A DNA stretch of 55,329 nt from Nitrososphaerota archaeon (GTDB taxonomy: Archaea > Thermoproteota > Nitrososphaeria > Conexivisphaerales > UBA164): the NCBI GenBank assembly GCA_029786595.1, contig JAFLXO010000005.1, positions 4,652 to 59,980 of the forward strand. The letters run 5' to 3'. The translations under genes were made by a program, and so were the position numbers. Positions 1-55,329 of this stretch are shown piece by piece (the first letter of the stretch is position 1; every line of letters starts with the position of its first letter). The notes under the pieces were generated by a model. It was not told the DNA's origin and did no database searches. It saw only the letters and a program-made list of their open reading frames with translations.

Positions 1-1027
1 ATACGCGCATCTGCGAGCGCGATGGTGTTCCATTCTTTTTTGCTTCAATTGGGCCATGACCTTTCAGTCATGGATACCAAATTCCTTAAGTTCGTTCTGT
101 GTAGCGTAATATTCGCTTCAATTGGGCCATGACCTTTCAGTCATGGATACGCGCATCTGCGAGCGCGATGGTGTTCCATTCTTTTTTGCTTCAATTGGGC
201 CATGACCTTTCAGTCATGGATACTCGTTTTTCTATTGTCTGATTTTACAGTGTAAACGTGCTTCAATTGGGCCATGACCTTTCAGTCATGGATACTTAAC
301 TCGAACCCATGCCCCATATCGCAAATTAATTGCTTCAATTGGGCCATGACCTTTCAGTCATGGATACTGTATCGCCTGAGGAGAGCCCAGACTCGTAAAA
401 GGTGCTTCAATTGGGCCATGACCTTTCAGTCATGGATACTACATTGACGGGGTAGGGGTTGGTGTTGGTATATGTGCTTCAATTGGGCCATGACCTTTCA
501 GTCATGGATACTTTAATATTCCAGTCGAGGACTGGTTCAACGGCTTAGTTGCTTCAATTGGGCCATGACCTTTCAGTCATGGATACTGCCCACATCCAAT
601 AAGCTAAATCCTCGATGGATAAGCCTGCTTCAATTGGGCCATGACCTTTCAGTCATGGATACTTTACCCTCTCCATTAGCACCCAGCACCCCGATAATCA
701 GCTTCAATTGGGCCATGACCTTTCAGTCATGGATACAGCATATGAAAAAGCGTGCTAGGGATAAGGCTTTAAAGCTTCAATTGGGCCATGACCTTTCAGT
801 CATGGATACCACGGTGTAGCTGATATCCACCGTAGTTGGTGCGGACGCTTCAATTGGGCCATGACCTTTCAGTCATGGATACTGGCTTACACGGAATTAA
901 GCAGTGGGCAGACACGGGGGCTTCAATTGGGCCATGACCTTTCAGTCATGGATACGAATTGGAGCTGTCTAAGGAACATCTTAGTGATTTAGCTTCAATT
1001 GGGCCATGACCTTTCAGTCATGGATAC
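1..1027 (-). CRISPR. CRISPR array, 14 complete repeats, continues past the left edge
   Basis: Fourteen complete 36-nt repeats start at 42, 115, 188, 260, 332, 404, 476, 551, 627, 701, 774, 847, 920 and 992. The last 4 nt of another repeat occupy 1-4. Spacers are 36-40 nt. On the plus strand the repeat starts GCTTCAATTGGGCCATGACC and ends TTTCAGTCATGGATAC, and the visible copies look identical. It holds a 7-bp dyad, CCATGAC and GTCATGG, around a 6-nt loop. Read on the minus strand the repeat ends ATTGAAGC, the usual form of an 8-nt crRNA 5' handle, so I infer transcription leftwards from a leader at 1028-1329. Spacers 5-41 and 151-187 are identical. The adjacent cas genes are type I-G. Confidence 0.98.
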
Positions 1028-1329
1028 GACAATATATTATTTTACGCTGAGTTTTCGAGCACCTTCTTTATCGCTTAGAGTTTATGTTTTTTATAAGTTT
1101 GCCTATTTATTAAGTGTCTTTTAGTTTCCATGCCTTGCCATCTTCTATTAACATGAAACAAAATTATCCTATATGAGTTTAGCTATCCACAGTTCTTCGA
1201 GAGGTCCAGAGAGTGCTCTTTAGGCCGAGCGCGCTCGATTGCATAGCTTTCTATCGATACCGATGCATACACCACACCGGGCGGCCAGCGGCTATGAAGC
1301 GCGAGCTATTCCATCGGTACCGGGCCCCT
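1028..1329 (-). promoter_or_regulatory. CRISPR leader with candidate TATA box
   Basis: This 302-nt stretch between the last repeat and the end of cas2 has no convincing gene. Next to the repeat it is A+T rich. On the minus strand a TATA-like CTTATAAAAAAC lies at 1086-1097, which would place transcription start about 40 nt before the first repeat. The part near cas2 (1200-1330) is G+C richer and contains short inverted sequences but no recognisable RNA gene. Assignment as leader rests on repeat orientation and position between cas2 and the array. Confidence 0.7.
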
Positions 1330-1614
1330 TCAGATTATCACGGGCTTCCGTTCAAGAGTCTGTTTTCGGTGTCCTATAAACTCTATTGCCTTGTCCTTCT
1401 GTGAATTTCCCAAATTCACCAATAGGACCGAATCCGCTAACTTATTGATAGTAGATATGATATCCGTGGCCATCAACACCTTTTCCTTTCCCGATAGTTC
1501 ACACAGAAATACTGAAAACTGTAAGGGATCTCCATAACCGCACATGAGGTTATACATCATACGCAACCTCTTGCTGTCTGAGATGTCATACGCTACAAGG
1601 TACTTATTTCGCAT
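1330..1614 (-). CDS. cas2: CRISPR-associated endonuclease Cas2
   Basis: A 94-residue protein of normal Cas2 length. It opens with the beta-strand MRNKYLVAYDISD, which carries the conserved metal-site aspartate (Asp10), followed by the ferredoxin-like fold pattern (QFSVFLCEL as second strand). Cas2 forms the core of the spacer-integration complex with Cas1. It is the last gene of the operon, starting 4 nt after the stop of the cas4-cas1 fusion, and lies nearest the array. Nothing in it looks degraded. Confidence 0.95.
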   Translation of the reverse strand: MRNKYLVAYDISDSKRLRMMYNLMCGYGDPLQFSVFLCELSGKEKVLMATDIISTINKLADSVLLVNLGNSQKDKAIEFIGHRKQTLERKPVII

Positions 1615-1618
1615 AGTT

Positions 1619-3310
1619 TTACCTCGTGCAGAATTCAGGATACTCCTTTATTTCTCCTGTAATACACCTGCCTAACAGTCGGGCCTGTACCTCCAGTACC
1701 CTGCGATAGCTGACCTTATAGCCAAACACTGGGTGGGTAACGAGAGATTCAAGCCTTCTTTCGAAAGCAGCTATTACCTTTCTTCGGCCACCTGGTAGGA
1801 GTGAGAAGGCATTTCCCCTCTTGATAAAGTCCCCTTCTGATATTTCTTTGTTATTTATAACTTCCAGCGTTACAGAATCAGCTATTATAGGGCGAAATTC
1901 TTCCATCATATCCAGGGCAAGGGACGGTTTTCCGTACTTCGGCTGATGGTAAAAGCCACAAAGAGGGTCAAACCCGACGGCCTGTAATATTACAGATGCC
2001 TGGGTAGCAAGCAGGGCATATGTAAAGGAAAGTATAGCGTTGATGGGGTCGGTCGGCGGTCGTCTGTTCCTCTCCTTGAATCTGAATCCAGTAACCTCCT
2101 TCTGCTTTAGCATACCATCAAACTGGGAAAAGTATATCCTTGAGGCTTCGCCCTCGATTCCGAGCAATTCGGATATCGAAGAGGCCCCACTGCAAGCATC
2201 AATGCATTTTTTAAGGCCATCTAGAGCGATTCGACTTGGAGATGTGTGGTTGCGCCGGAGCATCGTCCTACAATTCTTAATTTTTCCAGTAACAAAGTGC
2301 TTGGAGAGGGCCAGCGATTTGATTCTGTTATCTGCAACACGAAACTGAGCCTTTCTGAGGTCAATGTTCTTATGGTTCAGCCCAGTCGTCATTCCTATGA
2401 ACCAGCCGCCATATGTAAAGTAGCAAAGGGGTATCCCCCGCTTAAGCAAATCGCCTATAACCTGCGTCGTAATCTGCACGTTCCCAAACACGTAGACAGC
2501 CGAAGTTTCAATAAAATGAACGCTAGATAAAACCTGTCCGTCCTTTGAAACCTGGAGGTTGTTACCCTTCTTAGAAAGGACAGCGCCCTGTTCTTGAACA
2601 TAGACCGGCATCGTATCGTCCCTCGCGGGGTACAGCCTGCGTATTTCAACATCCTTCACCGGCGGGGAAGGGGGAAACTTCGAGAGGAAACCTATTTCGT
2701 CAGGCAGGCATATACCTACCAAGGAACATCTAGGGCACTTGGGGCTATCTACAAGCGGTGGAGGGGGCTTCTTCAGAAGGGTGACCTCCCTTGCCTGTTC
2801 TAGCAGAGATAAGGTCTTTGAAACGAGGTTCGCGTCAATAGCCACCCTCACCCTTTTATTTGAGGCCGCGTAATAGATCTCCCCTTCCTTGCAAATATAT
2901 CCGCAGTCCCTGAGAATCAGGGCCTGTGCACAAACCTGTACCTGATCTGCTTCCCACGATGTCTGTGGAGCCCCCGGAGCATGCCCTTTCTTGAAGTCCA
3001 CCGGCACAACGTTACCAGCAGACTCTTCAACAAGGTCCATTTTAGCTATGAGCCCAAGGCGCTGGCTGGACAGCATCAGGGACCGAAATTTATGCGAAGA
3101 GTCAGGCGTTTGTGGTGGTGAATGATTTGATTTCGGCTCCAAATCTACGTTCCTGTGCACCAGATGGCCCTCCAGTGTATCCACGCTTTCGATAAACTCC
3201 CCCTCAACGAGCTCCAGGAAGAAGAGCCTTGGACAGTATGCAAATTCGTTAAGCATTCTGGCAGGCATAAGAGATTGATTCCCGCCATCCGATGGACCTT
3301 TATTTGGCAT
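1619..3310 (-). CDS. cas4-1: Cas4-Cas1 fusion, adaptation nuclease/integrase
   Basis: One polypeptide joins an N-terminal Cas4 nuclease (roughly residues 1-200) to a C-terminal Cas1 integrase (roughly 225-560), the arrangement typical of type I-G. Cas4 shows the first cluster cysteine in FAYCPRLFFLE, the PD-(D/E)XK lysine in VVPVDFKKG, the QVCAQAL segment, and the C-terminal cysteines CPRCSLVGIC. Cas1 shows the metal ligands Glu in IEGEASRIYF, His in CGFYHQPKYG and Asp in LALDMMEEFRP. The reading frame is open 18 codons further up (to 3364), but that extension is unlike Cas4. ATG at 3310 overlaps the csb2 stop by 11 nt and has AGGA upstream. Function: selects, trims and integrates protospacers with Cas2. 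Confidence 0.95.
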   Translation of the reverse strand: MPNKGPSDGGNQSLMPARMLNEFAYCPRLFFLELVEGEFIESVDTLEGHLVHRNVDLEPKSNHSPPQTPDSSHKFRSLMLSSQRLGLIAKMDLVEESAGNVVPVDFKKGHAPGAPQTSWEADQVQVCAQALILRDCGYICKEGEIYYAASNKRVRVAIDANLVSKTLSLLEQAREVTLLKKPPPPLVDSPKCPRCSLVGICLPDEIGFLSKFPPSPPVKDVEIRRLYPARDDTMPVYVQEQGAVLSKKGNNLQVSKDGQVLSSVHFIETSAVYVFGNVQITTQVIGDLLKRGIPLCYFTYGGWFIGMTTGLNHKNIDLRKAQFRVADNRIKSLALSKHFVTGKIKNCRTMLRRNHTSPSRIALDGLKKCIDACSGASSISELLGIEGEASRIYFSQFDGMLKQKEVTGFRFKERNRRPPTDPINAILSFTYALLATQASVILQAVGFDPLCGFYHQPKYGKPSLALDMMEEFRPIIADSVTLEVINNKEISEGDFIKRGNAFSLLPGGRRKVIAAFERRLESLVTHPVFGYKVSYRRVLEVQARLLGRCITGEIKEYPEFCTR

Positions 3311-4799
3311 AATCGTTTTTCCTGGACAACGGCATAAACATACCCAGGCCAAAGTGCGCGTCATGGCCCACGGCTATAGGTGCTTTTACAGGATGATCAA
3401 ATGTGATCTTAAACCCATATCCCGGCCTTTCTAGGCCATTTCTCTTATGATCCCTTATGAACTTGTACCACTGGTATTGCCGCCCATTGTTAACGCTGTA
3501 GGTTAATAGAGGCTCGACCTTAACGGGACGTGGATAGCCATGGTTATTCAGCTCCCTGATCAGTTCGCCTACCACCCACTCATAATAGTCCCCGCGTCCC
3601 TTTCTGTAGTGCCTCGGAGGTACGAACGGTGAAACGCTCTCCAATATGTTTGAACTCGGAAGGCTTCGCTGTGATGGTACCATCCTGACGTCCGGTTCTT
3701 TATAGTTTAGGAACCGGAGCCTGTCGATCCCGTAAATGGCGTTGACCTCTTCGGCTGTAAAGGGTTCCCTGCATCTGATAGCGACATGGTCGAGCCACCC
3801 ATTGCGGTCTTCGTCGAACGGAAGGATATATGCGTGAACATGTCCCTTGAGCGGTTCACCATCTGGCGTTTTTCCGCTAAATCGAGGTGATGGTTGTTTG
3901 CCGCCGGTGGTTCTCTTGTAGGAGCCCATAAGGTATGAATGGAACCTTGAGGCCAGCGCCACTGTCTGGGTTACTGGGATGGGAAGGGAGGTAGTTAGCA
4001 TGTATATGACTTCATTGATTTGCTTTTGCCTAGTCGTCTTTTTCAAGTGGATAACCTCAGGTATTTTTAATTGATATTTCACGGATAAAAATCCGGAGAA
4101 TTCCAGCAGGTTTGCTTTCTTTGTCTCGTAGGTTGACCTAGTAATCTCATCCAGCCAGTTCGTGTGTTCTCGTACGAATTCGGGTTTAGTACACGCCACA
4201 TCCACGGTGCGATAGCCGCGTTCGGTTCCCACGCTGGAAGGATAGCTATTGGGAGCGAGTTTGTCTCCATCAAGCGGGTACACAAGCGTAGCCGAAACCC
4301 AACTCTCCGAACGCCCAAAATAGTTCATTAAAGATAGCAACTCCCTGAGGTCCATGATCGACTGTTGGGTCAGCCGTTCCTGAATTAGGCTTAGACTCCA
4401 TGCCATAACCGCTTTATCCAATGGATCCACGGATACAAATGGATCGAATATAAGGTCCGAGGGCCTGTAGTTGTCAGTTTTGGGCACAGGCTTCTTCTGG
4501 AAGGTTCTGATGCAGGCTTCTTTATATCGTGGCAACTGATATATCGGGTGCTCTAACGCAAGCATCCTCAGCACGGGTTCAACTCTTTCGGGAGGCCATT
4601 CAGGCCGCTTTCTCTTCCATATATCGTAGAGCGCCCTTATCAGCCTGTACTGTGAAGGGGGCCATTCAGGCACCCCATCATTGACATGCTTTTTCCAGGG
4701 CGTCGTATGATACCTTCCGGCGATGAACTGAAATTCGATCGCGAGAAACTGTTCATTAGTTGTCTGCGCTGGCATCGTCTTGATCACTGGACGATTCAT
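3300..4799 (-). CDS. csb2: Type I-G Csb2, fused Cas5-Cas6 subunit
   Basis: 499 residues. The N-terminal pattern FLAIEFQFIAGRYHTTPWKKH followed by EWPPSQYRLIRAL is characteristic of Csb2 (GSU0054 family), a Cas5-like protein fused to a Cas6-like processing domain. Near the C-terminus GYGFKITFDHP and HFGLGMFMPL resemble the RAMP glycine-rich loop. It should process pre-crRNA and cap the crRNA 5' end in Cascade. The start at 4799 has GAGGGGAG about 8 nt upstream and overlaps csb1 by 44 nt. The ninth codon (Met, 4775) fits the family N-terminus equally well. Neighbours on both sides overlap, so translation is probably coupled. Confidence 0.9.
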   Translation of the reverse strand: MNRPVIKTMPAQTTNEQFLAIEFQFIAGRYHTTPWKKHVNDGVPEWPPSQYRLIRALYDIWKRKRPEWPPERVEPVLRMLALEHPIYQLPRYKEACIRTFQKKPVPKTDNYRPSDLIFDPFVSVDPLDKAVMAWSLSLIQERLTQQSIMDLRELLSLMNYFGRSESWVSATLVYPLDGDKLAPNSYPSSVGTERGYRTVDVACTKPEFVREHTNWLDEITRSTYETKKANLLEFSGFLSVKYQLKIPEVIHLKKTTRQKQINEVIYMLTTSLPIPVTQTVALASRFHSYLMGSYKRTTGGKQPSPRFSGKTPDGEPLKGHVHAYILPFDEDRNGWLDHVAIRCREPFTAEEVNAIYGIDRLRFLNYKEPDVRMVPSQRSLPSSNILESVSPFVPPRHYRKGRGDYYEWVVGELIRELNNHGYPRPVKVEPLLTYSVNNGRQYQWYKFIRDHKRNGLERPGYGFKITFDHPVKAPIAVGHDAHFGLGMFMPLSRKNDYAK

Positions 4800-5859
4800 C
4801 GGGACTCCCCTCAGAAGTTACTTCGACATTTTTTTCTGAAACCTTCCACTCAGATTTTAGTCGGGTTGGAGAGTCGCTGAAAAGCGAGTATGATCTGCAT
4901 GCCGCGATGAGCTGTTTTAGCTCCCCCAGTGGGTCCGGAAATTTATAGCCTGTCGATTCGACCACCGTAAAGTCACATGAAGTCCTTAGGCGGAGTCCCC
5001 TGTTAAGGAACCCCCTAACCTTGTATAAAGTTAGCAGGTAGAGCAATTTCCCTATGCTGTCCTTCTTGCTTTCGTTTCCATCAGCTATCATATCAGCATA
5101 GCTCCTGATGAGTGAAAGGTCAATGTTGAAGTAGGCCCTTATGCTTTTTGCGGTGTATTCGGTCCTAGAATATGGAACCATCTGAGAACCGTCCTTGACC
5201 TTTACTTTGTCGACCGGCGCCAGTTCACCGGACGAATCGAACGGATTCTTCTTCAAGCCTCCCGATTCTACAGGACGTACATCTTCCGCTTCGATAAATG
5301 CAGAAACTGCCCTTGGCATCTTTATCTTCCCATCTTCTATGTTGGAAAAGAAAACTCCATGCAGCAGGGTGTTTGGATCATATTTGAATAGGACCTGAGC
5401 TATCTTCTTCCAGTTTGGCAAGGATTTCCTATCATACTCGAACTCATCTTTCAACTCGTCCCCGAAGTGCTTTTCAGAACCATCGCGCTTGCCTACAAGA
5501 ATGAAGTGTGAATTAAGTCGGTGCGGTTCCGTTAGACTGCTTGTATGAGTAAGAAGTGGAGCTGTATCATTTTTATCTTTTTTTATTTGAATGATGGAGA
5601 CCACGTATGGCAGCCCCTGAAGTTCCTGTATAATATTGTAACCATCGGGCCCCACGATAGTTTCTTCAAGCCTGTTTGCCATCGATTGCGATGACTCGAC
5701 GAGCAGCATCTTAGTCCCATCCGGGCGTTCATATGTAGCCGCTCCAATATTTGGAAATCCCGTAGGCTGGAATCGGTCGCCCTGCAATGGTTTTAGTTCC
5801 ACAGAAAAGATATATCTTTCCCCTTGAGGTAAATTCAAGCCTTCCTTGTCTTCAACCAA
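4756..5859 (-). CDS. csb1: Type I-G Csb1, Cas7 backbone subunit
   Basis: 367 residues with the Csb1/GSU0053 signature: GDRFQPTGFPNIGAATYE, then LLVESSQSMANRLEETI, close to the N-terminus. Csb1 is the Cas7-type protein that coats the crRNA spacer in the I-G effector. No ATG is available at the N-terminus; the frame starts with TTG at 5859, and a second TTG lies 7 codons in. A 68-nt gap separates it from csx17, the only real gap inside this operon, and that gap carries a TATA-like element (5886-5901), so extra transcription of this abundant subunit is plausible. The C-terminal tail is acidic and Ser/Asp rich. Confidence 0.9.
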   Translation of the reverse strand: MVEDKEGLNLPQGERYIFSVELKPLQGDRFQPTGFPNIGAATYERPDGTKMLLVESSQSMANRLEETIVGPDGYNIIQELQGLPYVVSIIQIKKDKNDTAPLLTHTSSLTEPHRLNSHFILVGKRDGSEKHFGDELKDEFEYDRKSLPNWKKIAQVLFKYDPNTLLHGVFFSNIEDGKIKMPRAVSAFIEAEDVRPVESGGLKKNPFDSSGELAPVDKVKVKDGSQMVPYSRTEYTAKSIRAYFNIDLSLIRSYADMIADGNESKKDSIGKLLYLLTLYKVRGFLNRGLRLRTSCDFTVVESTGYKFPDPLGELKQLIAACRSYSLFSDSPTRLKSEWKVSEKNVEVTSEGSPDESSSDQDDASADN

Positions 5860-5885
5860 GGTCTATCGTATATTATGGAGCCCCC

Positions 5886-5901
5886 AGTTATATATAGTTT
5901 T
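5886..5901 (-). promoter_or_regulatory. Candidate internal promoter for csb1
   Basis: The minus strand reads AAAACTATATATAACTG in the only gap of the cas operon. Its centre is about 33 nt upstream of the csb1 TTG codon, predicting a short leader of under 10 nt. Confidence 0.5.
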
Positions 5902-5927
5902 AACATTAAATAATTGAACGGCCATGG

Positions 5928-8054
5928 TCAGTACGATGATGGGAACGATATCAGCCTGTTAGCGTGTTGTAGAAAGCGCCTCCGATCAACCGGTATGAGC
6001 ATAGCGGCGGCAAGGCGCTTCCCTTCTATTTTATCCGGATCGAACCCTGAAACTTTGGCTTGAGAATAGGCTAGCCTCCTGCGGACGGCCTCGCAAGCGT
6101 CATATATCCTGCCTGCCGAAAGGAGCTGTGTAATTTCGTACCTACCTTTGATTTGCACACCTCCGGGGAGTTCGCTTGGCATAAATGCAGTTTTGATGAG
6201 CACGTAGGTGGGTAATACAGGCCGTTGTTGCATTGGGGTGAGCCACCTGCCCTGAATTTCCCGTATTCTGTGCCTGTCCCATTTTAGGCTGATTAGCCCA
6301 AGTAAAAGATCTTCAAGCAGTTCATCATCGGTTTCTGCTAGCATAAATGACATTACATCCTGTGGATCAACTACTAAATCACCTTCAAGACTGGCGGGTT
6401 TTCCTTCGCCCGTCTTATCCATAAATATCCGTTTCTGCAGGACGTTCAGAAGGCGGTCGGACAAGCTGTTTCCATACCACGCAATTGAACTGCTACTGTC
6501 AATCCACTTATTTTCATCGACTGGCAAGATGTTTGCTGAAATGGGAGCCCTTGGCGACAGTGAGGCTAGTGATGCGGCCAGTCTGAGTTCAACGGAGTCC
6601 TCTAACTGTTGAAGCCACTCCAGCCATTTTAAACTCAGAAAACGAGGGGGCTTGCTTGGTACATCCCTTCCTTTTATCCTGTAGGGACCATTTTCAAAGC
6701 GACGCACAAGCGACCCTAGGCCGGTTACGACATTCACCATGCCTTGATCCTGTTCGAACGCACGATGGACAGAAGCGTTTAGATTAGCCACTTCATTCTG
6801 TATGGAGGCAGGCGCAGATCCCACCCTCAGGTTTCTGTTAAGTTCATTTAAAAATGGAAGCACTTCCTTAATGGTATCAGCCATGCTCCTGTGCCTGACA
6901 TCTACCGTTCCAAGTGGTACCGCCAGCCGCGCGTCCCCTCTTCTGACGTAGAGGCCATATTTCGAGAACCTGTTTACCCCTACGTCCACTCCAAGAGAGG
7001 AAATCGCATATGAGAATTCCAAGGAGGTTCTCGCGTCCCTCAGACCAAAACCAGGTTGCCTTATACTTGTTCGGCCCTCCTTAAAGAAGGATCTGATTTC
7101 ATCGTATGTGGCATGTTCTACCCATATAGGTGCCCATATTTCATTTCCCTTCGCGGCGTCCTCTGCGACCGTTTCTCCACCCGTAGGAACTGATTCCACC
7201 GTAAATGGAAAGGCCGAAAGCGCCTTTCCACTCCTCTTCGTTAAACCCCCTGAGAGCATGATCAAGCCTTCAAACATCAATATTATATCCCATGGATTAA
7301 CCGGGGTGACGTCCTTGGCTTCCTGGTCAGGCATGCTAAGCTGGTTGATTCCACCTACTCTTTCTGGGTCATAAAAGCCTGATTTTAATTTCGACCCAGC
7401 TGCTGTATTTGGCGCTAACCCGTATAGAGCATGTCTTAGTAACTCCCCTTGCTCAGTTGAAGTAAACCCCTCAAACGTTGATTCCAAGGCCCTTATGAAG
7501 ACCAACGAAAGCTCTAGCCGTCCGTCGTTCCCGCCGCTTCCAAGCAGCGGGGCATATTGTATTTTGTTACCTATTACGCAGACTGCGTCGATCCATTCCA
7601 CAGCTGATTCTGAAAGATTGTTGCGGCACCACCTGATTGTAATATCTTTATTGCCGCCTTCCTTTTTTGTTTTCCCTTTGTTTTTACCCTCTTTTTCATC
7701 TTTGGCTTTCTTTATTTCCTTGTCCGATATAGCCCGGAATATCCTTTCAATGTCATCCCGATATATATCAAATCTCTTATCACGATTTACCATTATCCAA
7801 TTTATTTCTTTGTCCAGTTTGAAGAAGCCACTCCCGTTGTTCCATGGCGATAGGATGGATGTTGGGCTGTATTCTTTTAGTAGAAAGGCTTCAATATCAG
7901 AGCTGCTGAAGGTCGTCTCTATCCTGAAGGCGTCATCAATCCACCACCCCGTGACGTTCGGGTCCTTTTGCTCGGCCACCAGCCTGAATACCCCCAAGGC
8001 TTTAAGATAGGAAGCTAATGGCTCGGTCCTGCAACCTTTCAGGTCGATTATCAA
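5928..8054 (-). CDS. csx17: Type I-G Csx17, Cas8-like large subunit
   Basis: 708 residues. The N-terminus IDLKGCRTEPLASYLKALG followed by VFRLVAEQKDP is the hallmark of Csx17 (GSU0052 family), the proposed large subunit (Cas8) of the I-G effector, expected to read the PAM and recruit Cas3. A lysine-rich stretch near residues 118-137 looks like a flexible linker. The start overlaps the cas3 stop by 4 nt (ATGA), so the two are translationally coupled. Length is normal for the family and there is no sign of damage. Residue-level function is not known to me. Confidence 0.92.
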   Translation of the reverse strand: MIIDLKGCRTEPLASYLKALGVFRLVAEQKDPNVTGWWIDDAFRIETTFSSSDIEAFLLKEYSPTSILSPWNNGSGFFKLDKEINWIMVNRDKRFDIYRDDIERIFRAISDKEIKKAKDEKEGKNKGKTKKEGGNKDITIRWCRNNLSESAVEWIDAVCVIGNKIQYAPLLGSGGNDGRLELSLVFIRALESTFEGFTSTEQGELLRHALYGLAPNTAAGSKLKSGFYDPERVGGINQLSMPDQEAKDVTPVNPWDIILMFEGLIMLSGGLTKRSGKALSAFPFTVESVPTGGETVAEDAAKGNEIWAPIWVEHATYDEIRSFFKEGRTSIRQPGFGLRDARTSLEFSYAISSLGVDVGVNRFSKYGLYVRRGDARLAVPLGTVDVRHRSMADTIKEVLPFLNELNRNLRVGSAPASIQNEVANLNASVHRAFEQDQGMVNVVTGLGSLVRRFENGPYRIKGRDVPSKPPRFLSLKWLEWLQQLEDSVELRLAASLASLSPRAPISANILPVDENKWIDSSSSIAWYGNSLSDRLLNVLQKRIFMDKTGEGKPASLEGDLVVDPQDVMSFMLAETDDELLEDLLLGLISLKWDRHRIREIQGRWLTPMQQRPVLPTYVLIKTAFMPSELPGGVQIKGRYEITQLLSAGRIYDACEAVRRRLAYSQAKVSGFDPDKIEGKRLAAAMLIPVDRRRFLQHANRLISFPSSY

Positions 8055-10411
8055 TTTAGCCCCCCGCTCGCCCTGCCATCAGCGGCTCTTAGCAAGGCTT
8101 CATAGAATGCAAGCCTAAATGGACCGTATCTTTTAAGCAGTGTGCCGGTTCTTGAACGCCAGCTGCTCTGGCCGAACCCCATAATCGAGAGGTTTAATAT
8201 TGTTCCTGGCATGGAAAACCCGTTAACGGTCAAGCTTGGCACATAATCCCCATCCCAGACACCTAGTGCGAATTTTTCGTTTTTTTCGGGCACCAATTCG
8301 CCTGGCACGGATCTTACCGTCAGTCTCACTTTTCCATGGTGGGCGGCTGCTAAATATGCCACCAGATCATTTGAAAGGCCGTTCTCAAGAATTAGCAGTG
8401 CCGAGACAAGTTCGTGTCTGAAATACTTTCTTTTATCAGGATATGTTTCATTTTGGTTATGCCATTTATCCTTTGGAGCCTTGGCGTATAATTTATCCGG
8501 CGATGGCTTATCCTTCATTTTTGCCTGGAAAGCAGGATGCGCCTTGCCTGCATCGTGCCACATAGCAGCCGCTATAAGGTCTTCTTTTGATGTTTTGACA
8601 CCGACTTCTTCACATAGCTCTCTGGTCTTCTGTGCTACTTCCAACAAATGTTCAGAAATGAGCTTCCATCCTCCCGCCGAGGAAGGATCGCTTGGGTATC
8701 CCCCTAGCGTACTTTCACCAACAGAAAGATCCTCGACTGGTGGCTTGGATGAAGGGTCCCACCCAGTGAGCGTGCTGTAACCCCCCTCTGTAGCGTCCAG
8801 CATAACCACCATGCCCGGGTACCAGGCTACAGGCTTCCTCCATTCCCCTTCTAACGGGTCAAAGTCAAGGGCATTGTGCTTCTCTGACCACTGCCTGACT
8901 TCATCAACAGGAGCTGGACAGAGCTCTTCCCGGCTAGGTTGCACAACGGGCTTCCTTTGTCCCTTCCAGAAATCCTTTGGCTGGCGCCGCCAAAAGACAT
9001 ATGCTAGGTAATCGTTCCCGCTGCGTATGAACCTTGATACATCGGTATTCCTTCCCATGAGGTCCGGCGTGGTATCAAAGAGTTCAATTATATCCTTACG
9101 CCTTATGACATCTCTATGTTTGAACTCTAGCTCAAGCTTGCTCATCTGTATTGGCGACACTTCTGTAAACCCCTTAAGGCGCTCTTCTGCCTCCCTGATT
9201 GCGCTTTCACTATATGGCGCATATGAATTCCTTTGCCCGCCTGGAAGGCGGATCAGGTAGACCGTTGACCTGCTATCGTTGCCCTCCCTGTTACATCTGC
9301 CCATCCTTTGGATAATTGAGGCCAGCGGAGCGAGCTCGGTAAACATTGTTACCGCTGAAATATCCATACCTGCCTCGATCACCTGCGTGCTTACAACTAT
9401 TAGATTGCTGGTCTTATCCAGCAGACGCTTGAGCTTTAGCTGTCTATCCGCAGGCCTGAAGTGTGAATGTAACAGCATTACAGCAGGGCCATCGCGTTTC
9501 CTCAATATACCATCTAGGGCTCTGTAGAGGCCGAGGCTCCTACTAACGGTGTTCAAGACCACTAAGGTCTTTGTACCCATTATATGCCTACTGATTATCT
9601 CTTCGGCGAGCTTGTCATAGTCCTTGGTTGTGCTTTGAGCATATGCCAGCTTTTTAGGAGCAAACATACGCTTTTGTAGCTCGGTAGACATCGGGTCCGA
9701 AAGGTCCGAAGTATCCAACTCAAGCGTTTCTATACCTTCACCATTAAAGTCTCTAGTTGTGAGCCATTTTTTTCGGAGGGTGGCGCTCATCCAAATACTT
9801 TCGGTTTGAGCTTCAGTGCCTATCTGCCTCCTGAAGGCCTCCAATTGGATGGATGTAGCTAATCCGCTATCCATCAATTGGACTTCATCAAACACCCACC
9901 TACAGTCATTATTAAGTAACCCGAATTGCATTGGCCACCTGAACCTGCTCATGGCGTAGCCACGGTTAAGAGCGCGGGAAAGAAGCATATCCTGCGTGCC
10001 TATTATTACAATGTCATCTTCTGGATAGATATCCCAATCGTTCGCCTCTTCACCACCCATAAGAGTGACTATTGACACCTTTTTCTTGCCGTGGTCAATT
10101 AAATCGGTGGCCTTGGTTAGGTTACTTAGCCATTGTTGTATGTTATCTCTAGTCTGTTCAACCAATGTGCGCAACGGTAGGCAGTAAACCAGTCTTCTGG
10201 GTGTTGAATTTCTCACCCCTCCGTCATCGGTATACCTGCGTTGCCACAACCATGAAAGGAAAATGGCTGCAGTTTTACCCCCACCCGTAGGTATACTTAT
10301 CAAATCATACTTCCTTTTGGATAACATTACCTGATATTTGAACGGGTTTTTGCCCTCAGTAGCCTGATAGAAAAAATTCCTGAAATTTTTATCGGCTACA
10401 TCCTCACTCAT
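8051..10411 (-). CDS. cas3: Cas3 helicase with C-terminal HD nuclease
   Basis: An SF2 helicase followed by an HD nuclease, the reversed order seen in type I-G. Helicase motifs are clear: Walker A IPTGGGKTA near the N-terminus, the DEVQ box in WVFDEVQLMD, STQVIEAGMDIS (motif V) and QRMGRCNREG (motif VI). The HD domain near residue 630 has MWHDAGKAHPAF, then FRHELVSALL and AAAHHGKVR. It degrades target DNA after Cascade binding. The frame extends 6 codons up to an ATG at 10429, but a TATA box at 10431-10441 is 26 nt from the ATG at 10411, which favours the shorter leaderless form. First gene of the operon. Confidence 0.95.
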   Translation of the reverse strand: MSEDVADKNFRNFFYQATEGKNPFKYQVMLSKRKYDLISIPTGGGKTAAIFLSWLWQRRYTDDGGVRNSTPRRLVYCLPLRTLVEQTRDNIQQWLSNLTKATDLIDHGKKKVSIVTLMGGEEANDWDIYPEDDIVIIGTQDMLLSRALNRGYAMSRFRWPMQFGLLNNDCRWVFDEVQLMDSGLATSIQLEAFRRQIGTEAQTESIWMSATLRKKWLTTRDFNGEGIETLELDTSDLSDPMSTELQKRMFAPKKLAYAQSTTKDYDKLAEEIISRHIMGTKTLVVLNTVSRSLGLYRALDGILRKRDGPAVMLLHSHFRPADRQLKLKRLLDKTSNLIVVSTQVIEAGMDISAVTMFTELAPLASIIQRMGRCNREGNDSRSTVYLIRLPGGQRNSYAPYSESAIREAEERLKGFTEVSPIQMSKLELEFKHRDVIRRKDIIELFDTTPDLMGRNTDVSRFIRSGNDYLAYVFWRRQPKDFWKGQRKPVVQPSREELCPAPVDEVRQWSEKHNALDFDPLEGEWRKPVAWYPGMVVMLDATEGGYSTLTGWDPSSKPPVEDLSVGESTLGGYPSDPSSAGGWKLISEHLLEVAQKTRELCEEVGVKTSKEDLIAAAMWHDAGKAHPAFQAKMKDKPSPDKLYAKAPKDKWHNQNETYPDKRKYFRHELVSALLILENGLSNDLVAYLAAAHHGKVRLTVRSVPGELVPEKNEKFALGVWDGDYVPSLTVNGFSMPGTILNLSIMGFGQSSWRSRTGTLLKRYGPFRLAFYEALLRAADGRASGGLN

Positions 10412-10430
10412 TGTGTATCTGCATTCCATC

Positions 10431-10441
10431 GATATATTTAA
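10431..10441 (-). promoter_or_regulatory. cas operon promoter (TATA)
   Basis: Minus strand CTTTAAATATATC. It is centred 26 nt before ATG 10411, the spacing of a leaderless archaeal transcript. Confidence 0.6.
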
Positions 10442-10518
10442 AGTATTTTAGTGCGCTCTTTTGTCGCATAATGTATCAGGTCTTTTCCAGATCCCTTGCC
10501 CCAACCTTTATCATCTTC

Positions 10519-10734
10519 TTATCTCCTCCGCCACCTTTCCATTACATCCGGCCGGTAATTTTCAATTCTTTTATTCCAGCCCTTTCCTAACTTTTGTTTG
10601 ATGAGTTCTCTAATGTCCTGTTCAAATTCCCTAATTTCATGAGACAGCTTATCTTGTTCTGAAGGCTCTAATTCAGATCCTATTTCATTTAGCGTTTTTG
10701 TTTGCTGAAATGCCTGATAATTTATTGATCCAGT
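10519..10734 (-). pseudogene. Gene remnant, possible Swt1-type HEPN C-terminus
   Basis: About 70 codons are open between a TGA (10735-10737) and TAA (10519-10521), but no ATG, GTG or TTG is present, so the 5' part is lost. The translation is strongly charged and helical, ending REFEQDIRELIKQKLGKGW then NKRIENYRPDVMERWRRR. The REF/IRELIKQKL-GW pattern reminds me of the Swt1-type HEPN domains of defence genes; this is a weak recollection. It sits directly upstream of the cas3 promoter, on the same strand. The rest of 10430-10858 holds nothing else I recognise. Confidence 0.4.
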
Positions 10735-10858
10735 TCAGCTACGCATAATCCCGTACCTTAGCCGTTAATCATTGATTGATATGTGAATGTCCTGAATGGC
10801 CGTCCCTTTGTTATGGCTCCTAGCCAACCGGGGAGCCGCCATCGGAGGCTGATGAAAA

Positions 10859-11065
10859 ATGAATAAAGGGAAGAATGGTAACAAAGGAAATATGATAACG
10901 ACAAAGAAAACCGTAGAAATAGACCGTGATGGCACCGGGTATAAACTTACTGTGAAGAAGAATTTCGAATCTTATGCGCGGAAGCTGAAGGATATGGCAA
11001 AGGCTGGATTGGCGGAAGTGGCGGTGGCATCAGACCATTTGTGCCTTGCGGGATCCGAGATTTGA
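10859..11065 (+). CDS. Small lysine-rich protein, unknown
   Basis: 68 residues with GGAGG 11 nt before the ATG. The middle part, TVEIDRDGTGYKLTVKKNFESY, reads like a short beta-rich domain, but the C-terminus is not convincing and I recognise no family. It may be a truncated gene. 11066-11300 contains no other supported gene. Confidence 0.25.
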   Translation: MNKGKNGNKGNMITTKKTVEIDRDGTGYKLTVKKNFESYARKLKDMAKAGLAEVAVASDHLCLAGSEI

Positions 11066-11270
11066 AAATGAAGGCATAAACAAACGCAGGCACAGAGAAC
11101 TAGGAGGAGTTAAATGCCGACGGCTAAGAGCTTCCCACACCGCTTTCGGATCGTTTGCAGCTTATTTCCTGATTCAACCACACACAGCTAGCAATGTATC
11201 CCCCCGTTGGTGTCCCCACAGGCATGAACACCTTCTCGCATTTTATGCATGATTACACCGGATCAGTTAC

Positions 11271-11280
11271 GCTTATATTG
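11271..11280 (+). promoter_or_regulatory. TATA box for the acetyltransferase operon
   Basis: GCTTATATTG centred 26 nt before ATG 11301. Confidence 0.6.
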
Positions 11281-11300
11281 TGCACCGCCATTTTATTTCC

Positions 11301-11786
11301 ATGCAGCTGGGCAGACTGAGGGCAGACGAAATAAAGGAAGCTACGAAAATGATGCTCGAAGCCCTTAAGGAAAATTACATTACTGATGTGGAAATAGAAA
11401 TGAACATAGCGCTTGAATCCGGCTCCGTGAGCAGTGAGGCCGGATCGATAATAGAGCAGCAATTGAGTAGCTTGATTGCTGACAACAATGCGGCAGTCTT
11501 TGCTGCAAGGATGGATGGCATCCTGGCTGGCTACGCAATTGTTGTTATAGAAGGCGATGTAGCTGATTTCTGGGACCTCGTGGTTAAAAAAGAGTACAGG
11601 AAGATAGGCATCGGGAGATCCTTAATAGTGGAAGTGGAAAATTTTGCAAAGGGCCGAGGCTGCAGGGCAATCAAGCTTGACGTAAACATGAAAAACGATG
11701 TTGCAATAAAGCTGTACGAAGATCTCGGGTACAGGAAGCTATCTATTATGATGATGAAAGGGGACAGGATAAATGGCATACCATAG
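11301..11786 (+). CDS. GNAT-family N-acetyltransferase
   Basis: 161 residues. The acetyl-CoA binding motif A is visible in LVVKKEYRKIGIGRSLIVEV (Arg-x-x-Gly-x-Gly/Ala type), followed by motif B, LDVNMKNDVAIKLYEDLGY, the RimI-like pattern in which a backbone-facing Tyr ends the fold. The protein should transfer an acetyl group from acetyl-CoA to an amine; the substrate is not evident. Seven further in-frame codons lie upstream, but the TATA spacing selects ATG 11301. The gene overlaps the next one by 14 nt, forming an operon with a membrane protein and a transporter. Confidence 0.85.
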   Translation: MQLGRLRADEIKEATKMMLEALKENYITDVEIEMNIALESGSVSSEAGSIIEQQLSSLIADNNAAVFAARMDGILAGYAIVVIEGDVADFWDLVVKKEYRKIGIGRSLIVEVENFAKGRGCRAIKLDVNMKNDVAIKLYEDLGYRKLSIMMMKGDRINGIP

Positions 11787-13023
11787 GATAGTCGCTGCAG
11801 GATACGTTTACGCTTTTGATACAGAAAAATTCAGCGGCACAAGGCATCCAGAGCTCAAATCTTACAGGACCGCAAAAGAGTGCCTGCCTTCCCAGGAGCT
11901 GTTTGCCTTCATGCATTCCATCCTGATAAACTTCGGGGAAGAGTACCTGAATATGGCAGAGCTAAACGGCTTTGAGGGCGTTCACAGGGCATATAACAGG
12001 GAACATGGGCTGGAAGGTGATGCATACGTTTTTATGAGGGACTTTAAGATTGGTCTGGCCTCGGTAGTGGTCCTGATAACGCTGCAGGAAAAGGAACTAT
12101 CTGCTGAAAGCATAATAGGCCTTCAGGCAGGTGGCTCCTGGCAGATAGAAGGCATGGACATTGACGGCTACATAGCGGCTCTTATGGATAGCATTAAGAA
12201 AAGGGTAAAGTACAGTGAAAAATATGTAACAGTTTTCCTAAAGGAAAATGAGCGGGTTGATGATCGGGAGCTTTACGGACTCATAGAGCTTGACCCTGGC
12301 TACGAGGGCGCAAGCTTGGGGACCGTGCACAAGACAGTTTCAAAGGATGCTTCAATGATAGATGGAATAAGGCTTTTCTATTCAAGAGACAGCATGGTAT
12401 TGTTCTTCTATGATGACCCGGTAAAAAGGTTCACTGAAATCACCAACCTAAAAATAACGGACTATGCGGCGCAAATAGAGGGTCGGTTTCAATCCTGCGG
12501 CCACGCCGGAAGCCCAGTCAGTCCAATCGTGCCGGTTTTCCTTGATTACCTTGTGGAAATCGAGCCTCTAAGGCTGCAGCACCTTATGCTTTCAGCATAT
12601 GGTGTAAGGATGAAGGCTGGTGGTAAGAGCAAGGATGAGATGGCCAAGCTAAAGGAGGACGCAACGCTCATGCTAGACTTTTACCACGTTATCTCCGCTT
12701 CGATGTACAGGGGGGTAAAGGAGGCGATGAAAATTGGACAGGAAAACATGGGAATAAATGATTTGAAGATCATATTTGACGAGAAGATGAACCTGACGGC
12801 GGAGTCCATTGAAATGAAGCATCAGCTTGTTCTTGAAAAGTGGAACAGGCTTTTCACCTACACTTTGGCAGCTGTGGGCTTTGCTTCAGTCATGGCGGAG
12901 TTTCTGCTCGCCTACCTTAAACTGGAAGGACCAGCAGGAACAGCGCTTATCCTTGTCTCCAGCACTCTGCTTTTCATCTTTATTGTGTGGATCATTCTTT
13001 TCATGGTGCTGAAAAGGAAATGA
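11773..13023 (+). CDS. Unknown protein with two C-terminal membrane helices
   Basis: 416 residues. The first 345 or so are soluble and charged. They are followed by two closely spaced hydrophobic helices (roughly residues 357-380 and 388-412) and a short basic tail, KRK. This soluble-domain-plus-hairpin layout resembles RMD1/CorA-like proteins, but I see no GMN motif, so it is not a CorA Mg channel. It lies between an acetyltransferase (14-nt overlap) and an EamA transporter (ATGA overlap), so the three are co-translated. No function is assigned. Confidence 0.75.
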   Translation: MAYHRIVAAGYVYAFDTEKFSGTRHPELKSYRTAKECLPSQELFAFMHSILINFGEEYLNMAELNGFEGVHRAYNREHGLEGDAYVFMRDFKIGLASVVVLITLQEKELSAESIIGLQAGGSWQIEGMDIDGYIAALMDSIKKRVKYSEKYVTVFLKENERVDDRELYGLIELDPGYEGASLGTVHKTVSKDASMIDGIRLFYSRDSMVLFFYDDPVKRFTEITNLKITDYAAQIEGRFQSCGHAGSPVSPIVPVFLDYLVEIEPLRLQHLMLSAYGVRMKAGGKSKDEMAKLKEDATLMLDFYHVISASMYRGVKEAMKIGQENMGINDLKIIFDEKMNLTAESIEMKHQLVLEKWNRLFTYTLAAVGFASVMAEFLLAYLKLEGPAGTALILVSSTLLFIFIVWIILFMVLKRK

Positions 13024-13856
13024 AAGGTAGGATACAGGCACTTTCGGCGCTAAGCGCAGCGCTTTACGGCCTGTGGGGAGCCATCGCAGCAGTGTCCCTG
13101 AGGGCCGGCATGACCGCTGCATCAACGGGCCTTCTCATCTTCGCCTTTTCATCCATAATTAGCTGTGCAGTTTTGGGGGGGCGACTGACAGTGCCAAGAA
13201 TGAAATGGGTTTTGGCCGGAATCCTTTTCGCCGCGGCAAATTACATTTTATTTAGCATAATGAGCTTTAGCTATCTTTCCTCAGCCTATGTGTTTGTGCC
13301 TTCGTCGGTGCTCATATTTTTTATAATTTCTGCCTGGAAATCAAGGCCCAGGGGCAGGGAAGCATTCAAATTTTCCCTCGCACTAATGTTCATAGTTGCG
13401 GGAATGGCGGTTTCACAGATAACCGGAACGGAGAAAATTAACATTGCTGACCTTGGACTGGGGCTCATGGTTGCCTTTCTGTACGGCATCTCATCCTATC
13501 TCACAGCATATGCATCAAAACCAAAGGCCGAAATGACACAGACGTTCTGGATAACGCTTTCAGAAATGGCAGTTTTTTTGCCCCTTTTTGCCATCACGGG
13601 AATCAGGCTCACATATCAGGGCATACTGCTTAGCGCGATTGCAGCCCTGTCAATAAGTGCAGGGCTCTACCTTGAACTCTTTTCCTACAACGCATTAACT
13701 GGAAATAGGTTTGCGCTGATGAACATGGTCAATGTGCTGACTAACCTTGATTCCATGTTTGTGGCTGTTGCGTCAATCCTGCTAGGAAGCTTCACCAGTT
13801 TTAGCATCTTCGGGCTCGTACTTGTATTCATAGGGGCCAGCTTCTTTTTAAAGTAG
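13020..13856 (+). CDS. EamA/DMT-family transporter
   Basis: 278 residues, almost entirely hydrophobic, with about ten predicted membrane helices arranged as two five-helix halves, as in EamA drug/metabolite transporters. The opening ALSAALYGLWGAIAAVSLRA is typical of the first helix. The ATG overlaps the stop of the preceding gene (ATGA), which decides this start over an in-frame codon 33 nt upstream. The substrate cannot be told from sequence. It is the last gene of the GNAT operon. Confidence 0.85.
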   Translation: MKGRIQALSALSAALYGLWGAIAAVSLRAGMTAASTGLLIFAFSSIISCAVLGGRLTVPRMKWVLAGILFAAANYILFSIMSFSYLSSAYVFVPSSVLIFFIISAWKSRPRGREAFKFSLALMFIVAGMAVSQITGTEKINIADLGLGLMVAFLYGISSYLTAYASKPKAEMTQTFWITLSEMAVFLPLFAITGIRLTYQGILLSAIAALSISAGLYLELFSYNALTGNRFALMNMVNVLTNLDSMFVAVASILLGSFTSFSIFGLVLVFIGASFFLK

Positions 13857-14332
13857 CTCAGGGAGTAGACGAATTGTTTGTTCTTTCATAAAATTAAATG
13901 CTTGCACAAGAAAAATCACGATATATGGAGAAGCTTGAGAAGGTTAAACAGTGTTGACAACGCAGGCGAACATAAGGGAAGACACAATGAAATCGCTGAT
14001 CGCAATGGATGCGAAGTGCGAGCTTACTGCTAACGGTATAAATTATTGGCCCCGTTCAGTGACGGGTTAGATAATCAGCAACTTTGCTCGTTCACCATAT
14101 TGTTATGATGACACAAGGAGGTGAACAAGCCAAAATTAGAGATAAATTTGGGAATCTAGACATCAAGTTTAACATTAAATAACCTTAATAAATGATATGA
14201 TAGATTGGTTTTCTGTGGCGATAAAGCATGCCCTCCCCCAAATGCCGATTACCACTATATTATAGGGCTGCTCCGTACAGCACCGTGTTTGTAGGCGATC
14301 CTGAGGCCAGCGCCGGCACAGCTCAGCCTTAC
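13857..14332 (+). other. Gene-free stretch with a degenerate repeat
   Basis: No supported gene. 14051-14161 resembles 28388-28496 over about 110 nt (shared blocks include GAACAAGCCAAAATT and a GTGAC-GGTTAGA region). Neither copy keeps an open frame, so this is probably an old mobile-element or gene fossil. Confidence 0.45.
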
Positions 14333-14451
14333 CTTACTGTAAAAGGCGAAGCTGGAAAATTCGTCGGCGTACGCATGTAGCTGCGGCCAAACGCCGTATC
14401 CATGTAAGGCAGCGTGGGGATCCTATCCGCGGAATGGCGTCTCACCCCGCT
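14333..14451 (+). repeat. Structured dispersed repeat, copy 1
   Basis: About 119 nt that align nearly end to end with 19718-19837. Both copies contain the hairpin-forming core CGGC-CAAAC-GCCG and the shared block GGATCCTATCCGCGGAAT. A short related piece, ATAGCGTCCCACA, recurs at about 33517. It is non-coding and may be a structured RNA or a MITE-like element. Confidence 0.75.
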
Positions 14452-14462
14452 AGGGGGACAAC

Positions 14463-14471
14463 CTTTTAAAG
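14463..14471 (+). promoter_or_regulatory. TATA box for surface protein 14492
   Basis: CTTTTAAAG centred 25 nt before ATG 14492. Confidence 0.7.
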
Positions 14472-14491
14472 GCCGAGCTCCTATTGTTGTC

Positions 14492-15202
14492 ATGGTACGG
14501 AAACTTGTCACAACTGTGATAATCATAGTTGTACTGATAGGCGCCGTCATAGTGGGATACCCTTATCTGCAGGCCTTACTGCAGCCTTCTACATCCACCA
14601 GTTCAACCCAGCCTCCCGTCGAATTCCATCCGATCCCGCTCAACTTTAACAACTCTCTTGCAAGCATCATAGGGAACTTTTCCGCTGTATCGTTCTCGAT
14701 GAACTACACTGCCGGCCCGATCAACATAACCGATATGCACATAGCATACAGCGTTTCTAATCTTGCGGCCGGCAAGGTTTTGAACGTTACATACTCATCG
14801 CCGCAGGGCTCGGGCGAATTTCCCATCTATTTCCAGAACGGTGCCTTTGTCAACTTTAACTTTGCCAACGTAGGCAACTCCTCCTATAGGATAGCAACCG
14901 AGCTGTGGTTCATTATGGCGGCCGGGGTATTGCGTTCAATTGGCCTTAACAGCACCAACCTGCCCATAAATACAACCAAGTCAGAGTTCATAGGCCCCAC
15001 CGCGATGGTCGTGACCACATATAGCGGAGCCATTGCCTCCTCGAATACCGCCTTCTCGATTGTCCAGTATTCAGTGGCCGTTCCCCTCATAAACACCACG
15101 GTTGTAGTGCCCGTTGGCCTCCAGCTGATGGGGGAGAGCAGCGGCCAGCCCATAAGCGTCTCATTCAGTGTGACGTCATTAACCTACACGGGGAGTGGCT
15201 GA
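14492..15202 (+). CDS. Membrane-anchored extracytoplasmic protein
   Basis: 236 residues from the leaderless start. A basic MVRK is followed by one membrane helix (TTVIIIVVLIGAVIVGYPYL). A Ser/Thr/Pro linker comes next, then a beta-rich domain with many N-glycosylation sequons (NNS, NYT, NIT, NVT, NSS, NST, NTT). This is the layout of an archaeal surface protein anchored by its N-terminus. No enzymatic motif is seen. The track-length frame begins 26 codons upstream, but the TATA box excludes that start. The next gene, 6 nt downstream, has the same architecture, so both probably act together at the cell surface. Confidence 0.75.
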   Translation: MVRKLVTTVIIIVVLIGAVIVGYPYLQALLQPSTSTSSTQPPVEFHPIPLNFNNSLASIIGNFSAVSFSMNYTAGPINITDMHIAYSVSNLAAGKVLNVTYSSPQGSGEFPIYFQNGAFVNFNFANVGNSSYRIATELWFIMAAGVLRSIGLNSTNLPINTTKSEFIGPTAMVVTTYSGAIASSNTAFSIVQYSVAVPLINTTVVVPVGLQLMGESSGQPISVSFSVTSLTYTGSG

Positions 15203-15208
15203 TAAAAG

Positions 15209-15661
15209 ATGGGCGGCGGCAAAGAGAAGGAGGACCCGATAGTTAAGTACGGGAGGAGGAGGATGAATGCGAAGTTCTTTGGCATGGTTGTAGCCGGGCT
15301 TATAATTTTGGTAATCCTGGGCGTGTTCGCGTTTAACTTTATACATGGTATCCCATATAATTCCTCGGCCCTGCACCCCGGGGTGTATATAGTCGTGGAA
15401 AGGGCCCAGCTCATAAATTCCAGCAGCACATATTCCCTGTATACGACCGTTAAGAACGCAGGCACGATCCCCATAAGCTCAGTAAGCCTTTCCATTTCAG
15501 GGGCCACTGTGGGATCCCTTTCATCCATAGCGCCCGGCGCATCGGCCTCGGGCACCTTTCCCCTGAGAGGTATAAGCAGCGGAGGAGCGTATTTTATCGT
15601 ATATACGGCAACTTCGACAAACGGGTCGGTGTATCAGGAAAACTACCCGTTGATAACCTGA
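15209..15661 (+). CDS. Small membrane-anchored surface protein
   Basis: 150 residues: a short cytoplasmic, basic N-terminus (KYGRRRMNAK), one membrane helix (about residues 22-43), then a beta-sandwich-like domain. Patterns such as TVKNAGTIPISSVSLSISG are typical of archaeal CARDB-like extracellular domains. It lies 6 nt after the preceding surface protein gene and has a GGAG-free start, so coupling is likely. The arginine-rich segment before the helix could suit a pilin-type signal, but the usual KG-V/I-S cleavage motif is absent. Confidence 0.7.
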   Translation: MGGGKEKEDPIVKYGRRRMNAKFFGMVVAGLIILVILGVFAFNFIHGIPYNSSALHPGVYIVVERAQLINSSSTYSLYTTVKNAGTIPISSVSLSISGATVGSLSSIAPGASASGTFPLRGISSGGAYFIVYTATSTNGSVYQENYPLIT

Positions 15662-15834
15662 CACATATTTATCCATCAAAGGGCACCCAGTCGCCATATA
15701 AGGCCGCACGGGGCCTGTCGCTTGATGTGGTTCGCCATATGTAGAGCCCTTTTAGCCGGCTGGTTTTATTTACTGCTAAAAAAATGGTAAGAGAAGGGGT
15801 GTTTCCTTCCTCGTCATTGCCATATATCGCTGGC

Positions 15835-16146
15835 CTATCCCTTCCAGAAGCCCACTGCAAGCCCTATTATGAAGAAGATCGGCACGCCTACAAGCAGCTG
15901 GGGGGCGACCTTGCTTACATAGGCTATTATCGTGGGCGCCTTGCTCATCAGCAGGGCGGTGTTGATGCCGGGCAGGTTTATGCCTATGTAGCCGGCGATG
16001 ACAAGCCCCACTATGGCAAGTATCACTGATGTTATCGCCTTCTTGATGGCAACCCCGAACAGGAGGCCATCTACAAGGGCCAGCACTATGGATATGATGG
16101 AATTCAGATTGGTGGGTATGGTCAGAACCAATTCGGTACCTATCAT
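15835..16146 (-). CDS. Small multi-spanning membrane protein
   Basis: 103 residues, nearly all hydrophobic, with three to four predicted membrane helices (about residues 14-34, 37-58, 78-101). A conserved-looking GLVIAGYIGINLPGI loop resembles short archaeal membrane proteins of unknown function. No recognised family. Divergent from the surface protein gene at 15209. Confidence 0.6.
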   Translation of the reverse strand: MIGTELVLTIPTNLNSIISIVLALVDGLLFGVAIKKAITSVILAIVGLVIAGYIGINLPGINTALLMSKAPTIIAYVSKVAPQLLVGVPIFFIIGLAVGFWKG

Positions 16147-16226
16147 ATGAGGCCTTATTTAAGCCGATATGATGGGCTGGTGCTCCAGCCTCCCTCAAGC
16201 CCATCAGGCCTGACCACGAGTTTGAA

Positions 16227-16385
16227 CTACCAGCGCCTGAATGCCCCCAGTTCCTTCATCTTCCTGATCAATTCATAACTGCGCTCCATAACGGCGCCTG
16301 GGTCCTGCCCCTTGAGGTTGCACCTCATCGTATAGCCGCATAATCCAGGGAACCTCGGGTTGCCCTCAACGTTTGAGTTCGTCAT
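16227..16385 (-). CDS. 52-residue protein with CGYTMRC motif
   Basis: A small frame below common length cutoffs. It opens MTNSNVEGNPRFPGLCGYTM and has two cysteines five residues apart (CGYTMRC) and a helical C-terminus rich in Lys and Arg. Codon choice (AGG Arg, GGC, AAG) matches neighbouring genes, and a TATA-like CTTATGTATTTG lies about 31 nt upstream of the ATG. The two cysteines could bind metal or form a disulfide. Function unknown. Confidence 0.55.
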   Translation of the reverse strand: MTNSNVEGNPRFPGLCGYTMRCNLKGQDPGAVMERSYELIRKMKELGAFRRW

Positions 16386-16451
16386 AGCAGCTAGCAAATC
16401 ACTATCCCAACAAATACATAAGCGTGTAAAACAACATATAAAAAAGGACCA

Positions 16452-16847
16452 TCAGACATTCCGCTTGCTATTCATTATAAGGATGCCGCTGATCGATGAC
16501 GGGATCATTGGAATGGCCAGAAGTAGGATGAATATAATAGCCAGGGGAAAGGAAATGTATGTGCTACCATATGCAACGACCGTGTGGATGATATCATACA
16601 GTACCAGAACTGGCAGCAGGCCTGTTATCAATACCACTAAGCCTCCCCTTTTCGTGTTTGATTTCTTGATTAAAATTAATAATCCAGCAAAAACTCCTAT
16701 GCCAGCCATTAGCATGGGGGATGCATCGTAGAATGCGACGAGCAGAAAAGATAATCTAGAAAAACCCTCGGTGACTACGAGCGCGGATATTCCTACAAAA
16801 AGATCGAGGAGTACCGCAATGATGCCGAGCAAAATGGCTATCCTCAA
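16452..16847 (-). CDS. Four-helix membrane protein, unknown
   Basis: 131 residues with four predicted membrane helices and a short polar tail. It overlaps the upstream gene by 4 nt (ATGA), so the two are co-translated. Both have four helices of similar spacing and may form a hetero-oligomer. I do not recognise the family. Confidence 0.65.
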   Translation of the reverse strand: MRIAILLGIIAVLLDLFVGISALVVTEGFSRLSFLLVAFYDASPMLMAGIGVFAGLLILIKKSNTKRGGLVVLITGLLPVLVLYDIIHTVVAYGSTYISFPLAIIFILLLAIPMIPSSISGILIMNSKRNV

Positions 16848-17245
16848 TCTTTTGCCGCCTCACCCTTTGAAGAAGAGAGCTGCTGCCCCAGGAAATACGC
16901 TATAAAGGCTATTAGCCAGAATAAAGCCATTAATAGGGAATAAATGGGGTTCTGATTTGATATAAATGCAAATTCCCGTCCCGATTCTCCTGCAATTGCA
17001 ATTGATACAAAATCCAATATGGCAAACGCAATAGGCCCCCGTAGCCTTGAAAGCGCCGCCATAATGATTATGATCAATCCCACCGCAGCCAGCACGTATC
17101 CCATTGCGTAGTGAACCCCAATGTTGCTGGGCCCGTATGGCGGGGTCGCATAAATGCTTGCCATCATGCCCAGCACGAACTGCATGGAGAGCGGGGCAAT
17201 CCCAATAATGAAGGAATATCTGGCTTTGTTTAGCCATCCTGGCAT
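16844..17245 (-). CDS. Four-helix membrane protein, unknown
   Basis: 133 residues, four predicted membrane helices, with a polar C-terminal tail (SSSKGEAAKD). It opens a two-gene operon with the gene at 16452. The TATA box CTTATATTTAATGG at 17261-17274 is 24 nt from the ATG, so the transcript is leaderless. No catalytic motif is visible. Confidence 0.65.
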   Translation of the reverse strand: MPGWLNKARYSFIIGIAPLSMQFVLGMMASIYATPPYGPSNIGVHYAMGYVLAAVGLIIIIMAALSRLRGPIAFAILDFVSIAIAGESGREFAFISNQNPIYSLLMALFWLIAFIAYFLGQQLSSSKGEAAKD

Positions 17246-17260
17246 GGAGCTGTTATTTGT

Positions 17261-17274
17261 CCATTAAATATAAG
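17261..17274 (-). promoter_or_regulatory. TATA box for membrane-protein pair
   Basis: Minus strand CTTATATTTAATGG, centred 24 nt before ATG 17245. Confidence 0.65.
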
Positions 17275-17308
17275 CGCTGGATTTACTGATGTTTAGGAAA
17301 CCAGTGGG

Positions 17309-17329
17309 CGGACCCCCGTCATGGGGGTT
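17309..17329. other. Hairpin in the ECF-downstream gap
   Basis: ACCCCC and GGGGGT pair around a short loop. A T run follows only on the plus strand, while both flanking genes run on the minus strand. It could still end leftward transcription from the ECF genes, but it is not a canonical T-tailed terminator for them. Confidence 0.35.
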
Positions 17330-17389
17330 TTCTGAGCATTAAAATACGCACGATTATCAGGCTAAAATTTTTTACGATATAACCGGCGC

Positions 17390-19105
17390 CTAGCCCTGGC
17401 CTACTATATCGTTAACGCTTACAAACTTGCCGAAGCGCTGCAGTTTTTTGCCTATGATCGCCGTATCGTTGGGCTTGATGTTTGTAGCTTCAAGTTCTTC
17501 CGTAGCGTTAAATACGTCCTTCACCGCGCCATCCAGCACTATCTTTCCCTTGTTAACGACTATCGCCCGCCTGCAGAACCTGGCTACGAAGGTCATATCA
17601 TGCGTTATCACTATTATGGTGTGACCGTTTTTGTTGAGCCCTGAAAGGAACTGAAGGATGACGTCGGCCTGTGGAAAGTCCTGCCCAGTCGTGGGCTCAT
17701 CTATTATTATGACGTTGGGGCCCATGGCTAATATCGAAGCTATCGCAACCTTCTGCCGCCATCCCTTGCTCAATACAAATGGGTTTTCCTCCAGATATGT
17801 GGGTGGGATTCCGGTGATCTCCATGGATGTTTTGACCCTCTTTTCTATTTCCCCTGGATCAATTCCCAGATTTTTTGGGCCGTAGGAGATCTCCTGATTT
17901 ATGGTCTGCTCAAATAGCTGGTGATCCGGATTCTGGAATATATAGCCCACATTCGAGGCTATTTTCCCTATCCTTTCGTGGGTGACGTCGACCCCATCTA
18001 TTACCACCTTCCCTTCCGTCGGCTTGAGTATCCCTGCCATCAGCTTCGCTATGGTCGTCTTTCCAGATCCGTTCTGCCCTATTATGGCCAGAAATTCCCC
18101 CCTGTTTATGGATAAATTAACTTCTTCCAGAGCCTGAGTGCCATCGGGATATGTAAACTTGATGCCCTTTAATTCAATGATCTTCCTGGATACGTCTTCG
18201 TAGGATGGCCTTTCCTCCTGAGGAGGCAGGTCGCTCTCCTTTATCCTAGGTAAGGCCTTGTCCAATTTAGAAAGGAACTCCTCAAGGGAAAGGGAAATCG
18301 GAGGCTCCACGAGCTTCTTATCCATAAAGTATCTTTCAATGAGATTGAACTCTGGAGGATATATGCCATGGGAGATCAGCTCCCTTGGATTTTCGAAGAA
18401 CTCCATGGGTGGCAGATCCCTCGTAATTACGCCGCCTTCAATTAGCAGGACGCGGTCAGCAAGCTTCATCAGCCTGTCGAACCTGTGCTCGGCTATTATC
18501 ACGGTCATGTCATAGCCGCGCTTGATGTTGGATATCACATCGAGGACTTCGGCCTTACCGATTGGGTCTATCTGGCCTGTCGGTTCGTCCAGCACGAGTA
18601 TGGGCGGCCTCATGGCTATCACGGAGGCTATGGCCACCCTCTGTTTCTGGCCCCCGCTAAGCTCGTATGGCGCCTTGCTTAGGAATTCAAGAGGTAGGTC
18701 CACCATCTGCATTGCCCAGTCGATCCTGTCGTGTATATCGCTCCTTGGGAGGCCGGCGTTCTCCATGGAGTACGCGATCTCCTCCTCCACGGTCATCGTA
18801 AGGAACTGGCTTTCCGGATCGGAAAAGACATAGCCTACCTTCCTGGAAAGCGCAGCGAAATCGGCCTCCTTCGTGTTGATTCCGTCGATGAGCACCTTCC
18901 CCTCCATAACCCCCCTCAGGGTGTTAGGGATTATTCCGTTCATGCACATCAGCAGCGACGTCTTCCCGGCGTCGTTGGGCCCGGCCAGCACTACGAACTC
19001 CCCCTTCTTGATGGAGATATTTATGTTGTTGAGCGTCTTGTTGGCCCTTTCCAGGTACTTCCAGCTGACGTTTTCGAACTTGATTATTTCATCCATCTTT
19101 ATCAT
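17390..19105 (-). CDS. ecfA: ECF transporter ATPase, two fused ATP-binding domains
   Basis: 571 residues made of two complete ABC ATPase domains in tandem, equivalent to EcfA plus EcfA'. Domain 1 has Walker A GPNDAGKT (residues 42-49), signature LSGGQKQR and Walker B ILVLDEPTG. Domain 2 has GQNGSGKT, and Walker B VIIIDEPTTGQD, but its signature is degenerate (LSKGWRQK instead of LSGGQ). The protein powers uptake of a vitamin or metal with EcfT and an S component. EcfT follows upstream by 4 nt. No S component lies next to it, so it may serve remote substrate-binding subunits. Confidence 0.9.
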   Translation of the reverse strand: MIKMDEIIKFENVSWKYLERANKTLNNINISIKKGEFVVLAGPNDAGKTSLLMCMNGIIPNTLRGVMEGKVLIDGINTKEADFAALSRKVGYVFSDPESQFLTMTVEEEIAYSMENAGLPRSDIHDRIDWAMQMVDLPLEFLSKAPYELSGGQKQRVAIASVIAMRPPILVLDEPTGQIDPIGKAEVLDVISNIKRGYDMTVIIAEHRFDRLMKLADRVLLIEGGVITRDLPPMEFFENPRELISHGIYPPEFNLIERYFMDKKLVEPPISLSLEEFLSKLDKALPRIKESDLPPQEERPSYEDVSRKIIELKGIKFTYPDGTQALEEVNLSINRGEFLAIIGQNGSGKTTIAKLMAGILKPTEGKVVIDGVDVTHERIGKIASNVGYIFQNPDHQLFEQTINQEISYGPKNLGIDPGEIEKRVKTSMEITGIPPTYLEENPFVLSKGWRQKVAIASILAMGPNVIIIDEPTTGQDFPQADVILQFLSGLNKNGHTIIVITHDMTFVARFCRRAIVVNKGKIVLDGAVKDVFNATEELEATNIKPNDTAIIGKKLQRFGKFVSVNDIVGQG

Positions 19106-19109
19106 CCTA

Positions 19110-19607
19110 TCATATTAGAAAGCTGGTAAGCGAACCCGTGATTTTGAACCAGCCAAAATAGTAGTCGCCCATAACTATCAGCACAAGTAAGGCTATCAGG
19201 ATCGCTATGATAGCTACATCCAGGGCCTTGATTTTATATTCGCTCAGGATATAGTCGGTCCTGTTTGTCTTAACGGTCTTCCTGCCGAACATGACGAAGC
19301 CCCTGGCGTCCAGGGCAAGGGACACATCCTCAGCCCTTCTGAGCGCCACCGCAAATACGGGCACAACGTACATGCCGGACACCATTGAGAACAGGTCCAG
19401 CATGTTGGCGAACACCCTGTTAGACTCGCCTACAAGCTGCTTGATCAGCAGCAGCTTCACCTTTTGCTCCAAGGTCAGGGACCCCGGCCTGCCCCTCCTG
19501 TCAGCTTCATGGTAGACCCTTATGGTTGTCGCAGCTTCGTGTATGAGCGGCTCAAGCGACCTCATAGCCTCCTTTATCCTCCTGGCGAAACGCTGTTCGT
19601 AAGTCAT
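19110..19607 (-). CDS. ecfT: EcfT-like transmembrane subunit, N-terminally incomplete
   Basis: 165 residues. The C-terminal part has the EcfT coupling signature, VALRRAEDVSLALDARGF, which docks in the EcfA dimer groove, followed by a last membrane helix. A normal EcfT has about 250 residues and several N-terminal helices. Here the N-terminal 75 residues are soluble and charged. The frame stays open about 26 codons upstream of the ATG without another start. A different frame begins with ATG at 19716 after a TATA-like CTTTTTATAG, which could mean a frameshift near 19670. The dispersed repeat at 19718-19837 abuts it. Possibly truncated or split by that repeat. Confidence 0.65.
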   Translation of the reverse strand: MTYEQRFARRIKEAMRSLEPLIHEAATTIRVYHEADRRGRPGSLTLEQKVKLLLIKQLVGESNRVFANMLDLFSMVSGMYVVPVFAVALRRAEDVSLALDARGFVMFGRKTVKTNRTDYILSEYKIKALDVAIIAILIALLVLIVMGDYYFGWFKITGSLTSFLI

Positions 19608-19717
19608 CCAGTCCCTCTCCTTCTGCGGATGTGATTTGAGGTACTCGGCCCTGATGTAATCGTCTTTGTATGTCCTTCAGCTTTGACTGGATGTCGGCGC
19701 CGTGCAGCTCAACCATG

Positions 19718-19837
19718 CCTTACTATAAAAAGCGAAGCTAAAAAATTCGTCCGTCCATACATGTAGCGACGGCCAAACGCCGTACCCATGTACGGCGGCA
19801 TGTGGATCCTATCCGCGGAATAGCGTCCCACACCCTA
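19718..19837 (+). repeat. Structured dispersed repeat, copy 2
   Basis: Second copy of the repeat at 14333-14451, same orientation. It contains two alternative hairpins: ACGGC/GCCGT around CAAAC, and CCGTAC/GTACGG around CCAT. It touches the 5' end of the EcfT frame. Confidence 0.75.
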
Positions 19838-19964
19838 AAAACCCATTTGTTATGCGAGCTAGCCAGTTGGCTAATTCTATTTGATTTTATGATTTCAAGA
19901 TATACCTATGAATATTAGTTTGACCGTCCTTGACAGGTAGGTACTGGGTTAAATATAATAAATA

Positions 19965-20911
19965 AGGAAATAGGAAGCTGGAAAATAAAATAGTTGCGGT
20001 ATTTGTCAGCACCGACCTCCTGGTTGACCATGATAAACAGTTGGAACGCATGAACGATGGTAAGAACGGCAGGCCCTATAGTTACTCAAATGCGCTGATG
20101 CTCATAACGCTTGCTGTCAGGGAATACTTTGGCCTGCCCTACAGGCAGACTGAAGGGTTTGCTAAGATGCTTGGCGGAATATGAGGAGCAAGGATACCGT
20201 TATATACCCAGATCTGTAGGAGGCAGAAGGAGCTCAATGTGCCCCTTGGTGTGAAATATGACAAGCCGGTTGATATAGCAATTGATTCAACCGGAATTAA
20301 GGCGTTCAACAGGGGCGAATAGATCAGGCAGAAGTGGGTTGTCAGGAGGGGGTGTATAAAGCTGCATATAACCTGCGACATAGACAACCACCTGATAACC
20401 AGCGTGGAGGTGACGGACGAGCATGATTCCGATGGAAAGGAGTTCGGTGGGTTGGGCTAAAAGGATGTCGTTTGAAGGATAGGCAGGGTGTTCGGCGATT
20501 CCGTATACGATTCCAGGGCTAATTTCTATACCGCTGTAAATGCAGGTGCCGAGCCGGTGATCAAGCCGAAGATGAACTCCACCGGAAGGTCAAGAGGATC
20601 CTATACCAGAGCACAGACAGTAAGGGAGTTCCTGTCAGACCCGAAGGCGTGGAAGAAGAAACACATGTATGGACAGAGGTGACAAGTGGATACCGTATTT
20701 TCCTCATTGAAGAGGATGCTAGGGAAACACTTCACATCAATACTGAGCTCAGGGATATTCAACGAAATCGTGTCCAAAGTGTTCGTGTACAACGTCGTGA
20801 AGGCCAACAGAAATGGATGCAGGTTATAGAACAAATACATCTATATGGTCTCTAGAGGACCCCCTTTGATCCAAATATCAAGAATAAGATCATAAATTAT
20901 GCAACAAAGGA
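19965..20911 (+). mobile_element. IS5-like insertion sequence, decayed copy A
   Basis: A transposase reading broken by several stops and shifts. Recognisable parts, in order, are VFVSTDL, RPYSYSNALMLITLAVREYF, ICRRQKELNVPLG, VDIAIDSTGIKAFN (first catalytic Asp), GDSVYDSRANF (second Asp) and VDTVFSSLKRMLG, where Asp replaces the catalytic Glu and a TGA replaces the usual Trp. The right terminal repeat TTATGCAACAAAGGA is at 20897-20911; the left end is lost. Copy B (28520-29368) matches it throughout. The element is inactive. It ends 34 nt before cofG, just upstream of the cofG TATA box. 19838-19964 holds nothing recognisable. Confidence 0.85.
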
Positions 20912-20913
20912 AT

Positions 20914-20925
20914 TATTTATAAATG
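20914..20925 (+). promoter_or_regulatory. TATA box of the F420 operon
   Basis: TATTTATAAATG centred 25 nt before the cofG ATG, immediately after the right end of IS copy A. Confidence 0.65.
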
Positions 20926-20944
20926 ATTATAAACAACTAGTGAT

Positions 20945-22084
20945 ATGCAAAACTTTGCAAAATATAGTGCAAAAGATACTATAACAGAATTAAAAAATAG
21001 ACATGCTGTAAATCGAAATATGGCATTACAACTTTTAAGCAGTGATATCAAATGGCTATTGTCAACGGCATCACAATTAAGAGATCTTGGCCATGGTAGG
21101 ACAATTACATATTCAAGGAAGGTATTTCTAGCCATAACAAACCTCTGCAGTGATAGGTGTGCCTATTGTGGTTATAGAAAGGAACCTGAGGAAGGTGGAG
21201 GGTATATAGGTGAAGAGGAAGTAATCAAGCTAATTCAGGCTGGCAGGTCGCTTGGTTGCACAGAAGCGCTGATAATGGCCGGTGAAAGGCCAGAAAGCAA
21301 ATATGCACAAGCAAGGGCATTTTTGAGAAAAAAAGGGGTTAACTCTACCGTAGACTATGCTTACCATATTGCAGAGCTTACGCTGAATTACGGCCTTATA
21401 CCACACATAAATGTGGGTGTGTTATCGGCAAATGAAATGAAAAAACTTAAGGAGGTTTCAGCGAGCATAGGCCTGATGCTTGAATCCACATCACTAAAGC
21501 TTCTTGAGCCGGGTGGTGTTCATCGCTTCTCACCGAGCAAGAATCCGAGGCTGAGGACCAGAATGATGGAAATTGCTGGAAAATTACGAATACCGTTCAC
21601 AACAGGCATAATTTTGGGCATAGGAGAGAGGCCGAAGGACATAATTGATTCTATTTTTGTTATAAAAAGGCTCAATGAAAAGTTCGGGCATGTTCAGGAA
21701 GTAATTATTCAGCCATTTAGGCCTGAAAAAGGTACCCCCATGGAAAAAACCCAAGGCCCATCACCGGAGATGGTTCAGAGGGTTATAGCTGTTGCCAGAA
21801 TTGTACTTGGGCCAAATATGAACATTCAGTCCCCACCGAACTTGGTTCCTGATTGTAAAAGCATTGTTGATGCAGGGGCCAATGATCTGGGCGGCATTTC
21901 ACCTCTCACTAAAGATTATGTTAATCAGGATTATCCATGGCCTGGCATTGAAGCCTTATGCAAAGAATGCCATCGTAGTGGCTTTATCCTGAAAAATCGG
22001 CTCCCCATTTATCCGGAGTTTGCAAGTAGGGAAGGTTTCATGAGTGGGCGAATTACGGCTTTACTTAACAGGAGGGCGAACTGA
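20945..22084 (+). CDS. cofG: FO synthase subunit 1, radical SAM
   Basis: 379 residues. The radical SAM cluster motif is CSDRCAYC (Cys68, Cys72, Cys75), followed by the CofG-type ALIMAGERPE segment and the C-terminal region PPNLVPDCKSIVDAGANDLG. With CofH it makes FO, the deazaflavin core of coenzyme F420, from tyrosine and 5-amino-6-ribitylamino-uracil. Bacteria of the actinobacterial type fuse the two subunits; here they are separate, as in archaea. First gene of a five-gene operon whose other members make the pyrimidine precursor. The leaderless start is fixed by the TATA box at 20914. Confidence 0.95.
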   Translation: MQNFAKYSAKDTITELKNRHAVNRNMALQLLSSDIKWLLSTASQLRDLGHGRTITYSRKVFLAITNLCSDRCAYCGYRKEPEEGGGYIGEEEVIKLIQAGRSLGCTEALIMAGERPESKYAQARAFLRKKGVNSTVDYAYHIAELTLNYGLIPHINVGVLSANEMKKLKEVSASIGLMLESTSLKLLEPGGVHRFSPSKNPRLRTRMMEIAGKLRIPFTTGIILGIGERPKDIIDSIFVIKRLNEKFGHVQEVIIQPFRPEKGTPMEKTQGPSPEMVQRVIAVARIVLGPNMNIQSPPNLVPDCKSIVDAGANDLGGISPLTKDYVNQDYPWPGIEALCKECHRSGFILKNRLPIYPEFASREGFMSGRITALLNRRAN

Positions 22085-23299
22085 ATGAAAATTGGCCTGT
22101 TTGAGGATGAAGAGCGCGCTAGGGCTGTCGAAAAAGCACTTGCTGGACAGGACCTTAACGGTTTGGAGGTGGAAACGCTGCTGAAATCACGTGGCCATGA
22201 CCTGTTTCTGCTCGGCCTCGCAGCAGACCATCTGAGGAAAATCACGGTTGGTGACACGGTAACGTACGTGGTTAACAGGAACATAAATTACACGAACGTA
22301 TGTATACTGAACTGCGAATTTTGCGCTTTCAGCAGAAATTACAGGAGCCCCGAAGGGTTCTTCATACCTGTCGATGAAATTGTCAGGATGGCAGAAGAGG
22401 TTTGGAAGCTCGGCGCAACTGAAGTATGCATCCAGGGCGGTCTCCCCCCAAAAATGGATTGGGGGTTTTATCCCCGGGTCCTCAGGGCCATAAAGTCAAG
22501 GGTCCCGGAAATGCACCTGCATGCCTTCTCACCCGAAGAGATATGGTACGGCTCAAAGCTTTCCGGGATGAAGTACAGGGACTTTATCAGGATGCTGAAG
22601 GAAGCAGGGCTTGACAGTGTGCCGGGCACATCCGCGGAAATTCTTGACGATTCTGTGAGGCGGGAAATATCCCCTGGCAGGCTGAGCGCCGATGAGTGGA
22701 CCAGCATAATGCGGGAGGTTCACAGTCTGGGCATACCATCTACAGCCACGATAATGTACGGGCATGTGGAAAGTGAAGCGCAGAGGGCCGGGCACATTGT
22801 AAAGCTCAGGGAGCTGGAAAAGGAAAGCCCCGGGTTCACGGAGTTTGTGCCCCTGAGCTTCATACCCTACAGAACGCGGCTGCTAAAAAGGGTCAACGGG
22901 CCCCCGAGTGCCGCTGAAGTGATTGCGCTGTATGCGACATCGAGGCTGGTGCTTAATAAGTACATAAGGAACATACAGGTCTCATGGGTAAAGGAGGGCC
23001 CAAGGTTCGCTCAGATGCTGCTGAACTTTGGCGCAAACGATTTTGGCGGCACCCTGATAAACGAAAGCATTTCCTCGGAAGCGGGTGCGGGGCACGGGCA
23101 GTTTTTGTCGCCGGCCGAAATAAGGAGGCTCATTGTTGAGGCTGGAAGGAGGCCCGCGCAGCGGGATACAGTGTACAGGATAATCAAGGAGTTTGATGGC
23201 GTTTATGATGCGAGCCCGGTACCCCTTGAATCGATAAACTACGATGACTCCAGGTTTGGCAATTATAGCACAACGGTCAGGAAATGGCGGTACAAGTGA
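22085..23299 (+). CDS. cofH: FO synthase subunit 2, radical SAM
   Basis: 404 residues. The cluster motif is CILNCEFC (Cys73, Cys77, Cys80). CofH-specific segments follow: EVCIQGGLPPKM, HLHAFSPEEIWYG, PGTSAEIL and FGANDFGGTLINESISSEAG. CofH uses a 5'-deoxyadenosyl radical on tyrosine to attach the hydroxybenzyl unit to the diaminouracil; CofG then closes the ring. It starts directly after the cofG stop (TGA-ATG) and overlaps the next gene by 16 nt, so the operon is tightly coupled. Confidence 0.95.
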   Translation: MKIGLFEDEERARAVEKALAGQDLNGLEVETLLKSRGHDLFLLGLAADHLRKITVGDTVTYVVNRNINYTNVCILNCEFCAFSRNYRSPEGFFIPVDEIVRMAEEVWKLGATEVCIQGGLPPKMDWGFYPRVLRAIKSRVPEMHLHAFSPEEIWYGSKLSGMKYRDFIRMLKEAGLDSVPGTSAEILDDSVRREISPGRLSADEWTSIMREVHSLGIPSTATIMYGHVESEAQRAGHIVKLRELEKESPGFTEFVPLSFIPYRTRLLKRVNGPPSAAEVIALYATSRLVLNKYIRNIQVSWVKEGPRFAQMLLNFGANDFGGTLINESISSEAGAGHGQFLSPAEIRRLIVEAGRRPAQRDTVYRIIKEFDGVYDASPVPLESINYDDSRFGNYSTTVRKWRYK

Positions 23300-23997
23300 A
23301 GGTCATAATCACTGAGCTTATGGATTATGAAGGCTGGATATCCCGCCTCGGAAATGACAGGGAGTGGAAGGTTCAGGCGGTGCAGCACAGGCTTTATTCA
23401 GAACTGCAGGAAGCAGTGGCAGGAGAGGGGGGTTTCCTTGTACCAGCTACCTTCCATCATATGCTGATCATAGCCAACGGCATTGAAGAGGATGGCTACA
23501 GAAGGATATTTGACACGATGAATGTGGTTTCACCCGTACCATACAGGGCCTCAAGCGGGTCAGGCAGCACCCCTGTAGGTGCTATAAGGGAAGCGTTTGG
23601 GGGCATTGGCACGCTTGCCCCGCGTGAAACCCGTTTCGGGGTGCCGGATTTCAGCAACATTGTTGCGGCGCACTTCGATGTAAACTCGTACCTGAAAAAA
23701 CTTGAAGCTGGAACCCTTGTTGAGGGAATATCTGAAGTGGATAAGCTTGCAGGTTCAGTTAACATTCTGTCCAAAGAACTCGGGGGCATATCTGTATACC
23801 TAGGCGGGGACAACGTTATAATGTTTGCCGGTGAAGATTCGCTTGGCAAGTTGCAGAGCATTAAACTGTATGGGTCGAAGGTGGGAATCGGGGTTGCCGG
23901 CAATGCCAGGAGTTGCATGAGGCTGGCCGCAGAAGCGCTGCATTTTCTGAGAAGGAACAGGGGGCAGGTTGTGAAGGTCATTTATGATAAGCCTTGA
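23284..23997 (+). CDS. arfA: GTP cyclohydrolase III
   Basis: 237 residues. The N-terminal pattern KVIITELMDYEGW and QAVQHRLYSEL, and the C-terminal YLGGDNVIMFAGE (GGDN at 174-177) with VGIGVAGNARSCMRLAAEAL, match archaeal GTP cyclohydrolase III (MJ0145/ArfA type). This enzyme opens GTP to the formylamino-pyrimidine nucleotide, the first step towards riboflavin and FO in archaea. It overlaps cofH by 16 nt and the next gene by 14 nt. Its presence between cofH and the reductase gene places the whole precursor pathway in one operon. Confidence 0.88.
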   Translation: MAVQVKVIITELMDYEGWISRLGNDREWKVQAVQHRLYSELQEAVAGEGGFLVPATFHHMLIIANGIEEDGYRRIFDTMNVVSPVPYRASSGSGSTPVGAIREAFGGIGTLAPRETRFGVPDFSNIVAAHFDVNSYLKKLEAGTLVEGISEVDKLAGSVNILSKELGGISVYLGGDNVIMFAGEDSLGKLQSIKLYGSKVGIGVAGNARSCMRLAAEALHFLRRNRGQVVKVIYDKP

Positions 23998-25030
23998 CCT
24001 GGCCGGCGCTTTTACGGGGAAGGACCTGGAGTTTGAAGAAAACGTTACAATAGAAGTCAACGACGGCATAATAACGGACGTTTATAAGAGGAGGAACAGG
24101 GGGCTGGACCTGATAGCAATGCCATCCCCGGTCAACTCCCACATGCATACAGGAGACTACGCATTTCCCGAGGCGGGAAACTGGCTTGGGATTGAGGAAC
24201 TGGTTGCACCCCCGAACGGCCTCAAGCATATGCTCCTTAAAGATACTGGAACTGAAACAGTAAGGAAGGCTAGGGTGGAGGCACTCGAGTTGAGCTGGGC
24301 TTCAGGGGTTGCTGCGGTGGCTGACTTCGTGGAGGGAAACCCTGATGAAGCCAGGGTGCCTGCGGTGCCAAGGCACATAATTCTCGGGAGGCCGGGAAAA
24401 TGGTCCGGGCGAATGGATGGCCTGGGCCTGCCAGACGTCATATCCTATAATACGGATGCGCTGAGGGAAATTTCCGCCGAATTCAGGGATGTGCCAGTTC
24501 TGGTCCATGTATCGGAAACCAGGCGGCTGCATGAAATGAATGATTTTAAAATTGCAATGGATGCGCTGGCCCCGACGGCGATAGTGCACGGCACGCACCT
24601 GACTAGGGAGGAGATCAGGGAACTGGCAGGAAGAGGGGTAGGCGCTGTGCTGTGCCCTAGGTCCAACGCCTGGTTTTCGGTGGGAAATCCGGATATAGCA
24701 GGCATGCTGGACGAAAACGTGCTGCTGGCTCTGGGAACCGATAATGCCGGATGGATAAAGCCTGACATGTGGAGAGAAATTGAGGCAGCCGCGCTGCTGC
24801 TCAGGTCTCAAAAACCCTCATTTAATGACCCTGTGGAAATAATAAAGATGGCAACGCTAAATCCGCTTAAAATTTTCGGGCTTGAAGATACATCCATAAG
24901 TAAGGGAAACAGGGCGTCATTTATACTTATTAATTCCGGGCCCCTAGCTATTGAGAGGTCAAGGGATGTGGCATGGTCAGTTATAAAGAGGGCTGGGCCC
25001 GAGTCGGTATCTAAAATTGTGGTGGGATAG
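23984..25030 (+). CDS. Amidohydrolase; candidate deformylase of the ArfB step
   Basis: 348 residues of the metal-dependent amidohydrolase superfamily. Metal ligands are visible: HxH in NSHMHTG (His53, His55), His175 in VLVHVSE, His202/His205 in IVHGTHLT and Asp253 in LGTDNAGW. The closest general type is the cytosine-deaminase/chlorohydrolase branch. It is translated with GTP cyclohydrolase III before it (14-nt overlap) and the ArfC-type reductase after it (2-nt gap). The missing step between those two enzymes is removal of the formyl group, done in methanogens by the unrelated creatininase-fold ArfB. I infer, without direct proof, that this protein does that step. Confidence 0.75.
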   Translation: MISLDLAGAFTGKDLEFEENVTIEVNDGIITDVYKRRNRGLDLIAMPSPVNSHMHTGDYAFPEAGNWLGIEELVAPPNGLKHMLLKDTGTETVRKARVEALELSWASGVAAVADFVEGNPDEARVPAVPRHIILGRPGKWSGRMDGLGLPDVISYNTDALREISAEFRDVPVLVHVSETRRLHEMNDFKIAMDALAPTAIVHGTHLTREEIRELAGRGVGAVLCPRSNAWFSVGNPDIAGMLDENVLLALGTDNAGWIKPDMWREIEAAALLLRSQKPSFNDPVEIIKMATLNPLKIFGLEDTSISKGNRASFILINSGPLAIERSRDVAWSVIKRAGPESVSKIVVG

Positions 25031-25032
25031 CA

Positions 25033-25686
25033 ATGAACGTGCCCTATATAACCATATTTTCAACCATGACGGTTGATGGACGGATAGCAAGCTATGTTGG
25101 ATACTCAAAACTGAGCTGTAAATATGACCTGTTGAGGCTTCACCGGTTAAGGGCGGAAAGCGACGCTGTGATGGTCGGTGCAGCCACGGTAATAGCAGAC
25201 AATCCGTCTCTGAGGCTGAAGTATTTTAATGGCAAGGACCCTGACCGCATAATTGTTGACGGCCTGCTAAGGTCGTCTGTAAATTCCAGGGTCTACACGG
25301 AAAACCCTCAGAAGACCGTGATAATGACTACAGGTTTGGCTCCAGAAGCTGCAATCGGCGCCCTGATGGCAAGAGGGGTCAGGGTGGTTGTTGCGGGCAC
25401 GGGCCCGCAAATTGACATGAAGGTTCTGGCCGGCAGGCTGTGGGAAATGGGCTACAGGAAGGTTATGGTTGAAGGCGGCGGCAGGCTTAATTGGTCGCTG
25501 ATAAGTTCTGGCATGGTTGATGAAGTCAGGATAACAGTTTCACCTTACATATTCGGGGCGGGAAGGAGCATTTTTGACGGCGAAGGTTTCAGGACTACCC
25601 TGGACGGACCTGTGCTAAAACTGAAGAGTTCGCAGATATGCGAATGCGGAAATGAAATACATGCCATATATTCTGTGGACCACTAA
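25033..25686 (+). CDS. arfC: 2,5-diamino-6-ribosylaminopyrimidinone phosphate reductase
   Basis: 217 residues of the RibD C-terminal reductase family. Typical segments are FSTMTVDGRIAS near the N-terminus, RAESDAVMVGAATVIADNPS, DRIIVDG and VMVEGGGRLNWSLI. The archaeal enzyme reduces the ribosyl group of the diaminopyrimidine nucleotide with NAD(P)H to the ribityl compound, on the way to riboflavin and FO. It is the last gene of the cofG operon and converges on nrdG 21 nt away. Length and motifs are intact. Substrate order (reduction before deamination) is taken from the archaeal pathway. Confidence 0.88.
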   Translation: MNVPYITIFSTMTVDGRIASYVGYSKLSCKYDLLRLHRLRAESDAVMVGAATVIADNPSLRLKYFNGKDPDRIIVDGLLRSSVNSRVYTENPQKTVIMTTGLAPEAAIGALMARGVRVVVAGTGPQIDMKVLAGRLWEMGYRKVMVEGGGRLNWSLISSGMVDEVRITVSPYIFGAGRSIFDGEGFRTTLDGPVLKLKSSQICECGNEIHAIYSVDH

Positions 25687-25707
25687 ATTTTGCCAAAGTT
25701 TAGCTAA

Positions 25708-26325
25708 CTATAGTATGAACGATGAGTTAATTTGTACAAAAGGATTAACGAAATGAGGCTTGCCCTTGCCGTAAATTTTCACAAATTCCCTTATTTTTTC
25801 GATATCTTCTTCAGAAAGCCAAGGATATTTTACAGTCCTGTAAATGGTTTCCGGTAAGGCCGAGGCTATTTTTACAGATTCTACAAGCGAGTCAGCGTTG
25901 AACCTTGTCCTCACCACATATTCGTATTTTTCTCTTTCAAAAGGCGGGGCTTTGATGTCTATTGCGAAACCGTCCACCTTGTCTGAAAGTGATCTTAGCC
26001 CTTCCGGCATAGACCCATTTGTGTCAACTCTCATTAACAGGTCTGGCCGTTTTTGCCTGATTAGTTCAACAAGATTGATAAGTTTTTGCCTGTGTAGTGT
26101 AGGTTCACCACCGGTCACAACTACCATATCTATTATAAAATTGTTTTCCAATTCCCATATCAATCTTTCAACCGGTAGTTCTTGAAAAGTGCCTTGGGCG
26201 ATCTCCCAGTTATGACATTCCCTGCACCTGTAATTGCAGTAAGGCAAGTATATATTTAGTGTCATGTATCCGGGATGATCTATACCAGAAGCCAGTGTAC
26301 CAGCCACAGGTGGCAAGTCATTCAT
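25708..26325 (-). CDS. nrdG: Anaerobic ribonucleotide reductase activase
   Basis: 205 residues. The radical SAM motif is CNYRCREC (Cys30, Cys34, Cys37), followed by VVVTGGEPTLH and RVDTNGS. The protein installs the glycyl radical on NrdD. It starts immediately after the nrdD stop. The family includes activating enzymes of other glycyl-radical enzymes, but adjacency to nrdD settles the partner. The C-terminal part (YPWLSEEDIEKI) is typical of archaeal NrdG-like proteins. Confidence 0.9.
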   Translation of the reverse strand: MNDLPPVAGTLASGIDHPGYMTLNIYLPYCNYRCRECHNWEIAQGTFQELPVERLIWELENNFIIDMVVVTGGEPTLHRQKLINLVELIRQKRPDLLMRVDTNGSMPEGLRSLSDKVDGFAIDIKAPPFEREKYEYVVRTRFNADSLVESVKIASALPETIYRTVKYPWLSEEDIEKIREFVKIYGKGKPHFVNPFVQINSSFIL

Positions 26326-28365
26326 TTAGAAGTCACCGGATGCGAATGTATCAACATCGCTCTCCGTTAGTATGCCACGTGTAACCCAGTCACCCCTTCT
26401 TGTATCTTGCCAAACGTTTTCTTCACCTTCGTACAAACCAAGGGTTGAGTCCTTCACCTTAATCCTCTTTGCTATGGGCCTGAAATATCCAATCACCCTT
26501 GAATATATTACAGTATTTTGACTTTTACATGATGGACAGGTCAGGTATTCCCCAACAAACTTGCGCTTGCAGTCGTTGCAAACGGTGAGTGTGGGCGTAA
26601 GGGTTGCATACTTGACGGGGTAGTTAAAAAACATGGATCTGATGAGCCTTTTTTTAGATTCAGCTGGCAATTTCTCACCCAGAAACAGGTGTAACACTGA
26701 ACCGCCGGTCGCATAATTCTGCGTTATGGCTGATGTATAAACTAGCTTTGATATGCTCTTGCAGCTGAACGGTGGCTGGAATCCTGATGTAAGTAAGGGC
26801 CTTTCTTCAGAGATTGAGACGAAAATTTTCCTTTTTTTAAAAGATTCAGACCTGCTGGTATAAATTTCCCTGTAAAGTTTGAAATTATTACAGCTTTCAT
26901 TTGTAAGGCACCTTGCAAATTCAAGATCTTTTCTTGCTAGGTAACCTGCTGCTGTTTCCATCGGAGCATACTCAAAGTTCCATGCAATACCGTCTTTTCT
27001 CTGAAATTCTTTTATTTTTTCGAGCATATGACCTGCAACAATCTTGGCTAAATGCAACCCTTCTTCGCTCAAAATTCCATCATTTATCCCAAAACTGATG
27101 AGACCTTCGTGACCTCCCCCCAGCGAAATCGTATTAAAATAAGTGTTAAGTGACCTGTCAACATAATAAAAGAAGGTAGGATAAAGATCCTCGTGTTCCA
27201 GAATAAACTTCCTCTTTTTGTTCAGCACTGTTCTTGCCTTTTCAAGAAGAATGTCCAGATGGTTCAGCAGTCCATCAAGATCACCACTATACAGGTAACC
27301 CAATCTGTTAAAGTTAATGGTAATCACGCCTATAGAGCCGACACCGGACACATTTCCAAATATCGAGCCCGTGTGAGATACTTTAGTTAGCTCCTCGAGG
27401 TCTACTTGAAATCTGCAGCAAAACGACCTCTGTAGCTTGGGATTTCTGATCTCAAGGTTTTCTACCTTAGCGCGCCATTTTTCATCTTTGAACGGCTCGC
27501 TTACATAATTTTCTACGTATATCCCACCGAAATTGTCCATGAGGTCCAGCAGGACATTAAATACCTCTGAATCCCAATCAAAGTCATCTGCAATGTAAAC
27601 TGTAATGAGAGGGAAAGTCCACGGTTTGCCTTCAGCATCGCCCTGACTCATAACCTCAAAGAATGCCTGATTAACCTCATCATATATTTCTTTGGGAATT
27701 TCGCCAAAGGTAACAGTGCTGAAACTGTATTTGTTTCCTATGGTCACTGGTTCTTCAGTAAGGGCCGGTGCTGGACCGCCCAATGTAACTGTAACGTTGG
27801 TAAATGGGGAATTGCCACTCCTAAAATCCAGGTTCACATTATAAACAAAGGACTGAAATGCGTTCTTTATGTCGCTGTAGGTTAATTCTCTTTTTTGCCT
27901 CTCATACCATACATATGCAGCAGCTGCCGTTGTAAGATCGTTTAATGCTACTGCTCCAGAAATCTCCTGACTTACCTTTAGTATAAAATTAGCACTCTGA
28001 TCCAGAAACGTTTTGAGGTGCTTTGGGGGGTTCGATTTTATTGAAAAACCATTAAGCGACTGAAGGCCGTGCTTCATTATATCTAATGCTGAAAAACCCG
28101 CACAGTAAGGGCTAAGCATGCTCATCTGGTGGTGATACCACCATCCTTCATCGTGAAGAAGCCTTTCATCTTCAGACAGCATCTTATCCAGATAATATTC
28201 TTTTTGAATGAAGGCTGATATAATTCCAGACATTGCAGGCAAACTGTATATTAAATTTGCATTATGCCTGCTTAGTTCATCTTTAGTTAAATAATTTTCG
28301 ATCAAGGAAAAAATCCTTTCTTCAGATGATAGTGAATTCGTATGCATGTTGGATGGATTATCCAT
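26326..28365 (-). CDS. nrdD: Anaerobic (class III) ribonucleoside-triphosphate reductase
   Basis: 679 residues. The C-terminus carries the zinc-binding CNDC (596-599) and CPSC (610-613) pairs and the glycyl-radical loop SRVIGYF, with Gly626 as the expected radical site. The catalytic barrel includes NFGGIYVENYV and CRFQVDLEEL. No N-terminal ATP-cone is evident, so dATP feedback of the usual kind is unlikely. It makes deoxynucleotides without oxygen, using formate or a thiol as reductant. A second ATG at 28347 is an alternative start. The decayed IS copy B and a fossil repeat lie directly upstream. Confidence 0.93.
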   Translation of the reverse strand: MDNPSNMHTNSLSSEERIFSLIENYLTKDELSRHNANLIYSLPAMSGIISAFIQKEYYLDKMLSEDERLLHDEGWWYHHQMSMLSPYCAGFSALDIMKHGLQSLNGFSIKSNPPKHLKTFLDQSANFILKVSQEISGAVALNDLTTAAAAYVWYERQKRELTYSDIKNAFQSFVYNVNLDFRSGNSPFTNVTVTLGGPAPALTEEPVTIGNKYSFSTVTFGEIPKEIYDEVNQAFFEVMSQGDAEGKPWTFPLITVYIADDFDWDSEVFNVLLDLMDNFGGIYVENYVSEPFKDEKWRAKVENLEIRNPKLQRSFCCRFQVDLEELTKVSHTGSIFGNVSGVGSIGVITINFNRLGYLYSGDLDGLLNHLDILLEKARTVLNKKRKFILEHEDLYPTFFYYVDRSLNTYFNTISLGGGHEGLISFGINDGILSEEGLHLAKIVAGHMLEKIKEFQRKDGIAWNFEYAPMETAAGYLARKDLEFARCLTNESCNNFKLYREIYTSRSESFKKRKIFVSISEERPLLTSGFQPPFSCKSISKLVYTSAITQNYATGGSVLHLFLGEKLPAESKKRLIRSMFFNYPVKYATLTPTLTVCNDCKRKFVGEYLTCPSCKSQNTVIYSRVIGYFRPIAKRIKVKDSTLGLYEGEENVWQDTRRGDWVTRGILTESDVDTFASGDF

Positions 28366-28387
28366 CCAACTAAAAAAACATTTTGGT

Positions 28388-28519
28388 TCCGTTTTAGTGA
28401 CTGGTTAGAATAAAAAGCAAGCTTGCTCACCGTAGTATTATGTCCGACAAGGAAATGAACAAGCCAAAATTGGATACAAATTGGGATGATATAGACCTCG
28501 GCCTAGGTTTACCAATACC
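28388..28519 (+). repeat. Fossil repeat related to 14051-14161
   Basis: The first 110 nt resemble 14051-14161. A short frame (ATG at 28440) runs into IS copy B and stops after about 38 codons. It looks like the 5' part of a gene or element cut by the insertion. Confidence 0.4.
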
Positions 28520-29368
28520 TCCTTTGTTGCACAAATTTGACAAGGTTGCATAATTATGACGGCCAGAATACAACAGGAAGCTGGTTAATGAGGTAGTTGA
28601 CGTGTTTGTCAGCACAGACCTGACCGGGAGAAGCAGGTGAACAAGGATAAGAGGGGCAAACCGTACAGCTATCCTGATGCGCTGATACTTGCTGTTAGGG
28701 AATGGCCTGCCGGCAGACGGAGGGATTTGCTAAGATTCTCGGGGAGCAAGGATACCGTCATATGCAGGAAGCAGAAGGAGCCCAAGTACTTCTTGATGCG
28801 AAATAAACTGGTTGATATAGCAATAGATTCCACAGGCATTAAGGCATTCAATAGAGGGATCAGGCAGAAGCGTGACAGGAGGGGTGGGTAAAGCTGCGAC
28901 AAAGCCAACTAGCAGTGTTCAAGTAACTGACGGGAAGGAGTTCGGCAAGCTTGCTGCAAAGAACACGGCGGGAAAGATAAGCAGGGTTTTGGCGATTCAG
29001 CATATGATTCAAGGGCTATCTTCAATTACGCCGTAGGCGCTGAGCCTGTTATCAAACCAAGGATGAACTCCACAGGCAAGGGATCCTATATAAGGGCAGT
29101 GAGGGAGTTCCTGTCAGACCCGCAGGCATGGAAGAAGAAGCACAGGTAGGGTGGCAGGTAGAGACGGTGTTTTCCTCATTGAAGAGGATGGTAGGGGGAA
29201 CACTTCACATCAATACTGAGCTCAGGGATATTCAATGAAATCATGTGTTCACGTACAATATGGCTAACAGAAATGGGGACAGACTATAGGGGACAGACAC
29301 TAAAGATCATTAGGGGACCCTTTTGATGCAAATATAAAGAGTAAGATCATAAATTATGCAACAAAGGA
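28520..29368 (+). mobile_element. IS5-like insertion sequence, decayed copy B
   Basis: Both ends are present: TCCTTTGTTGCACAA at 28520-28534 and its inverse TTATGCAACAAAGGA at 29354-29368, with one mismatch. The length is about 850 bp. Inside is a transposase reading with frameshifts. Conserved pieces are RKLVNEVVDVFVSTDL, VDIAIDSTGIKAFN (first Asp), FGDSAYDSRAIFNYA (second Asp) and WQVETVFSSLKRM, which keeps the catalytic Glu lost in copy A. It cannot encode a working enzyme. 29369-29403 separates it from the ECF operon. Confidence 0.85.
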
Positions 29369-29403
29369 TTGCGAACAAAACCTTTGATAACAATTTAATT
29401 ATT

Positions 29404-30159
29404 TTATATTCTGATAAAAATCGCTGGGTTTAATATGACATATAACATGGCCAAACCGGCAATTGATGACATCACTGCGAATGCCCAGTCATTTTTAGCT
29501 AGCTGAAAACGGTAAAGCAGTGTTGGCCTATCAGACATACCGTATCCTCTTACAGTCATTGCATCAGCCAGTTCCTCGCTCCTTCTTATTGTCATCACCG
29601 TGAGGGGCATCAGCAAGGGCACCAGAGCCCTTACCTGCTTCACAGGGTTTTTGAAAGTAAATTCGATACCGTGCGACATCCGGGAATGAATTATCTCCTG
29701 CAGGTCAATCAATATTACAGGTATGAATTTAACCGCTGCGGCAAACACGAAGGTCATATCGCGGGGCATACGCGCAAACCTCCCCATGGCTTCCAGCTCC
29801 TCGAGCAATATGACGGCGCTGATCAACGATATTGACGCCATCATATTAATAAATTTCAACATGGAGACTAAGGCCAATCCCCACCCATCTGCAAGAAACA
29901 CCAGCAGGAACAGCAGAATTGAAAATATGAATGCCGACCGCAGGATTATTATCTCCCTGTGTATTGAGTTTGCAATTGCTGCAAATGCCATCACTGATGC
30001 CAGTATAATCAGTGCGGCAAACACGTTATTTGCAATTAATGAAGCGAATACTGCAATAACCGGGAAAATCGGCCTTACGAAAGGATTCCTTCGATGAACA
30101 ACGCTGTTAATTGGCCTCTGTATGAACGCCTCATAAAAACCACTCATTATAAAACTCAT
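29404..30159 (-). CDS. ecfT: ECF transporter transmembrane subunit EcfT
   Basis: 251 residues, the normal length. Five or so hydrophobic helices are followed by the coupling region, with TIRRSEELADAMTVRGYGM matching the EcfT Ala-Arg-Gly motif that contacts the ATPases. It overlaps the EcfA fusion gene by 4 nt. It forms the energy-coupling module with that fusion and, in this operon, an S component at 32611. Unlike the EcfT at 19110 it is complete. Confidence 0.9.
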   Translation of the reverse strand: MSFIMSGFYEAFIQRPINSVVHRRNPFVRPIFPVIAVFASLIANNVFAALIILASVMAFAAIANSIHREIIILRSAFIFSILLFLLVFLADGWGLALVSMLKFINMMASISLISAVILLEELEAMGRFARMPRDMTFVFAAAVKFIPVILIDLQEIIHSRMSHGIEFTFKNPVKQVRALVPLLMPLTVMTIRRSEELADAMTVRGYGMSDRPTLLYRFQLAKNDWAFAVMSSIAGLAMLYVILNPAIFIRI

Positions 30160-31628
30160 TCTTCATCGTCTCCTGCAGGTGCCCAATCAGCATCATTGAT
30201 GAATTCTCTCGTCTCTTCAACACGAGCCGCTACAACATGTATAATCCTCGGGTGTATAAATCGCTTGACGAATTCTGTATCATGGGTTGCTACTATAATC
30301 GTCTTTCCGGAGTCAACCAGGAATGACAGTAGGCGCGCCATACCAGCTTTATTCATAGGATCCTGCCCCACGGTGGGTTCATCAAGCGCAAGAACCGGCG
30401 GATCCCAGGCCAGAGACGATGCTATGCATACCCTTTTCTTTTCACCCCAGCTTAAGGTGATCGGCGATCTGTCCAGGAGGTGTTCAATGTTAAGCGCCTT
30501 GGCCACGGCTATCGCCCTCAACTTGGGGTTTTCGACGCCGAAGTTTTTTGCTCCTGTCTCTATTTCATAAATTACCTTTTCAGTAAAAAGCTGGTGGTCC
30601 GGGTTCTGCATGACCAGACCGACATTTCTTGAAAGTTCAGTAACTCTTGCCTTCCTTGTGTCAACACCACATACCAGAACCCTTCCATCGCTTGGCCTGT
30701 ACACTCCGTTGAGCAGGCGCAGCAACGTTGATTTTCCACTTCCGTTTGGCCCAACCAGGAAAGTCAATTCCCCAGGCATTATCTCAAAGCTCGCGTCTTT
30801 AACTGCATAATTGCCGTTTGGATGCCTGTAATATGCATGGTCAAACCTTACTCCCGCTTCACAGCTGCTTTCTGGCATTAAACGATCAAGCCGCACATCC
30901 AATTCCTGGGATGTCTGAAAATGGCTTAAGGCTCCATCAACGTTGCCATAATAGGACGCTCTGCCATTCTCCAGTATGAGCGCCCTATCAGCGATTTTCC
31001 CAAGGAGTTCGACCCTGTGCTCCACTATTATGCTGAATACCCCGAACTGAACGCTGAGCTCCCTTATGATTCTGAGTATCTTCCTTGCGGCCCACGGGTC
31101 CAGGAAGCCCGTTGGCTCATCCACTATAAGTATCTTCGGCCTAAGCACAATAGCGCCGGCTAGCGCTACCCTCTGCTTCTGTCCATCGCTGAGCTCAAGG
31201 GTCGGCCTCCATTTAAGGTCAGAAATTTTCATGGCTGAAAGTGCCCAGTCAACCCTCCTTACCATTTCCTCAAACTCAAAACCGAAGTTCTGCATAGAAA
31301 ATGCCACGTCTTCGCGCACAACTGTAGAAACTATTTGGTTATCAGGATTTTGCGAAACGTAGCCCACAGATCTAACTACTTCATCCATTGGCATTTCAGC
31401 TACTGCCCTGCCCCCTACAGCAATGCTGCCCTTCCATTCTCCGCCGTAAACATGCGGTATCAACCCCACTATAGCTTTCATAAGGGTTGATTTGCCGCAT
31501 CCGCTCGGACCCGCAATTAGTAGCATTTCCCCCTTATTGCCTTCAAGATTTACACTATTCAGAATCCATTCTTCAGCATCAGGATATCTGTACCAGAAAT
31601 CCTTCACGTTTAGAACGCTATCGATCAT
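30156..31628 (-). CDS. ecfA: ECF transporter ATPase, two fused ATP-binding domains
   Basis: 490 residues with two ABC domains. Domain 1: Walker A GPSGCGKS (residues 40-47), signature LSDGQKQR, Walker B ILIVDEPTGFLDP. Domain 2: Walker A GPNGSGKS, signature LSWGEKKR (degenerate), Walker B VLALDEPTVGQDP. The pattern of one near-normal and one altered signature also occurs in the fusion at 17390. Located between EcfT (4-nt overlap) and a radical SAM gene (50-nt gap). The acidic C-terminus (APAGDDEE) is short. Confidence 0.92.
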   Translation of the reverse strand: MIDSVLNVKDFWYRYPDAEEWILNSVNLEGNKGEMLLIAGPSGCGKSTLMKAIVGLIPHVYGGEWKGSIAVGGRAVAEMPMDEVVRSVGYVSQNPDNQIVSTVVREDVAFSMQNFGFEFEEMVRRVDWALSAMKISDLKWRPTLELSDGQKQRVALAGAIVLRPKILIVDEPTGFLDPWAARKILRIIRELSVQFGVFSIIVEHRVELLGKIADRALILENGRASYYGNVDGALSHFQTSQELDVRLDRLMPESSCEAGVRFDHAYYRHPNGNYAVKDASFEIMPGELTFLVGPNGSGKSTLLRLLNGVYRPSDGRVLVCGVDTRKARVTELSRNVGLVMQNPDHQLFTEKVIYEIETGAKNFGVENPKLRAIAVAKALNIEHLLDRSPITLSWGEKKRVCIASSLAWDPPVLALDEPTVGQDPMNKAGMARLLSFLVDSGKTIIVATHDTEFVKRFIHPRIIHVVAARVEETREFINDADWAPAGDDEE

Positions 31629-31678
31629 CGTGTACCGGATGCGCCAGTGAAATTAAACCCAACTGACGAAGCGTATTT

Positions 31679-32614
31679 TTAAATGCTTCTAGTCCTATCG
31701 GTCCTTTTTGCGGCATCAATGAGCGCGGGCATCATGACGTTCCCACCCCCTGCCAGCAACGTAACTGGCAAAAGGCTTTCGCCTCCCCCGAATGGAAGGC
31801 CAATGTCAGCGCTAGGAAATAAGAAGCGGGTTATCGATAAAGCTTTCAGGGAATCCCATACAGATGCAGGGGACCTTCCTTCCCAGGGGGTGCCCTTTAT
31901 AGGGGTGAACGTTGAAATCGATAAGCTGGTCAGGTTCCTGAACTGTCTGTGAAAATGAATTGATTCAATGAGATCCCGGTAGTCACCCAGGCCATTCATT
32001 ATTATTGACTTGAACTCCAGCCCTTCCTCATTTACAGTTTTCATGAAATCAATTCTCCTCTCCAGGCTGTCTCCTGGTTTCGCTTCACTGAAAGCAACCC
32101 TGTTGATCGTTTCAAGTGAGCAAACTATGCGAAATACCCCTTTCGACTTTAGCCACTTCATGATATCCCTGGACAGAGATGGGCCCACTGATATTTCAAG
32201 CGGAAGATCCGTAACTTCCCTTACAGCCATTACGGCTTTTCTTACAAGGTTGTCAAAACCCAAGAGGTTTGTGCCACCAACAAGGTGAATAAATTTGACA
32301 TTCATTTTTTTTATTGCCTCAGCATACTCCTGCAGTTTTTCTACTGATAATAACTCCCTTTCCTGATTTATTTTAGGGTCGGTGCTGGAAGCAGAACAAT
32401 ACCTGCATAACGGGTTTAATACGCAGGGAGCTATCATGCCCAGATGAGCGGCAACAACCAGGTCTTTGCCCAGAGTTTTATTCCTCAATTCAGAAGCAGC
32501 TGAAAACAGGGACAGCCAACGCTCCGGCGAATTGGTCAGAAGGTATAGATTCACGGAATCCTCCAAGCTGGCCTTCCCCATCAAATGTTTGTCAAGCGCT
32601 TCTTCAAAGTTCAT
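31679..32614 (-). CDS. BioB/HydE/HmdB-like radical SAM protein with CX5CX2C motif
   Basis: 311 residues. The cluster cysteines are Cys64, Cys70 and Cys73 in CVLNPLCRYC, a CX5CX2C spacing instead of the common CX3CX2C. The rest follows the biotin-synthase-like barrel: HLVGGTNLLG, RIVCSLETINRVAFSEAKPG, IMNGLGDYRDLIES and STFTPIKGTPWEG. CX5CX2C is known from HmdB. It overlaps an ECF S component by 4 nt and precedes the ECF ATPase, so it probably modifies or makes the transported cofactor or its relative. The product is not predictable from sequence. Confidence 0.85.
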   Translation of the reverse strand: MNFEEALDKHLMGKASLEDSVNLYLLTNSPERWLSLFSAASELRNKTLGKDLVVAAHLGMIAPCVLNPLCRYCSASSTDPKINQERELLSVEKLQEYAEAIKKMNVKFIHLVGGTNLLGFDNLVRKAVMAVREVTDLPLEISVGPSLSRDIMKWLKSKGVFRIVCSLETINRVAFSEAKPGDSLERRIDFMKTVNEEGLEFKSIIMNGLGDYRDLIESIHFHRQFRNLTSLSISTFTPIKGTPWEGRSPASVWDSLKALSITRFLFPSADIGLPFGGGESLLPVTLLAGGGNVMMPALIDAAKRTDRTRSI

Positions 32615-33180
32615 TTACTCATACCCCCTCCGAACCACCTTCCATAAGCCTGTATGGCTGCGTATGCCCCAATAGTTCCCAGCACAAATGGCACAGGACC
32701 GTTGAACGCTATGTAAGTGTACAGAAGCGCCAGCGTGGCTACATTGTGGAGCACTGCAACTGGCAGAAAAATGAAAAGCCCCACAGTTACACCTATCCCT
32801 CTGCCAAGCATCAAAAAGCCTCCTGCCAGTGACAGGCAAAGAGCTCCACACCTCCCCTTTAATCCGTGTCCAACTATAACAACCGCTTCAGCGCCAATTG
32901 TGGCGCCAATCCACTCAAAGATCACTGGCGGAAATCCTGACATGAATAGCATTAGAATGCCGGTCACGAGAGTTGTGATCCCTATTGCCCCAATTTTTTG
33001 CACTCGCAGGTATGTTATAGCAGCCATAAAAGCGACCGGGAAGGCGACTATTGGCCTTTCGGCGCCAGGAATAAAAGTGATTCTGCCGGCAAAGTACTGG
33101 AGCACAAATTGCATGGCGGAAAATACAGCAATAACCGAAAGGTCGCGTGCTGAAAAATAACGTTTTTTATAACTTTGCAT
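32611..33180 (-). CDS. ECF transporter S component (substrate-binding subunit)
   Basis: 189 residues, five to six membrane helices, starting with the short amphipathic segment FSARDLSVIAVFSAMQFVLQ typical of S components (the AxxxA-bearing first helix that contacts EcfT). It heads the operon S component - radical SAM - EcfA - EcfT. The substrate cannot be read from sequence; vitamin-type molecules are usual. Two palindromes lie upstream (33216-33258) and the promoter TATA at 33208-33218 overlaps the first. Confidence 0.8.
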   Translation of the reverse strand: MQSYKKRYFSARDLSVIAVFSAMQFVLQYFAGRITFIPGAERPIVAFPVAFMAAITYLRVQKIGAIGITTLVTGILMLFMSGFPPVIFEWIGATIGAEAVVIVGHGLKGRCGALCLSLAGGFLMLGRGIGVTVGLFIFLPVAVLHNVATLALLYTYIAFNGPVPFVLGTIGAYAAIQAYGRWFGGGMSK

Positions 33181-33207
33181 GCTTGATCGGCAATGATTAA
33201 GCTAGGC

Positions 33208-33218
33208 CTTTATTTAAC
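33208..33218 (-). promoter_or_regulatory. TATA box of ECF operon
   Basis: Minus strand GTTAAATAAAGG, about 33 nt before ATG 33180, overlapping the first palindrome. Confidence 0.5.
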
Positions 33219-33259
33219 ATTAATGTTTATTATTAGTAGAAACTAAACATATATGTTTA
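33216..33259. promoter_or_regulatory. Two tandem palindromic operators
   Basis: AACATTAATGTT (33216-33227, 12-bp perfect) and TAAACATATATGTTTA (33244-33259, 16-bp perfect) share AACAT and ATGTT arms. Their centres are 30 bp apart, about three helical turns, consistent with cooperative binding of one dimeric regulator on the same DNA face. The first overlaps the ECF operon promoter. Confidence 0.6.
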
Positions 33260-33345
33260 ATAAATATAACATAAATTATCATCACATTAGTTCAACCCTT
33301 AATGGATCATAGAAGCACATGATGAAGGAGCAAGTGTAGAATACA

Positions 33346-33510
33346 ATGGATTATCTTGAAAAGTACCACCAGAGAAGAAATCCAGAGGCGGGCTTTGCTG
33401 CTGACAAGAAGATGCTGGGATGGGGTGTAGCGCAGAGGAGGGAGGACAGGATCTACAGTGCGCTGTTCTGCGTCGGGCTCTGGCACAACCTATTCAACAT
33501 GGGTCGCTAG
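33346..33510 (+). pseudogene. Transposase C-terminal fragment
   Basis: 54 codons, blocked upstream by TAG. The translation opens MDYLEKYHQRRNPEAGFAAD and continues KKMLGWGVAQRRED, resembling the C-terminal RNase-H region of DDE transposases (Y-H-x-R-x-x-x-E-x-x-F/A). It is unrelated to the IS5-like copies A and B. Only a remnant remains. Confidence 0.5.
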
Positions 33511-33644
33511 GGAATAATAGCGTCCCACAGCCGCCACCGGCAACAAATAGAAAAGCGAATAGAGGCGATGTACTCATATTACCTCCATTGTAAACATTGT
33601 TGCCCATCCAGTAGATGGGAATGTGCCGAGATGGGAGTGTGTTA

Positions 33645-33740
33645 TTATATCACCCCCTTCTCCGCATACCTTCGGAACGCTTCGGCGTTCCTTGCCGAGA
33701 AGAAGGACCTGAACTCCATCGCTTCGTACGCCCGGACCAT
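33645..33740 (-). CDS. C-terminal part of a small acidic/basic protein
   Basis: The frame is open from 33929 to the stop at 33645. Upstream of the ATG at 33740 it reads VTFQEELNYPAQELVRIYP then KYAPPFPPDEPEAE, clearly protein-like, but without an ATG; a TTG at 33800 is possible. The codon pattern is G+C-rich at third positions, unlike the opposite strand. A TATA-like CCTTTATATAAGG lies at 33886-33898. It may be a small gene with an unusual start, or the 3' part of a broken gene. Family unknown. Confidence 0.35.
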   Translation of the reverse strand: MVRAYEAMEFRSFFSARNAEAFRRYAEKGVI

Positions 33741-33933
33741 TTCGGCCTCCGGCTCGTCGGGCGGGAACGGCGGCGCGTACTTGGGATAGATCCTAACCAA
33801 CTCCTGCGCCGGGTAGTTGAGTTCCTCTTGAAATGTAACTATAGCTGGGGGCCTGTACCGGTGCAGGCCGTGGGAATTGTGATACCTTATATAAAGGGCG
33901 GAGGAACTTATAAATCTCGATCGGTGTGTCTAC

Positions 33934-34752
33934 TCACTCTTTCCTGCCTTCCACCCTCCCCCTAGCCCATGTGACCCTGAACCCCTTGCAAGTATGCACC
34001 TTGCCCTTCCGGAACCAGCCAAGGCTGTTCGCTAATGCAGCCGTCCGGCCCACCACTATCACACATGGAGGCTTGAGCGCCAGGCTACGCCTATCGCTTG
34101 TGGCTTCGCCTAATGTGAAGAGCGTGATGCGCTGTCGTTCGGTCGTCGCCCATTGAATCGCAGCTACAGGTGTATCCCGGCTCAGGCCACCGCGGATGAG
34201 TTCCATACAGCTCCGGCCCAAGGTGGATGCACCCATCAGGATGACGAGGGTGTCGACATTTGAGGCAATCTCTGAGAGCTTAACCCGCGGCGCCCTCTTT
34301 GATGAAGCTTCACGGGTCGTCGTGATGGCTACGGAGGAAGATATGTCTCTGTGTGTAAGCGGTATGCCGGCATAAAGTGGCGCAGCAATAGCTGAGGAAA
34401 TTCCTGGCACGACCTCGAAGTCAATCCCTTTCCTCTTCAACGCCTCTGCTTCTTCTCCACCCCGGGAGAAGATGAAAGGGTCGCCGCCTTTAAGGCGAAG
34501 GACATTCTGTGCTCGCCTTGCTTCCCCAATCAGTATGTCATTTATCTCCGATTGCTGGAGCTTGCGCTTCCTAGGTGGCGACTTGCCCACGCATCGCCTC
34601 CTAGCATGTTTAGGTAGTAGCTGCAGCACTTCGGCACTGACAAGGCGGTCATACAGCACTACATCCGCCTTCTTTATGACCTCCAGCGCCCTCAGGGTAA
34701 GCAGCTTTGGGTCCCCTGGTCCAGCACCCACGATATAGACCTTACCCTTCAC
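33934..34752 (-). CDS. cobA: Uroporphyrinogen-III C-methyltransferase
   Basis: 272 residues with the SUMT pattern: VYIVGAGPGDPKLLTLRALE, ADVVLYDRLVS, RLKGGDPFIFSRGGEE, EVVPGISSAIAAPLYAGIPL and LVILMGAS. It methylates uroporphyrinogen III twice with SAM, giving precorrin-2 for siroheme. It overlaps the precorrin-2 dehydrogenase gene by 11 nt. Together with the sulfite reductase at 35867 this forms a siroheme-supply operon. The C-terminus (KVHTCKGFRVTWARGRVEGR) extends slightly beyond the usual end. Confidence 0.93.
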   Translation of the reverse strand: MKGKVYIVGAGPGDPKLLTLRALEVIKKADVVLYDRLVSAEVLQLLPKHARRRCVGKSPPRKRKLQQSEINDILIGEARRAQNVLRLKGGDPFIFSRGGEEAEALKRKGIDFEVVPGISSAIAAPLYAGIPLTHRDISSSVAITTTREASSKRAPRVKLSEIASNVDTLVILMGASTLGRSCMELIRGGLSRDTPVAAIQWATTERQRITLFTLGEATSDRRSLALKPPCVIVVGRTAALANSLGWFRKGKVHTCKGFRVTWARGRVEGRKE

Positions 34753-35437
34753 CTGTGTTCACCTCCGCCGGCTGTTTATACTGAACGACATCTCCTATTA
34801 GCTTGTTTGCGTACAGAACTGCTTCATTAAACGCATTACATTTTAGCAAGTGGGAGATCCTCTTGCTACGGATGATCCTGTAGATGAGCTTTCTGCGTTC
34901 AGCCGGGTTCGGAACATGTGCTTTTATCGCCTCCTTGATTAGCCCTTGCAGCTGCACCTGCAGGACATCCTCGGAGGTTATGTCCTTTGCTAGACGCTCC
35001 TTTATTAGCTTGGCCATAGCAGGGCTCAGTCCGCCCGTGGCCACTGCTATCTTGATGTCGCCGACGACCGCGACGGCCGGCATCGTGAAGTCGCCCATCG
35101 CTGCGGCGTCAAGCACGTTCACGAGCTGGCCCTCCGCGTGTGCGAGCTTCACTAGCTGGACGTTGAACTCGCGGTCACGGATGGTCGATATCACGAAGGC
35201 GGGCTTAATGGCTTTGATAATTCGAAGGCATTCCCGGTGTCCGGCCTTGACTAGGCGGACCTTATGTGGACCCAAGTTCGTCAGGCTAGGGATAAAACGT
35301 TCCGCAATGACGGAAACCCTTGCTCCCTGCTCTACGAGTGACTTCACCCTGAGCTCCGACTCCTCTCCCCCTCCTAACACGACCACCATCCCTGCCTCGG
35401 TGTTCAGATCGACAAGCATCTTATTCAACTCCTGCAA
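34742..35437 (-). CDS. Precorrin-2 dehydrogenase (siroheme synthase N-terminal type)
   Basis: 231 residues. The Rossmann nucleotide motif is VVVLGGGEESELRVKSLVEQ, where E-S-E replaces the more frequent G-x-V/A-A. VISTIRDREFNVQLVKLAH and VNVLDAAAMGDFTMPAVAV follow, then the dimerisation segment ATGGLSPAMAKLIKERL. It oxidises precorrin-2 to sirohydrochlorin with NAD and may also insert iron (Met8p-like). A second start at 35419 is possible. A 177-nt gap separates it from tusA, with a TATA-like CCATTTAAGG near 35597. Confidence 0.88.
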   Translation of the reverse strand: MQELNKMLVDLNTEAGMVVVLGGGEESELRVKSLVEQGARVSVIAERFIPSLTNLGPHKVRLVKAGHRECLRIIKAIKPAFVISTIRDREFNVQLVKLAHAEGQLVNVLDAAAMGDFTMPAVAVVGDIKIAVATGGLSPAMAKLIKERLAKDITSEDVLQVQLQGLIKEAIKAHVPNPAERRKLIYRIIRSKRISHLLKCNAFNEAVLYANKLIGDVVQYKQPAEVNTGEG

Positions 35438-35614
35438 ACGTCACACTGGTGGTCAATATTGTTTCTTCCCGCGTCCGAATAATAGCAGAAGATATATTGC
35501 AGGCTACTAGAGATGGAGTGAAGCGTGGAGATGACTTGTCAGTATCGCCACGGCCGGCACCCCCGTGTCGGTGGGCAAAGAGAGCCAGAACCCTTAAATG
35601 GAGGGCAGCTGAAA

Positions 35615-35863
35615 TCATAGCTTCTCGATCGTCACCTTCCATATATGCGGACTTATTTCTTCGATGGAAATCTGCCTCAGGCCATCCCTCTTCGCTATGC
35701 CTTGTATTGTGGTAAGGGAGGGCGGGCTGTCAAGAACCACCTCCAACACGTCTCGCGATGATAATTCCTTTAATTTCTTCATCGTCAACAGTTGAGGGTA
35801 AGGACATGAATACCCCTTCAAATCGAGGGTGTGTTTTCTCCTGGGTTGCCATCGTTCAGCCAT
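35615..35863 (-). CDS. tusA: TusA/SirA-family sulfur carrier protein
   Basis: 82 residues. LDLKGYSCPYPQLLTMKKLKE carries the CPxP motif whose cysteine holds a persulfide, followed by the DSPPSLTTIQGIAKRDG loop typical of the fold. It sits 3 nt after the sulfite reductase stop, so sulfur relay to or from that pathway is likely. Size and motif are standard for the family. Confidence 0.92.
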   Translation of the reverse strand: MAERWQPRRKHTLDLKGYSCPYPQLLTMKKLKELSSRDVLEVVLDSPPSLTTIQGIAKRDGLRQISIEEISPHIWKVTIEKL

Positions 35864-35866
35864 CTC

Positions 35867-37384
35867 CTATATCTTCGCCCCCAAGTTTATATTCCTTCGA
35901 TAGAATTCCCTAAATGTCTCCCCATCCGACTTGTCTCGGAGGAACTTTGATACAAGTTCCTCCACAGCTGTGCTGACCTTATCCGCCTCGATACCTCTTA
36001 TGATGGGCCTCGCAAAGGAGGAGTTGGCGCCCAGTCCGCCCCCAACATATATATTGTAGCCTACATGCATGTTACCGCCGTCTCTGTAGGATACGGCCTG
36101 AAGACCTATGTCGGCCACCGGATGCCTTGCGCATGCGTGGGGGCAACCGCTGATGAATATGTTTATATTCATATCCTTCAGGCTCGTGGGAAATGTCTTC
36201 TCCATATGTTTTACTATATCATCGGTCCTGCCTTCTATGCTCTCTGGCGCCTTACTGCAAAATCCGCCGGCGCAGGAGAGGGCGGTCCAACTGAAAGGCG
36301 ACGCCTTGAGTGACAATCCTATCTTCTCCATTTTATCTATAACGATCGTTACGTTCTTCCTTTCAATTCCCGATAGTATTAGGTTCTGGAAGGGGGTTAG
36401 CCTTATTTCTGGCCGCCCGAACCTTTCAGCGATGGACGCGATCTGAAACATCTGCTCGCACGTTAATACTCCACCTTGAACGGGAAAATTAACATAATAA
36501 CGGTCCCCTTGTTTCTGTCGGTTGACCCCAATATGCTCCGTGCCGCTCGTCGGCGGAGGCCCCTGGGCATAGATCTCCAGCCCATGGCTCACCTTTTCCA
36601 TAAGCGCGCTCCTCAGCCTGCCAGCGCCCCATTCCTCCACAAGGAATTTGAACCTGGCCGTTGACTTACTCGCCCTCCTCCCGTGTCCTCTGAATATCTC
36701 AAGAAGAGCTACCGCTACGTCGAAGACGGCCTCCGGTTCTATGAAAAGCTCGAGTGGCTTTGCCATCTTTGCAGGGCTCCCGCATCCCCCCCCTACAAAG
36801 GCTACAAAGCCCGTCCTTCCCCCTTCCTTTTTTGTGGCTACGAAGCCGACGTCCTGTATCTCAGGGAAGGTGCAGTTAAGGTGGCACCCCGAAACTGATG
36901 CCTTGAACTTATGCGGAAGGTTCATGAAGTCACGGTTACCAAGGAAGAACGATTTCAATTCCCTTATCAGCGCAGTAGCATCGAAGATTTCTTCCCTATC
37001 TATTCCAGCGACGGGGCAACCCATTATGTTCCTCACGTCTCCGTACCCAACGATGGACCTTGCCTGGCCGCACTGGTCCGTTGAGAGACCCAGAGTTTGT
37101 AACTTGCTGAATATTTCTATTGATTCTTCGGCGTCAATCCAGTGCGTCTGGATGTCCTGGCGCGTCGTTATCTCCGCATACCCCCTGCCATACGTCTTAA
37201 CTATTCCAGCGACGCCCATAAACTGATCAAGGGTCATAATTCCACCCGGGACGCACACCCTCAGGAAATGAACGGACCCCCTCTTTGCTTCGCTACCCAG
37301 CGCGTACTTGTCTGCAAATGCAAGTATATCTTCAACGCTCATATCCTTAGCCAAGGGTATGATTCCGGGGTATGACAGTGTCAT
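35867..37384 (-). CDS. Ferredoxin-type sulfite (or nitrite) reductase
   Basis: 505 residues with two nitrite/sulfite reductase half-repeats. The siroheme/4Fe-4S ligands fall in CAGGFC (Cys371, Cys376) and CPHAC (Cys414, Cys418). The first pair is CX4C, whereas most relatives have CX5C, so the cluster loop is one residue shorter. N-terminal repeat motifs are YAEITTRQDIQTHWI and SVSGCHLNC. Neighbouring siroheme and tusA genes favour sulfite as substrate. The TATA AAGTATATAAT directly abuts ATG 37384, so the true start may be the ATG at 37342, which has AAGGA upstream. Confidence 0.88.
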   Translation of the reverse strand: MTLSYPGIIPLAKDMSVEDILAFADKYALGSEAKRGSVHFLRVCVPGGIMTLDQFMGVAGIVKTYGRGYAEITTRQDIQTHWIDAEESIEIFSKLQTLGLSTDQCGQARSIVGYGDVRNIMGCPVAGIDREEIFDATALIRELKSFFLGNRDFMNLPHKFKASVSGCHLNCTFPEIQDVGFVATKKEGGRTGFVAFVGGGCGSPAKMAKPLELFIEPEAVFDVAVALLEIFRGHGRRASKSTARFKFLVEEWGAGRLRSALMEKVSHGLEIYAQGPPPTSGTEHIGVNRQKQGDRYYVNFPVQGGVLTCEQMFQIASIAERFGRPEIRLTPFQNLILSGIERKNVTIVIDKMEKIGLSLKASPFSWTALSCAGGFCSKAPESIEGRTDDIVKHMEKTFPTSLKDMNINIFISGCPHACARHPVADIGLQAVSYRDGGNMHVGYNIYVGGGLGANSSFARPIIRGIEADKVSTAVEELVSKFLRDKSDGETFREFYRRNINLGAKI

Positions 37385-37406
37385 ATTATATACTTTTCCG
37401 CAAATC

Positions 37407-37421
37407 TCCTTTGTTGCATAA
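37407..37421 (+). repeat. Solo terminal repeat of the IS5-like element
   Basis: TCCTTTGTTGCATAA, identical to the inverse of the right ends of copies A and B. No transposase sequence accompanies it. It lies 23 nt upstream of the sulfite reductase start. Confidence 0.6.
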
Positions 37422-37620
37422 CTCTCTCGGCTACTCGCATTTGGCTATACTAGGGCCCCGCATGATGACCCCATCGCTTCAAGCAAGCGAGCATATTCTT
37501 CACCAACCTACCTGGGCAGTGAACCGTTGCGGTGCGCCTCCACCACGTTGTACGTGTAGATCTTAGTCATATATATATTAATGAGCGAGCGATGGTATTC
37601 CGAACGGGCGTATAGGTCTC

Positions 37621-38796
37621 TTGTACGATGATATAATGCGTTATGAGGAACGCGTGCTGGGGGATTTGGTTGCCATCGGCTCTGATCTCTCCAGCGCTGG
37701 CGGTTACGAGCGATGTGCGGGCCTGATAAAGGAAGAGGTCGAAGGTTTGGGGTATTCCGCGGAAATTATGCCCAGCAGCAGCGGCGCGCCAAGGCCCAAC
37801 GTCAAAGTCGAGATAGCTGGAGCCGGCCCTATTCTGTTAGCATCCCACTTCGATACCGTGCCCATCGGCCCTGGCTGGACTACAGATCCATTGAGGTTAG
37901 TTAAAACTGGTGATAAATTATACGGAAGGGGTTCAGCTGATGATAAGGGGGCCGTTGCCGTGATGCTGGGAACGCTCAAATCGATCGATGGTGCCTCACG
38001 GTTAAAAACTGGGCTGACGCTCTGCTTTACCGCCGACGAAGAGGTAGGCGGCGCCAGGGGGCTCGGGGACCTGATCAACAGGCTGAACGGGCTGCCGGCC
38101 TTCGCCATCATAGCCGATGCGGGGAGCGGCAAGGTTTCCTGTGGCGCCAGCGGGATAGTGAACGGGGAGATAATAATCAGGGGGAAACAGGGCCACGCCG
38201 GATATCCGCATCTGGCAAGGAATCCAATACAGAAGGTCCCCGTAGTTCTGGGGGCCCTGGAAGAGCTTTCAGCCAGGCGGGAGCGCCTGCGGTCCTCCTT
38301 GAATTCACCGGAAGGCCAGCCACACCGGAAGGTCTGGGGCAGGCTATCGCCCACCATTATAAGCGGAGGTTTCAAGAACAATGTAATCCCCCCGAGCGTC
38401 ACCATTACCTTCGATATGAGGCTCCTGCCAGAGGAAGATATGAATTCAGCCATGGCCGAATTGAGGGGCACAATAGAAAAACTGGCAAAGGCTGGATTGG
38501 TGGATGTGGAGCTCGGGCCATTCGAAGGAGGAGGGAACTACCATACCGATCCAGGCCATCCGCTGGTCAGGGAATTTCTTAAGGTTGCAGAGGCCCAGGG
38601 CTGCGGCAGGGGATGTGTAGGGGAGCTGGTCGGCAACGATGGAAGGTATACTAGTAGAAAGGGCATACCGACGGTAGGCCTGGGCGTGATAGATTATGAC
38701 AGCAACATTCATGGGCCCGACGAGTTCGTCAGATTGAGCACAATGGAAAGGATAACCAGGATATTCAAACACTTCTTGTCAAACCCTCTAAATTAG
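37621..38796 (+). CDS. M20-family metallopeptidase (ArgE/DapE/CPG2 type)
   Basis: 391 residues. Metal ligands and catalytic residues appear in LLASHFDTVPIG (His, catalytic Asp), GRGSADDKGAVA (bridging Asp), FTADEEVGG (catalytic Glu and Glu ligand), FAIIADAG (Asp) and a C-terminal SNIHGPDEF (His). A dimerisation domain sits between. Substrates of the family are N-acyl amino acids, dipeptides or lysine/arginine precursors; none can be chosen here. The first codon is TTG; an ATG 15 nt on (37636) is about 24 nt from CGTATAGG and may be the true start. Confidence 0.9.
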   Translation: MYDDIMRYEERVLGDLVAIGSDLSSAGGYERCAGLIKEEVEGLGYSAEIMPSSSGAPRPNVKVEIAGAGPILLASHFDTVPIGPGWTTDPLRLVKTGDKLYGRGSADDKGAVAVMLGTLKSIDGASRLKTGLTLCFTADEEVGGARGLGDLINRLNGLPAFAIIADAGSGKVSCGASGIVNGEIIIRGKQGHAGYPHLARNPIQKVPVVLGALEELSARRERLRSSLNSPEGQPHRKVWGRLSPTIISGGFKNNVIPPSVTITFDMRLLPEEDMNSAMAELRGTIEKLAKAGLVDVELGPFEGGGNYHTDPGHPLVREFLKVAEAQGCGRGCVGELVGNDGRYTSRKGIPTVGLGVIDYDSNIHGPDEFVRLSTMERITRIFKHFLSNPLN

Positions 38797-38915
38797 GACG
38801 CAAGATCAAGTTTCAATCCTGCCAGGGCTCGATCGAAATCTGGCATTACGCCCATGTGTAACAGCGGTTTCTCTCCTACGATATCAGGCAACAGCATCCA
38901 TCCTTTAAAGCCCAT
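38793..38915 (-). CDS. 40-residue protein overlapping the carbonic-anhydrase-like gene
   Basis: A short frame starting MGFKGWMLLPDIVGEKPLLH and ending GLKLDLAS. It overlaps the stop of the carbonic-anhydrase-like gene by 11 nt and the peptidase stop by 4 nt on the other strand. Codon use fits the region and it fills an otherwise empty gap. No family recognised; it may be a relic. Confidence 0.3.
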   Translation of the reverse strand: MGFKGWMLLPDIVGEKPLLHMGVMPDFDRALAGLKLDLAS

Positions 38916-39630
38916 TTTGCAGCATCTCTACTGCTATGTCATTGCCTAAAATATCTCTTTTCTTCATACTTTCAATATGCTCGTTTAAGGTTTCCTTCTC
39001 CTCCTCATTTGCGTATAGCAGGAATAGTTTTTTTAATCCCACCAGTTTGTTCGCTATGATCATATCCGCTGCCAGATCATCGATATCTAATGAGTGAAGG
39101 AAATAGGAGCCGCGGATTTTACCTATTTTATTAAACAGATCGCTATATTTGGCTGACACTGGGAAGGATAATACGAATGAACCATTTCTTTGATAATATC
39201 GCAGTTTCTCCGTATTCACAAATATGCTTTCTACTTCTATGCTCTTTCCAACATCATTTTCATCTAACAGGCCTTTTATATTATCATATTGCATGGCTCT
39301 ATTGATGATCTCAAGCTCTTTCAATGAATTAAAATTTTTTCCATTGAACTGCTCTACAAGGCTTTCATATATAACGGCATCATAGTGCTTATTTTCCTTT
39401 AATGCAGAGTAAACTATTTTCATTGCCGCGCAATCGGAGTGAGGCATCAGTTTAATCCTTTTAACGCCCCCCTGTTTAATCATCCTTACTATGGAATTTC
39501 TTAATTCCTTTACATTGGCCCCCGCATTTCTCATTATGACAAACTTTTCATCATCATCAATTGCATCATCTATTGCATCCTGAATCCTGTAATCCATGCA
39601 ACTTATTATCAGATTCATTTTATCATTCAT
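38905..39630 (-). CDS. Beta-carbonic-anhydrase-like protein
   Basis: 241 residues from the preferred start. Zinc-site patterns of beta-carbonic anhydrase are present: ISCMDYRIQDAI (Cys and Asp), IMRNAGANV, and LMPHSDCAAM (His and Cys). The usual Arg after CxDS is kept as CMDYR. The C-terminal 120 residues are unlike classical enzymes, and the family contains non-hydrating members, so carbonic anhydrase activity is only probable. The frame runs 20 codons further up, but TATA CTTTTTATACG near 39660 favours ATG 39630. Base composition is A+T richer than neighbours. Confidence 0.7.
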   Translation of the reverse strand: MNDKMNLIISCMDYRIQDAIDDAIDDDEKFVIMRNAGANVKELRNSIVRMIKQGGVKRIKLMPHSDCAAMKIVYSALKENKHYDAVIYESLVEQFNGKNFNSLKELEIINRAMQYDNIKGLLDENDVGKSIEVESIFVNTEKLRYYQRNGSFVLSFPVSAKYSDLFNKIGKIRGSYFLHSLDIDDLAADMIIANKLVGLKKLFLLYANEEEKETLNEHIESMKKRDILGNDIAVEMLQNGL

Positions 39631-39786
39631 TATTATGCGGAATATCCATTTTTCATCGTATAAAAAGGCGCTGTTAACCTGATCGCGCAATGCCAGCGAT
39701 CAACAGATTCCAAATAGGATTGGTTGGCATCTATCACTGCCCACCAGGGCCGGGCCGGTTACGGGCGTGAGCCTGAATCCCATAAG

Positions 39787-39951
39787 ATGGGGATAAGATT
39801 ATACAGATATAAGCTTATACATGTTCGGGTCCTGCTGACTTTTGGGAATGAGCCCATCGAAAGCCTGGGGATTAAGGAATATATATCAAGCCATGGCGCT
39901 TTTAAACTAAGATATGCCATAACTGACGACCCTCTTCGGAACGAGAAATAG
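39787..39951 (+). CDS. Small protein, unknown
   Basis: 54 residues, MGIRLYRYKLIHVRVLLTFG and onward to NEK. The pattern GNEPIESLGIKEYISSHG is protein-like, but there is no visible promoter and no known family. It could be the C-terminal part of a lost gene. Confidence 0.25.
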   Translation: MGIRLYRYKLIHVRVLLTFGNEPIESLGIKEYISSHGAFKLRYAITDDPLRNEK

Positions 39952-39972
39952 CCAGTGGCAGCCCGTCATCAT

Positions 39973-39981
39973 CTTTTTAAG
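39973..39981 (+). promoter_or_regulatory. TATA box for pilin-like gene
   Basis: CTTTTTAAG centred 29 nt before ATG 40006. Confidence 0.6.
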
Positions 39982-40005
39982 CCCGTTTTGCCCAAGAAAA
40001 GGTGT

Positions 40006-40596
40006 ATGCCTTTTGGTGTCAGAATGAGGAGGAAGGGCGTTAGCCGAATCACGACTGCATTTGCGGTGGCGATAATAATCATAATCATCGCTGTAGCCGG
40101 ATTTATTATATTTAGTGCTGGTGGGCTTGGCAACATTGGAATCGGAACTGGTGGAAACGGCGGCGGAGCCAATTCAAACGTGCCAGCGCAAATAGTTATT
40201 ACTTCAACTAATCCCACACTGGAACAAAGCATTGCGCCTGCTGGAGTCGATCTTCTTTATTATAAGCCGCTTGTATTACAACCGAACACGAATTATACGT
40301 TCCCAATAACGATTACTGTAGAAAACAGCGCAGGCGAAGTATTGAACACGTCCATTGTAATTACACCAGTGAATTGTACCTTCATTTATCCAAAAGATAA
40401 TATTTTATACTACGTATCTCCGTCTTCGGGCGTTTCTCCGTTTAATGCAACTTTGGTAATTGTTACGGGAAGCACAGTAAATTTTGGGCAAACAACTGAT
40501 GGTGATATTAGCTTGAGCTTTACACTATCCACTGCTATGGTAAAGAATCCAAATATATATAATATTCTTATTGCAAATTCAAGTTACAAATCATGA
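40006..40596 (+). CDS. Archaeal pilin-like surface protein
   Basis: 196 residues. A basic stretch ending RRKGVS precedes a long hydrophobic helix (TTAFAVAIIIIIIAVAGFII), the pattern of archaeal type IV pilin signal peptides (Lys-Gly-Val-Ser, cleaved after Gly by PibD). A glycine-rich linker (GGNGGGAN) leads to a beta-rich domain with sequons NYT, NTS, NCT and NAT. It may be a pilin subunit or a simple anchored surface protein. The TadC-like gene at 53706 would be a suitable assembly partner, but it is far away. Confidence 0.65.
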   Translation: MPFGVRMRRKGVSRITTAFAVAIIIIIIAVAGFIIFSAGGLGNIGIGTGGNGGGANSNVPAQIVITSTNPTLEQSIAPAGVDLLYYKPLVLQPNTNYTFPITITVENSAGEVLNTSIVITPVNCTFIYPKDNILYYVSPSSGVSPFNATLVIVTGSTVNFGQTTDGDISLSFTLSTAMVKNPNIYNILIANSSYKS

Positions 40597-40617
40597 TCAT
40601 AGTAATTAAATTACTCG

Positions 40618-42687
40618 TTAAGTATTAGGGCTTGTAGCACCCATATACCCACCGTTTGTATTAAAAACCGCATTAGCATAAGATATACCTGTATTGCCGA
40701 TTGGATTGTTCACAGTATATGAATAATACCCATTACTAGCGGTTACAGTGTAGCCGGTCGCTAAATGCCCGCCGCCGCCATTATCGAAATATACAGTTAT
40801 TGTTTGCCCGCCCAGCCCTGCGCCATTATCGGATGTAGTTAGATATCCGTAAATCGTGTATGTACCAACGCCGGTGGTGAAGCCGGCACTCAATCCAGTT
40901 GGCGTGTAGTATGCCGCCGTAACGCTGGCCGTACCACCGGAACCAACTGATACAGAAGAAGGCGCACTGTATACACTCAAACCGTATTGTGAGTTACTAT
41001 AGGAAATCGAATATGTGCCCGGCGGCACCCAAGCTACGGCATCACTCCCACCACTATATACTAACTGTTTCCCGTTAGAAAGCGTAGCGGTAGAAATTGC
41101 GGTCGCCCCAGTGCCATAATCCTGCGATGAGTAGAATATTTCACCATCTTCACCAAAGTTCGCGCCGATCGAAGTTGGTGAGTATATGTTGAACTGGTAT
41201 GGATTGCCGCCCGAAACACCAGTCCACGATGAAAAATACCAATTTGTAGATGGGTACGCCGTCACCGTCACCAGCGTGCTCTCATTATACCAGCCACCGC
41301 CAGATACAGAACCAGAGCCAGAGTTCACATACGCATTCACGTAAAGCTGTGTGGTGTATGAAGCCGTGATGGTGGTGGAACCGTAGATGGTTTGCGAACC
41401 GCTCGAAGGATTCGGATTCACATACTGCACTCCGGAGCCGCCGCTGAAAGAGCTCCCGAAAGTATAGGTTATCGTGCTTCCGTAGTTGACCGTAACGCTG
41501 TAAGGCGTGGTTCCAGAACCGTAGTTCGTGGATACAGGTGCACCGCTGACCGGATTTGACTGGAACGTGACTGAATAGGAGTTAATGCCAAAGTTCGCGT
41601 ATATAGAGTTGGGCCCGTTCATGGTGACAGAATAGGTTGAACCAGTATTGCCGTTAGACCAATCGATGAAGTGCCATCCGCCTGCTGGAGATTCTGAGGC
41701 TGTTGCAGTGGAGCCAGCGTTGTACCAGCCGGAGCCGGATACGGAGCCTGAGCCGCTGGCTATGCCCACGGTAAAGTAGTACTGGAGCTGGTATGCTGCG
41801 GTTATGGATCCGCTGCCGGTTACTGTGAACGAGCCTGATTGCGAAGATGATAATCCGGTTGTGCTTTCCCATACATATTGCGCTCCTGAGCCGCCGGAGA
41901 CAGGGGATATCCATGAGAATGAGTGGGTTGTACCCTCCTGCCAGGTGAAGCTGATTGGCAATTGTGAATATGTGTACGGGTTGCCATCCACTGTTAGCAC
42001 TGTGCCGCTTGCGCTTGAACTCATTCCTGTTTGTGCGAATGTTACTGTTGCGTATATTGGGTTGAATGTGGCGGCTTCTGTTATGTTAGACCACATGTAC
42101 ACGGAGAACGTCTGATCCGAACCGCTGTAGCTGTACTGCCCCGTCCCTGTCCAGCCGCCCCACGAATAATACTGCGCCGGGGCGGCGGTCAGCGTGACCT
42201 TATCGCCGTAGGTGTAATAATATGTGCCTGGCGCTGGGGTGGTGGACCCGCCAGGGGTAGAAGTGATGGTGAGAGCGTATATATCAACGGTCGGGTTGTT
42301 TATGTCGAAGGGGACGTACCATTCGTTTCCGTAGGACGTCAAAATCGCATACCGGTACGGCGTCTGCAACGTAAAGTTGTAGCTGGAGCCCGGGTACAGC
42401 GTTATGGATTCGTTGATAAACGTGGGCGGGCTGCCGGTGTTCGGGTTCCATACCATTATCTGCGTTATCCTGGCCGTGTACTGCCCGCCGTTCGTGACCT
42501 CAAGGGTGGAGCCGCTGATGGCCATGGACAGGTACTCGGCGTCCTTGTAATGTAACAGGTTCGTAACTTGCTGCTCCTGATACAGGCTGCTGAAGATGCC
42601 CACGGCGAAGAACGAAATGGCCAGCACACACGCTACGGCGATCAACAGCACAAGCAGGCCGGCGAGCATGGAGGAGACAGCCTTCAT
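40618..42687 (-). CDS. Large repeat-rich surface protein (InlB-repeat-like)
   Basis: 689 residues. One N-terminal helix (about residues 7-32) is followed by an extracellular part built from repeats of about 70 residues that contain patterns such as GSGSVSGSGWYNAGSTATA, then HFIDWSNG and SIYANFG. This is the divergent InlB B-repeat style seen in adhesins. The sequence is very rich in Gly, Ser, Thr and Tyr. The C-terminal 90 residues form a carboxypeptidase-regulatory-like domain (TGVGTYTIYGYLTTSDNGAG). TATA CTTTTAAGC 24 nt upstream marks a leaderless start. Likely role: attachment or cell-cell contact. Confidence 0.75.
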   Translation of the reverse strand: MKAVSSMLAGLLVLLIAVACVLAISFFAVGIFSSLYQEQQVTNLLHYKDAEYLSMAISGSTLEVTNGGQYTARITQIMVWNPNTGSPPTFINESITLYPGSSYNFTLQTPYRYAILTSYGNEWYVPFDINNPTVDIYALTITSTPGGSTTPAPGTYYYTYGDKVTLTAAPAQYYSWGGWTGTGQYSYSGSDQTFSVYMWSNITEAATFNPIYATVTFAQTGMSSSASGTVLTVDGNPYTYSQLPISFTWQEGTTHSFSWISPVSGGSGAQYVWESTTGLSSSQSGSFTVTGSGSITAAYQLQYYFTVGIASGSGSVSGSGWYNAGSTATASESPAGGWHFIDWSNGNTGSTYSVTMNGPNSIYANFGINSYSVTFQSNPVSGAPVSTNYGSGTTPYSVTVNYGSTITYTFGSSFSGGSGVQYVNPNPSSGSQTIYGSTTITASYTTQLYVNAYVNSGSGSVSGGGWYNESTLVTVTAYPSTNWYFSSWTGVSGGNPYQFNIYSPTSIGANFGEDGEIFYSSQDYGTGATAISTATLSNGKQLVYSGGSDAVAWVPPGTYSISYSNSQYGLSVYSAPSSVSVGSGGTASVTAAYYTPTGLSAGFTTGVGTYTIYGYLTTSDNGAGLGGQTITVYFDNGGGGHLATGYTVTASNGYYSYTVNNPIGNTGISYANAVFNTNGGYMGATSPNT

Positions 42688-42706
42688 AACACAGCATGCT
42701 GGGATG

Positions 42707-42716
42707 GCTTAAAAGG
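42707..42716 (-). promoter_or_regulatory. TATA box for repeat-rich surface protein
   Basis: Minus strand CCTTTTAAGC centred 24 nt before ATG 42687. Confidence 0.7.
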
Positions 42717-42734
42717 CGCGGATGGTGATCGGAA

Positions 42735-43020
42735 AGATGTTTTACATAACCGCTCAACGCCGCTCCTCAGCAGGCAAAGGGTTGGGCTGTGCCCACACCG
42801 CCGGCCATTATTTTTTTACAAACCATGCACAGGGTGGACAGGACCGGGCGGAGCCCTCGTCAAGAAGGAATACATGGACTATCATCTAAAGCAACACTAG
42901 GGCCAGCCTGCGTTTTCCTACCGGATACCTACTTCACATATGGGTTTGAACTTCATGCCCAATATCCTTAAGTGCAATTATTAAAATAACGCCATGTTAA
43001 TTTTATTAAGCGAGCGTCGT
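42735..43020 (+). mobile_element. Internally deleted derivative of the 48-51 kb replicon
   Basis: 42735-42838 matches the left end of the replicon (ATGTTTTACAT arm, then the block shared with 48311-48410). 42847-43020 matches its right end (51156-51330): the last 17 codons of the replication protein, ALVKKEYMDYHLKQH and stop, plus about 120 nt downstream. Everything between is gone. Divergence from the intact copy is noticeable, so it is old. On the minus strand the piece still carries KKIMAGGVGTA, the C-terminus of the small membrane protein of the replicon. Confidence 0.8.
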
Positions 43021-43192
43021 AGAATAAAGCCCACAGCCCTTTTTTGCCAACATCATTTAATAAATTTTAGAGGCTTGCCAAGATAAAATTGTTACTTTTA
43101 ATAAGCTGCATTGGTCATTTCAAATGCTTATAATGCTTATTTTTAGCGTTAAAACATCGAACTTTTGAATAATTAAACAAAACACGCTTTAT

Positions 43193-43212
43193 TTCAAATA
43201 ACGTTATTTGAA
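43193..43212. promoter_or_regulatory. 20-bp perfect palindrome
   Basis: TTCAAATAACGTTATTTGAA, fully self-complementary, in an A+T-rich non-coding stretch (43021-43353) between the deleted replicon and the gene at 43388. Possible regulator site. Confidence 0.5.
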
Positions 43213-43272
43213 TTCGAGTTCACATAAGTTGATTGACGAACTGCAACTACGCAGATGATGGACATTAAAAAC

Positions 43273-43290
43273 ATCCTTTTATAAAAGGAT
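43273..43290. promoter_or_regulatory. 18-bp perfect palindrome
   Basis: ATCCTTTTATAAAAGGAT, fully self-complementary, containing a TATA-like centre. About 98 nt before the ATG at 43388. Confidence 0.5.
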
Positions 43291-43353
43291 CCTTAACAGG
43301 CAAAGCACGCCCACCGTTAACCTCCGTTTGTTTAAAACCGATATCGCTAATAA

Positions 43354-43363
43354 CGTTTTTAAG
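43354..43363 (+). promoter_or_regulatory. TATA box for gene 43388
   Basis: CGTTTTTAAG, centred 29 nt before ATG 43388. Confidence 0.55.
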
Positions 43364-43387
43364 CACCCTTAATTTAATTAGCTAGCT

Positions 43388-43951
43388 ATGAGTTATGAAC
43401 CGTACGTGCTTTATTACGGGAGCAATTTTTTTAACAGGGCGAAAAAGGTTTATTCAATAGGCATGCTGGACAAGCCGTTTGGAAAGATCCTTAAAAAATA
43501 CGGAGAAAACTCAACGTTTTTGAATAGAGAGCAGGCTTCTCAGCTGCTCGATTCGTTTTCAAGACAAAGCTCGATAACTGTTTCTAACGCGCAGATCATG
43601 AAAAATCTGTTGGAGGTTCTTTTCCTTCCTACTTCTCTATTGTACAGTTATTTTAAGAAGCTTTCTTTTGCGGAAGCACACGAATTAGATGATCTTATTG
43701 TAATGGAGTTCATGGGGTCCCAGACAAAGCCTTTCAAGCTTACTCCGCTTTTAATTTACATGTGGTTCTTAATCCCAAAATCCGAAGAGGGATACACGCA
43801 TTCTATCAATTTGATGAAGAGAATAAAGGACGATGTAGGGGTCCCCCCAATCGATAAGGAGGAATGGGACGATCTAAAACCATTGATCGAAAAATTCTCC
43901 AGAGCGCTGCCTGTTCGCGGGTCAGCGGAAAACCTGTGGGAAAAGCTTTAA
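43388..43951 (+). CDS. Unknown soluble protein
   Basis: 187 residues, mostly alpha-helical, with no membrane segment or signal peptide and no motif I recognise. It begins MSYEPYVLYYGSNFFNRAKK. It lies between the deleted replicon and surface protein genes, has its own promoter, and two perfect palindromes upstream, which suggests regulated expression. It could be an accessory gene brought by the mobile element. Confidence 0.65.
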   Translation: MSYEPYVLYYGSNFFNRAKKVYSIGMLDKPFGKILKKYGENSTFLNREQASQLLDSFSRQSSITVSNAQIMKNLLEVLFLPTSLLYSYFKKLSFAEAHELDDLIVMEFMGSQTKPFKLTPLLIYMWFLIPKSEEGYTHSINLMKRIKDDVGVPPIDKEEWDDLKPLIEKFSRALPVRGSAENLWEKL

Positions 43952-44156
43952 GATCGATTCCTTGTTTTAAATCGTTAAACGTATAAGGCCGCTTATCGTA
44001 CGGCCTGTTTAATCTGAAAGCATAGCAGGATTTTGTCCTCCAGCCTTGAGCTGACCATGGATCTTAAATTACCTTGGATTACCCTTCTTTTTCGTTTTTT
44101 AAAACGCCCGATCAAAGGCGCATTAAGGGTACAGTCAGCGTACTTGGCGGCGTAGC

Positions 44157-44331
44157 CTACCAATGCAAGCATTTTGACGTCCTCCCCTTGTAAGCCTTGG
44201 CGGCCATGTACCTTCCGTAAAGCCATATCATTAAAAAAAGCAGGAAGGGCTCTAGGAACGGCATAAAAAACAGTATTATATCTAAAATTGTACCCGCTAT
44301 GCCAGGGGATATGGCCTGCAGCTAATGGAAT
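44157..44331 (-). pseudogene. Small membrane protein, 5' end broken
   Basis: Frame open from a TAG at 44332 down to the stop at 44157. It codes a hydrophobic segment, IAGTILDIILFFMPFLEPFL followed by LFLMIWLYGRYMAAKAY. The first ATG in frame is 44264. In the next frame an ATG near 44377 gives MRGRKIKKLNSIS, which would join this segment with a 1-nt shift, so either a frameshift mutation or a non-ATG start. The longer frame at 43993-44226 on the same strand is less protein-like. Confidence 0.35.
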
Positions 44332-44579
44332 TTAATTTCTTTATCTTTCTGCCCCTCATTTTTGAACGATGTTATGCCCGTAAGCCGGATTAGGATGTAT
44401 ACGAAATACACATTATGTTGCCTTTCCATACATGTTAATTTTATTTTATTTATTAATAATGAACATCACTGCGGCGCAGGATAACTAGCTAAAAGATCAG
44501 AACGGTATCTAAAAAATTACCTGTTTCATTAAGCTTTTTGAAAGCGTCTGCGTATAAGACCGTTTGAAATTTCTTAAAT

Positions 44580-45320
44580 TCAAACGGTAACTTTCTGCTG
44601 CAGATTGGAGGTCTGCCCGTCGAGATAAATCGCATAGTAGCTAACATATACGCTCTGGCCAGAACTAAGTGACGTGACGTTTGACAGTGTCCCAGTGTAG
44701 CTCTGCCCAGGTTTAAGGTCTGTCAAATCTATCTGATAGGTTTGTCCGCCAGAGATCAAATGCGCCTGCGCGTACATTATTTCATCAGTGCCATTGTTAT
44801 AAAAGGTAACAGCCCAGGTTGCCAAAGAGCTGCCGGATGTCAAGCTTATTTTATCGCTTTTAACAAGAAATGAATCATTAACGGGACCCAGCTCAGTCAG
44901 GGTTATAGATTTATTGAAGCTTTGATAGGCACCGTTTGTAAAGTATATTTTTATATTGGACGTATACTGTTGACCGTAGTAAACAGTTATAGAAGGTCCA
45001 GTTGTATACGCTGCTATCATACCAGCGCTGACCGGGCCAACATATATCATTGTTTGAAGAAGGGCTGTGCCGTTATAGAGTTCCGAAGTAATGTTTTCAA
45101 TGCTAATTGTACCTGTATTTTTTACAGTTATTGTCTGTGCAGCATTAGACGTAGTAGCCGCTAAAGTATCGTTTAAAATTTCTGCCGAATATGAAACCGC
45201 TGGTTGGCCGTTTGAGCCTTTATTATTCAAGCTTCCTGATCTGTATGTATTTTCAACGAATGCTGCCGCTATTAAAACCAGCACAACCACTATTATAATA
45301 GTTAATGTCTTAACTTTCAT
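44580..45320 (-). CDS. Membrane-anchored extracytoplasmic protein
   Basis: 246 residues: MKVK, one membrane helix (about residues 5-22), then two or more beta-sandwich domains with sequons (NDT, NIT, NGT, NKS, NDS, NVT). The second half, WAVTFYNNGTDEIMYAQAHL and TDLKPGQSYTGTL, resembles archaeal adhesin-like beta domains. A TATA element, ATATTTAAAA, lies 26 nt upstream. It shares its architecture with the proteins at 14492 and 40006. No enzymatic feature. Confidence 0.7.
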   Translation of the reverse strand: MKVKTLTIIIVVVLVLIAAAFVENTYRSGSLNNKGSNGQPAVSYSAEILNDTLAATTSNAAQTITVKNTGTISIENITSELYNGTALLQTMIYVGPVSAGMIAAYTTGPSITVYYGQQYTSNIKIYFTNGAYQSFNKSITLTELGPVNDSFLVKSDKISLTSGSSLATWAVTFYNNGTDEIMYAQAHLISGGQTYQIDLTDLKPGQSYTGTLSNVTSLSSGQSVYVSYYAIYLDGQTSNLQQKVTV

Positions 45321-45340
45321 ACGACCAATTTTATTTTGGG

Positions 45341-45350
45341 ATATTTAAAA
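45341..45350 (-). promoter_or_regulatory. TATA box for anchored protein 44580
   Basis: Minus strand TTTTAAATAT centred 26 nt before ATG 45320. Confidence 0.6.
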
Positions 45351-45517
45351 ATTTTTTGCCCCTTTGGGCCTTGGAAAACGGTTGCAGATTATCAGCCCAG
45401 CGCGGGCCTGGGTTAGAACGGCGCAGATCAGCCCCATCCAATATACGCATATCCGGGGCACAGCGTTCAAAGGACACGGTCTATCGATCGATCAAGCAAA
45501 CAAATGATGTACGGAAA

Positions 45518-45642
45518 TTTACCGCTAAATTGAAGGTGTAAAAATCAGAGGAGGGGGTTATGTAAAACATTATCAGGATGTTTTACATGACCCGCTGAAC
45601 GCCGCTCCTCAGCAGGCAAAGGGTTAGGCGGTGCCCAGAGGA
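45518..45642 (+). repeat. Isolated copy of the replicon left end
   Basis: About 118-125 nt matching 48240-48366 with only a handful of differences. It includes the inverted repeat ATGTAAAACAT (45560-45570) and ATGTTTTACAT (45578-45588), separated by 7 nt. It stands alone, about 2.7 kb before the intact copy. 45356-45517 holds nothing else I recognise. Confidence 0.85.
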
Positions 45643-45742
45643 TGCTCCAAAAAACGCTTAGGTAGGTAAAAACGTTTGCAAATCGTTGAGCTGCGCCAAA
45701 TATCAAGAGTTTCAATGCTATCAATGGTTTTCCATTTTCCAT
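45545..45742 (-). CDS. Small hydrophobic protein ending inside the repeat
   Basis: 65 residues: MENGKPLIALKLLIFGAAQR, a hydrophobic middle (NVFTYLSVFWSILWAPP), then a polar tail encoded by the replicon-end repeat. TATA GGTTAAATAGGG at 45760-45771 is 24 nt from the ATG. By position it is the counterpart of the 40-residue protein at 48346, but in a different frame of the repeat. It may be a gene whose end was replaced by the repeat. Confidence 0.35.
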   Translation of the reverse strand: MENGKPLIALKLLIFGAAQRFANVFTYLSVFWSILWAPPNPLPAEERRSAGHVKHPDNVLHNPLL

Positions 45743-45759
45743 TGCTCTAACTTTTTTGC

Positions 45760-45771
45760 CCTATTTAACCC
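45760..45771 (-). promoter_or_regulatory. TATA box for gene 45545
   Basis: Minus strand GGTTAAATAGGG, 24 nt before ATG 45742. Confidence 0.5.
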
Positions 45772-46211
45772 CCTACTCCTATTTCCCTTTGCCTCGGGGA
45801 GCAAGATGTAATTTTAATGAAAGGATGAGGTAATTATACGGAGCTTGAATGGGGATGGAAAGTCAGAAGAAGGGAGTATGGAAAAGCGTTGATATCCTTG
45901 ATACCTTGATGTTTGGGCTGCGCCCGCCTTCTGGCACAGTACCATATACCGTGTATTCTTCTTATTATTGATCGTCCTATTGATATTATGCGCCGAGTAT
46001 GCCCTATATTTTTCAGGGCGGCGGTGCGCGAGCTTGGGACATATGCCCTGTAGCTATCACGCCGCTGGTGATAGAAGACCTTTACCGTCAGACCTGAAAT
46101 ATGTCTGAGGCCTTCAATAGTGAAGGTGTGTACGGGCCTTAGGTAATGGCTGCTCCAGAACATGCGTTAAATTTTTTTACAAACCTCAAACCAACTCGCC
46201 AGTTAATGAAG
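45772..46211. other. Gap without a supported gene
   Basis: Short frames on both strands (for example 45834-46163 on the minus strand) have no protein-like composition. Fragments such as IDRPIDIMRRVCPIFFRAAV on the plus strand hint at a decayed gene, but none can be named. Confidence 0.4.
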
Positions 46212-46223
46212 CATTTATATAAG
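46212..46223 (+). promoter_or_regulatory. TATA box for the Nmad pair
   Basis: CATTTATATAAG centred 26 nt before ATG 46244. Confidence 0.65.
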
Positions 46224-46243
46224 AATGGATATATATAGGAATT

Positions 46244-46963
46244 ATGTGCTTAGGTAACGGTCAAGAAGCACTTCATCAGAATGTATCTGACGGGGAATTT
46301 TTTAATAAAATTGATGTAACAAAGGGGGAACTTGAAAGGAAGTTGGAAAAGTACAAGGCAGAGGAGGTTTATGCTTACATAGTACAATCTGTTGAATATG
46401 ACGGGTCAAAATTTTTACAGGCTGCCACAGGGCCGAACTTTGAAGGAGGGATAATAACTCTGTGTACATGTAAGCATAGGATGCGAGCCAGCAGTAGAAA
46501 GGTGAAAGAAGGATGGAAGTCAACCTGGATAGCGGGCTTTACGGGCCAACGCTTATTCAGGGATGGGCGGAATTATCTGTTCTATCTGATGCGCGTGGGG
46601 GAAGCGTTTCCGTCACAGAAAGCCCTTTGGGACAGCCTGGATACACATACACGGGAAGTGAAGAACGCTCTACATAACCCACTGGGCGACCTGTATCAAC
46701 CCAAGCCGTCCCCTGAATTTAAGAGTGAATATGAATGGGGCAGTTACTATGAACCCTGCAAGGACCATGATCACCGTAAGGATGGTATATGGAAAGGCGA
46801 TATAGATTATAAAGGTTTACACCCTTCCCTATTGCTCGGGGAAAAGGATAACAGCTACCTGTGGTTTGATAAGAGTAGGGCCCCAAGCTACAAAGGCGAC
46901 GGAAAGCAGTTCCGGCAGAAGAAATTCAATAGCTTGGAGGCATTCCTCAGGGAGCTCAGATAA
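46244..46963 (+). CDS. Nmad2-like protein (nucleotide-modification-associated)
   Basis: 239 residues. The central segment resembles Nmad2 domains: YAYIVQSVEYDG, then GGIITLCTCKHRMRASSRKV, a basic WIAGFTG strand, and YLFYLMRVGEAFPSQKALWD. Known Nmad2 proteins share the pattern TLA-x-CKP-x-IR and GDWIVG, and are predicted to act with modified nucleotides or DNA. The C-terminus (LHPSLLLGEKDNSYLWFDKS) looks like a second small region. It is co-transcribed with an Nmad3-like gene 14 nt downstream, from a leaderless promoter. Substrate and activity are unknown. Confidence 0.6.
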   Translation: MCLGNGQEALHQNVSDGEFFNKIDVTKGELERKLEKYKAEEVYAYIVQSVEYDGSKFLQAATGPNFEGGIITLCTCKHRMRASSRKVKEGWKSTWIAGFTGQRLFRDGRNYLFYLMRVGEAFPSQKALWDSLDTHTREVKNALHNPLGDLYQPKPSPEFKSEYEWGSYYEPCKDHDHRKDGIWKGDIDYKGLHPSLLLGEKDNSYLWFDKSRAPSYKGDGKQFRQKKFNSLEAFLRELR

Positions 46964-46977
46964 TCTGTGTCACGGAC

Positions 46978-47643
46978 ATGTCATGCATACTGATCAATGT
47001 CGGGTCCGGAGGGTCTAATCCGAACGGCAGGGGGAGAATATTTGATGACGGAACCTATGAATACCTGCCACTTCCGGAGCAGGAAAGGACCAGTGAGAAA
47101 ATTCCCACTTACAGGGACATCGGGTTCGAAAAGGTAAAATTCCCTGATATTGCAGTTCACCTTGACCCTGAATTCGAGACCTATACATATGGTCATGTCA
47201 TAAGGGGGTTCGGGGACGTAAGGCTCTTCGTGGGTCTCAAAGCCGGCGGCATGCTCGTCTTTTACTCGACCCTTCAGAATGGCCACCATTGGGCACCATA
47301 CATAATAGGGTACTTCTTCGTTGACCGGGCCATAGATTGCAGGAATTTTCAGGCCTCGGATATCTTCGCTCTCAGATCCGAGGGCTTTCAGAATAACGCC
47401 CATCTGAAGAGGATTGACCCTCAGGTTGATTTTCTGGTCAAAGGCGATGATAACTCCAGATTGCTGAAGAAGGCCTTTCGGATGACAGAAACAACGGAGC
47501 CGCTCGCCCTGCGAAAATCATTGAGAAACCTTCTATTCACGCCTAGCGGGCGGGCAATTGGCGACAGAAAACCATGGTACAGGTGGACGCTGATCTGTAA
47601 AAACCCTTCAGAACTCCTACAGGTCATTGCAGAAGACAGTTAA
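46978..47643 (+). CDS. Nmad3-like protein (nucleotide-modification-associated)
   Basis: 221 residues. It shows Nmad3-type features: RGRIFDDGTYEYLPLPE, VHLDPEFETYTYGHV, FGDVRLFVGLKAGGMLVFYS and YIIGYFFVDRA. Nmad3 proteins are predicted to bind or process modified nucleotides and are often near Nmad2. The C-terminal 70 residues are basic. It follows the Nmad2-like gene with a 14-nt gap and lies in an accessory region next to a replicon, so a role in mobile-element or defence biology is plausible but unproven. Confidence 0.6.
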   Translation: MSCILINVGSGGSNPNGRGRIFDDGTYEYLPLPEQERTSEKIPTYRDIGFEKVKFPDIAVHLDPEFETYTYGHVIRGFGDVRLFVGLKAGGMLVFYSTLQNGHHWAPYIIGYFFVDRAIDCRNFQASDIFALRSEGFQNNAHLKRIDPQVDFLVKGDDNSRLLKKAFRMTETTEPLALRKSLRNLLFTPSGRAIGDRKPWYRWTLICKNPSELLQVIAEDS

Positions 47644-47645
47644 TA

Positions 47646-47774
47646 TTAGCTTTCCGATTTCATTAACGCATCATTGATGTTTACATCCATGATCGAACAT
47701 AAAGGTTCTAGGTACTTCTGGACATCCAAGGGCGAAGATTGAACATTACCAGTACTCCGAACTAGAATGACCAT
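47646..47774 (-). CDS. 42-residue protein, unknown
   Basis: A short frame opening MVILVRSTGNVQSSPLDVQK, acidic towards the end (DVNINDALMKSES). A TATA-like CCTATATAATAA lies about 32 nt upstream. It converges on the Nmad3-like gene with a 2-nt gap. It may be a small gene or the end of a lost one. Confidence 0.3.
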   Translation of the reverse strand: MVILVRSTGNVQSSPLDVQKYLEPLCSIMDVNINDALMKSES

Positions 47775-48035
47775 CTAATCATGCCATAGAAATCGATTCT
47801 TTATTATATAGGGAATGCAGCCATATTGAACCTCATCCACATAAATACAATAATAATAAATCTGGAATATTTGAAAGACAGAAAGCCCTATTTCTTAAGT
47901 TTATAAACTGAGTTGGTTACGAATTAGACTTTGCTTTTGAGAATACCCAGAGGGCACCGTGGGCAGTGCTGCCGACGTAGCTGCTAATTTTTATTTTCTG
48001 CGTTTGGGGGAGCTATAATAAGCTTCATATATATA

Positions 48036-48197
48036 TTGAGCGAGGAACTCAAGCTACTTGGAGTCAGGAAATTTCCTATGACTTCAAAAAGCATATGTAA
48101 TAAAATAGACACATATAAATCATTACTTTACCTTTTTGCAGTTGAATCAAAATTTGGGTCTTTGTTATCTGTGATGATCGCCATGTTCGATGCATAG
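48036..48197 (+). pseudogene. C-terminal fragment of a membrane-associated protein
   Basis: From a TTG the frame reads LSEELKLLGVRKFPMTSKSI and ends SLLSVMIAMFDA. Further upstream, up to a TAA, it stays open and hydrophobic (FLFSAFGGAIISFIYI), without an ATG. Probably the remnant of a larger gene. 47775-48035 otherwise holds nothing recognisable. Confidence 0.3.
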
Positions 48198-48239
48198 GAA
48201 GGCAATATCGGAGGAGAGTAATATGGTTTTATGGTGAGG

Positions 48240-48366
48240 TTTACCGCTAAATTGAAGGTGTAAAAATCAGAGGATAGGGTTATGTAAAACATTATCAGGA
48301 TGTTTTACATGACTCGCTCAACGCCGCTCCTCAGCAGGCAAAGGGTTAGGCGGTGCCCACACCGCC
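48240..48366 (+). repeat. Left end of replicon with inverted repeat
   Basis: The 11-bp arms ATGTAAAACAT (48282-48292) and ATGTTTTACAT (48300-48310) form a perfect inverted repeat around TATCAGG. The block is nearly identical to 45518-45642 and partly present at 42735. Read on the minus strand it is the 3' region of the small membrane protein gene, so the hairpin could end that transcript, or serve as an origin or recombination site. Confidence 0.85.
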
Positions 48367-48468
48367 AGACATTATTTTTTTGAAAACCATGGACAGGGCG
48401 GACAAGACGGCGCCCAGTATTAATGCTATCAATGTCCTTCCAAATATTTTTCTAAAAACCCCTGACAT
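48346..48468 (-). CDS. 40-residue single-helix membrane protein of the replicon
   Basis: Too short for most ORF cutoffs. It opens MSGVFRKIFGRTLIALILGA, continues VLSALSMVFKKIM and ends SGGVGTA. One membrane helix lies between basic flanks. The C-terminus is preserved in the deleted replicon copy (KKIMAGGVGTA), which supports real coding. A strong TATA GCTTATATAGGG lies at 48557-48568, giving a leader of about 70 nt that holds three 9-bp iterons. Divergent from the replication gene. Possible roles: membrane attachment of replication, or a toxin-like function. Confidence 0.6.
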   Translation of the reverse strand: MSGVFRKIFGRTLIALILGAVLSALSMVFKKIMSGGVGTA

Positions 48469-48496
48469 GGTTGGTTTTCTGGGTAGGGATCAAGCG

Positions 48497-48523
48497 TGTC
48501 AACCCTGTCAACCCTGTCATGGG
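48497..48523 (+). repeat. Iteron triplet 1
   Basis: Three 9-bp direct repeats in a row: TGTCAACCC, TGTCAACCC and TGTCATGGG. They lie between the small membrane gene and its promoter. Likely binding sites for the replication protein or a regulator. Confidence 0.7.
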
Positions 48524-48556
48524 GTTGGTATACTGTTACCCCCTAACCTTTACTCA

Positions 48557-48568
48557 CCCTATATAAGC
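48557..48568 (-). promoter_or_regulatory. TATA box for small membrane protein
   Basis: Minus strand GCTTATATAGGG. It predicts transcription start near 48538, upstream of iteron triplet 1. Confidence 0.55.
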
Positions 48569-48676
48569 TCCCTTTTTTTCTCTTGGTTTGTGTTTAAAAA
48601 CCGCTGTTTTTACATGTGGAATAAGGGGTTTAAATAGGGCAGTGGAAATTTAAGGGGCTACAATATGGCACCCCCC

Positions 48677-48703
48677 TGACAGCCCTGACAGGGGTGACAC
48701 GGT
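48677..48703 (+). repeat. Iteron triplet 2
   Basis: TGACAGCCC, TGACAGGGG and TGACACGGT in a row, same 9-bp period as triplet 1 and related to it (TG-T/A-CA core). Located just before the replication gene; a further CCCTGTCATG is at 48724-48733. Typical of a plasmid-like origin or autoregulatory operator. Confidence 0.7.
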
Positions 48704-48734
48704 CATCCGAACCCCAAGGGCGACCCTGTCATGC

Positions 48735-48743
48735 CTTTTAAGC
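48735..48743 (+). promoter_or_regulatory. TATA box for replication protein
   Basis: CTTTTAAGC centred 25 nt before ATG 48764. A second TATA-like GGTTTAAATAGG lies near 48630. Confidence 0.65.
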
Positions 48744-48763
48744 AAATTTTTGCATGCGTGCGC

Positions 48764-51214
48764 ATGTCGGCCAAGATCGATTTTGACATGGGCCTCAACG
48801 TCATCCCGCTCGAACAGGGGAAAAAGACCCCCGCCGTGGATTGGAAGAATTTTCAAACGCGCCATCTCTCTCAGGAGGAGTTTAATGAGTGGTTCGGGCA
48901 GGACCCGAACCGTAACCATGCGGTGATAGGCGGCGTCACATCCCACAACCTCGTGGTGCTCGATTTTGAGGCGTGGAATGATTTTGTGGCCTTCTTCCCG
49001 GAGTGGGAGAGGCTGGCGAAGACCACCCGCGTCGTGAAGACGCCCCATGGCGGCGCCCATGTATATTATTATACACAGGAGGAGGTCCAGCGCAGGATCA
49101 AGGTGTTTGGCGACAAACATCAGGTTGACGTGTGCGGGTGGGGCGGCTATGTATGCGGGATCGGCACGGTCATCGACCATGCGCTGTGCGACAAAAAGAA
49201 GTGCCACATAGATTCCGGCAAGAGCACGTACGAAGCCGTCGGGACCATGGACATTTCGGTAGTCGGAAAGGGGCTCCTCGCATCTTTCCTTGATCGAGGC
49301 CGGAGGCTGGGCTGGCAGGTTGAGGTGCTGAAGGACACCAGGCCCGAGAGGGACACCTTTGATCACCTGCTCACCGTGGATGGCCGGCTGAACGGCCTCT
49401 TCAACGGCGACATTGAAGGATATGCGTCCCGCTCTGAGGCTGAATTTGCGCTCGTCATAAGGCTGATCAGCTACGGCTTCAGCGATGAGCAGATCAACCG
49501 AATAATGAAAGATTCAAGGATAGGCAAGTGGAACGAGTCCGAACAGTATGCCGAATACACGCTGCGGAAGGCGCACGAATGGATCGTGCGCGATCGCTCC
49601 GTGACTGCGGACGAATCGCCGTCCCTCCTAGGCCTCGGCAACCCCTCGGACGCGGCCGACCACGTCCTCGAGCGCTTTCATATCATCACCACGGACGACG
49701 GCCTGTACGTATACGACGAAGGGCTGGGGATGTACAGGCAGGGGATGGAGAAGGCGATCCAGGCGTGGGCCGAGCAGCAGGCCCGTGTTTCAGGCGGCAA
49801 TATATCACTTCGTTACATTGCTGAAATGTTTGGCCACATACAGCGCAGGACCTATGAGCGCGATATAGCGGACAACACGGATGTGTTCCACCTGAAAAAC
49901 GGCATACTGAACATGAAGACCGGTGAATTTATCGACCACACGCCCGATAAGGCGTATTTCTCCGCAATCCAGCTTCCGGTGAAGTACGACCCGAAGGCGA
50001 AGTGCCCGCTGATATTGAAGTTCATTTCTGAAATCGTCTACCCCGAAGACATCGCCGTCATTCAGGAGTTCACAGGCTACATGTTCTACCGTGGATATCC
50101 GGTGGCAGCTGCGCTGCTGCTCGTGGGCGGCGGCAGCAACGGCAAGTCCACACTGATCAGCCTGATCAAGGCCCTTCTGGGGCCATCGAACATCGCCACG
50201 TGCAGCCTTCAGGAGCTGGAGTACAACCACTTCGCCAAGGCCGACCTCGTGGGCAAGCTTGCTAACCTCTTTGCTGACCTGTCCGACGTGGCGCTGAAGT
50301 CCACGGGGGTGTTCAAGATGCTCACCGGCGGCGACCCGATCACCGCTGAGCGAAAGTACGGCCAGCGGTCCCCGTTCGTGAACTATGCAAAGCTCGTTTT
50401 CAGCGCGAACAAGGTTCCGATGGCATACGACGACAGCGATGCGTTCTTCCGGCGTTTCATCATCGTCAAGTTCCCGATGACGTTCAACAAAAGGACCGCC
50501 GACGCCCGGCTGCTTGAGAAGCTCACGACCGAGGAGGAGCTGTCCGGCCTCCTGAACTGGGGGCTTGAAGGCCTGCGGCGCCTCATGGACAACGGGTTCG
50601 TGTTCTCGAATTCCAAGAGCGTAGAGGAGATAAAGGACGAATACATCAGGATGTCAAACCCTGTGGAGGCGTTTTTCATGGACATGGTGGAGGAGGACCC
50701 GGAGAAGCGCATCGCCAAGGCTGACCTCTATCAGGCGTATGTAAGCTACTGCAAGGCGAGGAAGCTGGCGCCCGTAACTATGCCCACCTTCTTCCTGAAC
50801 GTGAAGAAGAACGGCCGCAACTACAGCGAGACGAGGTTAACATCCGAAGAGAACGGAAGGAAGGTGCGGTACAGCGCCTTTCTGGGGATCGCGCTGAAGT
50901 CCAGCGGTTCAGGTGAGCGGCCTTTAGATGCTACTCCCGTAGTACAACCGGCAAAGGATACGGAACCCGAAGCGGCTAAACCGGAGGCTAGGTCAGAGGC
51001 TAGGTCAGAGGCCAAGCCAGAGGCCAAGTTGGAGGCCAAGCCGGCAGACGAGAGGGCCGCGGAGGCGCCCGATACAGCGCCAGCGAAAACTGATAGCGCC
51101 CCGGGCTTTGATGTGGTCAACGACGTTGCCGCAGGCGTGCAGATATACCGGTGCAGGGAGTGCGGGGCCCTTGTCAAGAAGGAATACATGTCCGACCACC
51201 TGAAGCAGCACTAG
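48764..51214 (+). CDS. Replication protein: Prim-Pol primase-polymerase plus SF3 helicase
   Basis: 816 residues from the leaderless start. The N-terminal 190 residues are a bifunctional primase-polymerase: GLNVIPLEQGKKTPAVDWK, HNLVVLDFEAWND (catalytic acidic pair) and TPHGGAHVYYY. A D5-like linker follows, then an SF3 helicase with Walker A GGGSNGKSTL (about residue 455), Walker B-like LANLFADLSD and the motif KLVFSANKVPM. The C-terminus has a Pro/Glu/Ala/Lys repeat region (EAKPEA-like) and ends in CRECGALVKKEYMSDHLKQH, a small zinc-finger-like tail. It should prime and unwind replicon DNA at the iterons. The frame also contains an ATG at 48731, before the TATA box. Confidence 0.9.
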   Translation: MSAKIDFDMGLNVIPLEQGKKTPAVDWKNFQTRHLSQEEFNEWFGQDPNRNHAVIGGVTSHNLVVLDFEAWNDFVAFFPEWERLAKTTRVVKTPHGGAHVYYYTQEEVQRRIKVFGDKHQVDVCGWGGYVCGIGTVIDHALCDKKKCHIDSGKSTYEAVGTMDISVVGKGLLASFLDRGRRLGWQVEVLKDTRPERDTFDHLLTVDGRLNGLFNGDIEGYASRSEAEFALVIRLISYGFSDEQINRIMKDSRIGKWNESEQYAEYTLRKAHEWIVRDRSVTADESPSLLGLGNPSDAADHVLERFHIITTDDGLYVYDEGLGMYRQGMEKAIQAWAEQQARVSGGNISLRYIAEMFGHIQRRTYERDIADNTDVFHLKNGILNMKTGEFIDHTPDKAYFSAIQLPVKYDPKAKCPLILKFISEIVYPEDIAVIQEFTGYMFYRGYPVAAALLLVGGGSNGKSTLISLIKALLGPSNIATCSLQELEYNHFAKADLVGKLANLFADLSDVALKSTGVFKMLTGGDPITAERKYGQRSPFVNYAKLVFSANKVPMAYDDSDAFFRRFIIVKFPMTFNKRTADARLLEKLTTEEELSGLLNWGLEGLRRLMDNGFVFSNSKSVEEIKDEYIRMSNPVEAFFMDMVEEDPEKRIAKADLYQAYVSYCKARKLAPVTMPTFFLNVKKNGRNYSETRLTSEENGRKVRYSAFLGIALKSSGSGERPLDATPVVQPAKDTEPEAAKPEARSEARSEAKPEAKLEAKPADERAAEAPDTAPAKTDSAPGFDVVNDVAAGVQIYRCRECGALVKKEYMSDHLKQH

Positions 51215-51330
51215 GGACGGCCTGGATTTTCCCACTGGATATATACTTCACATAAGGGTTTGAACTCCATGCCCAATATCCTTATGTGCAATTATTGGCA
51301 TAATGTCATGTTAACTTGATTGAGCGAAGC
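51156..51330 (+). repeat. Right end of replicon
   Basis: Matches 42847-43020: the last codons of the replication gene and about 115 nt after it, including GGGTTTGAACT and CCCAATATCCTTA. It defines the right boundary near 51330. No flanking target duplication or integrase gene is evident. Confidence 0.75.
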
Positions 51331-51362
51331 GTCCAATTTGTCTTGAAATGGATTTCAGGTAA

Positions 51363-51375
51363 AAATATATAAATT
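51363..51375 (+). promoter_or_regulatory. TATA box for nucleoside-phosphorylase-like gene
   Basis: AAATATATAAATT centred 27 nt before ATG 51396. Confidence 0.65.
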
Positions 51376-51395
51376 TAATTATGTATTAGGCATCA

Positions 51396-52763
51396 ATGAA
51401 TCTGAAAATAGTAGCCGCTGTATTGATAGTTCTAACAGTAATAGGCTTCTCTGCATTCGCGTATGACCAGTTCTATGTCATACCTTCTCAACAGACGCAG
51501 TTGAACAACGCTGAGGCCAGTATATCTGCCATGGCACAGAGCCTGAGTTCCATGACCGCTGAATTCCAGTCTATAAATTCAAGCCTTTTGAACCTCAGCA
51601 ATGGCCTTTCTGGCGAGCAGTCCGTTATAACCCTACTCAATTCAAGCATAACTTCAGAGAATTCTCAGCTGATAAGCCTGGAGCAGAATCTGATGGAAAC
51701 ACCAAGGATAGGTATAGTCAACCCAGTTTCATTTGAGCAGGCGCCAATCCTGGCAGCGATGAGCGTCCAGGCTTCTGTTAAAATAGATGGATACACGTTC
51801 TGGCTTGGCACTATAGGAAATCACCAGGTAGTAGAGGTAAGGAGCGGAGAGAAGGAATTTGCTTCAGAGCTGGCTACGGTCCTCATGGATACGCATTTCA
51901 ACATTGTCGCAAACATAATGTCCGGAATAGCAGGCTCAAGGAATCCAAATCTCAAAACTGGCGACGTGCTGATAGGCGCGTTCGTGGTAAACCCTGACGC
52001 CATTAAATACTCCTATGACGGAACGCAGATACCCTATACCACCGAAATGGTTACAACGCCAAACTCACTGATAAACGGCACAATAATAACTGGCTACGGA
52101 CAGACCGGCGCTACCCCAAGCGATGCCTCCACATACGGTTATGGCCCGGGAGATAATAATTCGTCATTTCCCTATATCGCAGACTTTGTGGCATCTGCAG
52201 GCCTAGTGCAGATCGCAGAAGGGGCCTCTGGAATACTGGGCTCCACCAGCAATTCATACATAACCGGTAATCCCAATGCAACCGGCACGTCGCCTGCCAA
52301 TGAAATGATCGGCGTTATAAGTTCGTCATCTCACTGGACCAATCCGGTGTCCATCAACGGTGTGCAGAATGCGCTTTACCAGACCGATGCTGGGGAAAAT
52401 GAGGGATTTGGGTTCGCATATGCCAATACGCAACTGGGCATTCCATGGGTCGTGGTCAGGGGCATATCCAACTCTCACTTTGTGCTTAACGTCTTCAAAG
52501 GCACGCTGGCTGCGGACAGGGCTGCGAATGTGACAGTTTACATCATAGATCACTTTAATATGAACGGCATGCTGTATCAGCCTGCAACATTTTCGATGCT
52601 ATCGGGCAATTCCAACGCAGCGATGCACGGGTACATAGTCGCTGATTCAGCAACCTATAATATGACCAATATAACAGTAACTCAGGTGCAGTACACCGCT
52701 CAGAACGGGTCGATCATAACCATAACGAACCCCAATATGTTAGAATATACAGGTCCCAACTGA
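51396..52763 (+). CDS. Membrane-anchored nucleoside-phosphorylase-like protein
   Basis: 455 residues. One N-terminal helix (about residues 4-24) is followed by a coiled-coil-like stretch (25-100), then a domain of the purine nucleoside phosphorylase/MTA-SAH nucleosidase fold. Fold marks are RIGIVNPVSFEQAP, NIMSGIAGSRNPNLKTGDVL (about 174-193) and PWVVVRGISNS (about 349). The topology and sequons (NSS, NLS, NAT, NVT, NMT, NIT) place the domain outside the membrane, which is unusual for this cytosolic enzyme fold. It may salvage extracellular nucleosides or sense them. The gene starts 65 nt after the replicon's right end. Confidence 0.75.
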   Translation: MNLKIVAAVLIVLTVIGFSAFAYDQFYVIPSQQTQLNNAEASISAMAQSLSSMTAEFQSINSSLLNLSNGLSGEQSVITLLNSSITSENSQLISLEQNLMETPRIGIVNPVSFEQAPILAAMSVQASVKIDGYTFWLGTIGNHQVVEVRSGEKEFASELATVLMDTHFNIVANIMSGIAGSRNPNLKTGDVLIGAFVVNPDAIKYSYDGTQIPYTTEMVTTPNSLINGTIITGYGQTGATPSDASTYGYGPGDNNSSFPYIADFVASAGLVQIAEGASGILGSTSNSYITGNPNATGTSPANEMIGVISSSSHWTNPVSINGVQNALYQTDAGENEGFGFAYANTQLGIPWVVVRGISNSHFVLNVFKGTLAADRAANVTVYIIDHFNMNGMLYQPATFSMLSGNSNAAMHGYIVADSATYNMTNITVTQVQYTAQNGSIITITNPNMLEYTGPN

Positions 52764-52779
52764 GAAGGCATACCGGCCC

Positions 52780-52806
52780 CTTCTTTCTTTTTTTATTTTT
52801 TTTATA
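52780..52806 (+). terminator. T-rich terminator
   Basis: A run of T-rich sequence (CTTTCTTTTTTTATTTTTTT) 17 nt after the stop codon, typical of archaeal termination. Confidence 0.5.
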
Positions 52807-52970
52807 TATATGTATATAACCTCTTACCGTTTTTACATCAGGCTCCAATGCCTTTTGTTGCGTAATCCCCTCAGCCACTCAGCTGTATCAAGGGCTCTGT
52901 ATAATCCCCCAACAGCCGTGCAAACATCTTCCTGATCCTCCTATCTGAGCAGGGTTCCATTGCGGTGTGC

Positions 52971-52980
52971 CCTTTTAAAC
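52971..52980 (+). promoter_or_regulatory. TATA box for gene 53000
   Basis: CCTTTTAAAC centred 24 nt before ATG 53000. Confidence 0.7.
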
Positions 52981-52999
52981 CTCCTTCGCATGTGCCATC

Positions 53000-53326
53000 A
53001 TGGTCAACATAGAAGACGTATACGGCCAGTCCGAATACCTGAAGGCGCAGGACCTGCCGCCAAAGCCTGTAAAGTATGTGATTGAGGACGTTTATGTGCG
53101 AACCTTCTATCAGCAGGGAGTTTCGACCACAAAGGTGGTCCTGAAACTGAGGGGGGAGAAGAGGAGTTTTATCGTCAATAGGACCAACGCAGGCATCCTT
53201 TCGGGCATGTTCGGCAGGGAAACCGACGGCTGGAAGGGGAAGGAGATAACGGTTGCGAAGCAGCTCATCAGGGCCTCGGACGGCGCAGAGGTGTTCTCGG
53301 TGGTGGTGCAGCGTGCGGCGCAGTAA
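53000..53326 (+). CDS. Phage/plasmid-type small protein
   Basis: 108 residues. The arrangement SEYLKAQDLPPKPVKYVIED then VVLKLRGEKRSFIVNRTNAG, followed by GWKGKEITVAKQ, resembles short proteins common in phage genomes (SKYLKAEDL, K-x-LVLN-x-TNA, W-x-GK-x-I patterns), often near replication or recombination genes. The exact role is unknown to me. Leaderless start, high G+C compared with the surface genes. It may belong to a virus- or plasmid-derived segment together with the replicon. Confidence 0.6.
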   Translation: MVNIEDVYGQSEYLKAQDLPPKPVKYVIEDVYVRTFYQQGVSTTKVVLKLRGEKRSFIVNRTNAGILSGMFGRETDGWKGKEITVAKQLIRASDGAEVFSVVVQRAAQ

Positions 53327-53676
53327 AGCGGCGCTGAAAAAACTGTTCCACAGGAGGAAAAGGAGGCCGGCCGCATTGATTTTTCCAAGCGTGGGATAAA
53401 ACCATGAGGCTCGGCGGCTGGCGGCGGGTATTATACATGATAAGGTGTTTACCGATTAAAGATATATCGTACTATTATAGTACTTGATAGTACGATTGCC
53501 CATGTCCATAGTACTACCTAGTACTATATCGAACTATATCCATAAAAATCGACACCGCTCAGGTGGTTGCGCGGCGATAAAAAAGCTGATTAGCAATTAT
53601 GGTTGAATAAATTCGATAGCCTACGGCCACAAGCAGTGTGATGGGAGAGTGCCTCTCTGGCCCCGCGCTTGCCTTG
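53327..53676. other. Gap with TAGTAC repeats
   Basis: No supported gene. 53468-53536 contains four TAGTAC copies in two pairs. The first pair overlaps a 15-bp palindrome, GTACTATTATAGTAC. Flanks read ATATCG-GTACTAT or its inverse. This looks like an array of regulator or replication-protein sites. Confidence 0.55.
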
Positions 53677-53686
53677 CCTTTTAAAC
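53677..53686 (+). promoter_or_regulatory. TATA box for TadC-like gene
   Basis: CCTTTTAAAC centred 25 nt before ATG 53706. Confidence 0.7.
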
Positions 53687-53705
53687 GGTGCTGGCATGCC
53701 TTCTC

Positions 53706-55329
53706 ATGAAGCTTCCCTTTTACGGTTGGCGGCTGTACTTTTTATCGGTGGTTCCCTTATTCGCCATAGTCTTTATCGGGCTGTCGCTCATGCGATTTGG
53801 GCGCACGGGGTACGTGGGGCTTGCCTCAGCTACAATGATCGGCACCGGGATCGGCCTGCTGATCGGCGGGTTCGTATACTATCTTGATGAAATGAAGCGG
53901 GGAAGCATCGCCCTGCCACCTCGCCCGAAAATCAAACGCGTCAGGCCGACCAGGCGCAACAAACACCTCGACCGTCTGGCCGGCCGGCTTGCAAGGGGGT
54001 CGTCAGGCGAAATAATCAAAGCCGGGGTGGGCTATACGCCCAACGCATTCTATTACAGGTACATCACCTACGGCGCCTGGTCCTTCATGGCCGCAATCCC
54101 TCTGTCCTTTGCCCTGGCATTCCTCCTGAAGACCCCCCTTCCGCTGGCCCTGCTGGCGGTCCCCCTCTTCGTCGTGTTCATGGCGCCGGGCATTACGCTA
54201 AAGTCCACCGCCGGCGACCGGAGGAGGGCGATAGACGACGAGCTCCCCTTTTTCGCGCTGTACATGTCAACCATGGCCGACGCCGGGGTGTCCCTGTACG
54301 ATGCCCTTAGGCGGCTGATAGGGCGCGGCGTCTTCAAGTATATAGAACGTGACGCTATCTACCTCCGGCAGTCCGTCGAGTTCCTCGGGCAGGATCAGCT
54401 TTCAGCGATAGACATGCTTGCGAAGGAGCACCCGTCCAAGTCGATGAGGGACCTGCTCTACGGCTATTCCTCGGAGCTCAGGTCGGGCGGGGACATCGCT
54501 GGGTACTTCACCGGCAGGGCCGAGTCCCTTCTCAGGTGGCTCGAATTCCGCTTCTCGAAGTACGGCGACTCAGTTTCCGACCTGGGCGAGATGATGACCG
54601 CCATGTTCTTCATAATGCCCACCCTGGTGATCGCTTCGGCGTTCATCTCCCCGGCCGCTTCGATAACCCTCGTGTGGGTGATGACGGTGCTTGTGATCCC
54701 GGTCATGGGGGTGGTGATCATATTCCTGATCCGTTCGGCCCAGCCGAAGACGGGCGATGCATACGTGGGGAACGTCCGCAACGGCGTCATAGCAGGGGCC
54801 GTTTCCGGGTCCATAATGGCCTTCCTGCATGTCCCGCTCTGGGCTCCAGTGGCGGCCGGGCTGGTGGCGGGCTCCCTGGCCTTCAGCCTGCCGGTGTACA
54901 TGCAGAAGAGGGCCGCCGACGCCGAAGAAAGGAGCCTTGAGGGGTTCGTGCGTGATGTAACCGAATATCGCAAGTCGGGGTATGGCATGGCCCGGACGAT
55001 AGGGAAGCTGGCCGCCGAGGGCAGGTATACGAAGGAGTTCACTGCGGTGCTGAAGGGCGTGGCCGTCTCCCTCTCGCTCGGCTCCCGCCTTTCGGAGGTC
55101 GTTGTGAAAGGGGCCTCCTGGGCCACCCGCGAGCTGTTCTTCCTCCTTGGCGAGGTGGACGATTCCGGCGGGGGATCGCCAAGGGAGCTTGAACTGGTAC
55201 ATGAGTTCATGGAACAGTTCACGAACGCCAAGGCGATGGTCAAGTCCCGCATGAAGATCTACGAGCTGCTGACCATGGCAACCCCTCCGAGGCTCGGCAT
55301 TCTGATCTTTGTCAGATCCACCTTCATGA
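53706..55329 (+). CDS. TadC/FlaJ-like type IV pilus assembly protein, cut by window end
   Basis: 541 codons are open to the window edge without a stop. Two T2SSF-type domains occur: first IDDELPFFALYMSTMADAGV then SLYDALRRL; second EGFVRDVTEYRKSGYG then ARTIGKLA. Each is followed by paired membrane helices, and two more helices lie at the N-terminus (about residues 9-28 and 36-58). This is the archaeal TadC/ArlJ-like platform protein that works with a secretion ATPase to assemble pili or an archaellum. The ATPase gene is not in the window. Third codon positions are G+C rich. The start is fixed by the TATA box. Confidence 0.88.
   Translation, partial: MKLPFYGWRLYFLSVVPLFAIVFIGLSLMRFGRTGYVGLASATMIGTGIGLLIGGFVYYLDEMKRGSIALPPRPKIKRVRPTRRNKHLDRLAGRLARGSSGEIIKAGVGYTPNAFYYRYITYGAWSFMAAIPLSFALAFLLKTPLPLALLAVPLFVVFMAPGITLKSTAGDRRRAIDDELPFFALYMSTMADAGVSLYDALRRLIGRGVFKYIERDAIYLRQSVEFLGQDQLSAIDMLAKEHPSKSMRDLLYGYSSELRSGGDIAGYFTGRAESLLRWLEFRFSKYGDSVSDLGEMMTAMFFIMPTLVIASAFISPAASITLVWVMTVLVIPVMGVVIIFLIRSAQPKTGDAYVGNVRNGVIAGAVSGSIMAFLHVPLWAPVAAGLVAGSLAFSLPVYMQKRAADAEERSLEGFVRDVTEYRKSGYGMARTIGKLAAEGRYTKEFTAVLKGVAVSLSLGSRLSEVVVKGASWATRELFFLLGEVDDSGGGSPRELELVHEFMEQFTNAKAMVKSRMKIYELLTMATPPRLGILIFVRSTFM

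Follow-up and report, generated by a model that had tools for sequence, protein, structure and literature searches.

The window analyzed here is the whole 55,329-nucleotide stretch from a Nitrososphaerota archaeon, which corresponds to bases 4652–59980 of contig C66, reaches the contig end, and belongs to a MAG of 1.61 Mb in 110 contigs. A gene encoding a replication protein (Rep) of 816 amino acids was found at 48764–51214 on the forward strand. Pfam searches revealed a Prim-Pol domain (PF09250, E = 8e-13), a D5_N domain (E = 8e-12), and an SF3 helicase domain (DUF5906/primase_Cterm, E = 6e-21), and the protein also matched NCBIfam TIGR01613 (E = 1.5e-57). The D.E, H, and D residues of Prim-Pol and the Walker A, B-like, and C motifs of SF3 helicases are all present, so that the Prim-Pol/SF3 replication protein proposed by an earlier sequence-only reading of this DNA is supported by both domains and core motifs. 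In the same window, a CRISPR-like array with a spacing of about 72 bp occupies positions 1–1035 and is followed at 1330–10429 by cas-like genes (Cas2, a Cas4–Cas1 fusion, Csb/Cas8-like, and Cas3), whose type I-G (I-U) look was read from translations alone.

Several copies of the Rep unit, with different flanking DNA, were detected. Besides that of the window (copy A), they include copy D on contig C20, copy J on contig C89 (cut by the contig end), and copy H on contig C40, of which only the left end is present. Among relatives, the nearest named ones both carry Rep: copy I is found in G002 (archaeon TL1-5.bin24, same genus), where it is cut by the contig end, and a further copy in G007 (Nitrososphaeria archaeon DRTY3_bin.13, same family). 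At the threshold used, Rep was absent from 50 of 61 relatives' genomes. Contigs C89, C40, and C20 carry versions of genes of the window or of C66 at 80–94%, and the MAG therefore seems to be a mixture of two close strains. This mixture (C20, C40, and C89 vs. C66) bears on any copy-number claim, and we thus label copies by their contig and derive no per-cell count from them. Copies A and J share one locus in the two strains, so the copy at this locus may be long fixed.

Comparison of these copies helped to define the protein. The reading frame of Rep reaches upstream to an ATG at 48731; however, copies D and I carry a stop just upstream of the ATG at 48764 (protein start MSAK), and the latter is therefore probably the true start. 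The dN/dS ratio was 0.20 between copies A and J, 0.21 between A and D, and about 0.09 in the comparison with G007, at which distance synonymous sites are nearly saturated, and purifying selection on Rep thus spans five copies (0.09–0.21). The Rep gene is intact, constrained, and maintained as a protein. Motif reading and comparison of copies also identified a C2H2-like zinc-finger tail, CRECGALVKKEYMSDHLKQH, at 51152–51211 (forward strand), as the sequence-only reading had noticed, though it is variable: it is kept in A and J, lies beyond a stop codon in D, and is missing from the protein end in G007.

Between the left end of the unit and Rep, upstream of the gene, lie two triplets of 9-bp iterons. 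The first consists of three TGTCAN4 repeats with a 9-bp period (48497–48523, forward strand, with repeats at 48497, 48506, and 48515), and the second of three inverted N4TGACA repeats with the same period (48673–48699, reverse strand, at 48677, 48686, and 48695). When the whole window was scanned for two inverted triplets of 5-mers about 9 bp apart, only two places were found: 48497/48677, with no mismatch, and 45702/45889, with one mismatch. In 30 Markov-simulated windows, the best such 3+3 layout had three mismatches. Copies D and I retain the layout, keeping TGTCA at identical spacing while the four spacer bases vary, which is the pattern expected if the repeats are protein-binding iterons. 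The iterons are thus far beyond chance and conserved in sister copies. DNA folding placed both triplets in the arms of an extended hairpin of about 300 bp (48440–48760; −59.5 kcal/mol, z = −4.8, equalled in 0 of 100 shuffles), which we consider a candidate origin. Covariation of this hairpin with copies D and I was uninformative, with a term of +1.58 from three close sequences.

Purifying selection on Rep and the shared locus of copies A and J would also be expected of a domesticated chromosomal primase–helicase locus that has ceased to act in replication and is retained because it serves the host. Such a role is nevertheless very unlikely, considering that the iteron triplets are conserved along with Rep, that copies occur at several loci together with deleted derivatives, and that Rep is missing from most of the relatives' genomes.

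An open reading frame of 40 amino acids on the reverse strand (48346–48468) had been proposed to encode a divergent membrane protein. Copies D, I, and H preserve neither its start codon nor its frame nor its hydrophobic stretch, and by this comparison it is a chance ORF.

We then examined the borders of the Rep unit. The terminal inverted repeat that had been proposed was not supported: the best end-to-end inverted match was 8 bp, and 28 of 60 shuffles did as well or better. On the left, several copies have other DNA beyond a border at about 48300. On the right, position 51215 onward contains a short spacer and then a remnant (51257–51355) that matches the noncoding end of an insertion sequence, with a degenerate terminal repeat. 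In the relative G001, this element (G001:C59:4256-5144; L071 1466-2354) has perfect 16-bp terminal repeats, a 3-bp TAC duplication, and a broken transposase frame, from whose resemblance we presume it to be IS5-like. There it has the opposite orientation and occupies the orthologous position, to the left of the gene of the phosphorylase family that lies at 51396 in the window. Homology to the short copies of the Rep unit stops at about 51333, and the neighboring locus of G001, without Rep, resumes at 51340; in short copies C and E, the sequence to the right merges with an end of a different insertion sequence. Judged from these alignments, the right border is a scar and not a designed end, and the idea that the unit is complete in itself, as a 3.1-kb element with designed ends, lost its support. 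A DNA transposon with terminal inverted repeats, bounded either by the ends first proposed or by IS5-like ends, could draw on the right end and its intact form in G001. That explanation is largely refuted by the lack of a matching left repeat; furthermore, the unit has no transposase and copy D has no insertion-sequence tail, and we regard it as barely credible.

The left end is marked by a palindrome of 37 bp, GGTTATGTAAAACAT-TATCAGG-ATGTTTTACATGACT (48278–48314). The same palindrome, GGTTATGTAAAAC...GTTTTACATAACC, recurs in the interval that separates an NADH-oxidase-like gene from a zinc-ribbon ORF, both in G001 and on C20 as well as where C66 begins. A copy of this resident sequence lies in the window at 45420–45592 (forward strand; the same as on C20, the beginning of C66, and G001:C55). 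A short deleted copy of the Rep unit at 42737–43018 (forward strand), in which the left end is fused to the final ~170 bp of the unit, retains the element half of the palindrome alone. The short copies C and E have only the element half, and remnant H has a degraded piece of it. These half-palindromes fit crossing-over within the palindrome. Read as ATGTAAAACAT-TATCAGG-ATGTTTTACAT, the site fits the shape of a Xer/dif-type or tyrosine-recombinase site, with inverted ~11-bp arms around a 6–8-bp spacer, and each strain has a single instance of it, in a conserved locus of the host. Compared with bacterial dif, its arms appear to face the wrong way. The published dif layout is 11-6-11 (PMC2958812). 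No host recombinase could be tied to the palindrome, those examined sitting in other elements. The palindrome could also be an operator or a repeat hot-spot and not a recombination site.

Genes for pilin-like secreted repeat proteins adjoin copies of the Rep unit in two cases. They were observed at 39955–42687 of the window, at C20:3977-6675, on C15, and on G001:C65, and their 5′ ends recur across loci, with DNA identity of up to 98% over 110 bp (in another species-level genome).

Immediately left of the Rep unit, a sister unit of about 2.7 kb (45593–48277) was found, which shares its opening palindrome and 45 bp of sequence with the Rep unit before diverging. It has a second origin followed by two genes, Nmad2 and Nmad3, in place of Rep. 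The iterons of this origin are of ATCAA type, compared with TGTCA in the neighboring Rep unit, and comprise a direct triplet at 45702–45728 (forward strand) and an inverted triplet at 45885–45910 (reverse strand), with one mismatch over both. Its fold (45640–45960, z = −2.05) is weaker than the hairpin of the Rep unit. The sister origin is nearer to that of the G007 Rep, which it matches in both arms with six compensatory pairs; all cells pair, compared with 42–57% in slid controls, in a structure derived from these same two sequences. The Nmad2-like gene (46244–46963, forward strand) matched PF18753 with E = 1.9e-4 and 21.5 bits, below the cut-off of 26.1, and the Nmad3 gene (46978–47643, forward strand) matched PF18754 with E = 2e-18. 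Nmad3 was not detected in 150 other genomes of the class, and it thus looks acquired; among viral contigs and phages no Nmad3 was found, and in plasmids there were three weak matches.

The sister unit is bracketed by a direct repeat of 120 bp, whose first copy (45518–45637, forward strand) holds the palindrome at 45556–45592 and whose second copy (48240–48359, forward strand) is identical to it at 116 positions, with four differences. A simple account of this arrangement may be that a circle integrated by recombination inside the repeat. No remnant of Rep was detected within the unit by tblastn, and it therefore has an origin of the Rep family without a Rep gene. Hence, it is a possible satellite; it was probably a related replicon that either depended on a Rep or had lost one, and it would have entered by recombination within the 120-bp repeat.

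To place Rep among known replicons, we compared it with 72,556 plasmids. The best full-length matches were pHEN7, pRN1, pRN2, and pDL10 (23–31% identity), and the best match to its primase half in PDB was ORF904. Searches of viral contigs, by protein and by alignment, yielded no close Rep, the sole match (L127) being distant at 30%, and the unit could not be assigned to a known family of integrated viruses that shares these ends. No close relative and no free circle turned up in the plasmid and viral collections. The suggested resemblance to pRN1-like plasmids was well founded. As in the pRN1 family of Sulfolobales (pRN1, pHEN7, pRN2, and pDL10), Rep has an N-terminal Prim-Pol and a C-terminal SF3 helicase, and the proteins, with the Prim-Pol plus D5_N/SF3 order, can be aligned over 55–88% of their length; both also have a stem-loop origin. 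On the other hand, the origin is upstream of Rep in the window and downstream in pRN1 (PMC4234260), and the window differs in having three units per arm, a longer hairpin, a variable C2H2 tail, a chromosomal location, and low protein identity. The gene set is different as well, as had been claimed: neither a CopG (ORF56-like) nor a PlrA ORF was found in 48240–51396, whereas pRN1 and pHEN7 have a CopG-type gene and PlrA. The term "new element family" was nonetheless too strong, and the unit is better described as a divergent branch of pRN1-type/P4-family-primase replicons that has relatives within the same class of archaea.

To examine how general the iteron layout is, we scanned 425 kb of sequence, made up of the window plus 32 other loci that encode Prim-Pol/SF3 or P4-family Reps. 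At up to two mismatches, five shuffled sets gave 1, 0, 0, 1, and 0 matches. In the loci themselves, matches at this threshold also occurred away from Rep ends (window 53470, L052 10319, L119 3274, and L116 4495); thus, only 3+3 matches with 0–1 mismatch were used. These were found in G005 (twice), G001, G002, the C20 copy, two Halarchaeum plasmids, a Halomarina plasmid, and the window, and all of them, except that of the Rep-less unit, lie no more than 700 bp from one end of a Rep gene. The 3+3 layout is thus shared by Rep loci from elsewhere in Nitrososphaeria and by haloarchaeal plasmids. In Halarchaeum pCBA1220-04 and -05, inverted 3+3 iterons (GTCCA, 10-bp period) lie directly upstream of a P4-family primase gene, as in the window; unlike the window unit, these are free plasmids of 24.6 and 14.6 kb with a larger Rep and other genes. 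The near-perfect inverted 9-bp triplets of L046 (G005:C2; 16397–16530 and 5663–5790) and L049 (G001:C21; 5045–5170) are at the 3′ ends of Prim-Pol/SF3 genes, two of the three inside coding sequence, and the larger regions around them also encode a tyrosine recombinase. Directly 3′ of another Prim-Pol/SF3 gene, L047 (G005:C8) has a perfect inverted repeat of 44 bp whose loop spans 271 bp (10757–11115).

The scan did not call the G007 origin, whose hairpin was recognized by reading and folding. It gave nothing in pHEN7, pRN2, pDL10, and pSSVx, and nothing near Rep in pRN1. A 2+2 version was read post hoc in the stem-loop arms of pRN1, pHEN7, pRN2, and pSR11, each arm as two 9-bp units; in pRN1 the arm is TTATGTCCATAGTGTCCAACT and one of its units TGTCCATAG. 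The pRN1 origin has been published as a stem-loop downstream of Rep without iterons (PMC4234260), a view that this post hoc doublet reading would qualify.

The window unit shares its class and the domain order of Rep with the cryptic integrated elements and ICEs of Thaumarchaeota that have primpol-S3H; however, those usually carry Xer-type integrases and many genes and are often located at tRNA genes (PMC6563490), none of which was seen here. No tyrosine integrase was found among the ORFs and Pfam matches of the Rep unit, in agreement with the original observation, and PF00589 matches were on other contigs. Could the unit be what remains of a larger integrated element, either conjugative or cryptic, from which insertion sequences and deletions removed the integrase and other genes and left the replication module behind? 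The integrases of the published elements, the scar at the right end, and the Reps of G005 and G001, which have the same iteron layout and lie in larger regions that also encode a tyrosine recombinase and contain ribbon-helix-helix-like genes, would be compatible with such a history. Several copies, however, share the same compact arrangement of half-palindrome, left end, origin, and Rep, with no integrase beside Rep, and we consider this origin of the unit rather unlikely, if plausible.

We regard it as fairly probable that the locus is an origin–Rep module that belongs to a lineage of pRN1-type plasmids in Nitrososphaeria (probably Conexivisphaerales) and that is now part of the chromosome, with no integrase of its own. 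In such a module, Rep would bind the inverted 9-bp iterons, load as an SF3 helicase, and open or extrude the hairpin, after which its Prim-Pol domain would lay the first primer. Considering that the unit encodes no recombinase, integration or spread might have relied on recombination supplied in trans, either at the palindrome of the left end or between shared sequences; replication and circularization of the unit, as well as the recombinase, are what we infer from sequence. A bolder combination is that the Nmad unit is a true satellite, which borrows Prim-Pol/SF3 Reps in trans for its own iteron–hairpin origin and is moved at the shared palindrome by a recombinase of the host, and that inverted 9-bp iteron arms are a general origin code of pRN1-type replicons; we hold this to be doubtful.

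Origin recognition in pRN1-type plasmids is disputed between rolling circle from the stem-loop and assembly of helicase and primase, and the origin has been said to be iteron-free (PMC4234260). The candidate satellite replicon carries nucleotide-modification-type genes, and the replication module, coming from a little-studied archaeal order, is a possible start for a vector. The shared origin layout in distant relatives suggests how this plasmid class may mark its start point, and hairpin arms made of tandem 9-bp units in those relatives would provide an exact prediction for footprinting and mutagenesis.
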